Source: Variovorax paradoxus (GTDB lineage Bacteria; Pseudomonadota; Gammaproteobacteria; Burkholderiales; Burkholderiaceae_C). From it: DNA of 64,000 nucleotides. The translations under genes and the position numbers were made by a program. Of the stretch, positions 1-64,000 are shown one piece after another; the stretch's first letter is position 1; every line of letters begins with the position of its first letter. The stretch spans positions 3,162,001 to 3,226,000 of the forward strand of contig NZ_CP123990.1 of NCBI RefSeq assembly GCF_029919115.1. Direction: 5' to 3'. The notes under the pieces are model-generated. The model saw nothing but the letters and a program-made list of their open reading frames with translations. It made no database searches and had not been told where the DNA came from.

Positions 1-70
1 GAACACCTGATCCGCACACCGACCGCCCCGGCCGGACGTGCATCCATGCATCCGCCGAGGCCCATCGACA

Positions 71-110
71 AAGGCCCCGCGCAGCCATTCGCCGGGGCCT
101 TTTTGTTTTT
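71..110 (+). terminator. Rho-independent terminator
   Basis: A stem of AAGGCCCCG (71-79) pairs with CGGGGCCTT (93-101), with a loop of about 13 bases and a T-rich tail (TTTTTGTTTTT) to 110. It should end a transcript entering from the left edge. It also argues against starting the next small gene at the upstream ATG at 46. Confidence 0.75.
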
Positions 111-123
111 GGAGTGTGCGCAC

Positions 124-342
124 ATGAGTGCTCAACGAAAGGCCCGCGACGACGAGAAGCGTCTGGGCCGGTTCTATTTTTCGGTGCCGGGCGCGGCACC
201 TCGCAACCCCGTTCTGGCTGCCATTGCGCGCGGCGAGGCCAACCAGAAGGCAGGCCGCCACTTGCGCACGCATCGCGCGGAGCGGCGTGCGCAGAAGGTC
301 GCATTGCAGAAGGCTGCACGCAGCCTCGGGCGCGAGGAGTGA
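124..342 (+). CDS. small basic protein of unknown function
   Basis: A 72-residue, Arg/Ala-rich, strongly basic protein with no signal peptide or membrane segment. I start it at the ATG at 124, which has a GGAG ribosome site about nine bases upstream at 111-114; the longer frame from 46 would run through the terminator. The C-terminal half (HLRTHRAERRAQKVALQK) looks helical and positively charged, which would suit nucleic-acid binding, but that is only inference. I recognise no family. It converges on the L,D-transpeptidase-like gene, with 14 bases between the two stops. Confidence 0.5.
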   Translation: MSAQRKARDDEKRLGRFYFSVPGAAPRNPVLAAIARGEANQKAGRHLRTHRAERRAQKVALQKAARSLGREE

Positions 343-356
343 CGCGCCGAAAAGGA

Positions 357-1022
357 TCAGCGCGCCTGGGGCGCCTGGGCCCGGGCGGTCGAAGTCTCGA
401 ACAGCGTGCTTGCAGGCCTCGTCTCCGGCAGCACGTAGATCACTGCCTTCGCGGTGCCGAACGACGGCTTCACATGCGCGTCGTAAAACGCCGCGGGCAC
501 GTTGATGCAGCCATAGGAGATGCGGTTGTCCGCCGCAGTCGGCGTGGCCAGGCGTTCGAGCCGGCGCTCGGCCTTGTTGGTCGCGCGCACGCGGTGCATC
601 GACACGGCCGCGTCGTAATCGACCCAGACGATGTCCTCGCCTGAAAGATTGCGGCCCGGCTCGCTGACGAAGCGGCCCGCGGGCGTGGTGCGCTCGTCGT
701 CGCGGATGTCGGCCATCTGGCGTTCGCCGATGCCGGGCACCGAATGGTCGCCCTTTGCAAGGCCCAGAAGAATGGGCGAGGACGCCCGCCGTTTTCCGTC
801 CGCATCGAAGATGTGGACCACGGCGGCTTTCTTGTCGACGATCGCGAATGGCGTGCCCTGGTTGTCGCCGGTGGTGCGAATCCAGCCGGCCACGGTTTCG
901 GTGTCGCGCGAAACCGCCGGCGACGAAAGCGCCGGCGGTGCCACGCTCAGCAATGAAGCGAGCGCAGCAATGGCAATGCCGCAAGAGAGGCCGCCGCGGC
1001 GGCCCTCAGAGCAAGTCCACAT
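357..1022 (-). CDS. L,D-transpeptidase (YkuD-like) periplasmic protein
   Basis: A 221-residue exported protein of the YkuD/ErfK type, a family that cross-links peptidoglycan or attaches proteins to it using an active-site cysteine. An N-terminal hydrophobic segment (GIAIAALASLLSVAPPALS) is a likely signal peptide. The family fold is suggested by PFAIVDKKAAVVHIF near the start of the domain, a TPAGRF strand, SMHRV with a candidate His, and RISYGCINV with the candidate nucleophilic Cys. The usual motif is SHGC; here the His before GC is Tyr. I use the ATG at 1022 because the GTG at 1046 overlaps the upstream gene. The distal gene of a possible pair with the Ser/Thr-rich secreted protein. Confidence 0.7.
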   Translation of the reverse strand: MWTCSEGRRGGLSCGIAIAALASLLSVAPPALSSPAVSRDTETVAGWIRTTGDNQGTPFAIVDKKAAVVHIFDADGKRRASSPILLGLAKGDHSVPGIGERQMADIRDDERTTPAGRFVSEPGRNLSGEDIVWVDYDAAVSMHRVRATNKAERRLERLATPTAADNRISYGCINVPAAFYDAHVKPSFGTAKAVIYVLPETRPASTLFETSTARAQAPQAR

Positions 1023-1029
1023 CGCGCGT

Positions 1030-1338
1030 TCAGTTGCGGTCGGCACGTGCCACGCGGGTCGTACGCTGCGTATCGCCCTGGGCGCTCATGTCCTGGCTGG
1101 TGCTGGGCGACGTTGTCGCCTGGTTCGTCGTGGTGCTGCCGGTCGAGCCCGACATCGTGCCTTGATTGGTGGCAGGCGTGCCGGTGGTGCCCATCGGGGT
1201 GTTCTGCTGCGTCTGCTGGCCGGCAGCGGTGGCCGGGTTCGGCGAGCTGGTGTTCGGCGGGTTGCCCTGTGCAATGGCAAAACCTGCGGCGCTGGTCAGG
1301 GCAATGGCGGCCATGGTCATCTTGATCGAACGGGTCAT
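1030..1338 (-). CDS. secreted Ser/Thr/Gln-rich low-complexity protein
   Basis: A 102-residue protein with a clear signal peptide (MTRSIKMTMAAIALTSAAGFAIAQ, cleavage after AIA) followed by a disordered stretch rich in Thr, Ser, Gln, Asn and Gly and a short basic C-terminus. The ATG at 1338 is chosen over an upstream in-frame start because an AAGGAGA ribosome site lies just before it. No catalytic motif is visible and I know no function; a periplasmic or surface location is inferred from the signal. It lies eight bases before the transpeptidase-like gene on the same strand, so the two may be co-transcribed. Confidence 0.6.
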   Translation of the reverse strand: MTRSIKMTMAAIALTSAAGFAIAQGNPPNTSSPNPATAAGQQTQQNTPMGTTGTPATNQGTMSGSTGSTTTNQATTSPSTSQDMSAQGDTQRTTRVARADRN

Positions 1339-1462
1339 GTGTATCTCCTTGGATGGAATGAGTGAATCGATCGCTCGATGGAGCAACCGATGCTCAAGCT
1401 AGCCTTGGTACACGCCCGTGCGGTCGGTGGGCCGCGCGGTCAGCTGTAGGACGACTGGTGTC

Positions 1463-3637
1463 TCAGGCGCCCGCCTTCACCTTCAGGCGCCACGCATGCA
1501 GCAGCGGCTCGGTGTACCCGCTCGGCTGCTCGATACCCTTGAACACGAGGTCTTGCGCGGCCTTGTAGGCGGCCGAGGTGTCGAGGTTGCCGGCCATCGG
1601 CTGGTACACCGGGTCGCCCGCGTTCTGCTCGTCGACCACCTTGGCCATGCGCTGGAAGGCTTCGTCGACTTGCGCCTTGGTCACCACGCCGTGCAGCAGC
1701 CAGTTGGCGATGTGCTGGCTCGAGATGCGCAGCGTGGCGCGGTCTTCCATCAGGCCCACGTTGTGGATGTCGGGCACCTTGGAGCAGCCCACGCCCTGGT
1801 CGATCCAGCGCACCACGTAGCCGAGGATGCCCTGCACGTTGTTGTCGATTTCCTGCTGCTTCTCGGCATCGGTCCACTTGGCTTCGGACGCAATGGGCAC
1901 TTGCAGCAGCGCGTTCAGGATGTTGTCGCGTTCGGCGTCGGCATCGATCTTTTCAAGCTCTTGCTGCACCGCCGTGACGCTCACCTGGTGGTAGTGCAGC
2001 GCATGCAGCGTGGCAGCGGTGGGCGAAGGCACCCAGGCAGTGTTGGCACCGGCCTTGGGGTGCGCAATCTTCTGTTCGAGCATGGCGGCCATGAGGTCGG
2101 GCATGGCCCACATGCCCTTGCCGATCTGCGCCTTGCCGCGCAGGCCGCACGAGAGGCCGACCAGGACGTTGTTCTTTTCGTACGCGCCGATCCACGCGCT
2201 GGACTTCATGTCGCCCTTGCGGATCATCGGGCCGCCGTGCATGGCGGTGTGCATCTCGTCGCCGGTGCGGTCGAGGAAGCCGGTGTTGATGAAGGCCACG
2301 CGCGCGGCGGCTTCGGCAATGCAGGCCTTGAGGTTGACGCTGGTGCGGCGCTCCTCGTCCATGATGCCCAGCTTCACGGTGTTGGCTGGCAGGCCGAGCA
2401 GTTGCTCGACGCGGCTGAACAGCTCGCTGGCAAAGGCCACTTCGGCCGGGCCGTGCATCTTGGGCTTGACGATGTAGATGCTGCCGGTGCGCGAGTTGCC
2501 CTTGCGCTTCAGGTCGATCATGGCGATGGTGGTGGTGACCACGGCATCGAGAATGCCTTCGGGAATTTCCTTGCCGTCCGCGTACAGCACGGCGGGATTG
2601 GTCATCAGGTGGCCCACGTTGCGCAGGAACATGAGCGAGCGGCCGTGCAGCTTCACGGGCTTGCCGTCGGCGCCGGTGTATTCGCGGTCGGGGTTGAGGC
2701 CGCGCGTGAAGGTCTTGCCGCCCTTGACCACTTCTTCGGTGAGCGTGCCCTGCACGATGCCGAGCCAGTTCGCATACGCGAGCACCTTGTCGGCGGCATC
2801 GACCACGGCCACCGAGTCTTCGAGGTCGAGAATGGTCGAGAGCGCGGCTTCGAGCACCAGGTCGCTCACGCCGGCCGGATCGGTCTTGCCGATGGGCGTG
2901 CTGCGGTCGATGCGGATGTCAAGGTGAATGCCGTTGTGCTTGAGCAGCACCGACGAAGGCGACGCCGCATCGCCCTGGTAGCCCACGAAGGCGGCCGGGT
3001 CGCGCAGCGTGGTGCTGCTGCTTTGCAGCGCAATGTGCAGTTGGCCGTCCTTCACGCTGTACCCGGTCGCCATCTTGTGCGAACCGTTTTCGAGCGGCGC
3101 GGCCTGGTCGAGCACGTTGCGCGCAAATTCGATGACCTTGGCACCGCGCACGGGGTTGTAGCCCTTGCCCTTTTCTGCGCCATCGGTTTCGGGAATGGCA
3201 TCGGTGCCGTAGAGCGCGTCGTACAGCGAGCCCCAGCGCGCATTGGCGGCGTTGAGTGCGTAGCGCGCGTTCAGGATGGGCACCACCAGCTGTGGGCCGG
3301 CCTGCAGTGCGAGCTCGGAGTCGACGTTGGCCGTGGTGGCTTTGGCGCCCTTGGGCTGCGGCAGCAGGTAGCCGATTTTTTCGAGGAATGCGCGGTACGC
3401 CGGCATGTCGGAAATCGGGCCGGGGTTCTTCTTGTGCCAGGCGTCGAGCTCGGTTTGCAGGCGGTCGCGTTCGGCCACGAGCGCAATGTTCTTCGGCGCA
3501 AGGTCGCTCACGATGGCGTCGAAGCCCTTCCAGAAAACATCGCTGGCCACACCGCTGGCGGGCAAGACCTTTTCTTCGATGAAACGGTGCAACTCGGTCG
3601 CGACCTGGAGTCCGTGGGCGGTGGTTCGGGCGGTCAT
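1463..3637 (-). CDS. glcB: malate synthase G
   Basis: Condenses glyoxylate with acetyl-CoA to malate, the second step of the glyoxylate bypass and the entry point for glycolate-derived glyoxylate, in the cytoplasm. The 724-residue length matches the G isoform (about 720) and exceeds isoform A. Recognisable stretches include [20 protein letters not shown] near residue 135, the central [27 protein letters not shown], and [13 protein letters not shown], which carries acidic and Arg residues of the TIM-barrel active site. The C-terminal [22 protein letters not shown] region is typical. Start at 3637 is set by an AAGGAGAG site; an in-frame start further upstream is ignored. No isocitrate lyase is in the window. 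Confidence 0.97.
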
Positions 3638-3692
3638 GTTTTTCTCTCCTTGAGAACGGTGCAATGCTGAATGAATTGAGGTGCGGTGTCTG

Positions 3693-4370
3693 TCAGAAGA
3701 ACGCAAGCACGTCGCGCAGGCTGCTGCCGATGCGTTCGGGCTGCGTGCCGAGTTCTTCGAACGGGAGCTGGTAGCGGTTGACCCAGAGCGTGCGGAATCC
3801 GAACCAGGTGGCGCCGAGCGCGTCCCAGGCGTTGCAGCTGACGAACGCGATCCGGCCGGGCTGCAGGCCGGTGGCGGTCACGCCGAGTTGGTATGCATCG
3901 GGATGGGTCTTGTACTTGCGGATGCCGTCGACGCTCAGCACATGGTCGAGCAGACCGTCGAGCCCGGCGTTGCGCACGGCAGCGTCGAGCATGCCGGGAT
4001 CGCCGTTCGAGAGAATGCCGGTGACCACGCCGCGCGCCTTGAGTGCCTCAAGCACTTCGCGGCATTCGGGAAACGCCGTGAGCGTGCGGTACTGGTCCAT
4101 CAGCTGCTGCTCGGCCGCGCCGGACAAGTCGAGGCCCAGCCGCTTGCAGGTGTAGCGCAGCGCGGCGCGCGTGAGTTCGCCGAAGGGCCGGTAGTGCGCG
4201 CCGTGATTGCTGGTGGTGACCAGGCGTGTGTATTCGATCTGCTTGTCGCGCCAGCCCGCGGCCAGTGCCTGCCCGTGTCCGGCGAACAGCCGCTCGGCCG
4301 TCTGCCCGACGCTGTAGACGTCGAACAGGGTGCCGTAGGCATCGAAGAGGACTGCGCCGGGTTGATCCAT
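3693..4370 (-). CDS. type II haloacid dehalogenase (HAD superfamily)
   Basis: A 225-residue HAD hydrolase of the (S)-2-haloacid dehalogenase type, which removes halide from 2-haloalkanoates. Motif I is [13 protein letters not shown] with the nucleophilic Asp, followed by the dehalogenase-type cap containing QIEYTRLV. Motif II is TGILSNGDP, the conserved Lys lies in [10 protein letters not shown], and the terminal region [24 protein letters not shown] matches the family's SSNxWDxxGA segment with Cys in place of one Ser. Length is normal. It lies upstream of glcB on the same strand, separated by about 55 bases. True substrate is uncertain because many family members act on other phosphate or halide substrates. 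Confidence 0.88.
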
Positions 4371-4495
4371 AACTTGGACTTTATTCGATACCTTGCCGAT
4401 TGGTAATAACCGGGATCGGCATTTATCGGTGACAAAAGTGAAGGTAATCGCAGGAGGCCCGGCGTTTTCTTCCTTCTTTTGTTAGAGGGTTCTTG

Positions 4496-5236
4496 TCAGA
4501 AGGCTCCGCTGAGCTGGCGGGCCGCGGCGCGCACGGGCTCGATGTGGCGCGCGTCGTAGCGGTGCGCAGGCATCGTCAGCGTGACCGCCGCGGCCAAGCG
4601 GCCATCGGCATGGAACACCGGCGCCGAAATGCCCGCCAGCTCGGCCGTGCGGTCGCCCACCAGCGCGCAGTAGCCCTGCGCGCGAATGGCGTCGTACAGC
4701 TTTCGCTCCTCGGGGCTGCGCGGCTGTTCGGCTTCGGGCCCGAAGGCGATCAGCACGCGCGCACCGGCGCCGCGGTCATTGGGCAGCAGGTCGCCCGCGC
4801 GCACGTGGTCGCGCACCACATGCGACGAATCGACGCGGAACTGGCACAGCCGCACCCAGCTTTCGCCCTGGCCCTGCCGCACGTGGTACGCCGCGCTTTC
4901 GCCCGTGGCTGCAGCCAGCGTGCGCAGCACCGGCAGCACGATGCGGTCGAGCGAGAGCGACGCCGCGTAAAGGCCGTGCAGGCGAGCGATCTCGGCGCCG
5001 AGCGCATAGCGCCCGTCGTCCTGGCGGCGGATCAGCCGCGCATGTTCGAGCGAAGCCAGGAGGCGCAGCACCGTGCTCTTGTAGAGCTGCGTGCGCCCTG
5101 CAAATTGCGCGAGCGACAGCGCCTCATCGCCGGGCTGAAAAGCCGAGAGAAGGCTCAGCGCGCGGTCGACCGCTGCGGCGCCCCCGGGGGCGGCGTTGAG
5201 GTCTGAAACCGATTCGGTCTGGGCTTTGCGGGGCAT
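4496..5236 (-). CDS. IclR-family transcriptional regulator
   Basis: A 246-residue regulator with an N-terminal winged helix (AVDRALSLLSAF, LSLAQFAGRTQLYKSTVLRL, SLEHARLIRRQDDGRYALG) and a C-terminal IclR effector domain (GESAAYHVRQGQGESWVRL, GAGARVL, GYCALVGDRTAELAGISAPV, MPAHRYD). It is transcribed divergently from the lyase/CoA-transferase operon, the standard arrangement for IclR proteins that control a neighbouring catabolic operon and bind a small acid or aromatic effector. The 127-base gap between them holds a promoter and a perfect inverted repeat, so it is the likely local regulator. Effector unknown. Confidence 0.93.
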   Translation of the reverse strand: MPRKAQTESVSDLNAAPGGAAAVDRALSLLSAFQPGDEALSLAQFAGRTQLYKSTVLRLLASLEHARLIRRQDDGRYALGAEIARLHGLYAASLSLDRIVLPVLRTLAAATGESAAYHVRQGQGESWVRLCQFRVDSSHVVRDHVRAGDLLPNDRGAGARVLIAFGPEAEQPRSPEERKLYDAIRAQGYCALVGDRTAELAGISAPVFHADGRLAAAVTLTMPAHRYDARHIEPVRAAARQLSGAF

Positions 5237-5245
5237 GGCGTTGGC

Positions 5246-5275
5246 TTGACAGGGAAAGTCGTTCGGCGGTTTAAT
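5246..5275 (+). promoter_or_regulatory. predicted sigma-70 promoter of the lyase operon
   Basis: TTGACA at 5246-5251 (full match to the -35 consensus) is followed after 18 bases by TTTAAT at 5270-5275 (five of six at -10). It points toward the HMG-CoA-lyase-type gene and leaves a leader of about 80 bases. It lies in the gap between the divergent regulator and the operon. Confidence 0.6.
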
Positions 5276-5311
5276 TCTGTTTAATGGAATTTAGTTCTGC
5301 AAGATAGAACT
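5273..5311. promoter_or_regulatory. candidate IclR operator with two inverted repeats
   Basis: AATTC (5273-5277) pairs with GAATT (5287-5291) across 9 bases, and AGTTCT (5293-5298) pairs perfectly with AGAACT (5306-5311) across 7 bases. Both lie over or just downstream of the predicted -10 element, where a bound IclR protein would block initiation. The block is AT-rich against a GC-rich background. Assignment to the adjacent regulator is inference. Confidence 0.5.
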
Positions 5312-5363
5312 GTCAAGCGAATCGGCCGATTGCAAGCCGATCGCTCCAAGGAGACAAGAGTCG

Positions 5364-6311
5364 ATGACACCCCCCGATGTTGTGATCAGCGAAGTCGGCC
5401 CGCGCGACGGCCTGCAATCGGTCAAGGCCACCATGCCCACGGCCGACAAGCTGCGCTGGATCGACGCGCTTTACGCCGCCGGCGTGCGCGAGATCGAAGT
5501 CGCTTCCTTCGTGCCCGCGAAGCTGCTGCCGCAAATGGCCGACGCCGCCGAGGTGGTGCGCCATGCCATCACGCTGCCGGGCCTTACGGTGATGGCGCTC
5601 GTGCCCAACCGCAAGGGCGCGCAGGCCGCGCTGGAAGCCGGCGCGCACAAGCTCACCATGCCCGTGTCGGCCAGCGTGGCGCACTCGCTGGCCAACGTGC
5701 GCAAGACGCCGGCCGAAATGGTCGACGAAGTGCGTGCCATCTCCGAGCTGCGCCGCGAATCGGCGCCGGGCGTGCTGCTCGAGGTCGGCATTTCCACCGC
5801 CTTCGGCTGCACGCTGCAGGGGCTGGTGCCCGAAGACGACGTGATCCGCCTTGCCGCGCAGTGCATCGAGGCGGGCGCCGAAGAGGCCGGTCTTTCGGAC
5901 ACCGTGGGCTACGCCAACCCGGCGCAGGTGCGCCGGCTTTTCAAGCGGCTGCGGGCTGAACTTGGCGAGCACGCAGGCGCGGCCCACATGCACAACACGC
6001 GCGGCCTGGGCATTGCGAACTGCCTTGCGGCATGGGACGAGGGCGTGCGCACCTTCGACGCCTCGCTCGGCGGACTCGGCGGCTGCCCTTATGCGCCTGG
6101 GGCCTCCGGCAACGCCGTCACGGAAGACCTCGTCTTCATGTTCGAGGCCATGGGCGTGCGCACCGGCATCGACATCGAGAAACTCATTGCGGCACGCGCG
6201 CCGCTCATGGCCGGCCTGCCGGGCGAACCGGTGTACGGCATGACGCCCGAAGCCGGCCTGCCCAAGGGCTTTGTCCAAGGCCCTGTCCAGGAAACCAACC
6301 CACATGCCTGA
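5364..6311 (+). CDS. hydroxymethylglutaryl-CoA lyase-type enzyme
   Basis: A 315-residue HMGL-like TIM-barrel lyase, cleaving 3-hydroxy-3-methylglutaryl-CoA or a related 3-hydroxyacyl-CoA to acetyl-CoA and a keto acid. EVGPRDGLQSVKA at the start supplies the metal-binding Asp and catalytic Arg; ISTAFGCTLQG, GLSDTVGYANP and AAHMHNTRGLGIAN carry the metal His pair, and GLGGCPYAPGASGN contains the catalytic Cys loop of true HMG-CoA lyases. Start at 5364 follows an AAGGAG site. First gene of the operon and translationally overlapping the CoA-transferase by eight bases, so the pair probably activates and cleaves a branched hydroxy acid. A related substrate such as citramalyl-CoA is possible. Confidence 0.9.
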   Translation: MTPPDVVISEVGPRDGLQSVKATMPTADKLRWIDALYAAGVREIEVASFVPAKLLPQMADAAEVVRHAITLPGLTVMALVPNRKGAQAALEAGAHKLTMPVSASVAHSLANVRKTPAEMVDEVRAISELRRESAPGVLLEVGISTAFGCTLQGLVPEDDVIRLAAQCIEAGAEEAGLSDTVGYANPAQVRRLFKRLRAELGEHAGAAHMHNTRGLGIANCLAAWDEGVRTFDASLGGLGGCPYAPGASGNAVTEDLVFMFEAMGVRTGIDIEKLIAARAPLMAGLPGEPVYGMTPEAGLPKGFVQGPVQETNPHA

Positions 6312-7494
6312 ATCCACTCGGCTTCCCTACGCCGGCATCCGCGTCGTCGAATTCACCCACATGGTCATGGGCCCGACCTGCGGCCTGCTGCTGGCCGACC
6401 TCGGCGCCGAAGTCATCAAGGTCGAGCCCATCGAGGGCGACAGCACGCGCCGCCTGCTCGGTTCGGGCTCGGGCTTCTTTCCCACGTTCAACCGCAACAA
6501 GAAGAGCATCGCGCTCGACCTCAAGACGCCAGAGGGCGTGGAGGCCGCGCTGCGCCTCGTTGCCACGGCCGACATCGTGAGCGAGAACTTCAAGCCCGGC
6601 ACCATGAAGAAGCTGGGGCTGGACTACGACAGCCTGAAGCAGCTCAACCCGCGCCTCATCTACGTGAGCCACAAGGGCTTTCTGCCCGGCCCGTACGACC
6701 ATCGCACCGCGCTCGACGAGGTGGTGCAGATGATGGGCGGCCTGGCCTACATGACCGGCCGCGCCGGCGACCCGCTGCGTGCGGGCACCAGCGTGAACGA
6801 CATCATGGGCGGCATGTTCGGCGCCATTGGCGCCATGGCCGCGCTGCGCCAGCGCGAGCTCACCGGCAAGGGCTGCGAGGTGCAGTCCGCGCTCTTCGAG
6901 AACAACGTGTTCCTGGTCGCGCAGCACATGATGCAGTTCGCCGCCACTGGCAAGGCGGCCGACCCGATGCCCAGCCGCATCTCGGCCTGGGCCGTGTACG
7001 ACGTGTTCACCGTGAAGGACGGCGAGCAGATCTTTCTCGCGGCCGTGAGCGACAAGCAGTGGGCGATCTTCTGCAAGGCCTTCGGGCTGGAAGAAATGCT
7101 GGCCGACCCGCGCCTGAAGACCAACAACGACCGCGTGCTGGCACGCGAGTGGATGATGCCGATCCTGCGCTCGCACCTGGCCGGCTACAGCGCCGCCGAG
7201 CTCAGCGCGGTCTTCGAGCAGAACGAGCTGCCCTTCGCGCCCATTACCAAGCCCCAGCAGCTGTTCGATGACCCGCACCTGAACGCCACGGGCGGCCTCG
7301 CCCCCGTGCGCATGAACGACGGCCACATGGCCAAGGTGCCGCTCATGCCGTTCACGCTCGATGGCGAGCGCCCCGGCATTCGCCTGCAGCCGCCGAACAT
7401 TGGCGAGCACACGGGCGAGCTGCTGAGGGAGGTGGGCTATGGCGACGAGGAGATCGCCGCCCTCAAGACACGCAACATCATCCTTGGAGACTGA
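6304..7494 (+). CDS. CaiB/BaiF (class III) CoA-transferase
   Basis: A 396-residue class III CoA-transferase, moving CoA between acids through an aspartyl-anhydride intermediate. The N-terminus (GIRVVEFTHMVMGPTCGLLL, DLGAEVIKVEP) is typical, NRNKKSIALDLKTPEG is the conserved nucleotide-binding strand, and the candidate catalytic Asp lies in SVNDIMGGMFGAIGAMAAL. The start at 6304 overlaps the lyase stop by eight bases, indicating translational coupling. The natural partnership is loading CoA onto the acid that the lyase then cleaves. The substrate cannot be read from the sequence. Confidence 0.92.
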   Translation: MPESTRLPYAGIRVVEFTHMVMGPTCGLLLADLGAEVIKVEPIEGDSTRRLLGSGSGFFPTFNRNKKSIALDLKTPEGVEAALRLVATADIVSENFKPGTMKKLGLDYDSLKQLNPRLIYVSHKGFLPGPYDHRTALDEVVQMMGGLAYMTGRAGDPLRAGTSVNDIMGGMFGAIGAMAALRQRELTGKGCEVQSALFENNVFLVAQHMMQFAATGKAADPMPSRISAWAVYDVFTVKDGEQIFLAAVSDKQWAIFCKAFGLEEMLADPRLKTNNDRVLAREWMMPILRSHLAGYSAAELSAVFEQNELPFAPITKPQQLFDDPHLNATGGLAPVRMNDGHMAKVPLMPFTLDGERPGIRLQPPNIGEHTGELLREVGYGDEEIAALKTRNIILGD

Positions 7495-7498
7495 CTCA

Positions 7499-8479
7499 AT
7501 GCCTTCGATCCCGCGGCGCGCCTTGCCCGTCTTGTTCCTCTGCGCCGCGACCGCGGCTTGCCTTCCCGCACTGGCGGCTGACGCGGCGTGGCCCGCCAGG
7601 CCGGTGCGACTGGTGGTTCCGTACGCGCCTGGCGGCACCACCGACTACGCCGCGCGCCAGATCGCACAGAAGCTCACCGAGCAAACCGGCATCTCCTTCT
7701 ATGTGGAGAACAAGGCCGGCGCGAGCGGCACGATCGGCTCCAGCCTAGCGGCCAAGTCCGCGCCGGACGGCGGCACCTTTCTGATCAACGACACCACCTA
7801 CGCGATGCTGCCGCACCTCTTCAGGAAGCTGCCGTGGGAGCCCGCCGACCTGGTGCCCGTGACGACGATCGTCGATGCGCCGCTCGTCGTCGTAGTGGGC
7901 GCGAACTCGCCCTACAAAAGCGTGACGGCGCTGATCGACGAGGCCCGCAAGAACCCCGGCAAGCTGACTTTCGGCTCGGGCGGCGTGGGCAGCTCCACCC
8001 ACCTGGGTGGCGAGCTGCTCAAGCAGAACGGCAAGCTCGGGCTGACCCACGTGCCTTACAAGGGAGCGGGCGAAGCGATGCTGGGCGTGGTGTCCGGGCA
8101 GGTCGACGTGCTGGTCACCGCCGCGCCCACGGCCATTCCGCAGGTCAAGGGCGGCAAGGTGCGCGCGCTGCTCGTGACCTCGCCGCAGCGCCTTGCCGCC
8201 TTGCCCGAGGCGCCCACCAGCGCCGAGGCCGGCCTGAAGGATTTCACTGCCACCAACTGGTTCGGCATTGCGGCGCCCAAGGGCACGCCGCAGCCGATCG
8301 TCGATAAGCTGCAGGCCGAGGTGAAGAAGGCGCTCGCATCGCCCGACCTCGCGAAGCGCTTTGCGGAGCAGGGCGCAAGCCCGGGCGGCCTGTCCTCGGC
8401 CGATTTCGGCAAGTTCGTCCTCAGCCAGACCCAGGCCTGGGGACAGGTGATCAAGGCCGCAAACGTGCAGCCCGAGTGA
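7499..8479 (+). CDS. Bug/TctC-family periplasmic substrate-binding protein
   Basis: A 326-residue extracytoplasmic binding protein of the tripartite tricarboxylate transporter type, which captures carboxylates in the periplasm. A signal peptide (LPVLFLCAATAACLPALAAD) precedes the family start WPARPVRLVVPYAPGGTTD; NKAGASGTIGS and LTHVPYKGAGEAMLGVVSGQ are typical ligand-loop segments. No TctA or TctB membrane partner lies in the window, the usual situation for the expanded Bug families of Burkholderiales. The gene begins four bases after the CoA-transferase stop, so its ligand is likely the substrate of that operon. Confidence 0.93.
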   Translation: MPSIPRRALPVLFLCAATAACLPALAADAAWPARPVRLVVPYAPGGTTDYAARQIAQKLTEQTGISFYVENKAGASGTIGSSLAAKSAPDGGTFLINDTTYAMLPHLFRKLPWEPADLVPVTTIVDAPLVVVVGANSPYKSVTALIDEARKNPGKLTFGSGGVGSSTHLGGELLKQNGKLGLTHVPYKGAGEAMLGVVSGQVDVLVTAAPTAIPQVKGGKVRALLVTSPQRLAALPEAPTSAEAGLKDFTATNWFGIAAPKGTPQPIVDKLQAEVKKALASPDLAKRFAEQGASPGGLSSADFGKFVLSQTQAWGQVIKAANVQPE

Positions 8480-8501
8480 CCCCGCCGGAGATCGTGCAGC
8501 C

Positions 8502-9446
8502 ATGTGGAACCTGAGCTTCCAACCTCCCGAGATCATCGAAGCGCGTGTGCTCACGCGCCTGCCCGATGTGTTTCGAACGCCGCGCCGCACCGACTGGGTC
8601 GACGCCAACAAGCCCGGCCACGTGATGGACAGCTTCCTGGAAGGCCCCGCGTTCGACCGGGCAGGGAACCTGTACCTCACCGATATTCCTTACGGCCGCA
8701 TCTTCAGGATCGCGCCGTCGTCGCTCGAATGGCAGCTCGTGGCGACCTACGACGGCTGGCCCAACGGACTGGCGATCCACGCCGACGGCAGCCTCTGGAT
8801 CGCCGACTACCGGCGGGGCATCCTGCGGCTCGATGCGGCCGGTGGCGCGGTCGAGACGGTGCTCGGGCACCGCAACAGCGAATCTTTCAAGGGCGTGAAC
8901 GACCTCGTCTTCGACCTGGAAGGACGGCTCTATTTCACCGACCAGGGCCAGACCGGACTGCACGATCCCACCGGCCGCGTCTACCGGTGGGATGCCGATG
9001 GCCGCCTCGATCTGCTGCTCGCCAACGCGCCCAGTCCCAATGGCGTGTCGACGAGCGCTGACGGCAAGGTGCTGTTCGTGGCGGTCACCCGCGGCAACCA
9101 GGTCTGGCGGGCGCCGCTGCTGCCCGATGGCAGCCTTTCCAAGGTCGGCGCGCTGCAGACCTTCTTTGGAACCAGCGGGCCCGACGGGCTCGCGCTCACG
9201 GCCGATGGCGGGCTGGTCGTCGCCCATGCGAGTCTGGGCGGTGCCTTTGTGCTCAATGCGCGCGGCGAGGTCACGCACCTGGTCCGTAGCCCGGCCGGTC
9301 AGACAGTGACCAACGTTGCCTTCCGGCCGGGCACGCGCCAACTGGTGCTCACCGATTCGGCCACCGGCAGCGTGCTGGAAGCCGAGCTGCCGGTGGGTGG
9401 AGCGCCGCTCTATTCGCACTCCTCGGACCCGCGGGCGCGAAAATAG
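8502..9446 (+). CDS. SMP-30/gluconolactonase/LRE-family protein
   Basis: A 314-residue six-bladed propeller protein of the SMP-30/gluconolactonase family, metal-dependent lactone hydrolases. Repeated blade motifs are seen: EGPAFDRAGNLYLTDIPYG, WPNGLAIHADGSLWIADY, GVNDLVFDLEGRLYFTD and PNGVSTSADGKVLFVAV, carrying the Glu, Asn and Asp residues that hold the metal in this family. It has no signal peptide. It follows the Bug gene by 22 bases and looks like the last gene of the IclR-linked operon; it may open a lactone form of the operon's acid substrate. The exact reaction is inference. Confidence 0.88.
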   Translation: MWNLSFQPPEIIEARVLTRLPDVFRTPRRTDWVDANKPGHVMDSFLEGPAFDRAGNLYLTDIPYGRIFRIAPSSLEWQLVATYDGWPNGLAIHADGSLWIADYRRGILRLDAAGGAVETVLGHRNSESFKGVNDLVFDLEGRLYFTDQGQTGLHDPTGRVYRWDADGRLDLLLANAPSPNGVSTSADGKVLFVAVTRGNQVWRAPLLPDGSLSKVGALQTFFGTSGPDGLALTADGGLVVAHASLGGAFVLNARGEVTHLVRSPAGQTVTNVAFRPGTRQLVLTDSATGSVLEAELPVGGAPLYSHSSDPRARK

Positions 9447-9500
9447 CGGCGGCGGGCGCCGGCCCATGCCCGAGGCGCCGCGGGCTATAGTTCCGCCGCC

Positions 9501-10433
9501 ATGGACCGCCTGAAGCAACTCGAATCCTTCGTCTCGGTGGCGACCCGCGGCGGACTCACGGCCGCGGCCAAGGCCGAGGGCGTTGCGCCCGCCATCATGG
9601 GCCGTCGGCTCGACGCGCTGGAGGCCAGGCTGGGCGTGAAGCTCTTGGTGCGCACCACGCGGCGCATCACGCTCACGCACGAAGGCAGCGCCTTTCTCGA
9701 GGACTGCCAGCGCCTGCTGACCGAATTCGCCAATGCCGAAGCCAGCGTGAGCGCCGGGGGCATCAAGGCCAGCGGGCACCTGCGCGTCACTGCGCCGGCG
9801 GGCTTCGGCCGCCGCCACGTGGCGCCGCTGGTGCCGCGCTTCCATGCCATGCACCCCGAGGTCACCATCTCTCTCAACCTCAGCGACCGCGTGGTCGACG
9901 TGCGCGGCGAGAGCTTCGATTGCGCGGTGCGCGTGGGCGACATGCCCGATTCGTCGCTGGTCAGCGTGCGGCTGGCCGACAACCGGCGCCGCTGCGTCGC
10001 CACGCCCGAGTTCGTGCGCCGGCACGGCATGCCCAAGCACCCGGGCGAGCTGTCGCGCTTTGCCTGCCTCACGCTGTCGAGCGACGCCTCGCAGACGCGC
10101 GGCTGGGCTTTCCGCCTGCCGGCCGAAGGGGGCGAGGGCGGCGAAGAACTGATCTACCTGCGCCCCGAAGGCCCGCTCGATTGTTCCGACGGCCAGGTGC
10201 TGCACGACTGGTGCCTGGCCGGCCACGGCATCGCCTGGCGCAGCACCTGGGAGGTGGAGGCCGAGATAGACGCGGGCTTGCTGGTGCCCCTGCTCGACGA
10301 ATTCGCTGCGCCGCCCAACGGCATCTACGCCGTGTTCACGGGCACCAAGCACCTGCCGCTGCGGGTGCGGCTGTGGCTTGATTTCCTCAAGGAGCAATAC
10401 GGACGCCCCGAATTCTGGGGCGGAAGAGGGTAA
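9501..10433 (+). CDS. LysR-family transcriptional regulator
   Basis: A 310-residue LysR regulator. The N-terminal winged helix reads LKQLESFVSVATRGGLTAAA, GRRLDALEARLGVKLLVRTT and RRITLTHEGSAFLED; the effector domain follows (GHLRVTAPAGFGRRHVAP, FDCAVRVGDMPDSSLV). It resembles the CrgA/AphB-type subgroup. It lies 54 bases downstream of the lactonase-like gene on the same strand, so it may be the last gene of the operon or have its own promoter; the divergent IclR protein is the better candidate for direct control of that operon. Confidence 0.92.
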   Translation: MDRLKQLESFVSVATRGGLTAAAKAEGVAPAIMGRRLDALEARLGVKLLVRTTRRITLTHEGSAFLEDCQRLLTEFANAEASVSAGGIKASGHLRVTAPAGFGRRHVAPLVPRFHAMHPEVTISLNLSDRVVDVRGESFDCAVRVGDMPDSSLVSVRLADNRRRCVATPEFVRRHGMPKHPGELSRFACLTLSSDASQTRGWAFRLPAEGGEGGEELIYLRPEGPLDCSDGQVLHDWCLAGHGIAWRSTWEVEAEIDAGLLVPLLDEFAAPPNGIYAVFTGTKHLPLRVRLWLDFLKEQYGRPEFWGGRG

Positions 10434-10497
10434 AGCCGCCCTGGCGGCGGCACAATGCGCAAGCATTTGCAACCCCACTGAAGAAGAAAGCCGTTCG

Positions 10498-10950
10498 ATG
10501 ACCCTCGAAGCCATCCTTGCCTACCTGCACTTGCTTGCCATCCTCACGATGGTCGTGTTCATTTCGAGCGAAGCGGCGCTGTGCCGCGTGCAGTGGCTCA
10601 ACGCCGCCGTGGTCGAGCGGCTCGCCAAGGTCGACATGGTCTACGGCATTGCCGCCATTGCGGTGCTCGCGACCGGCATTGCCCGCACGGTGTGGGGCGT
10701 GAAGGGCACGGCCTGGTACTGGACCAACCCGCTCTTGCACGTGAAGCTTGGGTTGTTCATCATCATCGGCGTGCTGTCGATTTTTCCGACGCTCACCTAC
10801 TTTCGCTGGCGCAAGGCGCTGCGCGCCAACGGCACGCTGCCGGCCGAAGACGATGTGCGGAAAACGCGCAAGCTGGTGATGGTGCAGGCCCACCTGATTG
10901 CGGTGATTCCGCTGGTCGCCGTGTTCCTCGCGCGCGGCTTCGGCAAGTAG
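10498..10950 (+). CDS. DUF2214-family inner-membrane protein
   Basis: A 150-residue protein with four predicted membrane helices: ILAYLHLLAILTMVVFISSE, MVYGIAAIAVLATGIARTVW, LGLFIIIGVLSIFPTLTYF and MVQAHLIAVIPLVAVFLA. The spacing and the His-containing first helix fit the DUF2214 family of small integral membrane proteins of unknown function. Start at 10498 follows a purine-rich GAAGAAGAAAG stretch and gives the family's normal length. The next gene begins seven bases after its stop, suggesting co-transcription. Confidence 0.8.
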   Translation: MTLEAILAYLHLLAILTMVVFISSEAALCRVQWLNAAVVERLAKVDMVYGIAAIAVLATGIARTVWGVKGTAWYWTNPLLHVKLGLFIIIGVLSIFPTLTYFRWRKALRANGTLPAEDDVRKTRKLVMVQAHLIAVIPLVAVFLARGFGK

Positions 10951-10957
10951 GGCCGGC

Positions 10958-12991
10958 ATGGAACGCGCCGGCATCCAGCTCCTGTTTGCCGGCACCATCT
11001 TCAGCAGCGCGTTCCTGCTGTTTCTGGTCCAGCCACTCATCGCCAAGCAGATCCTGCCCTGGTTCGGCGGCTCGGCCGCCGTGTGGTCGATCTGCATGGT
11101 GTTCTTCCAGGCCGTGCTGCTCGCGGGCTATGCCTACTCGGACTGGGTGACGCGCCACCTCCGTGTGCGAATGCAGGCCGCATTGCATGTGGGCCTCCTG
11201 CTTGCGAGCCTGGCCTTCCTGCCGCTGGTGGTGGCCGCGCGCTGGAAGCCCACGGGCGCCGAAGACCCCACGTGGCTGATCCTGGGCCTGCTGCTCGCGA
11301 CGATCGGCCTTCCGTACTTTCTGCTTTCGACCACCGGGCCGCTGGTGCAGTCATGGGTGGCGCGCACGCCCTGGAGCGCGCGGGTGTACCGGTACTTCTC
11401 GCTGTCGAACCTGGCCTCGCTGCTGTCGCTCCTGAGCTATCCGGTGCTGATCGAGCCGCGCAGCTCGCTGCTGCAGCAGGCGCAGGGATGGTCGTGGGGC
11501 TACGGCCTGTTCGCGGTGCTGTGTGCGGGCACGACCTTGCTCGTGGCATACCGCTGGCCGGGGGTGCCGGAGAGGCCGGGCCAGGCCTTGGCGGCGGACG
11601 AAGCGAAGCCGCCGCGCTGGCCCGACGTATTGCTGTGGCTGTCGCTGCCGGCCCTTGCGTCGTGGCTGCTGCTGGCTGTGACCAACCATATCAGCCAGAA
11701 CATCGCAGCGGTTCCGTTTCTGTGGATATTGCCGCTCTCGCTGTACCTGTTCACCTTTGTGTTGTGTTTTGAAAGCGACCGCTGGTACCGGCGCGGCGTT
11801 TTCCTGCCGCTGGCGGCGGGCGTGCTGGTGCTGTGCGCCTTCGGCCTGCAGCACCACATCGGCTCGGATGTGCGCACCGGGCTGCCGATCTACGTGGGCG
11901 GCCTGTTCGTGCTGTGCATGTTCCTGCACGGAGAAACCGCAAGGCTGCGTCCGGCGCCGCGCTATCTCACGCGCTTCTACCTGATGCTCTCCCTGGGTGG
12001 TGCCGTCGGCGGCGCACTGGTCGGGCTGGTTGCGCCGCACGTGCTGCCCGCGTACTACGAGCTGGGCATCGGGCTTGCGCTGACGGCGCTCGTGGCGGTG
12101 GCGGTTCTGCGCCACCGCACCTGGCTGCGAGTTTCGGGCGTGGCCTTGGCTGCCTGTTGCGCCTATTTTCTGGTTGTGCAGATTCGCAGCGATACGGACA
12201 ACTCGCGCCATTTGATGCGCAATTTCTACGGTGCGCTGATCACCTTCGACATTCGGCGCACCGATCCCGCAAGCTACGTGCGGCTGCTGTCGCATGGTTC
12301 CATCAAGCATGGCGAACAGTTTCTCGACCCGCTCAGGCGGCGCGAGCCCACCACCTATTACGGCGCCACCTCGGGCATCGGCCGGGCCATGGCTGCCGCG
12401 CCCGCCGGGCCGCGCCGCGTCGGGCTGATCGGCCTGGGGGCGGGCACGCTCGCCAGCTACGGCCGCGCCGGGGACGCCTATCGCATCTACGAGATCAATC
12501 CGCAGGTATTCGAGCTGGCGGACAGCGAGTTCACCTTTCTGCGCGACAGCGCCGCACACATCGAGCGCGTGCTGGGCGACGCGCGGCTGGCACTGGAGCG
12601 CGAGCCGCCGCAAGGCTTCGATCTGCTGGCGGTCGACGCTTTCTCGGGCGACGCGGTGCCGGTTCACCTGCTCACGGCGGAGGCGATGGATGTCTACGTG
12701 CGCCACATGAAGCCCGACGGCATCGTGGCTTTTCATGTGTCCAACCGCTACCTCGAGCTTGCCCCCGTGGTCGCGCAAATCGCGCAGCTGAAAGGCTTGA
12801 GTGCCGTGCTCGTGAGCGACGACGCCAAGGATTCGAAGTGGCTCAACTCGACCGACTGGGTGCTGGTTGCGCGCGAGCCGGGTGTGCTGGCGCGCGGGGC
12901 GCTGCGCGGCGCGGCTTCGCCCATCGTGCTTCCGGCAAGCAACCGCCCCTGGACGGACGACTTCAACAACCTCTTGGGCGCGCTCAGGTAA
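10958..12991 (+). CDS. membrane-bound spermidine synthase-like fusion protein
   Basis: A 677-residue two-part protein. Residues 1-400 contain about ten to twelve membrane helices, beginning LLFAGTIFSSAFLLFLVQPLIAKQILPWFGG, a stretch typical of MFS/spermidine-synthase fusions. Residues about 430-640 form a Rossmann methyltransferase-like aminopropyltransferase domain with RRVGLIGLGAGTLASYGRAG (the Gly-rich loop), YRIYEINPQVFELA, VLGDARLALE and DLLAVDAFSGDAVPVHLLT. These proteins are annotated as polyamine-synthase-like; the natural substrate of the fused class is not established. It is likely in one transcript with the DUF2214 gene and ends at a bidirectional terminator. Confidence 0.87.
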   Translation: MERAGIQLLFAGTIFSSAFLLFLVQPLIAKQILPWFGGSAAVWSICMVFFQAVLLAGYAYSDWVTRHLRVRMQAALHVGLLLASLAFLPLVVAARWKPTGAEDPTWLILGLLLATIGLPYFLLSTTGPLVQSWVARTPWSARVYRYFSLSNLASLLSLLSYPVLIEPRSSLLQQAQGWSWGYGLFAVLCAGTTLLVAYRWPGVPERPGQALAADEAKPPRWPDVLLWLSLPALASWLLLAVTNHISQNIAAVPFLWILPLSLYLFTFVLCFESDRWYRRGVFLPLAAGVLVLCAFGLQHHIGSDVRTGLPIYVGGLFVLCMFLHGETARLRPAPRYLTRFYLMLSLGGAVGGALVGLVAPHVLPAYYELGIGLALTALVAVAVLRHRTWLRVSGVALAACCAYFLVVQIRSDTDNSRHLMRNFYGALITFDIRRTDPASYVRLLSHGSIKHGEQFLDPLRRREPTTYYGATSGIGRAMAAAPAGPRRVGLIGLGAGTLASYGRAGDAYRIYEINPQVFELADSEFTFLRDSAAHIERVLGDARLALEREPPQGFDLLAVDAFSGDAVPVHLLTAEAMDVYVRHMKPDGIVAFHVSNRYLELAPVVAQIAQLKGLSAVLVSDDAKDSKWLNSTDWVLVAREPGVLARGALRGAASPIVLPASNRPWTDDFNNLLGALR

Positions 12992-13000
12992 CGCCCAGGA

Positions 13001-13036
13001 AAAAGCCCCGCCGGCGCGTGGCCGTGCGGGGCTTTT
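13001..13036. terminator. bidirectional rho-independent terminator
   Basis: AAAAGCCCCG (13001-13010) pairs with CGGGGCTTTT (13027-13036) across a 16-base loop. A-run before and T-run after make it work on both strands, ending the spermidine-synthase-like gene on one side and psiF-like on the other; the two converge here. Confidence 0.8.
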
Positions 13037-13055
13037 CGGCGAAAGGCCGGCGGTA

Positions 13056-13436
13056 TCAGGCCTTGGCGCTGAGGCAGTCCTTCATGAATGCCTTGCGTGC
13101 GTCGCCCTTGAGGGTCTTGGCCTTGTCGTCCGCGTTGCAGGTCTTCATCTTCTGCTGCTGCGTCTGCTTGGCCGTCATGGCCGGCTTGGCGCTCAGGCAG
13201 CTTTTCATGAAGGCCTTGCGCTCGTCGCCCTTCTTGTCGCCTGCTTCCTGGTTGCAGGTGGTCATCTTGCTTTGCTGGGCGGTGGGGGCCTTGGCCGCCG
13301 GCATGGCTGGCGTTGCCGGCGTGGCGGGTTTGGCGGCCGGAGCGACGACGACCGGCGCCGGGGCCTTGTCTTGTGCCTGTGCGGCGCCAAAGGAGAGACA
13401 GGCGCCCAGGGTAACCAGGGAAAGGAGCTTTTTCAT
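13056..13436 (-). CDS. PsiF-repeat secreted protein
   Basis: A 126-residue exported protein with a signal peptide (MKKLLSLVTLGACLSFGAAQAQ), an Ala/Pro-rich linker, and two PsiF repeats. Each repeat has the pattern KMxTCNxxAxxKKGDERKAFMKxCLS (residues about 65-95 and 100-126), giving a conserved Cys pair per repeat. PsiF was named as phosphate-starvation inducible in enterobacteria; its biochemical role is unknown. The ATG at 13436 is chosen because it begins the signal peptide and follows an AAGGA site. Confidence 0.88.
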   Translation of the reverse strand: MKKLLSLVTLGACLSFGAAQAQDKAPAPVVVAPAAKPATPATPAMPAAKAPTAQQSKMTTCNQEAGDKKGDERKAFMKSCLSAKPAMTAKQTQQQKMKTCNADDKAKTLKGDARKAFMKDCLSAKA

Positions 13437-13567
13437 GGTGATATGTCCTTGCAAGCTTGGGTTGTGACAGGTGCCCCGCCCCGGGGTCGCCCATCCTAAC
13501 GGGCGGACACATGCATTCGATGACCGTTGCCGCCGCCGCCCGGGTTTGCCCCCGGTAAAATCCGCAG

Positions 13568-15253
13568 ATGCTATTGGTCAAACAGGAGCTGCTCGCGGCG
13601 CTCGCGAACACGCTCGAATCCCTCTCGCCCGGCGCTGGCTCCAAAGCCGCGTTCGAGTCGCCCAAGGTCGCCGCCCATGGCGATTTCGCCAGCACGGCGG
13701 CCATGCAACTCGCCAAACCGCTCGGCCGCAAGCCGCGCGAACTGGCCGAAGAGCTCAGCGCCGCGCTGCTCGCCACCCCCGTTTTCGGCCGGTGGGTCGA
13801 AGCCATCGAGATTGCCGGCCCCGGCTTTCTCAACATCCGCCTGAAGACGTCCGCCAAGCAGCAGATCGTGCGCGAGGTGCTGAATGCGGCCGATGCCTTC
13901 GGCCGCCAGCCCGCCACCGGCGAAAAGGTGCTGGTCGAGTTCGTCTCGGCCAACCCGACCGGGCCGCTGCACGTCGGCCACGGCCGCCAGGCGGCGCTTG
14001 GCGACGCCATCTGCAACCTGCGCGCCTCGCAGGGCGACACCGTGTGGCGCGAGTTCTACTACAACGACGCCGGCGTGCAGATCCAGACGCTGGCCAACAG
14101 CACCCAGCTGCGCGCCCGCGGCTTCAAGCCCGGCGACCCCGAATGGCCGAGCGGCGAAAAGGCCCCAGCCTACAACGGCGACTACATCGCCGACATCGCC
14201 GAAGACTTCAAGGCGAAGAAGACCGTCAAGTCGGATGACCGCGAATACACCGCGAGCGGCAACATCGACGACCTCGACTCCATCCGCGAATTTGCCGTGG
14301 CTTACCTGCGCCGCGAGCAGGACCTCGACCTGCAGGCCTTCCGCGTGCGCTTCGACAACTACTACCTCGAGTCCAGCCTCTACACCAGCGGCCGGGTCGA
14401 GGCCGCGGTGCAAAAGCTGGTCGCTGCCGGCAAGACCTACGAGCAGGACGGCGCGCTGTGGCTCAAGTCGACCGACTACGGCGACGACAAGGACCGCGTG
14501 ATGAAGAAGCAGGACGGTACCTACACGTACTTCGTGCCCGACGTCGCCTATCACATCGCCAAGTGGGAGCGCGGCTTCCACAAGGTGGTCAACATCCAGG
14601 GCACCGACCACCACGGGACCATCGCCCGCGTGCGCGCCGGCCTGCAGGCGGCGGGCGTCGGCATTCCCGAGGGCTACCCGGACTACGTGCTGCACACCAT
14701 GGTGCGCGTGATGAAGGGCGGCGAAGAGGTCAAGATCAGCAAGCGCGCGGGCAGCTACGTCACGCTGCGCGACCTGATCGAATGGACCAGCACCGACGCC
14801 GTGCGCTTCTTCCTTTTGAGCCGCAAGCCCGACACCGAATACACCTTCGACGTCGACCTCGCCGTGACGAAGAACAACGACAACCCGGTGTACTACGTGC
14901 AGTACGCGCATGCGCGCATCTGCTCGGTGCTGGCAGGCTGGGGCGGCGACGCCGCCACGCTCAAGAATGTCGACCTGTCGCCACTTGAAAGCCCGGCCGC
15001 GCAGGCGCTGATGCTGCTGCTTGCCAAGTACCCCGCCATGCTGACCGCCGCGGCGAAGGATTTCGCCCCGCACGACGTGACTTTCTATTTGCGCGAACTC
15101 GCCGCCAGCTACCACAGCTACTACGACGCCGAGCGCATCCTGGTCGACGAAGAGCCGGTGAAGCTTGCGCGGCTTGCGCTCGTCGCCGCCACTGCGCAGG
15201 TGCTGCACAATGGCCTCGCGATTCTCGGCGTCAGTGCGCCGAGCAAGATGTGA
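13568..15253 (+). CDS. argS: arginyl-tRNA synthetase
   Basis: Charges tRNA-Arg with arginine in the cytoplasm; a class I synthetase of normal length (561 residues). The N-terminal Add1 domain ([12 protein letters not shown]) is followed by the HIGH-type motif in [19 protein letters not shown] at about residues 128-146, and the KMSKS-equivalent loop [16 protein letters not shown] at about residue 388. The C-terminal DALR anticodon-binding domain starts near [13 protein letters not shown]. It stands at the head of a collinear argS - SPOR - dsbA run with only seven bases before the next start. Confidence 0.97.
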
Positions 15254-15260
15254 AAACACC

Positions 15261-16007
15261 ATGAAGAAGACAACCAGACAACGCGGCAACATCGTCATCG
15301 GCCTCATCATCGGCCTGGTGCTGGGGTTGGGGGTCGCGCTGGGCATTGCGGTCTACGTGACCAAGGTGCCGATTCCGTTCGTAACCAAGACCCAGCGCGG
15401 CGGTGCCGAGCAGGACGAAGCCGAGGCCCGCAAGAACCGCGACTGGGATCCGAACGCACCGCTCGCGGGCAAGCCCGGCACGCCGGCCAAGCCGCCCGCG
15501 GCCGCTACCGGTCCGGTGGCTCCCGCCGGCGACGACAACACGGCCGTGGCACCCGGAGCCGCACCGCCTGCTCCGCCAGTGCCGGTGGTCGTGGCGCCCA
15601 AGCCGTCGCGTCCGGCGCCGGTGCCGGCCGAAGCCAATCCGCTGCCGCCGTCCAACGATCCGCTGGGCGATCTGGCCCGCGCGCGGGCCGGCGGCAACAG
15701 CGGCAGCACCACCACGGCCTCCGCCGCGCCAAGCAGCAACAGCAGCGCGGCGCCGTCGTCCGGCCCCGATCCGTTCATGTATTTTGTGCAGGCTGGCGCG
15801 TTCCGCACCACCGACGACGCGGAGGCCCAGCGCGCCAAGCTGTCGCTGATGGGCGTCGAAGCCCGGGTGACCGAGCGCGAACAGGCAGGCCGCACGGTTT
15901 ACCGGGTACGCGCGGGCCCGTTCAACAAGAAGGACGACGCCGATCGCCTGAAAGAGCGGCTCGACAGCGGCGGCCTCGAATCGGCGCTCGTTCGCGTGCA
16001 GCGCTGA
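15261..16007 (+). CDS. SPOR-domain inner-membrane protein
   Basis: A 248-residue FtsN-like envelope protein. A short basic cytoplasmic tail precedes one membrane helix (IVIGLIIGLVLGLGVALGIAV), then a long Pro/Ala/Ser-rich periplasmic linker (residues about 65-165), then a C-terminal SPOR domain (MYFVQAGAFRTTDDAEAQRA, VTEREQAGRTVYRVRAGPF, ADRLKERLDSGGLESALVRV). SPOR domains bind denuded peptidoglycan at the division septum. It lies directly after argS, the usual place for this gene in Comamonadaceae, and before dsbA. Confidence 0.9.
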   Translation: MKKTTRQRGNIVIGLIIGLVLGLGVALGIAVYVTKVPIPFVTKTQRGGAEQDEAEARKNRDWDPNAPLAGKPGTPAKPPAAATGPVAPAGDDNTAVAPGAAPPAPPVPVVVAPKPSRPAPVPAEANPLPPSNDPLGDLARARAGGNSGSTTTASAAPSSNSSAAPSSGPDPFMYFVQAGAFRTTDDAEAQRAKLSLMGVEARVTEREQAGRTVYRVRAGPFNKKDDADRLKERLDSGGLESALVRVQR

Positions 16008-16170
16008 GGTTTATCTGTCGGGCGGCAGCGGCCTTTCGGCAGCCGTCATGAATAATCTCTAAGCTTCGCGGCACGGGCCGCCGCCAGGATTGGCCCTGGG
16101 CATGCCGCATGCGGGAACTCCGCGCGGCGCTCCGGCTCTGTCTGCCGTACCCAACAGGAGAACTTTTTCA

Positions 16171-16818
16171 ATGAAACGTCGTGACTTTTCGCTGGCCGCC
16201 ACTTCGCTCGGTCTGATTTCGCTGGCTGGCAATACGGCGCATGCCCAGGCGCGCGCGCCCAAGGCCGGCACCGAGTACCTGGTGCTCGACAAGCGCGTGC
16301 CCGTCGATGCGCCCGCCGGCAAGGTCGAGGTGATCGAGTTCTTCTCGTACAACTGCCCGCACTGCAACGATTTCGAGCCGCAGCTCGACGCCTGGCTCAA
16401 GACGACCCCCAAGGAAGTGGCTTTCCGTCGCGTGCCGGTGCCCTTCGTGGGCAACGACGTCGAATCCAAGCAGCGCCTGTACTACGCGCTCGAAGCCATG
16501 GGCAAGGTCGAGGAATTCCAGCCGAAGGTCTTCAACGCCATCCACAAGCAGCGCCAGAACGTCAACGGCGATGCCAACATCATTGCCTGGGCCACGGCCA
16601 ACGGCTTGGATGGCGCCAAGTTCAAGGAAGTGTTTACCTCGTTCAGCGTGGCCAGCAAGGCCAAGCGCGCCACGCAGCTGACCGAAGCCTACAAGGTGGC
16701 CGGGGTTCCGGCGCTGGCCGTGGGCGGCCGCTGGTACGTGGACGGCGAACTGGCCGGTAACATGACCAAGGCGCTGCAGGTCACCAACTACCTGATCGGC
16801 GAAGCCAAGAAGGGCTGA
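16171..16818 (+). CDS. dsbA: thiol:disulfide interchange protein DsbA
   Basis: Periplasmic oxidase that introduces disulfide bonds into secreted proteins, normally reoxidised by DsbB. The 215-residue protein has a signal peptide (RRDFSLAATSLGLISLAG, cleavage near AHAQ), a thioredoxin fold with an inserted helical domain, the active site CPHC at residues 62-65 in FFSYNCPHCNDFEP, and the cis-Pro loop GVPALAVGGRWYV near residue 178. Start at 16171 is fixed by a CAGGAGAA ribosome site. Ends before a strong terminator. Confidence 0.95.
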   Translation: MKRRDFSLAATSLGLISLAGNTAHAQARAPKAGTEYLVLDKRVPVDAPAGKVEVIEFFSYNCPHCNDFEPQLDAWLKTTPKEVAFRRVPVPFVGNDVESKQRLYYALEAMGKVEEFQPKVFNAIHKQRQNVNGDANIIAWATANGLDGAKFKEVFTSFSVASKAKRATQLTEAYKVAGVPALAVGGRWYVDGELAGNMTKALQVTNYLIGEAKKG

Positions 16819-16885
16819 CCCGCCCTTCAGGGGCAAAACAGCGGTGCCGGCAATGCCGGTTCCGCAGTGTTCCCGGATGGATGTC

Positions 16886-16909
16886 AAGCCCGCTTTGGCG
16901 GGCTTTTTC
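16886..16909 (+). terminator. Rho-independent terminator after dsbA
   Basis: AAGCCCGC (16886-16893) and GCGGGCTT (16898-16905) form a perfect 8-bp stem with a four-base loop and a run of T to 16908. It separates dsbA from the lpt-rpoN transcript. Confidence 0.85.
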
Positions 16910-16971
16910 ATCTGTGCGCGCCGGGCTGGCGCGATCCGCCGCATACAATGCAGAGCAAGTTTCGTGCCTCT

Positions 16972-17690
16972 ATGACATCGCACTCCTACTCCAACACCAC
17001 TCCTCTTCTTGGTTGCGCCGGCCGCCTGGCCCGCCTCTGCATTGGCGCGCTGTGCCTGGCCGGTGCCGTCTCCGGCGCCCTGGCTGAAACCGCCGACCGC
17101 ACCAAGCCGATGAACATCGAGTCGGACGCCATGCGTTACGACGACCTCAAGCAGACCAGCGTGTTCACCGGGAACGTGCTGGTCACCAAGGGCACCATCA
17201 TCATCCGCGGCGCGCGGATCGACGTGCGCCAGGACGCCGAGGGCTACCAGTACGGCGTGGTTACCGCCGCGCCGGGCAAGCGGGCCTACTACAAGCAAAA
17301 GCGCAACGCGCCCGACGAGTGGATCGAGGGCGAATCGGAAGTCATCGAGTACGACAGCCGCGCCGACAACGTCAAGTTCATCCGCAATGCCGTCATGCGT
17401 CGCCTGATCGGCGCCACGCCCAACGACGAAAGCAGCGGTGCGCTCATCGTCTACGACCAGAGCAACGACACCTACACCGTCAACGGCTCCAGCGTGCCGC
17501 CGAATGCGGGGGTGAATGCGCCATCGGGCGGCCGGGTCAGGACCATCCTCACGCCCAAGAGCGCCGCAGCAGCACCGGGCGCTCCGGCGCCCGCCGCCGG
17601 CGCACGGCCCGCCCCCGCGGCGCCCCAGCCGGCGCCCGGAACCGGCCTGCGCCCGAGCACCACCCTCGATACCGACGGGGAAGGGCGCAA

Positions 17691-17694
<4 letters not shown>
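16972..17694 (+). CDS. lptA: lipopolysaccharide transport periplasmic protein LptA
   Basis: Forms the periplasmic bridge that carries LPS from the inner to the outer membrane. About 240 residues with an N-terminal export signal ([18 protein letters not shown]), then the OstA/LptA beta-jellyroll: [40 protein letters not shown], and [21 protein letters not shown] Pro/Ala-rich tail of about 60 residues follows the fold. The start could also be the ATG at 16948; I prefer 16972 because a -10-like TACAAT lies at 16943-16948. The stop overlaps the lptB start. Confidence 0.93.
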
Positions 17695-18485
<791 letters not shown>

Positions 18486-18502
18486 GGGAGGAGTCGGTCT
18501 CC

Positions 18503-20092
18503 ATGAAGCAAGGGCTGTCCCTTCGCGTCTCGCAGCACCTGGCGCTCACGCCCCAGCTGCAGCAGTCGATCCGGCTGCTGCAGCTTTCCACGCTCGAACT
18601 GAGCCAGGAAGTGGAGCAGATGCTCGACGAAAACCCGTTCCTCGAGCGCACCGCGGAAGAAGCGGCGCGCGAGGAATTCGGGCTCGACGCCGTCGACACC
18701 CCGGCTCCGCGCGATGAAGCGGCGGAGGCCGGCGAAGGCGAATTCGCCTCGCTTCCGGCCAGCAGCGCGACCACCCCTGCGTCCGAAACCCCCACCACCG
18801 AGGCCGACACCCCCGCCGCCGACATTGCCGAGCGCGAGCCCGACTGGGAAGGCGACGGCACCGTCGACATGGCCCCGGACGACAGCGAGTGGGGCGGCGA
18901 CGCGCCCGCGCGGCAAAACAACCTTGGCGACGACGAGCGCGCCGACGCCACCGAACTCGCGCGCAGCCAGGAGTCGCTGCAGTCCTTCCTGCACCGTCAG
19001 GCGCTCAGCCTGCGCCTGAACGAGAACGACAGTGCCGCGCTGCGCTTCCTGATCGAATCGCTGAACGACGACGGCTACCTCGAAGATTCGCTGCCCGCCC
19101 TGGCCTCGGGCCTTGCAGGCGACGACAACGACCAGTTCGACGAACTGGTCCACCACTTCCAGGTGGCGCTCGGCCTGCTCCAAAGCCTGGAGCCCGCCGG
19201 CGTCGGCGCGCGAGACTTGGGCGAATGCCTGAGCATCCAGCTGCGCGCCCTGGCCGGCAAGGACGAAACCGAAGAGCAGGCGCTGGTCCGCAAGACCGCC
19301 ATCGCCATCTGCAAGCAGCCGATGGAACTGCTCGCGCGGCGCGACTTCAAGCGCCTGGCCACGCTCACCCGCACCAACGAAGACCTGGTGCGCTCGGCGC
19401 TGCAGGTCATCTCGCGCCTCGAGCCCAAGCCGGGCCGCCGCTTTGTCGACGTCGAGCGCAACATCGTGATTCCCGACGTCATCGTTACCAAGGTCGGCCG
19501 CGGCACCAACGTCAAGTTCCGCGTCATGCTCAACCCAGAGGTCATGCCGCGCCTGCGCGTGCACGACATCTATGCCGGCGCGCTCAAGTCGCACAAGGGC
19601 GAAGGCAGCCAGGCCCTGTCGCAGCGGCTGCAGGAAGCGCGCTGGTTCATCAAGAACATACAGCAGCGCTTCGACACCATCCTGCGCGTGAGCAATGCCA
19701 TCGTCGAGCGGCAGAAGAGCTACTTCGTGCACGGCGAGCTTGCCATGCGGCCGCTGGTGCTGCGCGAGATTGCCGACGAGCTCGGCCTGCACGAATCGAC
19801 CATCTCTCGCGTGACCACGGCCAAGTACATGGCCACGCCCTTCGGCACGGTCGAGCTCAAGTATTTCTTTGGCTCCGCGCTCGGCACCGAGACCGGCGGC
19901 AATGCGTCGAGCACCGCCGTGCGCGCGCTGATCAAGCAGTTCGTGAGCTCCGAAAGCATCAAGAAGCCGCTGTCGGACAGCCAGATTTCCGAGATGCTGA
20001 AAGAGCAGGGCATCGAATGCGCGCGGCGCACGGTGGCCAAGTACCGCGAAGCCCTGCGCATCGCCCCCGCCAACCTTCGCAAGGCGCTGTAG
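18503..20092 (+). CDS. rpoN: RNA polymerase sigma-54 factor
   Basis: Sigma factor for -24/-12 promoters that require enhancer-binding ATPases. 529 residues: region I LSLRVSQHLALTPQLQQSI; a long acidic, Thr/Pro/Ala-rich region II (residues about 55-150); the core-binding domain; and the C-terminal helix-turn-helix and RpoN box (ARRTVAKYREALRI). An AAGGGAGGAG site precedes the ATG. The downstream gene is a phospholipase D-like lipoprotein rather than the usual hibernation factor gene hpf. Confidence 0.96.
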   Translation: MKQGLSLRVSQHLALTPQLQQSIRLLQLSTLELSQEVEQMLDENPFLERTAEEAAREEFGLDAVDTPAPRDEAAEAGEGEFASLPASSATTPASETPTTEADTPAADIAEREPDWEGDGTVDMAPDDSEWGGDAPARQNNLGDDERADATELARSQESLQSFLHRQALSLRLNENDSAALRFLIESLNDDGYLEDSLPALASGLAGDDNDQFDELVHHFQVALGLLQSLEPAGVGARDLGECLSIQLRALAGKDETEEQALVRKTAIAICKQPMELLARRDFKRLATLTRTNEDLVRSALQVISRLEPKPGRRFVDVERNIVIPDVIVTKVGRGTNVKFRVMLNPEVMPRLRVHDIYAGALKSHKGEGSQALSQRLQEARWFIKNIQQRFDTILRVSNAIVERQKSYFVHGELAMRPLVLREIADELGLHESTISRVTTAKYMATPFGTVELKYFFGSALGTETGGNASSTAVRALIKQFVSSESIKKPLSDSQISEMLKEQGIECARRTVAKYREALRIAPANLRKAL

Positions 20093-20101
20093 AAAGCCGC
20101 A

Positions 20102-21706
20102 ATGGCCCGCCGCCGCTTGCCGTCGCGCTGTGGGCAATGGCTTCTGGCCACGGCGGCTGCACTGCTGATCGGCGGCTGCGCCACCTTGCCCGACGAGGCG
20201 CCGCGCGCGCCCACCAAGGCCATGGCGGTATCGGCCGACACCGCGCTCGGCAAGATCGCGCTGGCTTCGCAGCCCGCCCCCGACCTGAGCGGCTTTCGAT
20301 TGATGCCGGGCGGCGACTTTGCCTTCGACACGCGCATACAGCTCGCGCGCCGCGCCCAGCGCACGCTCGACGTGCAGTACTACCAGATCGAGAACGACGA
20401 AACCGGCCGCTACCTGCTGCGCACCCTGCGCGACGCGGCGGTGCGCGGCGTGCGCGTGCGCCTCTTGATGGACGACCTCTACACCTCGGGCGAGGACGAC
20501 CTGCTGCTGGGGCTTGCCGCCACGCCGAACGTCGAGCTGCGCCTGTTCAATCCGTTTCCCGCCGGGCGCGCCAGCCTGCTCAAGCGCTTCACCGCCTCGC
20601 TGTTCGACTTCAGCCGCGTCAACCGGCGCATGCACAACAAGCTCTTCATTGCCGACGGCGCCATGGCCGTGGCGGGCGGGCGCAACATCGGCAACCAGTA
20701 TTTCAGGCGCACCGCGGGCGAGAATTTTCTCGACCTCGACACTTTCGTGACCGGCGCGCTGGTGCCGCGCCTCGGCACCCTGTTCGACCAATACTGGAAC
20801 AGCCCCTACGTGCGGCCGATCCAGTCGGTGGTGCCCACCGGCCTCGCGCCTGAAGAACTCCAAAAGCGCTTCGAAGCCGCCACCGGCCCCGACACCACGC
20901 CGCCGCCGCCCCGACCCGCGCCCAACGATCTGCTCGGCTACAGCCCGATCGCCGAAGACCTTGCCGCCGGCAAGCTCGGCCTGATCTGGGCCCTTGCCGA
21001 GGCCTATGCCGATTCGCCCGACCGCGTGATCGGCAAGACCGCGTCGTACGGCGGCGTGCCGCTGCTCGACGTCGACAGCGTGCGCTACAACGTGGTCGAG
21101 CAGATGCGGCGCGCGCGCTCCGAAGTGACCATCGTCTCGCCCTACCTGATCCCAGGCGAGGCCGGCCTTGAGGTGATGCGCGAGATTCGCCGGCGCAACG
21201 TGAAGATCAGCGTGGTCACCAATTCGCTGGCTGCCACCGACGAGCCGCTGGTGCACACCGCCTACCGCCGCTACCGGCCCGACATGCTGGAGCTGGGGGC
21301 CGACCTGTACGAACTGAGCACCACGCGCACCCGCCGCAGCGTGCGGCTGGGGCTCTTCGGCACCTCCGTGGGCCGGCTGCATGCCAAGTCGGCGGTGATC
21401 GATCGGCAAATACTTTTCGTCGGCTCGATGAACTTCGATCCGCGCTCCGAAACGCACAACACCGAAATCGGCCTTTTCATCCGCAGCCCCGAGATGGCGC
21501 AGCAGGCGCTCAAGCTCATCGACGTGCTCAAGCAGCAGGGCGCCTACCGGCTGCGCTTTGCCGGGGACGGCAGCAAGTCGCGCATCGAGTGGATCAGCGA
21601 GGAGGCCGGCAAGACCACGGTGCTGAACGAGGAGCCCGACTCCGATTTCTGGGGCCGCGCGATGCTCGAACTGCTGGCGCCGCTGACGCCCGAGAGCCTG
21701 CTGTAG
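20102..21706 (+). CDS. phospholipase D-family lipoprotein, cardiolipin synthase C-like
   Basis: A 534-residue exported lipoprotein with a lipobox near residue 25 (LLATAAALLIGGCA), then two phospholipase D domains. The HKD motifs are RMHNKLFIADGAMAVAGGRN at about residue 176 and LHAKSAVIDRQILFVGSMNF at about residue 425, the latter followed by SETHNTEIGLFI. This layout matches ClsC-type cardiolipin synthases, which join phospholipid head groups; phosphatidyltransfer or phosphodiesterase activity is inferred. It starts nine bases after rpoN and is likely in that transcript. Confidence 0.86.
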   Translation: MARRRLPSRCGQWLLATAAALLIGGCATLPDEAPRAPTKAMAVSADTALGKIALASQPAPDLSGFRLMPGGDFAFDTRIQLARRAQRTLDVQYYQIENDETGRYLLRTLRDAAVRGVRVRLLMDDLYTSGEDDLLLGLAATPNVELRLFNPFPAGRASLLKRFTASLFDFSRVNRRMHNKLFIADGAMAVAGGRNIGNQYFRRTAGENFLDLDTFVTGALVPRLGTLFDQYWNSPYVRPIQSVVPTGLAPEELQKRFEAATGPDTTPPPPRPAPNDLLGYSPIAEDLAAGKLGLIWALAEAYADSPDRVIGKTASYGGVPLLDVDSVRYNVVEQMRRARSEVTIVSPYLIPGEAGLEVMREIRRRNVKISVVTNSLAATDEPLVHTAYRRYRPDMLELGADLYELSTTRTRRSVRLGLFGTSVGRLHAKSAVIDRQILFVGSMNFDPRSETHNTEIGLFIRSPEMAQQALKLIDVLKQQGAYRLRFAGDGSKSRIEWISEEAGKTTVLNEEPDSDFWGRAMLELLAPLTPESLL

Positions 21707-21726
21707 CCCGCCTCCCGGGTCTGCCT

Positions 21727-22359
21727 TTATTGCTGCACGTTGACCGCTTCGACCTGCACCAGCAGCTTCACCTTGTTCTCGAAGCCGAAGTTCAGGCCCC
21801 AGGTGATGCCCCAGTCGCTGCGCTGCACCGTGGTCTCGAAATCGCCGCCGCAGACCTGGCGGTTGATGAGCGGATTCAGGTAGCAGTTGAAGCGCACGGC
21901 CTTCAGCGTGACCGGCTTGGTCTGCCCCATCAGCGTGAGCGTGCCCGGCACGTCGGCCACCTTGTCGCCGTTGAAATCGATGCGGTCCGCCACGAAGCGG
22001 CCGGTCGGAAACTCGGCCACGTTGAAGAAGTCCTTGCTTTGCACATGGCGGTTGAGCAGGTCGACGCCGGTGTTGATGGAGCTGATGTCCATGGTGATGT
22101 CGACCTTGCCGCTGGTGCCGGCGGCGTCGATCTGCACCGTGCCGTCCTTGGTGCTGAAGCGCCCGCGGTTGGTGGTGGTGCCGTAGTGCCCCATTTCGTA
22201 CATCACGAAGGTGTGGGTCGGGTCGATCACGTAGCTGGCATTCTTGACCGGGCCGCCCGCGGGCTTGGCGGCCACGGGTGGCGCGGTGTATTCCTGCGCA
22301 AGGGCCGGAGCGGCAAGAACCGCGGCAGAAAGCGCGGCAGCAATGGAGAGCTTCTTCAT
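21727..22359 (-). CDS. YceI-family periplasmic protein (second copy)
   Basis: A 210-residue exported lipocalin-like protein. A signal peptide (MKKLSIAAALSAAVLAAPALA) precedes the YceI fold: YVIDPTHTFVMYEMGHYG, VDITMDISSINTGVDLLNRH, FFNVAEFPTGRFVADRIDF, GTLTLMGQTKPVTLKAVRF. YceI proteins bind isoprenoid lipids such as ubiquinone-8 or polyprenyl chains. Last gene of the cytochrome b561 - YceI - YceI operon, 59 bases after the other copy. No strong ribosome site is seen for this start. Confidence 0.9.
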   Translation of the reverse strand: MKKLSIAAALSAAVLAAPALAQEYTAPPVAAKPAGGPVKNASYVIDPTHTFVMYEMGHYGTTTNRGRFSTKDGTVQIDAAGTSGKVDITMDISSINTGVDLLNRHVQSKDFFNVAEFPTGRFVADRIDFNGDKVADVPGTLTLMGQTKPVTLKAVRFNCYLNPLINRQVCGGDFETTVQRSDWGITWGLNFGFENKVKLLVQVEAVNVQQ

Positions 22360-22418
22360 GGCAAAGGGGCGTGGGGCGTGCTCGTGAAAAAAACGGTTTG
22401 GGAAGAAGAAACGGCTGC

Positions 22419-22997
22419 TCAAAGCGGACTAAGGCCCGCGAGCGTGAACTTGAAGCGAACCTGCACGTCGTTGCCGACCACCGAGGTGTCGGTCCATTCG
22501 CCGTCGCCCACCTTGTAGTCGAGCCGCTGGATCGTAAAGCTTCCGGTGGCCACCGCGTAGCCGCCGGCCGGCGCGATGGAGACCGGCACGGTGACCTGCC
22601 GGGCAATGTTCTTGATGGTGAGCTTGCCCGCCATCTCGAACCGGCCGTCGCCCAGTGCCTTGATGGCGTTCGACTGGAAGCTGGCCTGCGGAAAATGCGC
22701 GGTGTCGAACCACGGCGGCTTGGGCAGTTCGGCATCGCTCATCGGCACGCCGAGCGATGCGCTCCCCGTGTCGATCTGCAGCGCGACGGTGCCGCCCTCG
22801 GGCTTTCTTGGATCGAAGGCCACCTGCGCGTCGAACTTCTTGAAAGTGCCCTCCACGGGCACGCCCATCTGCTTGCTGACGAAGGCGATCTGGCTTTTGT
22901 CGGCCACGAGCCGGACCGGCCCCGCCGGCTCGGCGCCCGCGGGCGCCAGGGCGGCGAGCGCCGCGGCCGCAAGGAACAAGCGAAGAATGCGCTTCAT
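22419..22997 (-). CDS. YceI-family periplasmic protein (first copy)
   Basis: A 192-residue YceI protein with a signal peptide (ILRLFLAAAALAALAPAGAE). The fold is shown by VRLVADKSQIAFVSKQMGVP, FKKFDAQVAFDPRKPEGGTV, WFDTAHFPQASFQSNAIKAL and KLTIKNIARQVTVPVSI. It starts at 22997 with an AAGGAAT ribosome site, and its ATG overlaps the cytochrome b561 stop (ATGA). The two YceI copies are clearly different in sequence, so they are not a recent duplication. Likely carries or senses a quinone-like lipid used by the cytochrome. Confidence 0.92.
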   Translation of the reverse strand: MKRILRLFLAAAALAALAPAGAEPAGPVRLVADKSQIAFVSKQMGVPVEGTFKKFDAQVAFDPRKPEGGTVALQIDTGSASLGVPMSDAELPKPPWFDTAHFPQASFQSNAIKALGDGRFEMAGKLTIKNIARQVTVPVSIAPAGGYAVATGSFTIQRLDYKVGDGEWTDTSVVGNDVQVRFKFTLAGLSPL

Positions 22998-23623
22998 TGG
23001 GAAGATTCCTTGCGTGGCGCGGGCCACATGCGTTTCAAGATGCCGTCGCGGTCGATCCAGTGGTGCTTGAGCACTGCCGCCACGTGCAGCAGCGCCAGGG
23101 CGGCCAGCGTGAACGCGCCGCCCTTGTGCAGGGGCTTCAGCACGGCCTCGGCCAGTTCCTTGTCCACCGGCATGAAGTCGGGCAGCGGCAGCAGGCCGAA
23201 CCACACGACCGGAAAACCCATGGCCGAACTGTAGGCCCAGCCGAACAGCGGCACCGCAATAAACAGCAGGTACATCAGCGCGTGGCTCGCCAGGTAGCCG
23301 GCGCGTTGCCAGCTCGGCATGGCCGCCGCCGAGGATGCCGGCAGCGGCGGCGGGGCGTGGCGCAGCCGCCAGAGCAGCCGCAAGGCCGACAGCAGGAGGA
23401 TGGTCACGCCGGCCCATTTGTGCCAGTTGTAGAGCTTGATGCGGGCGGGCGAGAGCGGCAGGCCGGTCATGTAGAGGCCCACGCCGAGCGAGGCGACGAT
23501 CATTGCCGCAAGCAGCCAGTGCAGCGTGATGGCAACCGGGCCGTAGCGCGGTTCCTGCGGGGCGGGCAGGCGTGCATGGGCAGCTGCGGCTGGGGCGGAA
23601 GGTAGGGGTGTGTCGGCGGGCAT
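22994..23623 (-). CDS. cytochrome b561-family membrane protein
   Basis: A di-heme, four-helix membrane protein of the CybB type that moves electrons to or from quinone at the inner membrane. Helices and heme-ligand His are visible in YGPVAITLHWLLAAMIVASL, RIKLYNWHKWAGVTILLLSA, ASHALMYLLFIAVPLFGWAY and PLHKGGAFTLAALALLHVAA followed by LKHHWIDRDGILKRM. About 209 residues from the ATG at 23623; an ATG at 23656 would add 11 residues and neither has a strong ribosome site. Its stop overlaps the YceI start. Confidence 0.9.
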   Translation of the reverse strand: MPADTPLPSAPAAAAHARLPAPQEPRYGPVAITLHWLLAAMIVASLGVGLYMTGLPLSPARIKLYNWHKWAGVTILLLSALRLLWRLRHAPPPLPASSAAAMPSWQRAGYLASHALMYLLFIAVPLFGWAYSSAMGFPVVWFGLLPLPDFMPVDKELAEAVLKPLHKGGAFTLAALALLHVAAVLKHHWIDRDGILKRMWPAPRKESSQ

Positions 23624-23746
23624 CGAAGCAGGACCAGCGGCCTGTGCGCGGAGCATATATCGGAAGAGACGAAGGCACCGCACGAGCCGTGCCAAGCGCG
23701 GCGACAATGGCGTTTCCCAGCAGCCGATGACGATGGCGGACCCCTT

Positions 23747-24997
23747 GTGAACGATCTCTCCCTTTTCCTGCCTTGCGCCGCCGGCGTCGAGGAACTCCTG
23801 GCGCAGGAAGTCCATGCGCTCACCGGCCGCGTGGGGCAAGACCTGCTCACGCTGCGCGGCGGCGTGCGGGTGCGCGCCGAGTGGCGCGACGCGCTCAAGC
23901 TCAATCTGCACAGCCGCCTCGCGCAGCGCGTGCTGGTCGAACTGGCCCACGCACCGTATCGCAGCGAAAACGACCTGTACGCCATCGCAAGCGGCGTGGC
24001 CTGGGAGATCTGGTTCACGCCCAGGCAGACTTTCAAGATCGAGACCACGGCCCAGCACAGCCCGCTGCAGAGCCTGAACTTTGCAACGCTGCGCATCAAG
24101 GACGCCATTGCCGACCGTTTTCGCGCCAAGGCCAACGGCGTGCGCCCGAGCATCGAAACGCAGTGGCCCGACTGCCGCGTGTTCGCCCACCTGACCACCG
24201 ACCACTGCACGCTCTACATCGATACGTCGGGCGAGCCGCTCTTCAAGCGCGGCTGGCGGCAGGACAAGGGCGATGCACCCCTTAAAGAAACCCTGGCCGC
24301 CGCCATGCTGGCCGCCAGCGGCTGGTGGAATCCCGAAACCGGCGCGGTGGCCGCCGAACCGCTTTACGACCCGTGCTGCGGCAGCGGCACCATTGCGATC
24401 GAGGCGGCGCAAATCGCGCGCGGCATTCCGGCGGGGTCGCTGCGGCGCTTCGGCTTCGAAAAGCTGCTGCCGTTCCAGGCGCACGTGTGGGATGCCATCA
24501 AGAAGGCTGCCCAGTCGACTGCGCCCGTGCGCGAGGTTGCGATCTTCGGCTCCGACGTTTCGCACCGCATGGTCGACTTTGCCGAGCGCAACGCGGAACG
24601 CGCCGGTGTTGCCGACGCCATCGAATTCCGCGGCGGCGACGCGCTGCAGCGCATGCCGCCGGCCGAGGGCGGCGTGATCATGCTCAACCCGCCGTACGGC
24701 GAGCGGATCGAGGTGGGCGGGGTCGCGCGCTTCGGCGCCCGCGAAGCCGCACAGACGCCCGGCAGTTCAGCAGGCGGCGAAGGTGGCCAAGGCGGTGACG
24801 GCGGTGAGTTCTTTCCGCAGCTTGCCACGCACTGGAAGAAAAACTACGCCGGCTGGACCGCCTGGGTGCTCACGCCCGACCTGAAGCTGCCCCGGCAGAT
24901 GCGGCTCAAGGAGTCGCGCCGCGTGCCCATGTGGAACGGCCCCATCGAGTGCCGGTTGTTCCGTTTCGACATGGTGGCGGGTTCGGCCCGGAAGTAG
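23747..24997 (+). CDS. THUMP-domain RNA guanine-N2 methyltransferase (RlmL N-terminal type)
   Basis: A 416-residue SAM-dependent methyltransferase of the RlmL/YpsC type, predicted to make m2G in 23S rRNA. An N-terminal ferredoxin-like/THUMP region (LFLPCAAGVEELLAQEVHAL, VFAHLTTDHCTLYIDTSGEP, LFKRGWRQDKGDAPLKETLA) precedes the catalytic domain with YDPCCGSGTIAIEAAQIA and the motif IV IMLNPPYGERIE. It starts at a GTG (23747); no in-frame ATG lies nearby upstream. A Gly/Ser-rich loop near residue 345 is an insertion. It corresponds to the first half of E. coli RlmKL. Divergent from the cytochrome b561 gene. Confidence 0.9.
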   Translation: MNDLSLFLPCAAGVEELLAQEVHALTGRVGQDLLTLRGGVRVRAEWRDALKLNLHSRLAQRVLVELAHAPYRSENDLYAIASGVAWEIWFTPRQTFKIETTAQHSPLQSLNFATLRIKDAIADRFRAKANGVRPSIETQWPDCRVFAHLTTDHCTLYIDTSGEPLFKRGWRQDKGDAPLKETLAAAMLAASGWWNPETGAVAAEPLYDPCCGSGTIAIEAAQIARGIPAGSLRRFGFEKLLPFQAHVWDAIKKAAQSTAPVREVAIFGSDVSHRMVDFAERNAERAGVADAIEFRGGDALQRMPPAEGGVIMLNPPYGERIEVGGVARFGAREAAQTPGSSAGGEGGQGGDGGEFFPQLATHWKKNYAGWTAWVLTPDLKLPRQMRLKESRRVPMWNGPIECRLFRFDMVAGSARK

Positions 24998-25022
24998 CCG
25001 CGGCCAGGCGGCGCCGTGGGGG

Positions 25023-25445
25023 CTACTTGGCGCCCACGCCGCATGCCGCGTTCACCGTTCGCGCTGCCAGGTCGCCCGGCAGGCCGGCAAAATTCATCGG
25101 ACGAACGTCGCCTTCGTCGAACTCGCGCACAGCCAACGGCGGCCCGACGAAGTTCGGCTCGGCGAAGTAGGTGGCGCTCGCATAGCGCGCCTTGCGGGCT
25201 TCGCAATCGACGCTCGCCTTTGCCGTGACAGACCGGAACTTGAGGCCGTCCTGGCCTGCTCGGGGCTCGGCCAGGCTGATCCGCACCGCCACCAGGCGCT
25301 TGCTCCCATCGACCACCACGCTGGTCGGGTCGACCTGCACATAGGTGTTGGCCGCTTCCCCGGGCGAACCCGCCAGGGTGAGCCATTCCGCATGGGCGAG
25401 CGGACCGGTGCAAAGGGCGAGCAGCAGCAGGGAAAGTCGTTTCAT
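25023..25445 (-). CDS. surface-adhesin E-like exported protein
   Basis: A 140-residue protein with a signal peptide (MKRLSLLLLALCTGPLAHAE) and a single small domain: WLTLAGSPGEAANTYVQVDP, VVVDGSKRLVAVRISLAEPR, SVTAKASVDCEARKARYAS and a late Cys in VNAACG. The pattern (a value of an exported protein that compares a stored quantity with a paired Cys) matches the family named after Haemophilus surface-adhesin E, common in Betaproteobacteria without known function. I start at 25445 where the signal peptide begins. Divergent from the PIN-domain gene. Confidence 0.72.
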   Translation of the reverse strand: MKRLSLLLLALCTGPLAHAEWLTLAGSPGEAANTYVQVDPTSVVVDGSKRLVAVRISLAEPRAGQDGLKFRSVTAKASVDCEARKARYASATYFAEPNFVGPPLAVREFDEGDVRPMNFAGLPGDLAARTVNAACGVGAK

Positions 25446-25491
25446 GGTCAGGGTTGGAGGGCACCGCGCACGGTCGGCGAGCAGATTGTGA

Positions 25492-26007
25492 ATGGACTGC
25501 ACCGTTTGCGTTTGCGATAGCGCATGGTGCAACATCGGGGTTATTCCAAACGCACAAATTTCCATTTCTCCGGCAGAAGCAAACGCCGCGCCCGGCGCCT
25601 TCGTGGTGATCGACACCAACATCGCGCTCGACCTGCTGGTGTTCGACAACCCCGATTGCCTGCCGCTGGCCGCAGCCCTTGCCGCCAGCGAGCTGCGCTG
25701 GCTGGCCACCGCTTCCATGCGCGACGAGCTCGAGCGGGTGCTCGGCTATCCGCTTATTGCAGCCCGCCTGGCGCGCCGGGGCATCGCCCCCCAGGGCGTT
25801 CTGGCGGCTTTCGATGAGCGCGTGCTACTGGTTGCCGAAACGCCTCCGCGCGCACCGTGCGTGTGCAAGGACCCGGACGACCAGGTCTTCATCGACCTGG
25901 CGGTCGCCCGGCGGGCAAGGCTGCTCAGCAAGGACCAGGCCGTGCTGACGATGCGCAAGCGGCTCGCTGCGCAAGGCGTGGTGGTGCAGGCGGTGCTGGC
26001 GTTCTAG
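25492..26007 (+). CDS. PIN-domain protein, putative toxin component without visible antitoxin
   Basis: A protein of up to 171 residues with a PIN nuclease fold. Acidic residues that would bind magnesium are in FVVIDTNIALDLLVFDNP, SMRDELERVLGYP, and CKDPDDQVFIDLAVARRARL followed by LLSKDQAVL. It belongs to the group annotated as putative PIN-family toxins. The first 35 residues before FVVIDTNI are not typical, and the true start may be a GTG closer to 25600. No small antitoxin gene lies beside it, so the toxin label is a family name and not evidence of a module here. Confidence 0.72.
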   Translation: MDCTVCVCDSAWCNIGVIPNAQISISPAEANAAPGAFVVIDTNIALDLLVFDNPDCLPLAAALAASELRWLATASMRDELERVLGYPLIAARLARRGIAPQGVLAAFDERVLLVAETPPRAPCVCKDPDDQVFIDLAVARRARLLSKDQAVLTMRKRLAAQGVVVQAVLAF

Positions 26008-26020
26008 CGGCTAGAACCCA

Positions 26021-26947
26021 CTAGGACCTGCGGCTGCCCGAAGAAGCCGCCCCGGCGCCGTGCCACCGCCCCAGGAGCCGGGCCACCGCGCGCACGCGCT
26101 GCGTGTCGCGGCCCCAGCGGCGGCTGGCGGGCAGGCGCTGCGCCCACTTCATGCGCCGGGCCGCCTCGGCGATGCGCGCGCGAACTTCATCGCCTACCTC
26201 TGCCAGCGCGGCGTGCCAGTGCACGCCGGCAGCTTCGGGCGCTGCGGCCTCGAGCATCATGGCCGTGGAGTGCAGGTAGCTGAGCCAGTCGCGCGCCTGG
26301 CATTCGGCCAGCGTCATGACTTCGGAAGGGTCGTCCTCGAAGTCGATGTAGCCGATGACCCCGTCGGGGCACTGCACCAGGTTGCGGTCGAAAGCCTGGC
26401 TCAGGTGCTGGCCGTGCACATGCACCCTGGCAATGGCGGCCAGCCCCTCGCGCCACACGGCCAGCAGCGCGGCCGGCCCGGCCGAGGCGGCCTGGTCGAG
26501 CTTTTCCTGCAGCACCACGGTGTTGCGGCCGCTTTGGCCCAGGTCGGAAATCAGCAGGCCGTCGGGCTGCTGCGCCAGCACCGCGGGCACGCGAAGGCCC
26601 GCGGCCGCCAGTTGGCGGAGGCGCCGGGCCTCGGTGGCAATGGCCGCCTCGCCACCCGGATTGGGCACCGGCTTGATGATGTCCAGCCGCGCCATGCGCG
26701 CGACCGCAGCCATCACGCGGTAGCCCCATTTGCCGTGGCGCGGACCGGCCTTCTTGAGCCACACGCGTTCGCTGCCCAGCCGGTGGCTGGCCACGTTTTT
26801 CTGCTGCTTGGGCAAGGCCGCGCGCAAGAACTCGGCGTAGTCGCCCGGCCCCGGCACAAAAGGCTGCGTGTCCAGCGGCGCAGGCGCCGAGGCCGCACCC
26901 TTGGCGCTTTGCAATCGCGCCGACCCGCCGCGTCGCAAGGGGTTCAT
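26021..26947 (-). CDS. kinase-like (LPS kinase/RIO-type) protein
   Basis: A 308-residue protein with a protein-kinase-like fold. VWLKKAGPRHGKWGYRV carries a Lys-rich strand, GLLISDLGQSGRNTVVLQEK resembles the hinge, QHLSQAFDRNLVQ fits a catalytic loop with Asp and Asn, and VIGYIDFEDDPSEVMTLAEC supplies the metal-binding Asp. This pattern resembles WaaP/RIO-like small-molecule or LPS kinases. Its ATG overlaps the stop of the glutamate-synthase-like gene (ATGA), so the two are translationally coupled. Substrate unknown. Confidence 0.62.
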   Translation of the reverse strand: MNPLRRGGSARLQSAKGAASAPAPLDTQPFVPGPGDYAEFLRAALPKQQKNVASHRLGSERVWLKKAGPRHGKWGYRVMAAVARMARLDIIKPVPNPGGEAAIATEARRLRQLAAAGLRVPAVLAQQPDGLLISDLGQSGRNTVVLQEKLDQAASAGPAALLAVWREGLAAIARVHVHGQHLSQAFDRNLVQCPDGVIGYIDFEDDPSEVMTLAECQARDWLSYLHSTAMMLEAAAPEAAGVHWHAALAEVGDEVRARIAEAARRMKWAQRLPASRRWGRDTQRVRAVARLLGRWHGAGAASSGSRRS

Positions 26948-28641
26948 GCGGCAAGCGCGAGACTCGACACCAGGCCGTGCGGCCCCTGTGTCACGGGCTG
27001 GAAGCTCTCGGCGCTGGCCAGCGGCCAGTAGGTTCGGAACACGTTGTGCTGCTTGTCGAGCGGGCCGAGCAGGGCGCCCGGCTGCACCTGCATGACCAGG
27101 TTGCTCAAGAGGCGCACCTCGGTGTCGGAGATGCGCCGCACGATGTGGTGCGCGGTGATCTGCTGCGGATGGTCGAGGCCCGCGGCCTGCACCAGCTCCT
27201 GCAGCGCATGCAGGGTGCTGCGGTGAAAGTTGCGTACCCGGTCGGCCTTGGCCGGCACCACCAGCGCCTGCTGGCGCACCGGGTCTTGCGTGGTCACGCC
27301 GGTGGGGCAATGGCCCGTGTGGCAGCTTTGCGCCTGGATGCAGCCCAGCGCCATCATGAAGCCGCGCGCCGCATTGCACCAGTCGGCGCCCAGCGCCATC
27401 ATGCGGGCGACGTCGAAGGCCGTGATCACCTTGCCCGCGCAGCCCAGCTTGATGCGGTGGCGCAGGTTCACGCCGATAAGCGTGTTGTGCACCAGCAGCA
27501 GGCCTTCCTGCAGCGGCGCGCCCACATGGTCGCTGAACTCCACCGGCGCGGCGCCCGTGCCGCCCTCGGCACCGTCGACCACGATGAAGTCGGGCGTGAT
27601 GCCGGTCGCCTGCATGGCCTTGACGATGGCGAACCACTCCCACGGGTGGCCCAGGCAGAACTTGAAGCCCGTGGGCTTGCCGCCCGAAAGCTCGCGCAGC
27701 CTGGCGATGAAATGCATCATCTCGATGGGCGTGGTGAACGCACTGTGCGAAGAGGGCGAGATGCAGTCGACCGCCACCCGCACGCCGCGCGCTGCCGCAA
27801 TTTCGGGCGTGACCTTGGGTGCCGGAAGCACACCGCCGTGCCCGGGCTTGGCGCCCTGGCTCAGCTTGATCTCGATCATCTTCACCTGCGGGTCGCGCGC
27901 ATTGGCGCTGAAGCGCTCGGCGTTGAAGGTACCGTCGTCGTTGCGGCAGCCGAAGTAGCCCGAGCCTATTTCCCAGATCAGGTCGCCGCCGTGCACGCGG
28001 TGGTGCTGCGAAATGGAGCCCTCGCCGGTGTCGTGCGCAAAGCCGCCCATCTTGGCGCCCTGGTTAAGGGCGAGGATGGCATTGGCGGACAGTGCGCCGA
28101 AGCTCATTGCCGAGATGTTGAACACGCTCGCGCTGTAAGGCTGCGTGCAAACCTGGGCCGGGTTGGCCTCCGCCGGCTGCGGCGTGCCGCCGATCACGAT
28201 GCGGAAGTCGTGGTTGTCCAGCTTGGTCGGCTGCATCGAGTGGTTGATCCACTCGTAGCCCGCAATGGTCACGTCGAGCTGCGTGCCGAAGGGCCGGTTG
28301 TCGGGGTCGCCCTTGGCTCGCTGGTATACCAGCGAACGTTGTGCACGCGAGAACGGCGCGGCCTCGGAGTCGCTTTCGATGAAGTACTGCCGCATTTCCG
28401 GCCGGATGAATTCCAGCAGAAAGCGCAGGTGGCCAATGACCGGGTAGTTGCGCAGGATGGCATGGCGTGTTTGCCGCAAGTCGTGCACGCCGGTGGCGCT
28501 GAGCGCCCCGAAAACCACCAGCGCCACCCAGGCAAACCAAAGGTGCGGGGAGACCAGAACGGCGGCCAGGCTGGCAACGAGGCCCGCCACGCACAGGGCA
28601 AAGGCGCTGTAACGCGTCGGAAACGGAATAATCGTGGACAT
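26944..28641 (-). CDS. FMN-binding glutamate synthase-family membrane protein
   Basis: A 565-residue protein with two N-terminal membrane helices ([36 protein letters not shown]) followed by a full GltB FMN/Fe-S central domain: [77 protein letters not shown] and the Cys cluster in [20 protein letters not shown]. It lacks glutaminase and GltD, so it is a stand-alone, membrane-anchored member; what it reduces is not known. Coupled to the kinase-like gene. Confidence 0.9.
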
Positions 28642-28697
28642 GGGGTGAAATGACTGCCGGAGCCTGCTGCATCATAGAGGGCTGCCCGGAACTTGCC

Positions 28698-29480
<783 letters not shown>

Positions 29481-29501
29481 CCCAGGCGCCGCACGCTGCC
29501 T

Positions 29502-29819
29502 TCAGATCTTGAAGGCGCGCTGGATGTCCGGCCGCACCAGCTCCGCGTACTCGCGGTGCTTGCGGATGTAGCCCGCAATGAACTGGCACACCGGAATCAC
29601 GTGCAGGCCCCTGGCGCGCGCCTCGTCGAGCACATGCCGCGCAATGCCCGAGCCCACGCCCTTGCCTTCATGCTCGGGCAACACCTCGGTGTGGGTGAAC
29701 ATGATGGCGTCGGTCAGCAGGTTGTATTCGGCGTAGGCCGCAAGCTGGCCCTCCAGCGCGGCTTCGTAGCGGTGCTGGGCTTCGTTGTTGGTGATGGCGA
29801 GGTTGTTGCTGTTGCTCAT
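29502..29819 (-). CDS. GNAT-family N-acetyltransferase, small YjdJ/COG2388 type
   Basis: A 105-residue minimal GNAT fold. The N-terminal strands read HRYEAALEGQLAAYAEYNLL, the acetyl-CoA loop is VLPEHEGKGVGSGIARHVLD, and VIPVCQFIAGYIRKHREYAEL is the characteristic C-terminus with Cys and Tyr of this small family. The substrate is unknown. Its ATG overlaps the stop of the SnoaL-like gene by four bases. Confidence 0.88.
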   Translation of the reverse strand: MSNSNNLAITNNEAQHRYEAALEGQLAAYAEYNLLTDAIMFTHTEVLPEHEGKGVGSGIARHVLDEARARGLHVIPVCQFIAGYIRKHREYAELVRPDIQRAFKI

Positions 29820-30310
29820 GGTTGGCGTGCGAGATAGGTAACGAGATTTGTGGCCGCGGTGGCGCGCACTTTCTTGCGCAGCATCGGCGTCCATCCGAGC
29901 AGGAGTCCGGGGGCGCCCAGCGCCTGGCGCGACCAGGCCCAGAAATCGAAGCTGTCGCGGTGCGTGGCAATCAGCCCGTCGGGCGTAAAGCCAAAGCGCG
30001 CGTCGATGCTGTTGTCGACCAGCCGTCCGGTGGCGCTGAAGCGGTAGTGGGCATCCCAGTGCGCCTGGCCGCTGGTGTCGTCTGCATGCACGTCGCGCCA
30101 GGTCAGCTTCCACACGTCGGCGCCGCCGGCCTTGGTTGCGCTGCAGAGCATGCGCCACATGCCGCCCACCTGCTGGCGGCCGCGCAATGAAAAGGCTTCG
30201 TCGTCGAACTGCGCATCGCTTGCATAGCAGGCGGCCATGGCGGCGGCGTCGAGCCTTGCAAACGCCTCGTAGAAACGCTCGATGGTCTGGGCATTGGCTG
30301 CTGCTGTCAT
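29816..30310 (-). CDS. SnoaL/NTF2-like protein
   Basis: A 164-residue protein with an NTF2-like cone fold: IERFYEAFARLDAAAMAACY, ASDAQFDDEAFSLRGRQQVG, WDAHYRFSATGRLVDNSIDA and FGFTPDGLIATHRDSFDFWA. The family covers small enzymes and binding proteins; the cavity residues here do not identify a ligand. Coupled to the GNAT gene by an ATGA overlap. Confidence 0.85.
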   Translation of the reverse strand: MTAAANAQTIERFYEAFARLDAAAMAACYASDAQFDDEAFSLRGRQQVGGMWRMLCSATKAGGADVWKLTWRDVHADDTSGQAHWDAHYRFSATGRLVDNSIDARFGFTPDGLIATHRDSFDFWAWSRQALGAPGLLLGWTPMLRKKVRATAATNLVTYLARQP

Positions 30311-30409
30311 TGAGGTGTCTTTCTTATGGATGACGTGCGATGGCTGCGTGGCCGAAATGCCGCGTAGCGCGAAATCATAGACGGCGGCATTCGCGGCGCG
30401 CGTTCCGCT

Positions 30410-30937
30410 CTAGGGGCCAAGCAGGCCGGCCAGCGTTTGCAGTGCGTAGTGCACCGTGGCTGCACGCACCGCCGCGCGGTCGCCGTCGAAGCGGCGCCGC
30501 TCGGTGCGCACCTGCCCGTCGATCGACCAGCCGAACCACACGGTGCCCACCGGCTTGCCGGGGCTGCCGCCGGTGGGCCCGGCCACGCCGGTCACGGCCA
30601 CCGCCGCGCGGGCTGCCGAATGCGCGACGGCCCCTGCGGCCATGGCGCGCGCCACGGGCTCGCTGACTGCGCCGTGGGCTTCGATCAGCGCCGCATCGAC
30701 GCCCAGCAACTCGGTCTTGGCCGCGTTCGAGTAGGTGACGAAGCCGCGCTCGAACCAGGCGCTGGAGCCCGCCAGTTCGGTGCAGGCGCCGGCAATGAGC
30801 CCGCCGGTACAGCTTTCGGCCGTGGCGAGCATCCAGCCCTTTGTCAGCAGCAGCCCGGCGGTGGCCGCAACCAGGGCGGGCGTGTCCAGGTCGGCCAGAA
30901 AGTTGGAGGGGACCGAGGATTCCATCAAGTTCACCAT
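30410..30937 (-). CDS. pncC: nicotinamide-nucleotide amidase (CinA C-terminal family)
   Basis: Deamidates nicotinamide mononucleotide to nicotinate mononucleotide in pyridine-nucleotide salvage. 175 residues, a stand-alone CinA C-terminal domain: MLATAESCTGGLIAGACTEL, WFERGFVTYSNAAKTELLGV, VAVTGVAGPTGGSPGKPVGT and WFGWSIDG. The start is either 30937, which overlaps the pgpA stop, or 30925. Co-transcribed with pgpA, as in many proteobacteria. Confidence 0.93.
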   Translation of the reverse strand: MVNLMESSVPSNFLADLDTPALVAATAGLLLTKGWMLATAESCTGGLIAGACTELAGSSAWFERGFVTYSNAAKTELLGVDAALIEAHGAVSEPVARAMAAGAVAHSAARAAVAVTGVAGPTGGSPGKPVGTVWFGWSIDGQVRTERRRFDGDRAAVRAATVHYALQTLAGLLGP

Positions 30938-31515
30938 GCGCGCCAGAGCGCAATGACCAGCAGCGTGCAGAACGCCGCCACCAGGTCGTCGAGGATGATG
31001 CCGAAGCCCGCGCGCCACCAGCGCACCTCGGTGGCATCGCGCTGCTTGAACAGCCCGTCCGCCCAGGCCACCGGCCCCGGCTTGGCGGCATCGAAGAAGC
31101 GGAACAGTCCGAACGCCACCGCCTGCGCCAGCAGGCCGGCCGGCGTCACCAGCCAGAGCACGATCCAGAACGCGACCACTTCATCCCACACGATGCTGCC
31201 CGGGTCCGCCACGCCCATGTGGCGTGCGGTCACGCTGCAGGCCCACCACCCGATGGGGAGCGAAGCGAGGATCACCCAACCGATGGTGGCCGGCGTGAAC
31301 CACAGCTGCATGACCACGAAAGCCGCCCAGGCCCAGAGCGTGCCGACCGTGCCGGGCGCCACGCGCGGCAGCCCCGAGCCGAACCCAAGGGCAATGAAGT
31401 GTGCCGGGTGCGAGAGCAGAAAAGCCTTGGTAGGCCGGCGCGGCGCGCCCACCGGAATGGGACCGGGCGATGAAGGGGACGACGAAGAAGAAGGAGGCGG
31501 AGGAACGGCTTGCAT
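30931..31515 (-). CDS. pgpA: phosphatidylglycerophosphatase A
   Basis: Removes phosphate from phosphatidylglycerol phosphate in the inner membrane. 194 residues with a Pro/Ser-rich N-terminus, then LGFGSGLPRVAPGTVGTLWA, DPGSIVWDEVVAFWIVLW and FRFFDAAKPGPVAWADGLF, the catalytic Asp-rich core, and three or four membrane helices. Overlaps pncC. Family genomes usually place thiL just upstream; here thiL is about 6 kb away. Confidence 0.94.
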   Translation of the reverse strand: MQAVPPPPSSSSSPSSPGPIPVGAPRRPTKAFLLSHPAHFIALGFGSGLPRVAPGTVGTLWAWAAFVVMQLWFTPATIGWVILASLPIGWWACSVTARHMGVADPGSIVWDEVVAFWIVLWLVTPAGLLAQAVAFGLFRFFDAAKPGPVAWADGLFKQRDATEVRWWRAGFGIILDDLVAAFCTLLVIALWRAW

Positions 31516-31575
31516 CACAGCGAAGTGTCGCGCATCCACACGCAGCTCGAAGACCCTATTAATCAAAGAACTATC

Positions 31576-31604
31576 TTGTTTAAATGGCGGGCGCGGCCTA
31601 GTAT
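31576..31604 (+). promoter_or_regulatory. predicted sigma-70 promoter of the MFS gene
   Basis: TTGTTT (31576-31581) and TAGTAT (31599-31604) are separated by exactly 17 bases in a locally AT-rich spot between the divergent pgpA and MFS genes, leaving a leader of about 40 bases before the MFS ATG. Both hexamers match consensus at four of six positions. Confidence 0.4.
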
Positions 31605-31650
31605 CGGACCCTCCTTCGACATTCGCCTCCTTCTTCGAGGCGCCGACCAG

Positions 31651-33120
31651 ATGCCCGCCGCACCCGTCTCCGACGCCGATTCCGCTTCGCCGGTTTCCAG
31701 CCCCGCCACTGCTGCCTGGGGCGACTTGTTCCGGGGCCGCAACGGCTGGCGCGCTCTCGCCCTGACAGGCGGCGTCGCGCTGCACGCGGTCAACGTGCAC
31801 ATCGTGACCACGGTGCTGCCCTCGGTCGTCGCCGAAATCGGCGGGCTCGACTGGTATGCCTGGAGCACCACGCTCTTCGTGGTTGGGTCGATCGTCGGTG
31901 CCACGCTCTCGGTGCGCCTGCTCGCCGCGCTGGGGCCGCGCGGTGCATGCCTTGCGGCGCTGGCGGCATTCACCGCCGGCTCGATGGGCTGTGCCCTGGC
32001 ACCGGCCATGCCGTGGCTGCTTGCAGGCCGTACGGTGCAGGGGGTGGGCGGCGGTCTGCTGGCCGCGCTGAGCTATGGGCTCATCCAGCTCGTGTTTGCG
32101 CCACGGCTGTGGCCTCGCGCGGTGGCGCTGGTGTCGGGCATGTGGGGCGTGGCCACGCTCTGCGGCCCGGCGGTCGGTGGCCTGTTCGCGCAGGCGGGGC
32201 ACTGGCGCTGGGCCTTCTGGTCGTTGTTGCCGCTGGCGGCATTGCAGGCACTGCTGGTGGCGGTGCAGCTGCGGCCCGCTGCCGGCGTGCGGCACGAGCG
32301 GCCGGTGGGCATGCCGCGCATTCCCGCGTTGCAGATCGGCCTGCTGGCGGCGTCGGTGCTGCTGATCGCCGCGAGCGAGTTCGCACCCGCACTGGCCTGG
32401 CAGGCCGCCGGGGTGGCGGTGGGGCTCGGACTTGGTGTGGCGGCGACTCGCGTGGACGAACGTGCGGCTGTGCGGTTGCTGCCCACCGGTGCCTACGCGG
32501 TGCGCACGCCGCTGGGTGCGATGTATGCCGGCGTGGCGCTGCTGATGATCGGCACCACCACCGAAATCTTCGTGCCGTACTTCCTGCAATTGCTGCACGG
32601 GCATTCGCCGCTCCTGGCGGGCTACCTCACGGCGGCAATGGCCGGCGGCTGGAGCGCGGGTTCGCTGTTGTCCTCAGGGCGCGGCGGCACGGGCGCCGAC
32701 CGGATGCTGCGTGCCGGACCGGTGGCTTGCACGCTGGGCCTGGTGGCGCTGGCCGCGCTGATGCCGGGGCATGGCCGCCTTGGTGCGGGTGCCGAAACAC
32801 TGCTGGTCGCGATCGCCTTGGGCGCCGTCGGGCTGGGCGTGGGCATTGGCTGGCCGCACCTGGTCACGCGCGTGATGTCGCTTGCGCCGCCGGGGCAGGA
32901 AGGCCTGGCTTCCGCCTCCATCACCACCGTGCAGCTCTACGGCATGGCGGTGGGCGCGGCGGTGGCGGGGCTGGTGGCGAACGCCGCCGGCCTCACCGCT
33001 CCGGGCGGCGTGGCGGGCGCGCGCTCGGCTGCCTTCTGGCTGTTCGCGAGCTTCGCGCTCGCACCGGCGCTCGCGGCTTGGCTCGTTACCCGGTTCGCGA
33101 CCGCCGCACGCAGTCGATGA
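31651..33120 (+). CDS. MFS transporter, 14-helix drug-efflux type
   Basis: A 489-residue secondary transporter with about 14 membrane helices, as in the DHA2 drug:proton antiporter group. Motif A-like and C-like regions are seen in GSIVGATLSVRLLAALGPRG, AGRTVQGVGGGLLAALSYGL and VSGMWGVATLCGPAVGGLFA, the last being the antiporter motif C. The start at 31651 is the first ATG before the hydrophobic core. It is the left-most gene of the block that lies between pgpA and thiL. Substrate unknown. Confidence 0.9.
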   Translation: MPAAPVSDADSASPVSSPATAAWGDLFRGRNGWRALALTGGVALHAVNVHIVTTVLPSVVAEIGGLDWYAWSTTLFVVGSIVGATLSVRLLAALGPRGACLAALAAFTAGSMGCALAPAMPWLLAGRTVQGVGGGLLAALSYGLIQLVFAPRLWPRAVALVSGMWGVATLCGPAVGGLFAQAGHWRWAFWSLLPLAALQALLVAVQLRPAAGVRHERPVGMPRIPALQIGLLAASVLLIAASEFAPALAWQAAGVAVGLGLGVAATRVDERAAVRLLPTGAYAVRTPLGAMYAGVALLMIGTTTEIFVPYFLQLLHGHSPLLAGYLTAAMAGGWSAGSLLSSGRGGTGADRMLRAGPVACTLGLVALAALMPGHGRLGAGAETLLVAIALGAVGLGVGIGWPHLVTRVMSLAPPGQEGLASASITTVQLYGMAVGAAVAGLVANAAGLTAPGGVAGARSAAFWLFASFALAPALAAWLVTRFATAARSR

Positions 33121-33138
33121 GAGCGCGTGCGGTGCGGC

Positions 33139-34842
33139 TCAGGCGATCACGCCTTCCCACCTCAGCAGCCGCCTGCGCCCCTGAAGATGCCGTCTCTCGC
33201 CGCGCAGCTGCGCTACCAGCTCGTAAGCGTCGAACGGCACATGGGCGCCGCGCCAGGCCACGTGCTGGTCGGCGCGGCAGAGCACCAGGCGGTGCATGTA
33301 CGCGGAAGGCACCTCGGCAGCGTCGATGTCGACCACGGTGAGCGGCATGTCGTAGGCGCGTGCCGCGCGTTCGAGCGCAGAAACATCCGCGCTGCGATCG
33401 AAGCGCAGCAGCGTATAGCCCGGCCCGAACGCATCGTAGAGCGACCTGCCATCGCCCAGCCAGAAATGCGGCGCGCGGCAGCCCGGCACGGTCGACGGTG
33501 TGAAACCGCCCATCGAATAGGCCGGCGCGGTGTGCTCGCCATCGGCCACGATGATCGGCGAGCCGGTGTAGAAATAGCCGAAGTTCAGGCCCGCGCAGCA
33601 GAACTGCTGCACGTTGAGTTCGTACGCCTCGCGGCCGATCTCGGCGCGCAGCGCATCGCCCTCCGGGCCCTGCGCCTCGATGTCCTGCGGCACGGCGCGG
33701 CGCGCGCGAATCATCTTCTGCGCATGTTCCATTGCAAAGTTCGACACTTGCTCGGTGATCGGCAGGCGCTCGGCTTCGTACGCGTCCAGAATGCCGTCGT
33801 CGCCCCAGCCGCGCACGCAGGCCGCGAGCAGCCACGAGAGGTTGAGCGCATCGGCAATGCCCGCGTTCATTCCGTAGCCCGCATAGGGCACCCACAGATG
33901 CGCCGCATCGCCCGCAAGAAACACGCGGCCTTCGCGGAAGCGGTTGGCCACGAGTCGGCGACCCACCCAGTCTTCCTTGCTGATGATCTCGTAGGAAAAA
34001 TCGGGCCCCACGCCCAGGATTTCGCGCAGCGACTTGTCGCGGTCGACGGAATCGAACTCGGGCTCGTCGGCATTCAGGTGGTTGTGCACCAGCCATGTTT
34101 CCTGACCGTCGATGGCAAACATGGTGCCGCAGCGGCGCGGGTTCATCGCGTAGCAAGACCAGGCCGGCTTGCCCTGGATCAACGCGCGCAGCTGCGGTGC
34201 GCGAATGAAGGTCGACTGCACGCGCTGGATCACGGCCGTGCCTTCCAGTTGCGCGCCGATCTGCTTGCGCACGGAGGAGCTGCCGCCGTCACAGCCCACC
34301 ATGTAGCGGCAGCGGATGGTGTGCGTTTCGTGGCTGTCCAGATTGAGGGCGGTGGCGCTCACACCGCCGCTGTCCTGCGTGAGCGAGGTGAACTGCGTGC
34401 GGTTCAGCAACCACACGCCGGGCAGCGCCGCCGTATGCCTGAGCAGGATCGGCTCCAGATAGATCTGGTTGATGCGGTGCGGCGGCTCGGGCGTGGGCCA
34501 CCGCGCATCGGGCCCCTCGGTTTCGGTGTAGCGGTCGCGCCGGCACGGAATGGGAATGCGTGCGAGCTCCATGCCCGTTACGCTGGTGCGAAACACCACG
34601 TCATTGGGATAGTCGGCCGGCAGCCCTGCGCCCCGCAGCTTCTGCGCCACGCCCAGGCGCCGAAACTGCTCCATGGTGCGCGAGGACACGTGGTTGCACT
34701 TCACGCTCGGCGGCTCCGCGAACCGGCGGGTTTCGCAAATGATGACCGAGAGGCCGTGCGAAGCCAGGTCCATTGCCAGCGTGAGGCCCACCGGCCCCGC
34801 ACCGACCACCAGCACGTCGGCATCGAATGTCTTGTCCGTCAT
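33139..34842 (-). CDS. FAD-dependent aromatic hydroxylase-type monooxygenase
   Basis: A 567-residue flavoprotein of the FAD_binding_3/PheA-TfdB type. GxGxxG is in DADVLVVGAGPVGLTLAMDL, the DG motif in YMVGCDGGSSSVRKQIGAQL, and the GD motif in GRVFLAGDAAHLWVPYAGYG. A thioredoxin-like C-terminal domain (GYTLLRFDRSADVSALERAA) is present. Such enzymes hydroxylate phenolic or related rings using NAD(P)H and oxygen. It starts at 34842 and lies 16 bases after the Bug gene's stop on the same strand, so substrate uptake and hydroxylation are probably linked. Confidence 0.9.
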   Translation of the reverse strand: MTDKTFDADVLVVGAGPVGLTLAMDLASHGLSVIICETRRFAEPPSVKCNHVSSRTMEQFRRLGVAQKLRGAGLPADYPNDVVFRTSVTGMELARIPIPCRRDRYTETEGPDARWPTPEPPHRINQIYLEPILLRHTAALPGVWLLNRTQFTSLTQDSGGVSATALNLDSHETHTIRCRYMVGCDGGSSSVRKQIGAQLEGTAVIQRVQSTFIRAPQLRALIQGKPAWSCYAMNPRRCGTMFAIDGQETWLVHNHLNADEPEFDSVDRDKSLREILGVGPDFSYEIISKEDWVGRRLVANRFREGRVFLAGDAAHLWVPYAGYGMNAGIADALNLSWLLAACVRGWGDDGILDAYEAERLPITEQVSNFAMEHAQKMIRARRAVPQDIEAQGPEGDALRAEIGREAYELNVQQFCCAGLNFGYFYTGSPIIVADGEHTAPAYSMGGFTPSTVPGCRAPHFWLGDGRSLYDAFGPGYTLLRFDRSADVSALERAARAYDMPLTVVDIDAAEVPSAYMHRLVLCRADQHVAWRGAHVPFDAYELVAQLRGERRHLQGRRRLLRWEGVIA

Positions 34843-34858
34843 GGTTGGTCCAACCCTT

Positions 34859-35869
34859 TCAGTCAAGCTTGATGTGGGCGTCCTGGATGACCTTGGCCCA
34901 CTTCTTCGTTTCGGTGCGGATGTAGGCGGCAAAGGCCTCCGGCGTGCCCGGCGAGGGCTCCACGCCAAGGTTGCGCATCGAGGCCTTGTTCTGCTCGTCG
35001 GCCAGCGCGGCGTTGATCTCGGCGTTGAGCCTTGCCACCACCGGCGCCGGTGTGCCCGCGGGCGCCACCACGCCGAACCAGCCGGTCGAGTCGTAGCCGG
35101 GCAGCCCTGCCTCGGCCACGGTCGGCACCTCGGGCAGCATGGGGAGCCGCGCCGGGCTTGTCACGGCAAATGCAACCAGCTTGCCGGCCTTGATCTGCTG
35201 CAGGGATGAAGGCAGGTCGACCACCGCGAGCGGTATCTGGCCCGCCAGTGCGTCGAGTGCCGCAGGCCCCGAGCCGCGATACGGCACCTCCACCAGCTTG
35301 ATGCCCGCCATCTGCGAGAAGAGCGCGGCAGAAAGATGCATGGCCGTGCCGTTGCCGCCATGGCCGATGGAAAGCGAGGCTGGTTTTTCTTTTGCAAGTG
35401 CAATCAATTCGCGCTGCGTCCTTGCGGCCACGGAAGGGTGTCCGACGATCACGAACGGAATGGCCGCGAGCATGCCCACCGGCTTGAAGTCTTTCAGCGG
35501 GTCGAAAGGCATCTGCGGATACAGGCTCGTGTTGGCCGACAGCGCACCGGCCGCGCCCACGCCCAGCGTGTAGCCGTCGGCAGGCGCCTTGGCCACCAAG
35601 GCAAGGCCCACGTTGCCACCGGCGCCGGGGCGGTTGTCCACCACCACCTGCTGGCCGAGCTTCTCGTTCATGCGCGGCACCAGCATGCGCACCACACCGT
35701 CGGCGCTGCCGCCGGGCGGAAAGGTCACCACCACGCGAATGGGTTTGTCGGGAAACTCGCCGGCGGCGGGCTGTGCCAGTGCGGTGCTGGCGAGCAGTGC
35801 GCAGGCCGTGCCCAGCAGCAGTAGCTGCCGGCGGGGCGCATGGGGCCGGTGGGCCATGGTTGTAGTCAT
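34859..35869 (-). CDS. Bug/TctC-family periplasmic substrate-binding protein
   Basis: A 336-residue exported binding protein. The signal peptide (LLLLGTACALLASTALAQPA) is followed by EFPDKPIRVVVTFPPGGSAD, NRPGAGGNVGLALVAKAPAD and VEVPYRGSGPAALDALAGQI, standard Bug motifs. An AAGGAG site eight bases upstream supports the ATG at 35869. It is read divergently from a LysR gene and is the first gene of a two-gene unit with the FAD hydroxylase, so an aromatic acid is a reasonable ligand guess. Confidence 0.93.
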   Translation of the reverse strand: MTTTMAHRPHAPRRQLLLLGTACALLASTALAQPAAGEFPDKPIRVVVTFPPGGSADGVVRMLVPRMNEKLGQQVVVDNRPGAGGNVGLALVAKAPADGYTLGVGAAGALSANTSLYPQMPFDPLKDFKPVGMLAAIPFVIVGHPSVAARTQRELIALAKEKPASLSIGHGGNGTAMHLSAALFSQMAGIKLVEVPYRGSGPAALDALAGQIPLAVVDLPSSLQQIKAGKLVAFAVTSPARLPMLPEVPTVAEAGLPGYDSTGWFGVVAPAGTPAPVVARLNAEINAALADEQNKASMRNLGVEPSPGTPEAFAAYIRTETKKWAKVIQDAHIKLD

Positions 35870-35922
35870 CGAATCACTCCTTGAATATTGGTCTTGTTTG
35901 ATGCCGATTGGACGATGCCAGC

Positions 35923-35936
35923 ATTTATCCGTAAAT
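35923..35936. promoter_or_regulatory. candidate LysR-type operator
   Basis: ATTTA (35923-35927) and TAAAT (35932-35936) form a perfect short palindrome in the 100-base divergent gap between the Bug gene and the LysR gene, within an AT-rich patch that also contains GGAATTCC at 35941. Position and symmetry suit a LysR-type regulator that controls the divergent unit and itself; binding is not shown. Confidence 0.3.
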
Positions 35937-35969
35937 CAAGGAATTCCGTATCAAATATCATCTTTTCTA

Positions 35970-36866
35970 ATGAACGCGAACTTCAGTCCTACGCTGCGCC
36001 AGTTGCGTGCTTTTCTTGCCGTGTACCAACTGCGCCAACTCAGCGCAGCGGCGCAAAAGCTCTTCGTCACGCAATCGGCGGTGAGCATGCTGATCCGGCA
36101 ACTGGAAGAAGGATTGGGCACGCGCCTGTTCGACCGCACCACGCGTTCGCTCAAGCCCACTGCCGCTGCGGAAGAAATGCTTTCGACCGTGGAGCGCGTG
36201 CTGCGCGATGTCGATTCGCTCTCGGCCGATTTCCGCGAACTCAGCACGCTCGAGCGCGGGCGCGTCACGCTGGCCATCACACCCACGCTTGCGGCGCTGC
36301 TGCTGCCCGATGCGATTCGCGTCTTCTCGGAGCAGCACCCGAAGGTGCGCGTGCTGGTCAACGATTGCGCGCCCGACCAGTTCATTTCGCGCATCCTCGG
36401 CGAGCATGTGGATTTCGGCATTGGCACGCCCGAGCGGCCCGGCCCCGAGGTCGAGACGCAGCGGCTCATGCGCGACCACCTGGCGCTGGTGTGCCGCAAC
36501 GACCATCCGCTTGCCAAGGCGCGCGTGGTGCGCTGGAGCGATCTCGGGCGGCACCCGGTGATTACCGTGAGGCCGGGCTATGGCGTGCGGCCGCTCATCG
36601 ACGGCACCGCTGCCGCGGCCGGCGTGGTGCTCGACGTGGTGAACGAGGTGTCGTTTCTTTCAACCGCGCTGTGGATGACCGCCAGCGGCATGGGCGCGTC
36701 GATCATGCCCTCGGCGTTCGCGCGCGCCGCGGGCGATCCGTCGCTGGTGATCAAGGTGCTCAGCGCGCCGCGCGTGGTGCGCGACATCTCCGTGGTCACC
36801 AAGCGCGGGCATTCGCTTTCGGCGGCGGCGTGCAGCTTCATCGATGTGCTGAAGCAATCGCTGTAG
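35970..36866 (+). CDS. LysR-family transcriptional regulator
   Basis: A 298-residue LysR protein: winged helix LRQLRAFLAVYQLRQLSAAA, QSAVSMLIRQLEEGLGTRLF and RTTRSLKPTAAAEEM, then the effector domain (RGRVTLAITPTLAALLLPDA, DFGIGTPERPGPEVE). Divergent from the Bug-hydroxylase pair, so it is the likely regulator of that pair. Start at 35970 fits the usual length. Confidence 0.92.
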   Translation: MNANFSPTLRQLRAFLAVYQLRQLSAAAQKLFVTQSAVSMLIRQLEEGLGTRLFDRTTRSLKPTAAAEEMLSTVERVLRDVDSLSADFRELSTLERGRVTLAITPTLAALLLPDAIRVFSEQHPKVRVLVNDCAPDQFISRILGEHVDFGIGTPERPGPEVETQRLMRDHLALVCRNDHPLAKARVVRWSDLGRHPVITVRPGYGVRPLIDGTAAAAGVVLDVVNEVSFLSTALWMTASGMGASIMPSAFARAAGDPSLVIKVLSAPRVVRDISVVTKRGHSLSAAACSFIDVLKQSL

Positions 36867-36969
36867 GCCTTTCTTCTTCGTGCTCGTGCGAGCGCGGTTC
36901 GCGTGTGTTGGCGCCCTGAGTCGGCCGTATGCTTGGCGCCTCATTCAAGCGCGAAAGCCATCAATCATC

Positions 36970-37680
36970 ATGAAAAAAACCCTGATCCGTTTCAACGCGT
37001 TGTGGCTCTGCCTCGCATTCAGTCTCTTGCTGGCGGCCTGCGGCAACAAGGAGGCCGAGCAGCGCACAGCATTCATCGGCTTCCTGCAGACACGCATACT
37101 CGACAAGCCGGGCCTGCGAGTGCCCACGCTCACTGCCGATGAGAAAGCCTCTTTCGGCGACTACGCGCAGCACTACGCGGTGATTGCCGACTTCAATGAA
37201 GGCATGAACAAGTCCGTCAGCCAGCCGATGACCCAGGTCATGGCCAAGGGCTCGCTGCGCTCCGTTGCCGACCTAGCAGCGCGTCGCGACGACCTCAAGG
37301 CCGCGAAGGACGGCCTGGGCGGCTTGCGCACCGCACTCGACCAGGAGCTTGCCAAGGCCGACGCAGCGCGCGCCAAGCTCAAGCAGCCCGACGACCTGAA
37401 GCAGGTCTACGACAAGGCCTATGACAAGACCGTGTCGACACCGGCCGCTACTTTCAAGGAAGTGTTTCCAGCGCTTGACGCGGTGTTCGACGGTGCGCTC
37501 GCCGTGGGCGACTTCCTCGAGCAGAACAAGTCGAAGGTCCAGGTCTCGGGCTCGACCGTGGCCGTGACCGACCCGGCCGTGCAGGCGCAGCTCAACAAGA
37601 TGCTGCAGGACCTCAACGGCCACTCCAAGGCCATCAATGCCGCGCAAACCAAAATGCAGGCAATGGTGCGCGGGGGCTGA
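36970..37680 (+). CDS. DUF3053-like lipoprotein
   Basis: A 236-residue lipoprotein with lipobox LLAACGNKEAEQRTAF at about residue 22. FIGFLQTRILDKPGLRVPTL and the helical, Lys/Ala-rich remainder (LAARRDDLKAAKDGLGGLRT) fit the DUF3053 family of enterobacterial and betaproteobacterial lipoproteins with no known role. Coiled-coil propensity is high. Its stop abuts the thiL stop; the two genes converge with no base between them. Confidence 0.8.
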   Translation: MKKTLIRFNALWLCLAFSLLLAACGNKEAEQRTAFIGFLQTRILDKPGLRVPTLTADEKASFGDYAQHYAVIADFNEGMNKSVSQPMTQVMAKGSLRSVADLAARRDDLKAAKDGLGGLRTALDQELAKADAARAKLKQPDDLKQVYDKAYDKTVSTPAATFKEVFPALDAVFDGALAVGDFLEQNKSKVQVSGSTVAVTDPAVQAQLNKMLQDLNGHSKAINAAQTKMQAMVRGG

Positions 37681-38640
37681 TCAGACGAAGTGGTCGAACG
37701 AGCCGAAGCGCTGTGCAACGGGTGAGCCGTTCGCGTCCACGATGCGCAGGCCGGCTTCGGCCTCGATGCGGCCGATGCGGGTCACGCGCGTGAAACTCTC
37801 CTTGCCCGCTTGCTCGACCGCGGCGCGCGCAGAAGGCGCGGCGGTAAAAACCAGTTCGTAGTCGTCCCCGCCCGAGAGCGCGCAGGTGCGCAGCGCCTCG
37901 ATGCTCAGGCCTGGCGTGGATGCGGCGGCCACCGTGCTCGTGGCGGCGTCGGCATCGAGCGTTGCGCCCACCCGGCTGGCCGTGAGGATGTGGCCCAGGT
38001 CGCCCACGAGCCCGTCGCTCACATCCACCGCCGCAGACGCGGTGCCGCGCAGTGCCTGGCCCAACGCGACGCGCGGCGTGGGCTGCTCCATGCGCATGCG
38101 CGCCTGCGAGAAGACATCGGCCGGCAATGCGAGCGTGCCGCGAAACACCTCGAGTGCCAGCCGCGCATCGCCCAGCGTACCGCTCACCCAGATGTCGTCT
38201 CCCGCGCGCGCACCCGAGCGCAGCAGCGCCGCGCCGGCCGGCACTTCACCGAACACGGTGATGCAGATGTTGAGCGGGCCGCGCGTGGTGTCGCCGCCCA
38301 CAAGCTCGCATCCATGCGCATCGGCCAGCGCAAAGAGGCCGCGCGAAAAGCCTTCGAGCCAGTGCTCGTCGACGCCGGGCAGCGCCAGCGCGAGCGTGAA
38401 GGCGAGCGGCCTGGCGCCGCAGGCCGCAAGATCGCTGAGGTTCACCGCCAGCGCCTTGTGGCCAAGCCGCGCGGCATCGACCGTCGAAAGAAAGTGGCGG
38501 CCTTCGACCAGCATGTCGGAGGACACCGCCAGCTGCATGCCCGGCGCGGGCGCGAGCAATGCGCAGTCGTCGCCCACACCGAGCGGAGAACGCTTGGCGG
38601 GGCGCTTGAAGTAGCTTGCGATCAGGTCGAATTCACCCAT
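37681..38640 (-). CDS. thiL: thiamine-monophosphate kinase
   Basis: Phosphorylates thiamine monophosphate to the active cofactor thiamine diphosphate. 319 residues of the PurM-like fold: MGEFDLIASYFKRP at the N-terminus, LGVGDDCALLAPAPGM, FTLALALPGV, CELVGGDTTRGPLNI and AAVDVSDGLVGDLGHIL, giving the Asp cluster that binds magnesium and ATP. Start at 38640. The usual downstream partner pgpA is displaced by the 31.6-37.7 kb block. Confidence 0.96.
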   Translation of the reverse strand: MGEFDLIASYFKRPAKRSPLGVGDDCALLAPAPGMQLAVSSDMLVEGRHFLSTVDAARLGHKALAVNLSDLAACGARPLAFTLALALPGVDEHWLEGFSRGLFALADAHGCELVGGDTTRGPLNICITVFGEVPAGAALLRSGARAGDDIWVSGTLGDARLALEVFRGTLALPADVFSQARMRMEQPTPRVALGQALRGTASAAVDVSDGLVGDLGHILTASRVGATLDADAATSTVAAASTPGLSIEALRTCALSGGDDYELVFTAAPSARAAVEQAGKESFTRVTRIGRIEAEAGLRIVDANGSPVAQRFGSFDHFV

Positions 38641-38782
38641 GGGGCGAGCATAAGCGCTGCGGCGTCCTTCAGAGGCACGGCAGCCCTGCTTACGCGAGGC
38701 ATGCCTTGGTTACGACCAGGTCTGAAACTGAAATAGCGTGCCGCGTGGGCCGCGCTAGAGATGGGTGCTTGGATATCTCAGG

Positions 38783-39835
38783 TCAGGCATCTTCTGCGTT
38801 GCGGGGGCAGGCTTCATGGCTGTCGGCGACTTCTGCGCTCACCGCCCGTGCGCCCGAGCGAGCACCATCGCTCGACCGGCCATTGGTCCTGACAGACTGC
38901 CGCGATGCTCTTCTTGTAGAAGAACTGCGCACCTGCTCTTCGACCGGATGCAACCGCGCCCGGCCCTCCATTTGCGCCAGCTGCTTCTGCCGCTCGGCGA
39001 TCGCCAGCGTCTGCGCATCCTCGCCGTGGCGGTAGACGCTGAACGTCTTCTGCAGGAGCTGGCCGGGCCCGATGTAGGTGTGCGCCGACCATTGGCGCGG
39101 CCGGCCATCGGGTCCCAACACGCAAGTGACGCCCACAATGCCTGTCTTGTTGTTGCTGCGTAACTTGTTGGCTCTTTGCTGCCGCATGACCGGCGGATGC
39201 TGCCGGACGATGTCATCGCGCCAGGCCTGCGCCTGCGCCAATGCGTCTTGAACGCCGCCAAGCTTCGCGAACGAGAATGTCTTGCTGAAACGTTGCCGGC
39301 TGCGTTCCAGCTTGACCAGCCAATAGGTCTTGTGGCGAACGATGCCGTACATGGCGGCGTCGTTCTGGCCGTTGCCCAAGCGGTTGCTCGCCGCATCCAG
39401 TTCGGCTTTCACGGCGAAGCCTGCGACCATCAAGTTCAACTGCCGCTCGCGCTCGGCAATGGCCAGCTGCTTGGCCGTCTTTGAAAAGCGAGCAATGCTG
39501 AAGGTCTCGCGCATGACCGTGCCGTCGGCCATCGGGGTTTCAGCGCACCAGCAGCTGGACTGTTTGTCCGGCCCCGCCACGTAGACGACACCGCCGGGCT
39601 TGCCGTTGCAGATCGCGCGCTCGATGGTGCGCCAACGGGCAATCTCCGGATGCTCCTGCATGAGCTGGTCGCGCCTGGCCTGGGCCAGGGCCAGCGCCTC
39701 CGGCTCGCTGCGGATCGCCCCGAACTTGAACAGGTGGCGATGCTCGATGCCGTTGCGCGACAACTGCACCCACCATCCGTCGGACGAGCGCACAAGGCAG
39801 CGCAGCGGCTGCGGATTCGCGGTTCCTTTGGGCAC
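38783..39835 (-). CDS. protein of four tandem AP2-like DNA-binding modules
   Basis: A 350-residue protein I assign by its internal repeats. Four modules, each with an aromatic-rich strand, a TFS/LFKF-type strand and a helix rich in Ala/Gln ending RxxQL, lie at residues 11-62, 80-133, 163-215 and 231-288. Modules 1 and 3 resemble one another (WWVQLSRNG / YWLVKLERSRQ, both ending RDxxxxxHP), as do 2 and 4 (GGVVYV / TGIVGVT, then TFS and QLAIAERERQL / TLAIAERQKQL), so it looks like a duplicated pair. This resembles the AP2/ERF-like fold of plant factors, phage HNH endonucleases and bacterial AP2 proteins. No nuclease or integrase domain is present; a Ser/Arg-rich tail follows. It starts at a GTG; function unknown. 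Confidence 0.6.
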   Translation of the reverse strand: MPKGTANPQPLRCLVRSSDGWWVQLSRNGIEHRHLFKFGAIRSEPEALALAQARRDQLMQEHPEIARWRTIERAICNGKPGGVVYVAGPDKQSSCWCAETPMADGTVMRETFSIARFSKTAKQLAIAERERQLNLMVAGFAVKAELDAASNRLGNGQNDAAMYGIVRHKTYWLVKLERSRQRFSKTFSFAKLGGVQDALAQAQAWRDDIVRQHPPVMRQQRANKLRSNNKTGIVGVTCVLGPDGRPRQWSAHTYIGPGQLLQKTFSVYRHGEDAQTLAIAERQKQLAQMEGRARLHPVEEQVRSSSTRRASRQSVRTNGRSSDGARSGARAVSAEVADSHEACPRNAEDA

Positions 39836-39869
39836 GAGGTCTGCGGCTGCGATTGAAGGGGTAGTCTGT

Positions 39870-40235
39870 TCAGCTCTGACGCGTCGCCCTGCTGTGATGA
39901 ACGTACAGATAGATCAGGCCGACGGGCGCGATGAAGATGGCGAAGGTCCAGCACACCAGCATCGTGAACAATTTGACGAAGAGCATGAGGATGGCATTCA
40001 CATAGAACGTGTTCGCGCCCAGCAAGAAATTGATCACGCCCTCGTAGACGAAGCGCGAATAGGGGTAGAGAAACGTGTTCGCGACCAGGAAGACCGCCAT
40101 CCCGAGCGACATGATGTGGGGTGAGCGGCTGGCAAAGAAAACGAAGAATGCCGCAAAGCACAAGCCGAACAGGAACTGACGGAAGTAGTAGGCGGGGGTC
40201 AATCCGCCGAAGGTTTTGGCGAGAAATGGATGCAT
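39870..40235 (-). CDS. small integral membrane protein of unknown function
   Basis: A 121-residue protein with three or four membrane helices: QFLFGLCFAAFFVFFASR, SLGMAVFLVANTFLYPYS, YVNAILMLFVKLFTMLVCWT and FAIFIAPVGLIYLYVHHS. A Pro-Tyr-rich cytoplasmic start (LTPAYYFR) precedes the first helix. The family is not one I can name. It precedes the AP2-module gene by 34 bases on the same strand, so the pair may form an operon. Start at 40235 is the ATG before the first helix; a longer frame to 40286 has no membrane segment in the extension. Confidence 0.6.
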   Translation of the reverse strand: MHPFLAKTFGGLTPAYYFRQFLFGLCFAAFFVFFASRSPHIMSLGMAVFLVANTFLYPYSRFVYEGVINFLLGANTFYVNAILMLFVKLFTMLVCWTFAIFIAPVGLIYLYVHHSRATRQS

Positions 40236-40346
40236 GGTGTTTTGTTCAGACAGTGGTTGTGATCGGGTGCTGACGTTCAGAAGCACCAGATGAATCGGTG
40301 GGGTGTGGCAGGCGCCTGCTTGATCTTTTCCAATTCCTTTTGAGGT

Positions 40347-42128
40347 TCAAAAGCTCGCATTGAGGTTAAACCCAAAGGTGGTCCTTGCCGTGCGATACCC
40401 CTCCGGCTTGCTGATGGGCGCCCCCATGAAGAAGTCATAGCTCAACTTGCTCCACTGCCCCCGCACCCCGACCACCGCGCCGGCCAGGCTGCGGCCGAGT
40501 TGGTCGGCCGTCGAGCGCCCGCCGACATGCCCGTAGTCGGCGCCGACATACAGCTCCGCTCCGCTCTGTCCCATGGCCCACCCGATGTCATTGCGGATCA
40601 GCCAGCCCCGCTCGCCCATCAGGCTCGTCTCGCCGTCGAAGCCGCGCACCGTGTAGCGCCCGCCAATGGCGAACCGGTCCTGCGACATCAGCGGCGTGCG
40701 GTTCCACTGCGCGCGGATCAGCCCCGAATAGCGCAGCTTCTGTTCGCCCAGCTTGAACGGCGCATTCAGACTCACCTCGGCCGTGTACAGCTTCATGCGC
40801 GAGGTGCCGTCCAGCGGCTCGGCGGGGTTGTCGCGGTGGTAGATCTCCTGCGGCGAGGTCCGGGCGCCAAAGCCGCCCGTGCCGTGCTTGAACGCCAGCG
40901 TGCCCTCCAGCGTGGCCTCGCCGATGAACTCCTTGTGGTTCAGGCCCAGCTCCCAGCCGCCCACCACCTGGTGCTGCACCGGCACTTCCGTGTCCTCGAT
41001 GATGCTGCGCGACTCCCGGCGGAAGCCCTTGAGCGCCAGCGTCGTCTTGCGGCTCTGGTCGCGGTACAGCAGGCGCGAGAGCTTGACCTCGGCGTTGTTG
41101 GACTTGCCGGCGTAGGTGATGGGCCCGTTGAAGCTTTCCACGCTCTGGTGGTACTGGCTGTTGGAAGCGGTGAACCCCAGCATCCAGTAGCCGTACGGCA
41201 GCGAGTAGTGCACCGTCTGGCCCTCGGTGCCGTAGCTCGGCTCCGAGAGAAAGTGGCTGTTGATGCTGTGGTTGGCGCTCAGGTAGAACAGATCGTTCAG
41301 CCCGAAGGGGTTGTCCAACGACACCGTGGCGCCGGCCTGGTAGCGGCCGGTGGCCTGGGTGCCGCTGTCGTCCAGGCTCAGGGCCACGCGCCACTTCCGG
41401 GTCTGCACGTACTTGACCACCAGGTCGCTGTCGCCCGGCCTGGCGTTGGGCGCGGTCGAGGGCTCGATCTGGATGTCGGCCTCGGCCGTGGGGGCGCGCT
41501 TCAAGTTCTCCAATCCCTGCTCAATGTCGCGCAGGTTCAGCAGATCGCCCGGACGGGCCGGAATGGCCGAACCCAGCAAGGCGCCGCTGCCCAGCAGCGT
41601 CGCGGACGAATCCGGCGTCAGGCGGATGGCCGCGATGCGCCCGGGCACCAGCGAGAGGGTCAGGGTGCCGGTGGACAGGTCCTGCGGCGCGGCCAGCACC
41701 CGGGTGGTGACGAAGCCGCGCGCGATGGCTGCCTGCTGGGCGCGGGCGAGCACCACGTTCACGCCTGCGGTGCCCAGGCAGCGGCCGAGGGGGGAATCGT
41801 TGCCCTCGGGGCCCGAGAGATCGGAAACCGCCCACTGGAACAATTCGGACTGCTCGCCGAGCAAGAGCACGCGGTCGATGCGGAAGCACGGGGCCTCGGT
41901 CTCGGGAATGCGGGCCACCGGTGCGGGTGGTGCGGCCTGCGGGCGCTGGTCGACGGTGCGCTCGTTCTGCTCGCGCAAAGCACGCTCGCGCTCTTGCTGG
42001 CGTTGTTGTTCGATGAAGGCTTGAGGCGTCGTCGGCGTCTGCTGCGCGACCCCCCACAACGGAGAAGCGGCGAGGGCCACGGCCAGCGCCATGCGCGTGC
42101 GCCGAGGCACGACCGAGGAGTGCACCAT
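40347..42128 (-). CDS. bcpB: two-partner secretion outer-membrane transporter (TpsB/BcpB-like)
   Basis: A 593-residue Omp85-superfamily transporter that exports the large BcpA/FhaA protein across the outer membrane. A signal peptide (ALAVALAASPLWGVAQQ) and Gln/Arg-rich linker precede two POTRA domains (EAPCFRIDRVLLLGE; LVPGRIAAIRLTPDSSATLL) and a 16-strand barrel whose family motif is FAIGGRYTVRGFDGETSLMG near residue 480; the protein ends in Phe, as outer-membrane barrels do. It is the last gene of the bcpA-I-O-B unit, the Burkholderia order, unlike E. coli where the transporter comes first. Starts five bases after the bcpO stop. Confidence 0.93.
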   Translation of the reverse strand: MVHSSVVPRRTRMALAVALAASPLWGVAQQTPTTPQAFIEQQRQQERERALREQNERTVDQRPQAAPPAPVARIPETEAPCFRIDRVLLLGEQSELFQWAVSDLSGPEGNDSPLGRCLGTAGVNVVLARAQQAAIARGFVTTRVLAAPQDLSTGTLTLSLVPGRIAAIRLTPDSSATLLGSGALLGSAIPARPGDLLNLRDIEQGLENLKRAPTAEADIQIEPSTAPNARPGDSDLVVKYVQTRKWRVALSLDDSGTQATGRYQAGATVSLDNPFGLNDLFYLSANHSINSHFLSEPSYGTEGQTVHYSLPYGYWMLGFTASNSQYHQSVESFNGPITYAGKSNNAEVKLSRLLYRDQSRKTTLALKGFRRESRSIIEDTEVPVQHQVVGGWELGLNHKEFIGEATLEGTLAFKHGTGGFGARTSPQEIYHRDNPAEPLDGTSRMKLYTAEVSLNAPFKLGEQKLRYSGLIRAQWNRTPLMSQDRFAIGGRYTVRGFDGETSLMGERGWLIRNDIGWAMGQSGAELYVGADYGHVGGRSTADQLGRSLAGAVVGVRGQWSKLSYDFFMGAPISKPEGYRTARTTFGFNLNASF

Positions 42129-42133
42129 GGTGA

Positions 42134-42739
42134 TCAGCGCCTGAATTCGACCGTGCGAACCGCCGACGGTTTGCCGGAGAAGCCGCTGACGGTGCCGTCG
42201 GCGCCGAAGAGCACATCGACCGGCTCGTCTTCCTGCACCGTCCAGTAGCGCCAAGTATTGGCGTTCAGGTCCTTGGTGTCATTGCGCGAGGGATAGCTCA
42301 GCGCCATCAGCACCTGGGGCCGGGTCATGCCGACCACGACCTTGGCGGAATAGACGGCCTTCTGCACCTCGGGACTCCAGCTGGCGAGCGTCACCCGGGG
42401 ATCAGTGGGCACCACGATCTGGCGCGCCCAGCGCAGCATGTCGTCCCTGCTGCGCGATGTGTCGTCGCGCAGCGAGACGTAGTCGCTGCCGATGGTGCCG
42501 TAGAGGTAGAGGTCCCGCTTCATGGTGTCGAGCACCGCGGGCTCGCCGAACGGCACGATGGGGCCGCCCAGCATGTTGGTGCTGGAGACCCAGCCGTAGT
42601 CGGGGCGCAGGTTGCAGCAGGTGTAGCCGGTGATGGGTTGGGTCAGCTTGGTGGCGCAGCCGGACAGGAGGAGGAGGAGGCCCGCAGCGAGGGCGGTCAA
42701 CGCGGCGATGCGGTGAGGGGAAATGTGTGATCGTTTCAT
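42134..42739 (-). CDS. bcpO: lipoprotein BcpO-like, SmpA/OmlA-type fold
   Basis: A 201-residue lipoprotein with lipobox LLLLLSGCATKLTQ at about residue 25. The C-terminal part (KVVVGMTRPQVLMALSYPSR, ANTWRYWTVQEDEPVDVLFG, ADGTVSGF) resembles the SmpA/OmlA/BamE beta fold. Burkholderia bcpAIOB loci have a lipoprotein gene bcpO between the immunity gene and bcpB; position, size class and lipobox all match here. Role in the system is unclear even in Burkholderia. GC returns to the normal level from this gene on, after the AT-rich immunity region. The ATG at 42739 is chosen over an upstream in-frame start because it begins the lipoprotein signal. Confidence 0.82.
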   Translation of the reverse strand: MKRSHISPHRIAALTALAAGLLLLLSGCATKLTQPITGYTCCNLRPDYGWVSSTNMLGGPIVPFGEPAVLDTMKRDLYLYGTIGSDYVSLRDDTSRSRDDMLRWARQIVVPTDPRVTLASWSPEVQKAVYSAKVVVGMTRPQVLMALSYPSRNDTKDLNANTWRYWTVQEDEPVDVLFGADGTVSGFSGKPSAVRTVEFRR

Positions 42740-42763
42740 TGATATCGCTCTAAACAAATTTGA

Positions 42764-43495
42764 CTAAGCACCTTCAACGAAACTGGAGCCTGACTCCACT
42801 AAGACAGATTTGAACTTCGAAAAATAATCCGCCTCGCCAGAAATCACGCCCAAGAAATCCGAGAACTTCTCCTCATCTTCAAATAAAAACTTCTTCTTGA
42901 CCCTATTGACCGTCAGTACCTCGAATAGCGCATCCAGATTGCCACCCGCATACCCTCGATATCCAAAAATACTCTCCCCCAGAAGGCAATAGAAATCCGC
43001 CTTAGAACGCAGACCATCAAGATTAAGATTAATTACTTCATTAGCAACACAATCTTGAATCCAATTGGTTGAACTTACCAAATCCATGCAGGCCTCAATC
43101 CAAAAATCAGAATATCGACCATCAAGATCCTGCCAGCTTAAGGAATTGCCATCGGCCCAAGCTTCAAAAATTCTCAATTTCCGCAAGCTCGTTCGACCTA
43201 TTTGCATCAAATATCGATGGACATCATTTTGGGTGGAAAGAAGTTTGACGCAATAGAAATTGGCAACCTGAATGGGCCGGCCATTTATATCGATGAGCAA
43301 TGAAAATACACGGCCATCAGGAAGCGTGAATCCGACATAAGGCAGCTTGAGGCCGTGAAGTGAGATAATCAAATTCCCCCCGCCAAAATCGCCGTCTCCC
43401 GCAAACTCCGGGAGGCCTTGAATCAGGTCGAGTCCTAAAACAGCATCATCTTCAGCCGTCTCATCGCGAACGGATAATTGACCTATTTTCATCAT
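42764..43495 (-). CDS. barstar-like protein, candidate immunity protein
   Basis: A 243-residue soluble acidic protein. Residues about 185-210 read FYCLLGESIFGYRGYAGGNL followed by DALFEVLT, which matches the barstar motif (an F...YYG.NLDAL.D.L pattern) that inhibits barnase-like RNases. The first 180 residues (GFTLPDGRVFSLLIDINGRP and later) are of unknown fold. Base composition is visibly AT-rich compared with bcpO and with bcpA. It lies second after the bcpA toxin end, with about 60 bases before it. It may be an immunity protein, or a leftover immunity gene from an earlier toxin. No strong ribosome site is seen. Confidence 0.62.
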   Translation of the reverse strand: MMKIGQLSVRDETAEDDAVLGLDLIQGLPEFAGDGDFGGGNLIISLHGLKLPYVGFTLPDGRVFSLLIDINGRPIQVANFYCVKLLSTQNDVHRYLMQIGRTSLRKLRIFEAWADGNSLSWQDLDGRYSDFWIEACMDLVSSTNWIQDCVANEVINLNLDGLRSKADFYCLLGESIFGYRGYAGGNLDALFEVLTVNRVKKKFLFEDEEKFSDFLGVISGEADYFSKFKSVLVESGSSFVEGA

Positions 43496-43556
43496 TCAAT
43501 GTTGTTCGCTCTTGGGGCCGGGAATTCGATGTTTCCATGGGCTATCACCTTCGCAG

Positions 43557-43772
43557 TCATGAACTACCCTCTTCGCTGCTTTTTCGATCGTAGGCAATGG
43601 AGTGCGATTTTCGATACAAATCTATTCCTCGATCAGTAACATCCTCATATCCAAATTCAACATTGCAATTTGGACATAAAGCATAGGATGGGGTTTTACC
43701 ATCCTCACCCCAAGGAAAGAGTGGGAAACAGTCGAAGCCACAGACACGACACAGCGATCGTTTGTCAATCAT
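43557..43772 (-). CDS. four-cysteine zinc-ribbon-like small protein, immunity candidate
   Basis: A 71-residue protein with two CxxC knuckles, LCRVCGFDCFPLFPWGEDGK and LCPNCNVEFGYEDV, which probably bind zinc. Small proteins of this pattern occur beside polymorphic toxin genes. Its ATG at 43772 overlaps the bcpA stop (ATGA), the strongest coupling in the locus, so translation of it follows the toxin directly as would suit the cognate immunity protein. An upstream TTG at 43784 is a possible but less likely start. AT-rich like the adjoining toxin domain. Function inferred from position only. Confidence 0.6.
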   Translation of the reverse strand: MIDKRSLCRVCGFDCFPLFPWGEDGKTPSYALCPNCNVEFGYEDVTDRGIDLYRKSHSIAYDRKSSEEGSS

Positions 43773-44568
43773 TTTGAATTCCAAAAATCTATATTTGATC
43801 TAAAACCATGTGCTGCCGGATCTGGCCTGAACATCGTTCTTGGAACCCCGTCAGCTGTGCGAACTGCAAACGTGTTTGTACTAACGTCATAGAGAAGTAC
43901 GTCGCCATTTCTTGCGGTCTTTGTAAGGGTGCCTATTGGGGGATTAACCACAAAATTCTGCGCGGCTTCGGCATATTGAGCCAATGAAGGAAATTCAGGG
44001 AATTCAGTACCATGCTTAATCCAATGGCCTGTCGCATTATTTTCCATGCTGCCAGCTTTGCCAACGGTCCAAGCGGTGGCATCAACACCATCTCGATAAA
44101 AATCATTGGTCAGCTTCGCCGCAGCAGAGTCTGACATGCTGGTTCCCGTGCGTTTCAGCACGAATTCCTTCACAACTGCAGTAGTCAATGTCCGCGCGAC
44201 GGCAAGTTCACCCAGTAGCGCCACATCAACGGCGATCAGGCCCACCTCTGCGGCATCCCTGATCACCGGTGCCTTTTCGATCACGTTGACCGCGGTGTTG
44301 ATCTCATTGATGCTCTTCCTCGCCTGCTGTTTGGTTTCCTCGCTAACGTTCGGATTCAAGAGCAACTGTTCGAGATCTCCGCGCATCTGTTCGAGATACT
44401 GCTTCTCGATGAGGGAACTCCGCTTGAGCTCACCGGTGTTCTTGGCGCTCGTAACGTCGTATTCCTGCAAGATCCGCACTTCGCATGCCGGGTCTCCGGA
44501 AGCTTGGCAGGCCTTGATCTTCTGATCTCGGCTGAGCAGGTTGGCGGCAGTGAGGTAGTTGTTGGTCG
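43769..44568 (-). other. BcpA/CdiA C-terminal toxin region
   Basis: The final 266 codons after the NNYL junction. The last 90 residues read SMENNATGHWIKHGTEFPEF then PSLAQYAEAAQNFVVNPPIG, LTKTARNGDVLLYDVSTNTF and AVRTADGVPRTMFRPDPAAH, ending FWNSK. The HWxKHG start, the conserved NG D, the NTF AV and the TMF P segments fit a BECR-fold (barnase/EndoU/colicin E5-like) RNase toxin as found at CdiA C-termini. DNA composition becomes AT-rich in the last 340 bases. Exact enzyme target is unknown. Confidence 0.6.
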
Positions 44569-47389
44569 TCTCGTTGAATGCGCTGGCCGCGCCCGCCGAA
44601 CCACCCGCAGCGGCGCCTATCGTTGCCCCCATGGCCATGACGATTGCCTGCTTGACCGGCACGGGAATGTCGAGCCCAGCGATCTGTTCGCCGATCATCG
44701 GAATGGCAACGCTCGACGCCGCCGCACCAGCCGCACCCGCCGCGCCACCAGTGAGCCCGCCTACCACTGCATGCGCAGCGATGCGGTATGCACCGCCTTC
44801 TTTCCAGTTGCTCGCGATCTCGTCAGCCTGTGCATACAGCGTGGCCTTGGTGGCGGGGTCAGTTGCCTTGGCTGCCTGCTCGTACAGAGCTTTGGATTCG
44901 TCCAGCTTGCGGTTGGCGTAGGCTCCGACTTCCCGTGAAGCGTTCTGGCCAAACTCGGCCGTAATCTGCGCCTGCGCCTGCACGTCCTTGATGATGGTCT
45001 GCGTGTTCCAGTCCTTGATCAGCGTGCCGGTGCTGCTGTTGTCCCCGGTCCTGACGCTCTGGTCGCCCGCAATTCCCGAGATGCCGGACCTCGTGACGCT
45101 GGTCTGGCTATTGCCGCTGACGCTGCCCGCGCCCGCACTGCCACCGGGCCGGCTGTTCGGTCCCGACCACGCCGAGTTCATCTCCGTGGCGGGTGTCGTT
45201 GCCGTCGCAGCCTGCGGTGCCGTGGTGTAGCCAATGCCAACGCTGCCGCTGACCGAATAGCTGCTGCCACTCGACTGGCTCACGTTCTGCAAGTCGCTCA
45301 TGGTGAGCGTACCGCCCGTGCTGAAGCTGTTCTTGCCTGCATCGATGGCCGCCTGCGTGCTCTCGATCACCGCCCCCTTCAGGTCGGTGTTGCCCGCCAC
45401 CTTCACGTCGAAGCCGCCATCGCCGGCCTTGATGCCCGACTGCACGGCCGGGCTGATGAAGATGCCGTCCGCCTTGGCCCCGGCGGCGCTGGCCCCCACG
45501 GTGGCCACCACGCCGTAGCAGATCGGCGGAATGCACAAGCTCAGGTTGAAGCCCGAGCTGCTTTGGCGCGACTGGCCCACGCTCGCGTCCTGCAGGCTCT
45601 CGATGTTCAGGTTGCCGCCCACGTCGGCCGTGACCCGGTTGGCTTCGACGATGCCGCCGCGCATGTTCAGGTCGCCGCCCGAGACGATGTTGACGGCCTT
45701 GCCGCCGCTGACCTGCGTGGCGTTGTAGCTGGTCTCGTTCTGGTTGTTCTTGCCCTTGCCGTTGCTCACGCCCAACTGGATGCTGAAGCCGTTCTGCGCG
45801 CCGGCCCCGAAGGTGACGCCCACGTTGGCGCCATGGCTGGAGTTCTGGCCGACCGTCGCGCTGGTGTTCTTGCTGGCCTCCAGCGAGATGTCGTTGTCGG
45901 CCGCCAGGTTGACGGTATTGCCTGCCGCAATGGTGGAGCCCACGGCGCGGATGTTGGAGTCCTTGCCGCCGCCCGTGGCCACGATGTTGACGTTGTTCGA
46001 GCCCACTACGCTGGAGCCCACGGCCTCGCTGCTGTTGCTGAAACTGGTCGCCTGACTGGTGTTGCGGCTGACGCTCACGCTCACCCCGTAGCTCAGCCCG
46101 CCGGCTCCGCCTGCGAGCGCACTGGCAGCGTCGTAGGCCTGCTTGCCGCTCATGGCCAGGTTGACGGCACCCAGGGCCTGCATGCGGCCATCGCCGGTGT
46201 CGCCCATGGCCTTGATGGTGTTGGAGCCACCTCTGAGCGTGTCCGTGCTGATGCCCATGAAGCTCGCGCTGCCGCCCAGCTTGCTGCTGGAACTGCGCTG
46301 CATCGTCATGCTCTGCTCGGTGTTGAAGGCCTCGTTGATGGTGACGTTCTTCGCAAGGATGTTGACGTCGCCGCCTGCGAGCGGGCCGGCCTGTCCCGCA
46401 GCCATCACGCTGCTGGCGGTCTGGCGGTATTCGTTGCCGGCCACCAGCGTGATGTCACCCGTCAGGCTGGCCACCTGGCTGGCCTGCTGGGTGGTGCGGC
46501 TGGTGGTCTGGGCGCCGAAGTCTTTGATGTGGCCCAACCCAGGCTGCGACCAGGAACCGATAAAGCCGCTCTTGGCGTTGGCCGAGGAACTGCTGCTGAA
46601 CTCGGTGTTCTGGGCGCTCTCGATGGTGAGGTTGCGACCGGCCAGCATGGTGATGTTGCCGTCGGCCACGACGGTCGCCGCTTGCAAGGTGGTGTCGCGC
46701 CCGCTGACGGTCTGCAGGTTGCCGGCCGAGATGGTGGTGCCGACCGCTTGGGTCGTGATATCAACGCTGGTGCTGTTGCCCGAATTCTTGCGGTTGCCGT
46801 AGCCGCCGACCGGCCCGCCGGCATCGGAGGCCAAGGCCCAGGCGCGCGACAAGGCCGTGCTGCTGGTGCGCTGCTGGCTGGCGTGCAGTTCGGTGCTGCT
46901 GCTGGTGGCGGTCGTGAGATTGATGTCGCGGCCGGCCGACAGGCTCATGGCTTCATCAGAGTGAAGCTGTGCGGCCTGCAGGTTGATGTCGTTGCCGGCC
47001 ACTGCAGCCACTGCCTTGCCGCTCAGGCTGCTGGAGAGCACCTCGGTGGTGGTGGTGCTGTCGAGGGTGCTGGAACTGCTCTTCCTGAACAGGCCGTTGG
47101 AAGTTTTCTGCGTGGCCGTCGCAACGCTGGTGGTGGTCTGGCCCGCGGTCAGGTTGATGTCGTTCTTGGCCGTGGCAACCAAGGCGCCGTCGGTGCTCTG
47201 AACGGCACTCGCGCGGATGTTCAGGTTATTGCCGGCCGCGAGGCGCACGTTGTCCTGCCCCTGGATGACCGAACCGACTTCCCGGCTTTGCGAGGCGGCT
47301 ACAGCTGTCTGCTTGCCTGTGTGCGCCATGGCACTAGACTCGGTCACAGTCCCCATGTTGATGTCGCGGGCCCGCGCCCACCGCGGCAC
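43769..47389 (-). CDS. C-terminal part of BcpA/FhaA (CdiA-like), downstream of a frameshift
   Basis: About 1,200 residues continuing the hemagglutinin exoprotein after a one-base frameshift. It holds FHA-2 type repeats (LAAGNNLNIRASAVQ, LSAGRDINLTTATSS, LVAGNEYRQTASSV), a hydrophobic Ala/Gly-rich pre-toxin stretch (AAGAAGAAASSVAIPMIGEQ), the ASAFNETTNNYLTAANLLSR junction typical of CdiA proteins near 44560, and a small toxin domain at the end. Without the frameshift it would be the same protein as the N-terminal part; alone it lacks any signal peptide and could not be exported. A restart at the ATG at 47356 is possible. If the frameshift is a sequencing artefact, the true gene runs 53420-43769, about 3,216 residues. 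Confidence 0.85.
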   Translation of the reverse strand: MPRWARARDINMGTVTESSAMAHTGKQTAVAASQSREVGSVIQGQDNVRLAAGNNLNIRASAVQSTDGALVATAKNDINLTAGQTTTSVATATQKTSNGLFRKSSSSTLDSTTTTEVLSSSLSGKAVAAVAGNDINLQAAQLHSDEAMSLSAGRDINLTTATSSSTELHASQQRTSSTALSRAWALASDAGGPVGGYGNRKNSGNSTSVDITTQAVGTTISAGNLQTVSGRDTTLQAATVVADGNITMLAGRNLTIESAQNTEFSSSSSANAKSGFIGSWSQPGLGHIKDFGAQTTSRTTQQASQVASLTGDITLVAGNEYRQTASSVMAAGQAGPLAGGDVNILAKNVTINEAFNTEQSMTMQRSSSSKLGGSASFMGISTDTLRGGSNTIKAMGDTGDGRMQALGAVNLAMSGKQAYDAASALAGGAGGLSYGVSVSVSRNTSQATSFSNSSEAVGSSVVGSNNVNIVATGGGKDSNIRAVGSTIAAGNTVNLAADNDISLEASKNTSATVGQNSSHGANVGVTFGAGAQNGFSIQLGVSNGKGKNNQNETSYNATQVSGGKAVNIVSGGDLNMRGGIVEANRVTADVGGNLNIESLQDASVGQSRQSSSGFNLSLCIPPICYGVVATVGASAAGAKADGIFISPAVQSGIKAGDGGFDVKVAGNTDLKGAVIESTQAAIDAGKNSFSTGGTLTMSDLQNVSQSSGSSYSVSGSVGIGYTTAPQAATATTPATEMNSAWSGPNSRPGGSAGAGSVSGNSQTSVTRSGISGIAGDQSVRTGDNSSTGTLIKDWNTQTIIKDVQAQAQITAEFGQNASREVGAYANRKLDESKALYEQAAKATDPATKATLYAQADEIASNWKEGGAYRIAAHAVVGGLTGGAAGAAGAAASSVAIPMIGEQIAGLDIPVPVKQAIVMAMGATIGAAAGGSAGAASAFNETTNNYLTAANLLSRDQKIKACQASGDPACEVRILQEYDVTSAKNTGELKRSSLIEKQYLEQMRGDLEQLLLNPNVSEETKQQARKSINEINTAVNVIEKAPVIRDAAEVGLIAVDVALLGELAVARTLTTAVVKEFVLKRTGTSMSDSAAAKLTNDFYRDGVDATAWTVGKAGSMENNATGHWIKHGTEFPEFPSLAQYAEAAQNFVVNPPIGTLTKTARNGDVLLYDVSTNTFAVRTADGVPRTMFRPDPAAHGFRSNIDFWNSK

Positions 47390-50300
47390 TGCCCCCGCTG
47401 ACCAATGCGGCGCCGATCAGGTTGACGTCTCGTCCGGCTGACGCGATCAGAGTTCCGCCGGGGTTCGTCACATAGACGCCCGCCACGCGGTCGATGGTGG
47501 TGGTGCTGACCAGTCCACCCGCACCGCTCGCGCTTTGCGTGGTCGTGCGGATGTTGATATCACGCCCGGCCGTCAGCACGGCGGAGTCTCGTGCCGTGAT
47601 GCTGCCGCCAATGTTGTTAAGGTCGTTGCGGGCATTGATGCCGATGCTGCCGCCGACAATCCGGCCGCCCAGGTTGTTGACGTTTTCGGCGTCGATCTTG
47701 ACCAGACTGCGGCCAGCGATCGTGCCGGTATTGACAAGGTCGCCCGTGCTCTTGATGACGGTCGCATCGGCGCTCAGCAGCGATCCCGATCCATCGATGT
47801 CGCCCGGCCGCACGCGGACATAGACCTGAGACACCAGCACCTGCTGCGTCGTCCCATCCGGCAAGGTCACCGTCTGCTCGACCAGCCACACGATGTCGCT
47901 AGTCAGCTGCGCCATCTGCGCCGCACTCAGGCCGACGCCAGGACGCAGACCGTATTCCTTGGCGAAGGTCACGCCGGCGTTCATCAGCGCAGTGTACTGG
48001 TCGTCGTCGTTGTTGAATCCGTCGAGGTAACGGTAGCCCGTGAGCTGCGCGACCTGTTCACGGATGAGCTTCTGCTCGTAGAAGCCGTCGCCCAGCCGCT
48101 TGAGGATGTTGTTGGGGTCCTGGCCGAGGTTGTTCAGCAGGTAGTCGCTGCTGAGCCACTGGCGGTAGTTCGCGAACCGCGGGTCGGTCTCGATCAGGTA
48201 GCCGCCGGGCCCGGCGTGGATGCCGAACAGGCTGGCATTGGGCAGGCGCGTGTTCGGCAGGCTGGTGCGCACGACCATGGGGACGGTCTGGGCGCCTGCG
48301 CCTGCGGTCCCGCCGGCCGCGCCTGCCGCGGTGCCCGAGGTCGGTGCAACCCCGCCGACATTGGCAGGCACTTGGACGATGACCTCTGCACCACCGGCGC
48401 CATTGACGCCGCCGGTGGCGCCCGCATTGGCATTTGCGCCGCCGATGGGCGCAGCCCCCGCGTTGTAGCCCTTCGTGGCGTTGAGGTTGGACTTGTACTC
48501 ATAACCACCCAGGGGAATCTGCTGCGGCGGCATTGGAAGGACGACCGTCTCCTGAAAAACTCCGAAGCGGTCATACACGGCCGCCACATCCAGCGTGGTG
48601 CTTTGACCGGTCAGCTGCGGACCCGCTTCATAGTCGTTGGCATAGATGGTGCCGCCCGCGAGTACCTTGCTGTTCTCGTTGTACAAGTGTCCATTCACGT
48701 TCATGTCGCCACCCGCGACGATGCGCGCAGGGGCCGCGTCGACTGCGGTGTCGGCCGTGACCGTGGCCGCGTGCTTCCAGGTGCCCCAGACATTGCCACC
48801 CGGGTTCAGCAAGGCGCCCTGGCTGCCGTCGGGATTGCGTGCCCACACATAGGTCTGCCCCTGGATGGCGATGACGTCCTCGGGCAAGAAGATGCCCACC
48901 CCTTCGATATTGATCGTGTCATAGGCCAGTGGGGTCGTCGTCTGCGGCCCCAGCTTGATGTGCGTGTCCTTGTTGTTGATCTGCGCCATCGCGATCGACA
49001 TGTCGCCCAGGGACTCGATGTCCGCACTCAGGTTGTTGAGCACGGCGCCCTGGCCGGTGGCTTGGCGATTGGCGTCGAGCGCTCCGCCGATGTTCATCGA
49101 GCCTGCGGCCAGGCCGCCGCTGAAGATCAGCGCGTGCTCGCGGTTATTGATGGTGCCCGCGCCGATGTCCAGGGTGTCGCGTGCGGCGATGGTGCCGGCC
49201 TTGGTCACGCCGTTGACCATCTCGGCTTCGTTGTTGAGCGTGCCCGCGGCAATGGAAATCGCATCGCCGTAGATGCGGCCGGTGCCGATGTTGTTCAGCG
49301 TGCCCGCATCGATCTGCGTGGCGCCTTGGCTGTCGATCAGGCCGCGGTTGGTCAATGTCCCCGCGACATTGACGACGGTGTCCGTCCCCGACATCTCCGC
49401 ATTGGCCGTGTTGTCCACGTTGTTGCCGCCGATGGTGAGCGTCTGGCCCGCCAGCAGCTTGCCGTTGTTCGTGAAGTTGCCGGTGGTGGTGTAGCTCAGG
49501 TTGCCATTGGCGGCCACCTCGCCGTTGTTCACGATGTCCTGGGTGAGCGCGATGCCCAGGTCCTGGCCCGCGACAGCTTTGCCGTCGCCGCTGAAGGTGG
49601 CGGCGTCGATCTGCAGGCTCTTGTCGGCCACCAGCGTGCCGCCGGTGTTCACCAGGTTGAGCGTCTTGGCGCCGGGGTTGGCCGTGTTGGGATCGACGAT
49701 CTTGAGCGTGTCACCCGCCGAGATCAATCCATTCGTGTTGTTGACGGTGCCGCCGCTGGTGAGGGTGGCGTTGACGTCGGCGCGGATGGCACCCGAGGTG
49801 TTGTCAAGGTTCCCCGCGCCGATGACCACGTTCCGGCCTTCGATGCCTTGGTTGGTGCCGAGGGTATTGGTGTTGACGATGCTGCCGGCGTTCAGCGTCG
49901 TCGTGGCTGCCGAGCGGATCAGGCCCTTGGTATTGGTCAGCGTTCCCGCGTTGATGCCGAGGTTTCCCACCGCCAGTGTCTCGCCGCCGGTGTTGTCGTA
50001 GCCTGCGCCGTTGGTGTCGATTGCCACCGTGGACTGGCCGAGCACCTGGCCTTTGCCCGTGTTGGAGAAGGCCTGCGTATCGGCGATCAATGCGTTCTTC
50101 GCGCCGATGAAGCCGGCGTTGTTGTTGACCGCCCCGACGGTCAGCGCGAGCGTATCGCCGCTGGTGATGCCGCCTTGGCCATTGGTATAGCCGGACGCGT
50201 TGGTGTTGGTGAGCACCTGACCATTCGTATTGATGGTCATGGCGGCGCCGCTTTGCAGCAGGCCTGTGTCGTTGTTCAGCGCACCGGACCTCACGTCGAC

Positions 50301-53300
50301 GGTGGTGGTTGCTGCCAACGTGCCCTTCGCACTGTTGTCCAGTGCATTGCCGTGCGTATCCACCAACAGGCTGTTGCCGAAGACCTTGCCCGACTGGTTG
50401 GTCAGGCCGCCATTGCTCAACGTGGTCGCGCCGCCGGCTTGCAGGGTGCCGCCGTTGTTCGTCGTCGCGCCGGTGGTCGTGACATTCAGGTTGCCGGTGA
50501 CGGCGGCGGTTGTTCCTGCGCTGTTGTCCAGGCTGGCCGCGGTCAGCGTCGTGTTGCCGTTCGCGGCCAGCGTGCCGCCCACGTTGGTCGCCGCCCCGCC
50601 GATGGTGGCGCTCAGGTCGCCGACCGCGGTCACGCTGCCCGCGTTGTTGTTCAGGCTGCCCGCCGCGATGGTGGTGCTGCCGCCCGCGCCGATCACGCCC
50701 TGGTTGCTGTTGTCGAGCAAGCCGCCCACGGTCAGGCCGAGATCGGAAGTCTCGGCAGCCCGAATGGTGCCGCCCTGGTTGACCAGGCTGCCGGCCGCGA
50801 TGGTCGTGTTGCCGTTACTGGCCAGCGTCCCGCCGCTGTTGTCCACGGCGCCCACCACCGTGACGCGCGTGGCGTCGGTGCCGGTCTGCACGATCTGGGC
50901 ACCAGTGCGGTTGCCGAGCGACCCGGCGTCGATGGTGATCTGCTTGGCGCTGATCGCGGCCTTGGTGCCATCCTGGCTGAAGGCGCCCGACATGGCGACC
51001 GTCAATGCGCCGTTGGCCGTGATCTGGCCGTCGGTGCTGCTGTAGCTGCCGCCCGCGACGGCGAGCGTGCCGGCGCCGGCATGCTCGATCTTGCCGGCTG
51101 CGTTGGTGATGCTGGTGCCTTGCAGCGTGAGGTCCTGGCCGTTGCTGGCGATGCGGCCACCGTCGTTGTTCAGGGTGCCGCCGGTGGCGATGGTCGTTGC
51201 GCCCGTGCCGGTCTGCACGATCTCGCCGCCGTCCGTGTTGGCGAGGTTCGAGACGCTGATCTGCAGTTGGGCGGCGTTCAGCTGGCCGGCGCTGTTCACG
51301 AGCGTCTGGCCGGGCTGCGCATTGGCCGTGATGGCCAAGGTGCCGGGGGTGGCCACGGTGGCCCCGCTGGTGGTCACGTCGCCCTGGGTGGCGGTGACGG
51401 CGATGTGGGCGGCGCCCGTCTGGCTGCCGGAGAGGTCGACAAAGGCGCCCTGCAACGCCAGCTTGCCGCCGGCGGCGTTGGTGCCTGTGGAGGTCAACCC
51501 TTGAGCCGCCGTGACATTCAGGTCGCCCGTGCTTTGCAGCGATCCCTTGGTGCCCTCGAGGCTGCCGGTCTGGATGGTGAGGTTCGCACCGCTCCCAATG
51601 TGACCGTCGGTGTTCAACAGCTGCTGGCCGATGGTGGCCTGGACATTGCCGCCGGCCGACTGGATCGTGCCCTGGCTGTTGTTCAGGGACTGGCCGGTGA
51701 CGGTCAGGCCCTGGTTCGAGGCCAGCGTGCCGGCGGTGTTGTTCACCGCGCCCGCCACGTTCGCGGTCAGTGCGCCTGTGGCCGAGATCGTTCCGCGCGT
51801 GTTGTCGGCCTGGCCGCCCACGGTCAGGGTGGCGTCGGACGCACTGGTCAGCTTGCCGTCGACATTGACCAGATCGCCCGTGGTCGCAATGTTCAGGCTG
51901 CCCGCGTTCAGCGTCCCACCGGTGTTGTCCAGCTGGCCCACGTTGGCGCTGAAGCTGTTGCTGACGTTGAGCGTCCCGCCCGCGTTGCTGAAGGTCGGGC
52001 CCGTGACCGCCATGCTGGCCACCGACAGCGAGCCGCCCGCATTGTTGATCTGCGGGGTGTTCAGTGTGACCGGGCCGCCAGCGTAGATCTTGCCGCCGTC
52101 ATTGAGGATGGCGCCTGCCGCGGTGAGGGTGCCGGGCGATGTGGGCACATACGGCGCCGGTGCGGGTGAGGCTGTGCCGCTGGTGCCGGAAGTGGCGCCG
52201 GTGGTCGTCGTTCCGGTGCCGGCCGCGCCTGTACCGGTTCCGGTGCTCATGCCGCCGCTGGTGCCGGTGGTTCCCGGTGCTGGCGCCGGCTCGATGCCGA
52301 TGACCCCGCCGTTCGTGTTGGACAGCACCGGTGCCGTGATCGCGAGCCCCACGCTGCTGGTCTGGCGGATCGTTCCACCGCGGTTGTCGATGTCGCCGGC
52401 GCTGGCGAGCTCGAGGCGCGTGCCTTCGAGGGTGCCGGTGTTCTCGATCCGTCCAGCTGCGGTCACGATGAGATTGCCATTGCTCGCGCCGATGCTGCCG
52501 GCATTGCGCACGCCGAGGCCGGCCTCGGTGCCGATGAGGGTGATCTTGCCGGCGTACATGCCGCCGAGCGCGGCCGCGTCCAGGGCGAAGGTGGGTGCCG
52601 TTCCGGTGCCGCTGGTTGGCGTGATCTGGCTGTGGTCGGCGCTGATCTGGTTCGCGCCTGTGACCACCTTGAGGTCGGTCGCGTAGATGGCTGCATTGAC
52701 CTGCACGGCGCGCGCGAGGATGGCCGCGTAGTCGGTCTTGCTGGCATCCAGGCCCGCACCATCGATGGTGACGGTGCCGCCTCGCACGAGGAAGCTATCG
52801 AGGCCGCCGATGGCGTTGAATTGCGGCGTGCCCGTGGTCACCGTGGTGCGGCTGGCATTGATGAAGCCGCCGCCGTTGATGCTGATGCCTGCAGGATTGG
52901 CGATGATTACTTCGGCACGCTGCCCCGCGACTTCGATGTAGCCGCGCAGCTGGCTGGGGCTGCCGCCGTTCACCTCGTTGACGATGATGCGTGCGGGGCC
53001 GGTCGCGAGATACGGATTGCCCTGGACGATGCCGCCGAGCTGCGTGCCTACATTTGTTCTGCTGTTGTTCAGGACGGCGCCATTGGGGGCCACGTTGAAC
53101 TGCTGGTACACATTGCGCGAAACACCGGCGGCGCTGGGCGTCTGGATGTTGACGAGCGGCACGCCGTTGGGCGCGACCATCACGGTGGGCCGCAGGTTGC
53201 CGGGAACGGTGGGGGCGCCGACGATCTGGGCTTGAGCGGGCGAGGCTGACAGCATGCCCGCGAGCGCGGCGCCCACGAGCATGGGCGCAAAGGCTGCGGA

Positions 53301-53420
53301 ACCGGCCACTACTGTGGTGGCCTTGGAAGCGCCTTTGCCGGTGGTGGCCGCCGCCTCGTGAACGACAACCCGCATTGCGCGCGCCGCGCTCCATATCACT
53401 CTAAAAAAATGCTTATTCAT
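47334..53420 (-). CDS. bcpA: N-terminal part of BcpA/FhaA (CdiA-like) exoprotein
   Basis: A 2,028-residue secreted filament. Residues 1-25 (MNKHFFRVIWSAARAMRVVV) form an extended signal peptide region and export cleavage is near ASPAQAQ at 64. The TPS domain (residues 66 to about 310) contains NPYL (in GGIVQGNPYLATG) and NPAGI (IIANPAGISINGGGFINASR), the NPNL/NPNG-type motifs read by TpsB. A Thr/Gly/Pro-rich linker near residue 400 is followed by dozens of FHA-1 beta-helix repeats (LDNTGGTLNAGSLNIATTGD), then a region with LFGIHAGPGGYLIETDPRF and NYRQWLSSDYLLNNL, as in other CdiA proteins. The start at 53420 follows a GGGAAGAAG site. It ends early because of a frameshift at about 47370. Confidence 0.9.
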   Translation of the reverse strand: MNKHFFRVIWSAARAMRVVVHEAAATTGKGASKATTVVAGSAAFAPMLVGAALAGMLSASPAQAQIVGAPTVPGNLRPTVMVAPNGVPLVNIQTPSAAGVSRNVYQQFNVAPNGAVLNNSRTNVGTQLGGIVQGNPYLATGPARIIVNEVNGGSPSQLRGYIEVAGQRAEVIIANPAGISINGGGFINASRTTVTTGTPQFNAIGGLDSFLVRGGTVTIDGAGLDASKTDYAAILARAVQVNAAIYATDLKVVTGANQISADHSQITPTSGTGTAPTFALDAAALGGMYAGKITLIGTEAGLGVRNAGSIGASNGNLIVTAAGRIENTGTLEGTRLELASAGDIDNRGGTIRQTSSVGLAITAPVLSNTNGGVIGIEPAPAPGTTGTSGGMSTGTGTGAAGTGTTTTGATSGTSGTASPAPAPYVPTSPGTLTAAGAILNDGGKIYAGGPVTLNTPQINNAGGSLSVASMAVTGPTFSNAGGTLNVSNSFSANVGQLDNTGGTLNAGSLNIATTGDLVNVDGKLTSASDATLTVGGQADNTRGTISATGALTANVAGAVNNTAGTLASNQGLTVTGQSLNNSQGTIQSAGGNVQATIGQQLLNTDGHIGSGANLTIQTGSLEGTKGSLQSTGDLNVTAAQGLTSTGTNAAGGKLALQGAFVDLSGSQTGAAHIAVTATQGDVTTSGATVATPGTLAITANAQPGQTLVNSAGQLNAAQLQISVSNLANTDGGEIVQTGTGATTIATGGTLNNDGGRIASNGQDLTLQGTSITNAAGKIEHAGAGTLAVAGGSYSSTDGQITANGALTVAMSGAFSQDGTKAAISAKQITIDAGSLGNRTGAQIVQTGTDATRVTVVGAVDNSGGTLASNGNTTIAAGSLVNQGGTIRAAETSDLGLTVGGLLDNSNQGVIGAGGSTTIAAGSLNNNAGSVTAVGDLSATIGGAATNVGGTLAANGNTTLTAASLDNSAGTTAAVTGNLNVTTTGATTNNGGTLQAGGATTLSNGGLTNQSGKVFGNSLLVDTHGNALDNSAKGTLAATTTVDVRSGALNNDTGLLQSGAAMTINTNGQVLTNTNASGYTNGQGGITSGDTLALTVGAVNNNAGFIGAKNALIADTQAFSNTGKGQVLGQSTVAIDTNGAGYDNTGGETLAVGNLGINAGTLTNTKGLIRSAATTTLNAGSIVNTNTLGTNQGIEGRNVVIGAGNLDNTSGAIRADVNATLTSGGTVNNTNGLISAGDTLKIVDPNTANPGAKTLNLVNTGGTLVADKSLQIDAATFSGDGKAVAGQDLGIALTQDIVNNGEVAANGNLSYTTTGNFTNNGKLLAGQTLTIGGNNVDNTANAEMSGTDTVVNVAGTLTNRGLIDSQGATQIDAGTLNNIGTGRIYGDAISIAAGTLNNEAEMVNGVTKAGTIAARDTLDIGAGTINNREHALIFSGGLAAGSMNIGGALDANRQATGQGAVLNNLSADIESLGDMSIAMAQINNKDTHIKLGPQTTTPLAYDTINIEGVGIFLPEDVIAIQGQTYVWARNPDGSQGALLNPGGNVWGTWKHAATVTADTAVDAAPARIVAGGDMNVNGHLYNENSKVLAGGTIYANDYEAGPQLTGQSTTLDVAAVYDRFGVFQETVVLPMPPQQIPLGGYEYKSNLNATKGYNAGAAPIGGANANAGATGGVNGAGGAEVIVQVPANVGGVAPTSGTAAGAAGGTAGAGAQTVPMVVRTSLPNTRLPNASLFGIHAGPGGYLIETDPRFANYRQWLSSDYLLNNLGQDPNNILKRLGDGFYEQKLIREQVAQLTGYRYLDGFNNDDDQYTALMNAGVTFAKEYGLRPGVGLSAAQMAQLTSDIVWLVEQTVTLPDGTTQQVLVSQVYVRVRPGDIDGSGSLLSADATVIKSTGDLVNTGTIAGRSLVKIDAENVNNLGGRIVGGSIGINARNDLNNIGGSITARDSAVLTAGRDINIRTTTQSASGAGGLVSTTTIDRVAGVYVTNPGGTLIASAGRDVNLIGAALVSGGSAAVGAGPRHQHGDCDRV
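47368..47373 (-). other. frameshift point in bcpA/fhaA
   Basis: Just before its stop the N-terminal frame reads LVSGGSAAVGAG then PRHQH, whereas the other frame continues RDINMGTVTESSA, the repeat pattern GAGRDIN seen many times in this protein. One extra base in the GGGCCC run at 47368-47373 accounts for the switch. It may be a real mutation, phase variation or a sequencing slip in a GC-rich run. Confidence 0.85.
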
Positions 53421-53487
53421 CTCGTTCTTCTTCCCTGATCGATCCGGTGACAGCGACAACACACAGCGCGCAGGCGGCATGTTGAAT

Positions 53488-53507
53488 TGCCGACGTCTAC
53501 GTCGGCA
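53488..53507. promoter_or_regulatory. 20-bp palindrome upstream of bcpA
   Basis: TGCCGACGTCTACGTCGGCA is a perfect palindrome of 9-bp arms around a central CT, 68 bases upstream of the bcpA start codon. Length and perfection suit the site of a dimeric regulator (LuxR/FixJ-like sites are of this size), but no regulator gene is next to it and the protein is unknown. Confidence 0.5.
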
Positions 53508-53636
53508 GGCCCGGATTCTGGGTTCGAGATGCCGCCAGAAGTGCTAACGAATCTGAAGGTGCGCAGATTGAGCCGAAAAGCGCCACATATCGCACACGCG
53601 CAACCAGTGGAGATGAATCATTAAGTAGTCATCGAT

Positions 53637-53711
53637 GTGACTCGGCGGCTACGATTTCGGCCGGTAGCCACGAGTCACGAATCCCTCCTCCCTGAGTGAG
53701 GCTACCTTTTT
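53637..53711. other. competing hairpins around a nine-codon ORF
   Basis: GTGACTCG (53637-53644) pairs with CGAGTCAC (53671-53678) and GGCTAC (53647-53652) with GTAGCC (53664-53669), giving a 42-base stem-loop. The segment GGTAGCC (53663-53669) can instead pair with GGCTACC (53700-53706), followed on the plus strand by TTTTT. On the minus strand this region carries a strong GGGAGGAGGG ribosome site, then GTG at 53678 and a frame MTRGYRPKS ending at 53649. One arm holds the start codon and part of the ORF. This looks like a switch, but direction and role are unknown. Confidence 0.45.
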
Positions 53712-53712
53712 G

Positions 53713-53750
53713 ACCCGCCTCGACGAACCTCGTCCTGGCGGGTTTCTTTT
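53713..53750 (+). terminator. terminator-like hairpin, plus strand
   Basis: ACCCGCC (53713-53719) pairs with GGCGGGT (53737-53743), with an inner GACGA/TCGTC pair in the loop, then TTTCTTTTT. It reads as a terminator only on the plus strand, where no gene is seen upstream before the divergent bcpA; it may end a small RNA or antisense transcript. Confidence 0.55.
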
Positions 53751-53989
53751 TGCAGCCTCGTGGTGAGTGAGCGTCGCACTGGCGTCCAGAACCCCTGTGA
53801 GCGAGCCGCTCCGTTGAGCGAATGTTTTTTGCTGCGTCGTTCGCACGCGGCCTTGGCCGCGTGGTCCATTCCGATTAGTGTCGCCGCCGATGCTTTGCTT
53901 TCTCTCGATCTTCGGAAAGGAATGGGAGACAGTCCGCGTATCAGCACGCAGGAGCCGACGTGACTTGTATTGATCTCCACGGGCGGCGC

Positions 53990-54616
53990 TTACCCCCGCG
54001 CGCGGCGGTTCGACATCACCACGTTGTCCTTCTCGATCGGCGTTCCGGCCTGCAGGGCGGCAATCCATGCCTCGGTGCTCGTCACGGCCGCGAAATTGCT
54101 GTGGAACACGACGCTGAACACGCGGTGGATTTCCTCGGCGCTCACCTTGCCGGCCGCATTCTCGTACGGCAGTGCGCCGGTGGCATCCGAAAGAAACTCC
54201 ACGTTCAGGCCGCGGTGCATGGCCTCGAACACGGTGGACGCATCGCAGTTCTGCGTCATGTAGCCAGCCACGCTGAGCGTGTCGATCTCATGGCGCGCGA
54301 GCCAGTCGGCAAAGTCGGTGCCGGTGAAAACACTGGGAAAGGCCTTGGTCACCAGGTGGTCGCGCGGGCGCTTGGCAACCTCAGGATGCAGTTCGCCGTT
54401 GTGGGTGCCGGCCTGGAACACCGGCGCACCCTTGGGTGCGTGGTGCCGAACCACCACCACCGGCGTGCCCGCGGCGTGGGCCGCATCCATTGCCTTGGCA
54501 ATGTTGGGCAGCGACTGCTCGACCGGCGGATATTCGATCGGCAGGCCGCCGCCTTCGAAATACTCGTTCTGCACGTCGATCACGACGAGGGCGCGGCGCG
54601 GTGCGGGGTTGCTCAT
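53990..54616 (-). CDS. isochorismatase-family cysteine hydrolase
   Basis: A 208-residue hydrolase of the isochorismatase/nicotinamidase superfamily. The catalytic triad is suggested by Asp in RRALVVIDVQNEYFEGGGLP, Lys in VVVRHHAPKGAPVFQ and Cys in VAGYMTQNCDASTVFEAMHR. Members hydrolyse amides, vinyl ethers or similar bonds; the substrate is not evident. It starts at 54616 with an AGGAGCAAC site and is read divergently from the GlxA-type regulator, which may control it. Confidence 0.88.
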   Translation of the reverse strand: MSNPAPRRALVVIDVQNEYFEGGGLPIEYPPVEQSLPNIAKAMDAAHAAGTPVVVVRHHAPKGAPVFQAGTHNGELHPEVAKRPRDHLVTKAFPSVFTGTDFADWLARHEIDTLSVAGYMTQNCDASTVFEAMHRGLNVEFLSDATGALPYENAAGKVSAEEIHRVFSVVFHSNFAAVTSTEAWIAALQAGTPIEKDNVVMSNRRARG

Positions 54617-54720
54617 GGTGTGTTGCTCCTGGCGATGGTTGTGTTGGGATGGGTTGATTCTTCCCTCTCGGGCGTGTCCGAGAAAGTGGCCCGAAAGCCA
54701 TTCATCGATAAAATCGGGCC

Positions 54721-55698
54721 ATGGCCAGAAAACCTCCGGAAACCATCGCCGTCGTCGCCTTCGACGGCATCAGCCCCTTTCACCTGTCGGTGCCTTGCAT
54801 GGTCTTCGGCGAAGACCGCACCGAGGCGGGCGATCCGCGCTTTCGCCTGCTGGTGTGCGGCGTCGAACCGGGGCCCCTGCGCACCACGGCCGGCTTTACG
54901 CTGACGGTGCCGCACGGCCTGGAGGCCATCCGAAGGGCGCAAATCGTGATCGTTCCGTCGTGGCGCGATGACAGGCGGCCCGCACCGCCCTCGCTGATCC
55001 GCGCGCTGCAGGCGGCGCATCGGCGCGGCGCGGTCGTGGTGGGGCTGTGCCTGGGCGCATTCGTGCTGGCCGAAGCGGGCCTGCTCGACGGCCGCCCGGC
55101 CACCACGCACTGGAACCTGGCGGAGGTTTTCGCCCGGCAATATCCGAAGGTCACGCTGCAGCCCGAGGTGCTGTATGTCGACGACGGCAACGTGCTCACT
55201 TCCGCCGGCACCGCCGCAGGCATCGACTGCTGCCTGCACCTGCTGCGGGTGCGCTACGGCGCCGAGGCGGCAAACCGCGCCGCGCGGCGCATGGTGGTTG
55301 CGCCGCACCGCGAGGGCGGGCAGGCCCAGTACATCGAGCGGCCGGTGCCCGCCGCCGCGGAAAGCGACCGCCTTGCGCCGCTGCTCGAATGGTTGGGCCG
55401 GCATTTGCACACCCCGCATGAGCTGGACAGCCTTGCCCGGCGTGCGTTGATGAGCCGGCGTACCTTCACGCGGCGGTTTCGCGAAGCCACCGGCACCACG
55501 GTTGGCCAATGGCTGCAGAACCAGCGCCTGGCGCTCGCGCAGCGGCTGCTGGAGACCACAGGCAAGCCGGTCGAGCGCGTGGCGACGGACGCAGGTTTCG
55601 GCTCAGCGGTGTCGCTGCGGAAGCACTTTGTCGCGGCCTTCAAGATTTCGCCCACGGCGTACCGCAGGCAGTTCTCGCAAGAAGCAGTGGCCGGCTGA
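54721..55698 (+). CDS. GlxA-family AraC-type transcriptional regulator
   Basis: A 325-residue regulator with an N-terminal DJ-1/PfpI-like domain (TIAVVAFDGISPFHLSVPCM, VVGLCLGAFVLAEAGLLDGR, PATTHWNLAEVFARQYPKV) and a C-terminal AraC double helix-turn-helix (LDSLARRALMSRRTFTRRFR, TVGQWLQNQRLALAQRLLET, VERVATDAGFGSAVSLRKHF). The Cys in GLCLGA matches the nucleophile elbow of the fold. Divergent from the isochorismatase gene; local control of it is likely. Confidence 0.92.
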   Translation: MARKPPETIAVVAFDGISPFHLSVPCMVFGEDRTEAGDPRFRLLVCGVEPGPLRTTAGFTLTVPHGLEAIRRAQIVIVPSWRDDRRPAPPSLIRALQAAHRRGAVVVGLCLGAFVLAEAGLLDGRPATTHWNLAEVFARQYPKVTLQPEVLYVDDGNVLTSAGTAAGIDCCLHLLRVRYGAEAANRAARRMVVAPHREGGQAQYIERPVPAAAESDRLAPLLEWLGRHLHTPHELDSLARRALMSRRTFTRRFREATGTTVGQWLQNQRLALAQRLLETTGKPVERVATDAGFGSAVSLRKHFVAAFKISPTAYRRQFSQEAVAG

Positions 55699-55728
55699 AC
55701 GGTTCCGCCGGCAGCAGCGGGTTCAGGC

Positions 55729-56964
55729 TCAGGCGGCGCCGCGAAAGCGCAGCGCCGCCTGTCGCACCACCTCGGCCAGCAGGCGCTCCTTGCCCTGCTT
55801 CTCGCGCAGCCAGCGCGCATCGTTGCGGTTGGCTTCCACGCTGGTGCGCAACTCGCCGAGCGCCTGCGTGGCGTTGAGCGCCTCGCTGTGCCATTCGAGC
55901 TGCGTCATGGTCATGAGGATGTGGTCGCGCAGCGGCATGTGCTGCCCGCTGGCCGGGTCCACATAGACCGCGTCGAGCCCGAAGCGGCAGGCCTGGAAGC
56001 GGTTGTAGGTGTAGACAAGATAGTCGTCCTCGGTCGGCTCGAAGGGCTGCTCTTGCAGGAACCATGCGGCAAGCGACTGCACGTAGCCCGCAAGCGCCGC
56101 GGCGCGCTCCACCGTGAGCGGCGTGTCGAACACGCGGATCTCGATGGTGCCGAACTCCGGCTTGGGCCGGATGTCCCAATAGAAGTCTTTCATGCTGCGC
56201 ACGACGCCGGTGCGGGTCATGCGCTCGAAGTAGGCTTCGAATTCTTTCCAGCTCAAGGTAAAGGGCGCGCGCCCCGAGAGCGGAAACGCGAACACCGAAT
56301 TGAGCCGGGCCGAGTCGAACTGCGTGTCTTGCCCCTGCACGAAAGGCGACGAGGCCGAGAGCGCGATGAAGTGCGGTATGTAGCGCGACATGCGGTGCAG
56401 CATCAGCAGCGCCGCGTCGGCATCGGGGCAGCCGATGTGCACGTGCTGGCCGAAGATGGTGAACTGCTTGCTCAGGTAGCCGTACAGCTCCGACAGCTCG
56501 CGAAAACGCGGCTTGTCGTAGATGCGCCTCTCGTGCCATTGCTGGAACGCATGCGTGCCGCCGCCCACTACCGCAATGTTGAGCTTGTCGGCGTTCTTGA
56601 TCAGCGCCTCGCGAATGGGCGAGAGCTGCGTGATCACGTCTTGCGCCGAATGGCAGATGTCGGTCGAGATCTCGATCATGCTCGAGGTCATCTCGGGCAC
56701 CACGCTGCCGGGCAGCGGCGTTTGCGCCATCAGCCGGAGCATGTCCTCGGCATAGGGTGCCAGGTCGTAGTCGTGCGTGTTGACGAGCTGAAGCTCCAGC
56801 TCCACGCCCAGCGACAGCGCTTCGGAGCGGTTGAAGGGCTCCAGCTTGACCACGCGGCTTGCCGGGTCTGCGGGAAGCGCCGGCGAGCGGAAGTCGTCGC
56901 TGCCCGTTGTGCTGGAAACGAGGGGAGCGTTGGAGCTGTCTGGAAAGCCAATGGACGCGGTCAT
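55729..56964 (-). CDS. ybdK: YbdK-family carboxylate-amine ligase (glutamate-cysteine ligase-like)
   Basis: A 411-residue ATP-grasp-like enzyme of the GCS2 family, with weak gamma-glutamylcysteine synthetase activity in E. coli. [59 protein letters not shown] and [20 protein letters not shown] supply the Glu/His active-site pattern. An N-terminal Ser/Pro-rich extension of about 40 residues precedes the fold. Its ATG overlaps the antiporter stop, so the two are coupled. What it makes here is unknown. Confidence 0.9.
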
Positions 56965-58232
56965 CGCTGCGTGTCCTCCGTGGTGCTGAAAGCCTGTGGT
57001 GCCCACGGCACCGAGCTTTCGCCTACCGCGTGAATGGCCAGGGTGGCGAGCACGGCGCCCATCACCTCCATCAGGAGAATCGAAGGCAGGGCCACCTGCG
57101 TGATCATGGTGCCGAGCAGTGGCGAGGCGGTGGTGAAGTTCGATGCGATCAACAGCGCGATCGCCGACAGCGGCGACATCGCGCAGCCAACCCAGAAAGC
57201 CTGCTTCCAGCTCGCGCCACTGCCGGGGTTGGCAATGGCCACTCCGGCGATCTTGGCGAACAGCCGAACGCCGATCACCGCCAGCACCACGCTGGCAACG
57301 GGCAGGGTCCAGTCGGCCTGCGCTGCCACGATGGACACCAGCACGAACATCAGCATGGTGAGCAGCGATGCGGCCGTGCCCAACTGCCGCTGCCAGGCCC
57401 AGGGCTTGGGGTTGAGCGTCTTGAGCAGCACCCCGCCGATCAGCGCGGCCAGCGGCGCGGAGCCGCCGACGTGCGCCGTGAGGGCGGCGCCCGCCGCAAT
57501 CAGCGCGAGCAGCAGGATCGAGGTGCTCTCGCTCGTCGGGCTCATGAACCGCAACGCCGTGCGAAGCGCCAGCGCCAGGATGGCGCCGATCACGAAAGAA
57601 AGGCCGAGCACCACCGCCACCGGATAGAGCTTTTGCAGCAGGGTCTGCGGGGCGCGCTCGATGAGGCCGGCCTGCGCATAGCCGAGCGCCAGCGCATAGA
57701 AGGTGTTGAGCGTGGCCAGCGTCATGGCGCGCTCGGTCACCGGGCCCGAGGCTCGCGTGTCCATGATCACGCGGCTCAGCACCGCCGGCGATGCGACGAT
57801 GGCCATCAGCGCGATGGGGTTGGCTACCGGGTCGGGCAGGCCCAGCAGCTGCAGCGTCCACAGCACGCCAAAGTAGGTGAGCGTGGCTTCCAGCAGGCTT
57901 TGCCCCAGCACCATCGGGTTGTGACGGAACCAGCGCAGCGGCAGGCGGCCGCCGGCTTCGAACAGCACCACGGCGGCGCCCAGCTCCAGCAGGAACAGGC
58001 TGATGCCGCGCAACGGCCAGATGGCGCCCTCGAAGCCGGCAAAGCCGACCACCGCGCCCACGATCGAATAGCCGACCACCTTGGGCAGGCCCAGGTAGCG
58101 CTGCACCAGGTGGCCGGAGGCCGCCGCGGCGGCCAGCAGGAGCGACCACAGCACGGTGGGCAGCCCCGCCGAGGGGCGCAGCCACTCGGACCAGAAGCCG
58201 AGCAGGTCGTTGATGAAACTCGTCAAATTCAT
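56961..58232 (-). CDS. CPA2-type cation:proton antiporter without regulatory domain
   Basis: A 423-residue monovalent cation:proton antiporter of the KefB/KefC type with about 12-13 helices: [60 protein letters not shown] and [20 protein letters not shown]. It ends in the membrane domain and has no TrkA-N (RCK) domain, which gates KefB/C. Start at 58232; no strong ribosome site is visible. Translation is coupled to the ybdK gene that follows. Confidence 0.88.
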
Positions 58233-58551
58233 GCAGGTAGAAAAAAGCTTGTGGCCGCCGCTATTTGGCCGGCCGACAGTGTCACGTGGCGCACGCCCAG
58301 GCTAAGCCCGAGCAAACCCGCGAATGCGGGCTGCAGGCCAGGCAGGAGTCCGAGCGGAGTGTTGAAAGCGAAGCCCGAGAGGTGTGTGCGCATGAAGGTG
58401 GCCCAGCGGCGGGCACGGGGCGGCGCCCGGAAAAGCGCCGATGCGGGGTTTGTAACGCATGGCGGTGTCCTGCCCGTGCAGGACAAAGGCGTTTTCTGAG
58501 CAGCCGGCCCCCGAGCGCCTGTTGCTGGGCAGTGCGTGAACTAGTGCGTGA
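58233..58551. other. 319-base intergenic region between the antiporter and apaG
   Basis: No convincing gene. A frame at 58229-58486 on the minus strand overlaps the antiporter start but reads as compositional noise. A perfect inverted repeat TGTCCTGCCCGTGCAGGACA lies at 58466-58485; it may be an operator or terminator for apaG on the minus strand, though it lacks a T-run. Confidence 0.5.
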
Positions 58552-58947
58552 CTAGTGCAGCACGCGCGAGACGGGTGCGCCGCCGATGTCGGCCTCCAGC
58601 ACGAACATCGGAACCGGCACGTCGAAGCGCTCGCCCTCTTCGGTCACCACGAAGAAGCTGCCGTGCATGGTGCCGCTCGGGGCCTGCAGGCGGCAGCCGC
58701 TGGTGTAGCGGAACGATTCGCCCGGCGCCAGCAGCGGCTGCTGGCCGATCACGCCAAGCCCCTTGACTTCCTGCGCATGGCCGGAAGCATCGTTGATGAG
58801 CCAGCGGCGCGCGATCAGCTGCGCACCAACCTGGCCCACGTTGGTGATGGTGATCGTGTACGAGAAGGTGTAGATGTTGTCCTTGGCGGAGGACTGGTCG
58901 GCCAGGTATCGGGGCTCGACCTGGACGCTGAAAGGGCTGTGTGACAT
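58552..58947 (-). CDS. apaG: ApaG
   Basis: A 131-residue protein of the ApaG family (fibronectin-III-like fold), linked to cobalt and magnesium resistance and to diadenosine tetraphosphate control in enterobacteria. IYTFSYTITITNVGQVGAQL, RRWLINDASGHAQEVKGLGV, GQQPLLAPGESFRYTSGCRL and GTMHGSFFVVTEEGERFDVP are the family's core. Divergent from rpe across 71 bases. Confidence 0.95.
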   Translation of the reverse strand: MSHSPFSVQVEPRYLADQSSAKDNIYTFSYTITITNVGQVGAQLIARRWLINDASGHAQEVKGLGVIGQQPLLAPGESFRYTSGCRLQAPSGTMHGSFFVVTEEGERFDVPVPMFVLEADIGGAPVSRVLH

Positions 58948-59018
58948 GCGCGCGATGGTAACTGGAGCCTTCTTTCGCACCGCTTTCCGGGTTTTGCGGC
59001 GGCTGCGACAATCGGCGC

Positions 59019-59717
59019 ATGAGCACGCCGTTCCGCATCGCCCCCTCCATTCTTTCCGCCGATTTTGCGCATCTTGGCGACGAGCTGACCAAGGTCATCG
59101 CCGCCGGTGCCGACTGGATCCATTTCGACGTGATGGACAACCATTACGTGCCGAACCTCACCTTCGGCCCCATGATCTGCAAGGCCCTGAAGCCCTACGC
59201 CAAGACGGCGGACGGCGAGCCGGTGCCAATCGACGTGCACCTGATGATCCAGCCCGTCGACGCACTGGCTGCGTCTTTTGCGGAAGCGGGTGCCGACTAC
59301 ATCAGCTTTCACCCGGACGCATCGCCTCACGTCAACCGCAGCATCCAGGCCATCAAGGGCGCGGGCTGCAAGGCCGGGCTGGTGTTCAACCCGGGCCTGG
59401 GGCTGGAGGCGCTGGATTGGGCCATCGACGACATCGACCTGATCCTGATCATGTCGGTGAACCCGGGTTTCGGCGGCCAGAGCTTCATCGACTCGGCGCT
59501 GCGCAAGATCGAACTGGCGCGCAAGCGCATCGAGCAAAGCGGCCGCGACATCCGCCTGGAGGTGGACGGCGGCATCAAGGCCGACAATATTGCGCGCGTG
59601 GCCTCCGCGGGCGCCGACACCTTCGTGGCCGGCAGCGCGATCTTCAACGCCAAGGACTACGGCGCGGTGATCTCGTCCATGCGCGACCAGCTCGCGGGCG
59701 TGGGCAAGCAGAAGTAA
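59019..59717 (+). CDS. rpe: ribulose-phosphate 3-epimerase
   Basis: Interconverts ribulose 5-phosphate and xylulose 5-phosphate in the pentose phosphate pathway. 232 residues in a TIM barrel: [51 protein letters not shown] segment [38 protein letters not shown] and [20 protein letters not shown]. The metal His and Asp are all present. Nearby apaG is its usual divergent neighbour in Comamonadaceae. Confidence 0.97.
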
Positions 59718-59724
59718 GCCTGGC

Positions 59725-59997
59725 TCAGCGCTTGACCTTGTCGTTGTAGACGCGGTCCGTCACGGGGCCGCGATCGGTATCGACGGCGCCGCGTTCGATG
59801 TCGTCATGGCCTTTGCGGCCTACCTCGCTCGGCTGCCCGTCCTGCGCCTCCTGGCTGTCGGAAGACTGGTCGCGCTCATGCGGCAGGCGCGGCGCCGAAT
59901 CTCCCCCTTGCTCGACCTTTGTGTTGCCGCCGCCGGCGTCCCGCACCGGGTCGTCCGGTGTGCCGGGGTCTTTCGAACGGGGCTTGCTGCTGCTCAT
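59725..59997 (-). CDS. small hydrophilic disordered protein
   Basis: A 90-residue protein without hydrophobic stretches, rich in Asp, Gly, Arg, Pro and Ser (QSSDSQEAQDGQPSEVGRKG). It is expected to be unfolded. A GAGAGGAAC ribosome site precedes the ATG. The hydrophilic, stress-protein-like composition is noted; I know no function. It converges on rpe with seven bases between stops. Confidence 0.55.
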   Translation of the reverse strand: MSSSKPRSKDPGTPDDPVRDAGGGNTKVEQGGDSAPRLPHERDQSSDSQEAQDGQPSEVGRKGHDDIERGAVDTDRGPVTDRVYNDKVKR

Positions 59998-60156
59998 GGC
60001 GTGTTCCTCTCGGTATCGGTCTGATGAGTCGAGCGTGCATCGCCGGACCGGCGGCGCCGGTAGGACAGGCGAGGCGGGCCCTGTAGGCGTGCCGCGCCGC
60101 TATGAAACCAGTAGCGTCTTTGCGCACAGGGGAACCCCTCCGCAATAATCGGCCGG

Positions 60157-61152
60157 ATGTCTTCCGATGATCCTTTTGCCGGCGCCGCAACCGACAGCCT
60201 GCGCATCCACACCTTCGCTTCGCTGAACCCCGGCCCACGGTTGCTGGTGATGGGCGGGGTGCATGGCGACGAAACCTGCGGCACCGTGGGCATCGAGCGC
60301 GTGCTGGCCGAACTCGACAGCGGCGCTCTCCGGTTGCTGCGCGGCCAGCTCACCTTGCTGCCCGTGGCCAATCCGCTCGCGCGGCGGCGCCTGCAGCGCG
60401 AGGGCGAGCGCAACCTCAATCGCCTGTTCAAGCCCAGCGAGGCGCCGGCCGACTACGAAGGCCGGGTGACCAATGTGCTGTGCCCGCTCATCGAGCGGCA
60501 CGACGTGCTGCTCGACCTGCACTCATTCCAGAGTGAGGGGGAGGCGTTCGCGATGATCGGCCCGCGCGACAACGCCGGCCAGCTGGAGCCGTTTGCCCGA
60601 GCCGCCGAAGAGGGGCTGCTCGCATTGCACCTGGGAACTCCCGTCGTGGTGGAGGGCTGGCTCGACATCTATGCCGCCGGGCTGGCACAGCGTTCCGCCG
60701 GAGTTGCAGTAGGCGATGACGTGATCGACTTCGGCCGCGGCACCAACGAATACATCCGCAATTGCGGCGGTTACGGCGTCACGCTCGAATGCGGCCAGCA
60801 CCGGGATCCGCAGGCCCCCGAGGTGGCGTGGCGCGCCATTCGCCGCGCGCTGGCGCTGCTCGGCATGGCGGAGCTGCCGCAAGGCATGCCAGCCGCGCCG
60901 CCCAGCCCGCCCCAGCTGCTGCGGCTGGCAAGCGTGACCGACCGGCTTCATGAAGAAGACAGCTTTGTGCGCGACTGGGCCACCTTCGACGCGGTGCAGC
61001 GCGGCGAGCCCGTCGGCATGCGCCACGACGGCACGCTGGTGAGCGCGCCGGACGATGGATTCATAGTCTTTCCGAACGCGCTGGCGCTGCCGGGCGCCGA
61101 GTGGTTCTACTTTGCGCGGCCGAGCGAGCGCGTGCTCGATTCTGTGGCCTGA
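60157..61152 (+). CDS. aspartoacylase/succinylglutamate desuccinylase-family protein
   Basis: A 331-residue zinc carboxypeptidase-fold deacylase. Zinc ligands are in LLVMGGVHGDETCGTVGIER (His and Glu) and VLLDLHSFQSEGE (His), with substrate Arg in GERNLNRLFKP; the C-terminal part contains NCGGYGVTLECGQHRDP with the catalytic Glu. It resembles AstE-type enzymes that remove acyl groups from amino acids. No arginine-succinyltransferase genes are adjacent, so the substrate is uncertain. Confidence 0.86.
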   Translation: MSSDDPFAGAATDSLRIHTFASLNPGPRLLVMGGVHGDETCGTVGIERVLAELDSGALRLLRGQLTLLPVANPLARRRLQREGERNLNRLFKPSEAPADYEGRVTNVLCPLIERHDVLLDLHSFQSEGEAFAMIGPRDNAGQLEPFARAAEEGLLALHLGTPVVVEGWLDIYAAGLAQRSAGVAVGDDVIDFGRGTNEYIRNCGGYGVTLECGQHRDPQAPEVAWRAIRRALALLGMAELPQGMPAAPPSPPQLLRLASVTDRLHEEDSFVRDWATFDAVQRGEPVGMRHDGTLVSAPDDGFIVFPNALALPGAEWFYFARPSERVLDSVA

Positions 61153-61162
61153 AGCATCTGCT

Positions 61163-61259
61163 CCTTCCCCCTCTGGGGGAAGGCTGGAATGGGGGCGGGC
61201 AGAGCGCCCAAATACACACGCCGCTTGCCCGACCCCGGCCCTCCCCCGGAAGGGGAGGG
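61163..61259. repeat. extragenic palindromic repeat pair
   Basis: CCTTCCCCC (61163-61171) pairs with GGGGGAAGG (61175-61183), and CCCTCCCC (61239-61246) pairs with GGGGAGGG (61252-61259). Between them GGGGGCGGGC (61191-61200) is nearly complementary to GCCCGACCCC (61227-61236), so the whole block can fold as a cruciform. The layout is that of a REP/BIME-type extragenic repeat and fills most of the gap between the deacylase and ku genes. Confidence 0.6.
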
Positions 61260-61353
61260 AGAAATGCCTACGATCCCTACGGCAGGCGCCGCAGCACTCC
61301 TACACCGGCGGGCCGCCCTTGGCGCAAAGTCTCGAGCCTGAAGGAGTGTGTCC

Positions 61354-62397
61354 ATGGCAGTCTCGAAAAAAGTACCCGCGCCGCGCGTCCTGTGGAAAGG
61401 CGCGATCAGCTTCGGCCTCGTCCACATCCCGGTGGCGCTGTACTCGGCCACCACCAGCCAGAGCATCGACTTCGACTGGCTCGACAAGCGCACGATGGAC
61501 CCCGTGGGCTACAAGCGCATCAACAAGAAGACCGGCAAGGAGATTGCGCGCGAGAACATCGTCAAGGGCATTGAATACGAAGACGGCGAATACGTGGTGC
61601 TGAGCGACAAGGAAATTGCCGACGCGTACCCCAAGACCACGCAAACTATCGAGATCGAGACCTTCGTGCCAGCCAACGGCATTCCGTTTCTCTACCTCGA
61701 GCGCCCGTATTACGTGGCCCCCATCAACCGCGGCGCCAAGGTGTATGCGCTGCTGCGCGAAACGCTGCAGCGCAGCGGCCGCATCGGCGTGGCGCGGGTG
61801 GTGATCCAGACCAAGCAGCACCTGGCCGCACTGGTGCCCGTGGGCCCGGGGCTGGTGCTGAACCTGCTGCGCTGGGGCACCGACATCCGGCCGTGGACCG
61901 AGCTGCCGCTGCCTTCGGAAGACGCGAAGAAGGCCGGTCTGAACGAACGCGAGATCAAGATGGCCGAGCAGCTGGTCGAGGACATGAGCGCCGACTGGGA
62001 CCCCGACGAATACAAGGACGAGTTCAAGGACGAGATCCTGCGGCTGGTCGACCGCAAGGTGGCCGCGGGCCAGACCGAGACGGTGACGCAACCCGAGCCC
62101 GAAGAGGGACAGGCAGTGGAAGGCCGCGGCGCAAAGATCATCGACCTGACCGAGCTGCTGCAGCGCAGCCTGCGCAAGGGCGGCGGTGCCAAGGCGTCCA
62201 CCAAGGCCGCCGACGCGGGCGAAGACGACGACGACGAAGAAGAGCCTGCCAAGCCGTCCGCGAAGAGCAGGACCACCGCCAAGGCCAAGCCGAAGACCAA
62301 GGCCCACGCCAAGACCGCTGCAAAAAGCACCAGCGGCAGTGCCGCCGGCAAGCGCAGTGCCGCCAAGACCGCCCCCGCCCGGCGCCGCGCAGCATGA
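61354..62397 (+). CDS. ku: Ku DNA-end-binding protein
   Basis: Homodimer that threads onto double-strand break ends and recruits LigD in bacterial non-homologous end joining. 347 residues: LWKGAISFGLVHIPVALYSA, KRINKKTGKEIARENIVKGI, TIEIETFVPANGIPFLYLER and PYYVAPINRGAKVYALLRET make up the Ku core; the last 90 residues are Lys/Ala-rich (KAKPKTKAHAKTAAKSTSG), as in DNA-binding tails. An AAGGAG site seven bases upstream supports the ATG at 61354 (a GTG at 61348 is less likely). Its stop overlaps the next gene. Confidence 0.96.
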   Translation: MAVSKKVPAPRVLWKGAISFGLVHIPVALYSATTSQSIDFDWLDKRTMDPVGYKRINKKTGKEIARENIVKGIEYEDGEYVVLSDKEIADAYPKTTQTIEIETFVPANGIPFLYLERPYYVAPINRGAKVYALLRETLQRSGRIGVARVVIQTKQHLAALVPVGPGLVLNLLRWGTDIRPWTELPLPSEDAKKAGLNEREIKMAEQLVEDMSADWDPDEYKDEFKDEILRLVDRKVAAGQTETVTQPEPEEGQAVEGRGAKIIDLTELLQRSLRKGGGAKASTKAADAGEDDDDEEEPAKPSAKSRTTAKAKPKTKAHAKTAAKSTSGSAAGKRSAAKTAPARRRAA

Positions 62398-63308
62398 ACG
62401 GCCGGGAGAGCGGCGGAATGGAGGCCCAGGCACCGCGCATCACCCATGCGGAACGCCTGATCGACGCCGCCAGCGGCGTCACCAAAGGCGACCTCGCGGC
62501 CTACTACGCCACCGTGGCGCCGCTGATCCTGCCGCACCTGAAGGGCCGCCCGGTGGCGCTGGTGCGTGCACCCGAGGGCGTGGGCGGGGAGCTGTTCTTC
62601 CAGAAGCATGCGCAGCACAGCGACATCGCGGGCATCAAGCTGCTCGACCCCGCGCTCGACCCGGGGCACGACCCGCTGCTGCAGATCGACACCGCCCGGG
62701 CGCTGATCGGCGCGGCGCAATACAACACCATCGAGCTGCACACCTGGAACGCGACTTCGCGTGCCATCGGCAAGCCCGACCGCATGACCTTCGACCTCGA
62801 CCCCGGCGAGGGCGTCGACTGGCAGCAGATCCAGGAGGCGGCGCTGCTGGTGCATGTGCTGCTCGACGAACTCGGCCTGCCCTCGTTCCTGAAGACCAGC
62901 GGCGGCAAGGGGCTGCACGTGGTGGTGCCGCTCAAGCGCGAGCTTGGCTGGGACGAGGTGCGGGGCTTTTCGCGGGCCATCGTCGAGCACCTGGCGCGCA
63001 TTGTTCCGGACCGCTTCGTGGCCAAGAGCGGTCCGCGCAACCGCGTCGGCAAGATCTTTGCGGACTATCTGCGCAACGGCTTCGGCGCAACCACGGCCAG
63101 TGCCTGGTCGGCACGTGCGCGGCCGGGCATGGGCGTGTCGGTGCCGCTGGCGTGGGAAGAACTGCCCGATCTGGACAGCGCCGCCCACTGGACGGTGGCC
63201 AACATTGCCGATCGCCTTGCCGTGGGAAACACGCCGTGGGACGCCATGGAGGGCAGCCGCACGGGCCTTCGCGCCGCCATGCAAACGATGGGCTACATGC
63301 CCCAGTGA
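62394..63308 (+). CDS. LigD-type polymerase domain protein, stand-alone
   Basis: A 304-residue archaeo-eukaryotic primase-like polymerase (LigD PolDom) that fills gaps or adds nucleotides at breaks in NHEJ. VTKGDLAAYYATVAPLILPH starts the domain; catalytic Asp pair in MTFDLDPGEGVDWQQ, basic ligand loop in FLKTSGGKGLHVVVPL, and YLRNGFGATTASAWSARARP. It ends in YMPQ with no ligase or phosphoesterase domain, so the ATP-dependent ligase must lie elsewhere. ATG overlaps the ku stop (ATGA). Confidence 0.92.
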   Translation: MNGRESGGMEAQAPRITHAERLIDAASGVTKGDLAAYYATVAPLILPHLKGRPVALVRAPEGVGGELFFQKHAQHSDIAGIKLLDPALDPGHDPLLQIDTARALIGAAQYNTIELHTWNATSRAIGKPDRMTFDLDPGEGVDWQQIQEAALLVHVLLDELGLPSFLKTSGGKGLHVVVPLKRELGWDEVRGFSRAIVEHLARIVPDRFVAKSGPRNRVGKIFADYLRNGFGATTASAWSARARPGMGVSVPLAWEELPDLDSAAHWTVANIADRLAVGNTPWDAMEGSRTGLRAAMQTMGYMPQ

Positions 63309-63341
63309 AGCGAAGCCGGCGCGCCTTGCCGGACCGCCCGC

Positions 63342-64000
63342 CTATTGCAGCACTTCGTTGGTCGTCACTTCGAAGCGCTGCAATGAGTTGGCGCCGAACA
63401 CCATGGTGATCGGCACGTCGGCCGCATCGCGCCCGCGTGCAATCACGATGCGGCCGATGCGGGGCACGTTGTGCCGCGCATCGAAGGTGTACCAGCGGTC
63501 GCCCAGGTACACCTCGAACCAGGCGCTGAAGTCCATGGGGTACGGCACGGGCGGAATGCCGATGTCGCCCAGGTAGCCGGTGGCGTAGCGCGCCGGAATG
63601 TTCATGCAGCGGCACAGCGTGATGGCCAGGTGCGCAAAGTCCCTGCAAACGCCCGTGCGCTCGCGAAAGCCCTCGAGCGCCGTGCGCGTGGCCCGCGCTG
63701 TCTGGTAGTCGAAGCGCAGGTGTGCGTGCACGAAGTCGCAGATGGCCTGCACCCGATGCCAGCCCGGCGTCACGCGGGAGAAGTTGTTCCACGCAAACTG
63801 CAGCAGCTCGCTGTCGACTTCGCAGTAGCGGCTCGGCAGCAGAAAGGGCAGCGTCGATACCGGGAGGTCGGCGGCTGCGTGCTCCACGGCGCTGTAGTCC
63901 ACCGGGTCGGTCCAGCCGGGATCGAACACCACGGCATGGTTGCGCAGCCGCACGCTTTCAACCCCCGCTGGAATCCGCACCCGCGCGCAGTGGTTGTCGA
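63342..64000 (-). CDS. transglutaminase-like protein, N-terminus beyond the window
   Basis: At least 219 codons, truncated at the right edge. The catalytic triad is in EGFRERTGVCRDFAHLAITL (Cys), FEVYLGDRWYTFDARHN (with the His and Asp pattern ARYATGYLGDIGIPPVPYPM and WFEVYLGD). A bacterial transglutaminase-like domain with an N-terminal extension, related to putative cysteine proteases. An internal ATG at 63980 is probably not the start, since the frame is open to the edge. Converges on the polymerase gene. Confidence 0.8.
   Translation of the reverse strand, partial: DNHCARVRIPAGVESVRLRNHAVVFDPGWTDPVDYSAVEHAAADLPVSTLPFLLPSRYCEVDSELLQFAWNNFSRVTPGWHRVQAICDFVHAHLRFDYQTARATRTALEGFRERTGVCRDFAHLAITLCRCMNIPARYATGYLGDIGIPPVPYPMDFSAWFEVYLGDRWYTFDARHNVPRIGRIVIARGRDAADVPITMVFGANSLQRFEVTTNEVLQ

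What the first reader, a model, noticed from the sequence alone, without database searches (positions are those of the whole stretch)
40347..53420. Burkholderia-type CDI locus in bcpA-I-O-B order
The minus strand carries, in order, a CdiA-like exoprotein, two small immunity candidates, a lipoprotein and a TpsB transporter. E. coli loci run B-A-I; Burkholderia bcpAIOB loci run A-I-O-B with a lipoprotein O before B. Here the order, the ESPR, the TPS domain motifs NPYL and NPAGI, the NNYL junction and a terminal nuclease-like domain all fit the Burkholderia type, but in what looks like a Variovorax-like chromosome. Seen: gene order, motifs. Established: bcpAIOB architecture. Inference: that it acts in kin competition.
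Basis: partly seen in the sequence, partly recalled or inferred. Interest (0 to 1): 0.8.

Follow-up and report, generated by a model that had tools for sequence, protein, structure and literature searches.

The report
Variovorax contact-dependent inhibition gene locus
This is a locus of the kind bacteria use to poison touching neighbours, but by its trees, junction motif and helper lipoprotein it is not the Burkholderia type it resembles, and its big toxin-carrier gene is interrupted by a frame change in this genome.

Summary
The minus-strand locus 40347-53420 is real: a CdiA-like exoprotein (TpsA), two immunity candidates, a lipoprotein and a TpsB. TpsA lies in two reading frames that meet near 47370, while seven related loci read through there. 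As sequenced, the toxin end would not be made.

The label "Burkholderia-type" is not borne out. The order A-I-O-B recurs in Variovorax, but TpsB and TPS-domain trees put the Variovorax A-first loci apart from Burkholderiaceae ones, with B-first loci between (one clade rejected, AU p 3e-11 and 2e-7). The Nx(E/Q)LYN junction is absent. The lipoprotein has 201 aa, not 73-74, and a BamE-like domain; homology to BcpO could not be tested.

The last 100 aa match the toxin chain of PDB 8ey4. The 71-aa cysteine-rich protein overlapping its stop codon is the probable immunity protein: similar pairs lie in four other genomes, once behind an Rhs-like protein. Toxin and immunity genes are GC-poor (0.45 against 0.66).

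A-first order in Variovorax was already in print. I found no report of the separate origin or the BamE-type lipoprotein. Verdict: new variant of a known kind.

The parts
47334..53420 (-). TpsA/CdiA-like exoprotein, first reading frame (2028 aa, start at 53420, ends at a stop just after the frame change)
53277..53420 (-). ESPR (extended signal peptide)
   Evidence: Pfam PF13018, E 5.5e-9; own-genome search
52443..53228 (-). TPS secretion domain
   Evidence: Pfam PF05860, E 4.4e-53
47366..47372 (-). place where the TpsA reading frame changes; seven related loci read through in one frame
43769..47389 (-). TpsA/CdiA-like exoprotein, second reading frame (1206 aa) with haemagglutinin repeats and C-terminal region
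   Evidence: Pfam PF13332, E 8.9e-59
44552..44563 (-). NNYL junction, 264 aa from the C-terminus
   Evidence: no N.[EQ]LYN in the TpsA pieces
44087..44563 (-). first 159 aa of the C-terminal region, probable cytoplasm-entry part; 66% identical in L035, where another toxin follows
   Evidence: role inferred
43769..44071 (-). toxin domain (100 aa), homologous to chain A of PDB 8ey4
   Evidence: profile E 9.5e-35
43557..43772 (-). probable cognate immunity gene, 71 aa, two CxxC pairs; its start codon overlaps the toxin stop codon by 4 nt
42764..43495 (-). second immunity candidate, 243 aa, partial Barstar match; probably left from another module
   Evidence: Pfam PF01337, E 2.7e-5, residues 154-195; kept in L039; origin inferred
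42134..42739 (-). lipoprotein O, 201 aa, lipobox LSGC at Cys28, SH3-like N-terminal part and BamE-like C-terminal domain
40347..42128 (-). TpsB transporter (two POTRA domains and ShlB barrel), starts 6 nt after O
   Evidence: Pfam PF03865, E 3.4e-102

Best explanation
This is a CDI-type two-partner secretion locus of a Variovorax class whose A-first gene order arose separately from that of the Burkholderiaceae A-first loci. In its intact form (as in relatives) TpsB would export the TpsA fibre; on contact the C-terminal 264 aa would be released into a neighbour, the first ~160 aa mediating entry and the last 100 aa acting as toxin; the 71-aa cysteine-rich protein would protect the producer. [quoted passage not shown] Shown by sequence: gene order, domains, pairing of toxin and 71-aa-type gene across genomes, polymorphism of the toxin region, and BamE likeness of O. 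Inferred: delivery, toxicity, immunity and the role of O. In this genome the TpsA frame is interrupted, so the allele as sequenced would secrete at most a toxin-less fibre, unless the break is a sequencing error.
For: Domains. Seven neighbour loci were mapped: L029-L034 show TpsA, variable ORFs, O, TpsB (L034 holds only a TpsA tail; O in L033 and L034 reads in two overlapping pieces at an undetermined base); in L035 A and B are there and O is in pieces. TpsB is 83-97% identical in the seven while the window's toxin domain is in none; L035 shares only the first 159 aa of the C-terminal region. Trees: A-first rows fall in two starred groups, Variovorax (9 A-first rows and 1 undetermined) and Burkholderiaceae (3 and 3); one clade rejected, p-AU 3.3e-11 for TpsB and 2.0e-7 for the TPS domain. 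Toxin-immunity pairing: 8ey4 chains A and I; in the order sample of 399 genomes toxin and 71-aa protein occur in the same 2 genomes, own and G256; Rhizobium acidisoli, G743 and Burkholderia pyrrocinia have the toxin with a cysteine-rich ORF right after it. O: profile against the PDB, the 15 best hits are BamE chains, 8.5e-5 to 4.9e-4; 30 of 40 family members match PF04355 at E <= 0.01 (the 40 are the window's O and 39 of the 86 proteins); model pLDDT 92.3, best structural rows BamE and 9vnj_B. GC 0.452 over toxin domain and immunity genes against 0.665 in the rest of TpsA.
Confidence: 0.72

Rival explanations
1. A true Burkholderia-type bcpAIOB locus, acquired by or inherited in Variovorax, with a diverged junction and BcpO.
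For: Same gene order, lipoprotein before B, residue after the lipid cysteine is Ala not Asp, as for BcpO; Burkholderiales host. The LYN motif is not a clean marker: of four Burkholderiaceae loci in which I looked (L093, L133, L134, L135) only L135 has N.[EQ]LYN.
Against: TpsB and TPS domains lie in separate starred clades with B-first loci between; no N.[EQ]LYN in the window; lipoprotein of other size and domain.
Confidence: 0.1
2. A dead locus (not exclusive of the best explanation): the frame change is real, the toxin is not made, and the remaining genes are kept as immunity genes or as a secreted adhesin.
For: Frame break. L039 keeps the same two immunity candidates after losing all but the tail of this toxin. 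The genome has a second A-first locus with an unbroken 3076-aa TpsA.
Against: The 1206 codons after the break hold no stop and, up to the toxin region, are 76-89% identical to L029, L035 and L039, so the break is recent or a sequencing error; it lies in a GC-rich run.
Confidence: 0.35
3. O is an ordinary housekeeping lipoprotein that happens to lie in the operon and has no part in secretion (a rival to one step of the best explanation).
For: Members without a TPS gene in the DNA held exist (L048, L052, L054); a 35% identical paralogue lies elsewhere in the genome; the second A-first locus lacks O.
Against: 14 of 17 O loci have a TPS gene near O. In the window O ends 6 nt before TpsB. The genome also has a BamE-OmpA lipoprotein right after an ESPR gene with a trimeric-autotransporter-like end, and TpgA is reported to raise surface display of AtaA (PMC8151025 passage).
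Confidence: 0.35

Closest known systems
Burkholderia bcpAIOB CDI systems (PMC3415462)
   Same: Order A-I-O-B, TPS exoprotein with variable C-terminus, lipoprotein before TpsB
   Different: TpsA/TpsB in another clade than the Burkholderiaceae A-first loci sampled, no Nx(E/Q)LYN, O is 201 aa and BamE-like instead of 73-74 aa, C-terminal region 264 aa instead of about 350
cdiAIB order in Variovorax (PMC4364669, introduction passage)
   Same: A-first order in this genus already stated there
   Different: The passages seen name no lipoprotein in Variovorax and no separate origin, and tie this order to a lack of orphan modules; L039 has one
E. coli-type cdiBAI
   Same: Toxin-immunity logic; the toxin domain also occurs in an E. 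coli plasmid gene annotated CdiA; NNYL resembles the end of VENN-type junctions (recalled)
   Different: Gene order; no VENN in the TpsA pieces
PDB 8ey4 and 8ey3: PT-VENN protein toxin and Cys_rich_CPCC protein
   Same: Toxin domain homologous (profile E 9.5e-35); the partner chain is a CPCC-type cysteine-rich protein
   Different: A profile with the window's 71-aa protein found neither partner chain; the Rhizobium CPCC protein does find them, so that link is indirect
BamE, and TpgA (partner of the trimeric adhesin AtaA)
   Same: BamE-like domain in an envelope protein that serves outer-membrane assembly or display; 9vnj_B, taken to be TpgA-N, is the third-best structural match
   Different: O has an SH3-like part instead of the OmpA part seen in the genome's own TpgA-like protein, and lies in a TPS locus; function not tested

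Membership tests
CDI (two-partner secretion with polymorphic toxin and immunity) | TpsA with ESPR, TPS domain and haemagglutinin repeats, plus a TpsB | tested here: met
CDI (two-partner secretion with polymorphic toxin and immunity) | Conserved body with exchanged C-terminal toxins among relatives | tested here: met
CDI (two-partner secretion with polymorphic toxin and immunity) | Toxin followed at once by a small cognate immunity gene | tested here: met
   4-nt overlap; same kind of pair in G256, G743, Rhizobium acidisoli and Burkholderia pyrrocinia; cognate action itself not assayed
CDI (two-partner secretion with polymorphic toxin and immunity) | Unbroken exoprotein gene | tested here: not met
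   frame change at about 47370; real or sequencing error not decided
CDI (two-partner secretion with polymorphic toxin and immunity) | Contact-dependent growth inhibition with specific immunity | not testable with these tools
   needs a competition assay
Burkholderia-type bcpAIOB | Gene order A-I-O-B | tested here: met
Burkholderia-type bcpAIOB | Nx(E/Q)LYN about 350 aa from the C-terminus (nearly all members, per the paper) | tested here: not met
   pattern scan of the TpsA pieces
Burkholderia-type bcpAIOB | BcpO lipoprotein of 73-74 aa (or 57-172 aa without signal sequence) | tested here: not met
   201 aa with lipobox, BamE-like
Burkholderia-type bcpAIOB | Sequence homology of O to BcpO | not testable with these tools
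   no verified BcpO sequence was obtained; two P. caribensis lipoproteins at the O place gave no match to the O profile
Burkholderia-type bcpAIOB | TpsA/TpsB in one clade with Burkholderiaceae A-first loci | tested here: not met
   those loci stand in for bcpAIOB, no verified BcpB was in the tree
BamE domain (lipoprotein O) | Sequence match to PF04355 | tested here: inconclusive
   window member E 0.0073, below cut-off; 30 of 40 family members at E <= 0.01; profile to PDB BamE 8.5e-5
BamE domain (lipoprotein O) | BamE fold | tested here: met
Toxin of PDB 8ey4 | Sequence homology over the domain | tested here: met
Toxin of PDB 8ey4 | Enzymatic activity and target | not tested
   the structure job was never accepted; no activity assay

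The most novel reading that the evidence does not exclude
A-first CDI loci evolved at least twice in Burkholderiales, and the Variovorax line recruited a BamE-type lipoprotein with an SH3-like domain as a dedicated outer-membrane cofactor for its two-partner secretion, in parallel with BcpO in Burkholderia and with BamE-like TpgA for trimeric autotransporters. A TPS transporter (Omp85 superfamily) would thus carry its own BAM-like accessory subunit.
Probability: 0.35. Interest if true: 0.68.

Novelty: new variant of a known kind. Interest (0 to 1): 0.5.

Why it matters
Why Burkholderia CDI needs BcpO is unexplained; its discoverers suggested an analogy to the Bam lipoproteins (PMC3415462, discussion). 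Here the lipoprotein at the same place looks like a BamE-family protein, in a line that trees say reached the A-first order separately. That makes the Bam analogy directly testable: does O bind the POTRA domains of TpsB, or TpsA, and does its loss stop export? It also gives a second system in which to ask why A-first loci acquire a lipoprotein.

Tried and rejected
Rejected: Burkholderia-type membership (see membership test). Rejected: a CDI locus intact as read; the exoprotein is in two frames. Considered and not claimed: that the toxin is a BECR-fold RNase. The KH...R...T..P pattern recalls colicin D-like enzymes, but no credible Pfam family was matched and the structure job could not be placed. 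Considered: the 243-aa Barstar-like protein as the cognate immunity; less likely than the 71-aa protein, whose kind recurs with the toxin. A direct BcpO comparison failed: no lipoprotein of 73-74 aa was seen before TpsB in the order sample or in P. caribensis, and PF12779 in the own genome lies elsewhere (the link between that family and BcpO is recalled). A named Burkholderia (B. pyrrocinia) TpsB, added late, sits on a very long branch apart from both A-first groups, next to a second, shorter exoprotein gene; it raises the count of order changes from 2 to 3, and one clade is still rejected, but it is no verified BcpB. Rfam over 39000-55000 gave nothing above a gathering score, so the tRNA-Asn call at 51646-51734 is probably spurious. 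In the structure list for O, families not listed are not excluded. One search did not turn minus-strand loci; one search repeated those turned. One search, a regex over 20 loci, found only one relative of O and was used for no count. On re-checking I lowered the best explanation from 0.75 to 0.72 and raised the Burkholderia-type rival from 0.07 to 0.10, because only 1 of 4 Burkholderiaceae loci checked has the LYN motif and no BcpB was verified.

Papers. PMC3415462: abstract, sections 7 and 9, and the first of two parts of section 21 read. Passages only: PMC4364669, PMC3482391, PMC9086364, PMC6604945, PMC8151025, PMC13082670, PMC5911999. The other papers were seen in listings only. That I found no report of the BamE-type lipoprotein or of a separate origin rests, over open-licence PMC papers only; three of these five listings were cut.
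Full report
What is there. On the minus strand lie a TpsA-like exoprotein starting at 53420, a 71-aa ORF (43772-43557), a 243-aa ORF (43495-42764), a lipoprotein (42739-42134) and a TpsB (42128-40347). ESPR, TPS, haemagglutinin repeats, POTRA and ShlB domains are matched above Pfam cut-offs. The exoprotein is not one ORF: 2028 aa in one frame end at a stop at 47334, and 1206 aa in another frame run from 47389 to 43769. By comparison with relatives the change lies at about 47366-47372. At that place seven related loci (L029, L032, L035, L039, L042, L044, L045) match on in one frame; four of them are shown as one long ORF (L029, L032, L035, L042). One other relative, L033, has its own break elsewhere. 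The window's second piece holds no stop and, up to the toxin region, is 76-89% identical to L029, L035 and L039, so the break is recent or a sequencing error.

Host.

Relatives. A relative of the lipoprotein (E <= 0.001) is in 22 of 61 genomes, own included, all of the window's genus; close ones are in 5 of the 60 others (G004, G030, G011, G016, G034), the rest are 32-37% identical. Seven loci from these five were mapped. In L029-L034 the order is TpsA, variable small ORFs, lipoprotein, TpsB; L034 holds only a TpsA tail, and in L033 and L034 the lipoprotein reads in two overlapping pieces at an undetermined base. In L035 the lipoprotein is in pieces. TpsB is 83-97% identical in the seven, while the window's toxin domain is in none; L035 shares only the first 159 aa of the C-terminal region (66%), then another toxin follows. 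In Variovorax DXTD-1 (L039) TpsA ends in one C-terminal region, then comes a second copy of part of the TpsA body with another and a following ORF, then the last residues of the window's toxin, then both immunity candidates of the window at 91-93% identity. Modules are thus exchanged, and immunity genes outlive their toxin.

Toxin and immunity. The last 100 aa match PDB 8ey4 chain A (E 9.5e-35, profile of 15 sequences). Chain I of 8ey4 and 8ey3 are Cys_rich_CPCC proteins, found with the Rhizobium CPCC protein; a profile with the window's 71-aa protein did not find them. In 399 genomes of the order the toxin domain occurs in 2 (own and G256) and the 71-aa protein in the same 2; the own genome also gave one weak toxin match elsewhere. 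In G256 the carrier is an Rhs-like protein (recalled repeat pattern). In Rhizobium acidisoli an annotated CPCC-family gene overlaps the toxin stop codon by 4 nt; G743 has a CPCC-type ORF at the same place; in Burkholderia pyrrocinia the stretch right after the toxin holds an ORF with the same CRVCG, PWGEDG and FGYED motifs as the window's 71-aa protein. In the window the overlap is also 4 nt. So the 71-aa protein is the probable immunity protein. Against this: of 15 loci scanned only 2 (G256, G743) had such an ORF; most of the others are short lipoprotein-like ORFs. The toxin domain is also in 35 plasmid records, 22 of them Escherichia. In 398 genomes of the phylum the profile rings in 14, own included. 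Toxin domain and the two immunity candidates together have GC 0.452, the rest of TpsA 0.665.

Gene order. Of 42 TpsB loci (the window, 8 other Variovorax-type loci, 30 of the 41 non-own rows, and three plasmid loci), 12 are A-first, 23 B-first, 6 have no TpsA start in view and 1 has it on the other strand. On the TpsB tree the A-first rows fall in two separate starred groups (Variovorax: 9 A-first rows and 1 undetermined; Burkholderiaceae, with the named P. caribensis: 3 and 3), with B-first rows between; the root is at the midpoint, for drawing only. Holding the 12 A-first rows in one clade is rejected (p-AU 3.3e-11). The TPS-domain tree of 36 rows agrees (p-AU 2.0e-7). The groups were named from the gene order before the trees were built. 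Limits: sampling by similarity to the window's TpsB; no verified BcpB; that the Burkholderiaceae group is bcpAIOB is inferred. Of four of its loci checked for N.[EQ]LYN only L135 has it (NVELYN, 179 aa from the C-terminus; L093, L133 and L134 have none). The window has none, only an LYN at residue 1578 of the first piece. Adding the B. pyrrocinia TpsB (A-first, long branch, apart from both groups) gives 3 changes and still rejects one clade.

Mechanism. TpsB exports TpsA; [quoted passage not shown] the C-terminal part enters a touched cell and the 71-aa protein protects the producer. The steps after secretion are inferred from the CDI literature. In this genome the frame break, if real, would stop the toxin from being made.

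Known and new. A-first order in Variovorax was already stated (PMC4364669 passage), and two CDI toxin/antitoxin genes of Variovorax WDL1 are reported as overexpressed in a consortium (PMC5911999 passages). I found no report of a BamE-type lipoprotein in a TPS or CDI locus or of a separate origin of the order. The case is a new variant of a known kind.

Noticed in passing
L039 (Variovorax sp. DXTD-1), 3900-9980: An A-first locus with an orphan TpsA C-terminal copy and ORF, and a remnant of a third toxin; the passage seen in PMC4364669 ties A-first order to a lack of orphan modules.
   Followed up: partly
L099, L100, L102-L109 (10 genomes of family code f84): The toxin-like domain lies at the C-terminal end of lipoprotein-like ORFs (nine of 181-271 aa, one of 454); no convincing CPCC-type ORF was seen beside them. 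Perhaps another use of the same fold.
   Followed up: no
G000:C1:4500-22500 (L091): Second A-first locus of the same genome: unbroken 3076-aa TpsA with a Hint-like part (recalled), a duplicated immunity-like ORF, TpsB about 89% identical, no O.
   Followed up: partly
window 38783-39835, minus: 350-aa protein with internal repeats that look AP2-like (recalled); relatives lie beside TpsB in L029, L033 and L034. Possible regulator.
   Followed up: no
G000:C1:3231833-3232774: A third TpsB about 6 kb beyond the window's end, with a large ORF next to it.
   Followed up: no
G000:C1:1990500-2000500 (L145): ESPR gene with a trimeric-autotransporter-like end followed by a BamE-OmpA lipoprotein, a TpgA-like pair.
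   Followed up: partly
L046 and L047, 3-10594: TpsA, small ORF and O without a TpsB in the DNA held: the transporter may lie elsewhere.
   Followed up: no
L147 (Burkholderia pyrrocinia plasmid pBPJTT), 1315-5930: After a large exoprotein with the same toxin domain come a CPCC-type ORF, a hypothetical gene, a second shorter exoprotein gene and a very divergent TpsB.
   Followed up: partly
window 51646-51734, plus: ARAGORN tRNA-Asn call inside the TpsA gene on the other strand; no Rfam match at E <= 0.1, so probably spurious.
   Followed up: partly
window 17296-17502, plus: Weak match (28% identity, E 4.1e-4 in one genome) to the toxin domain.
   Followed up: no
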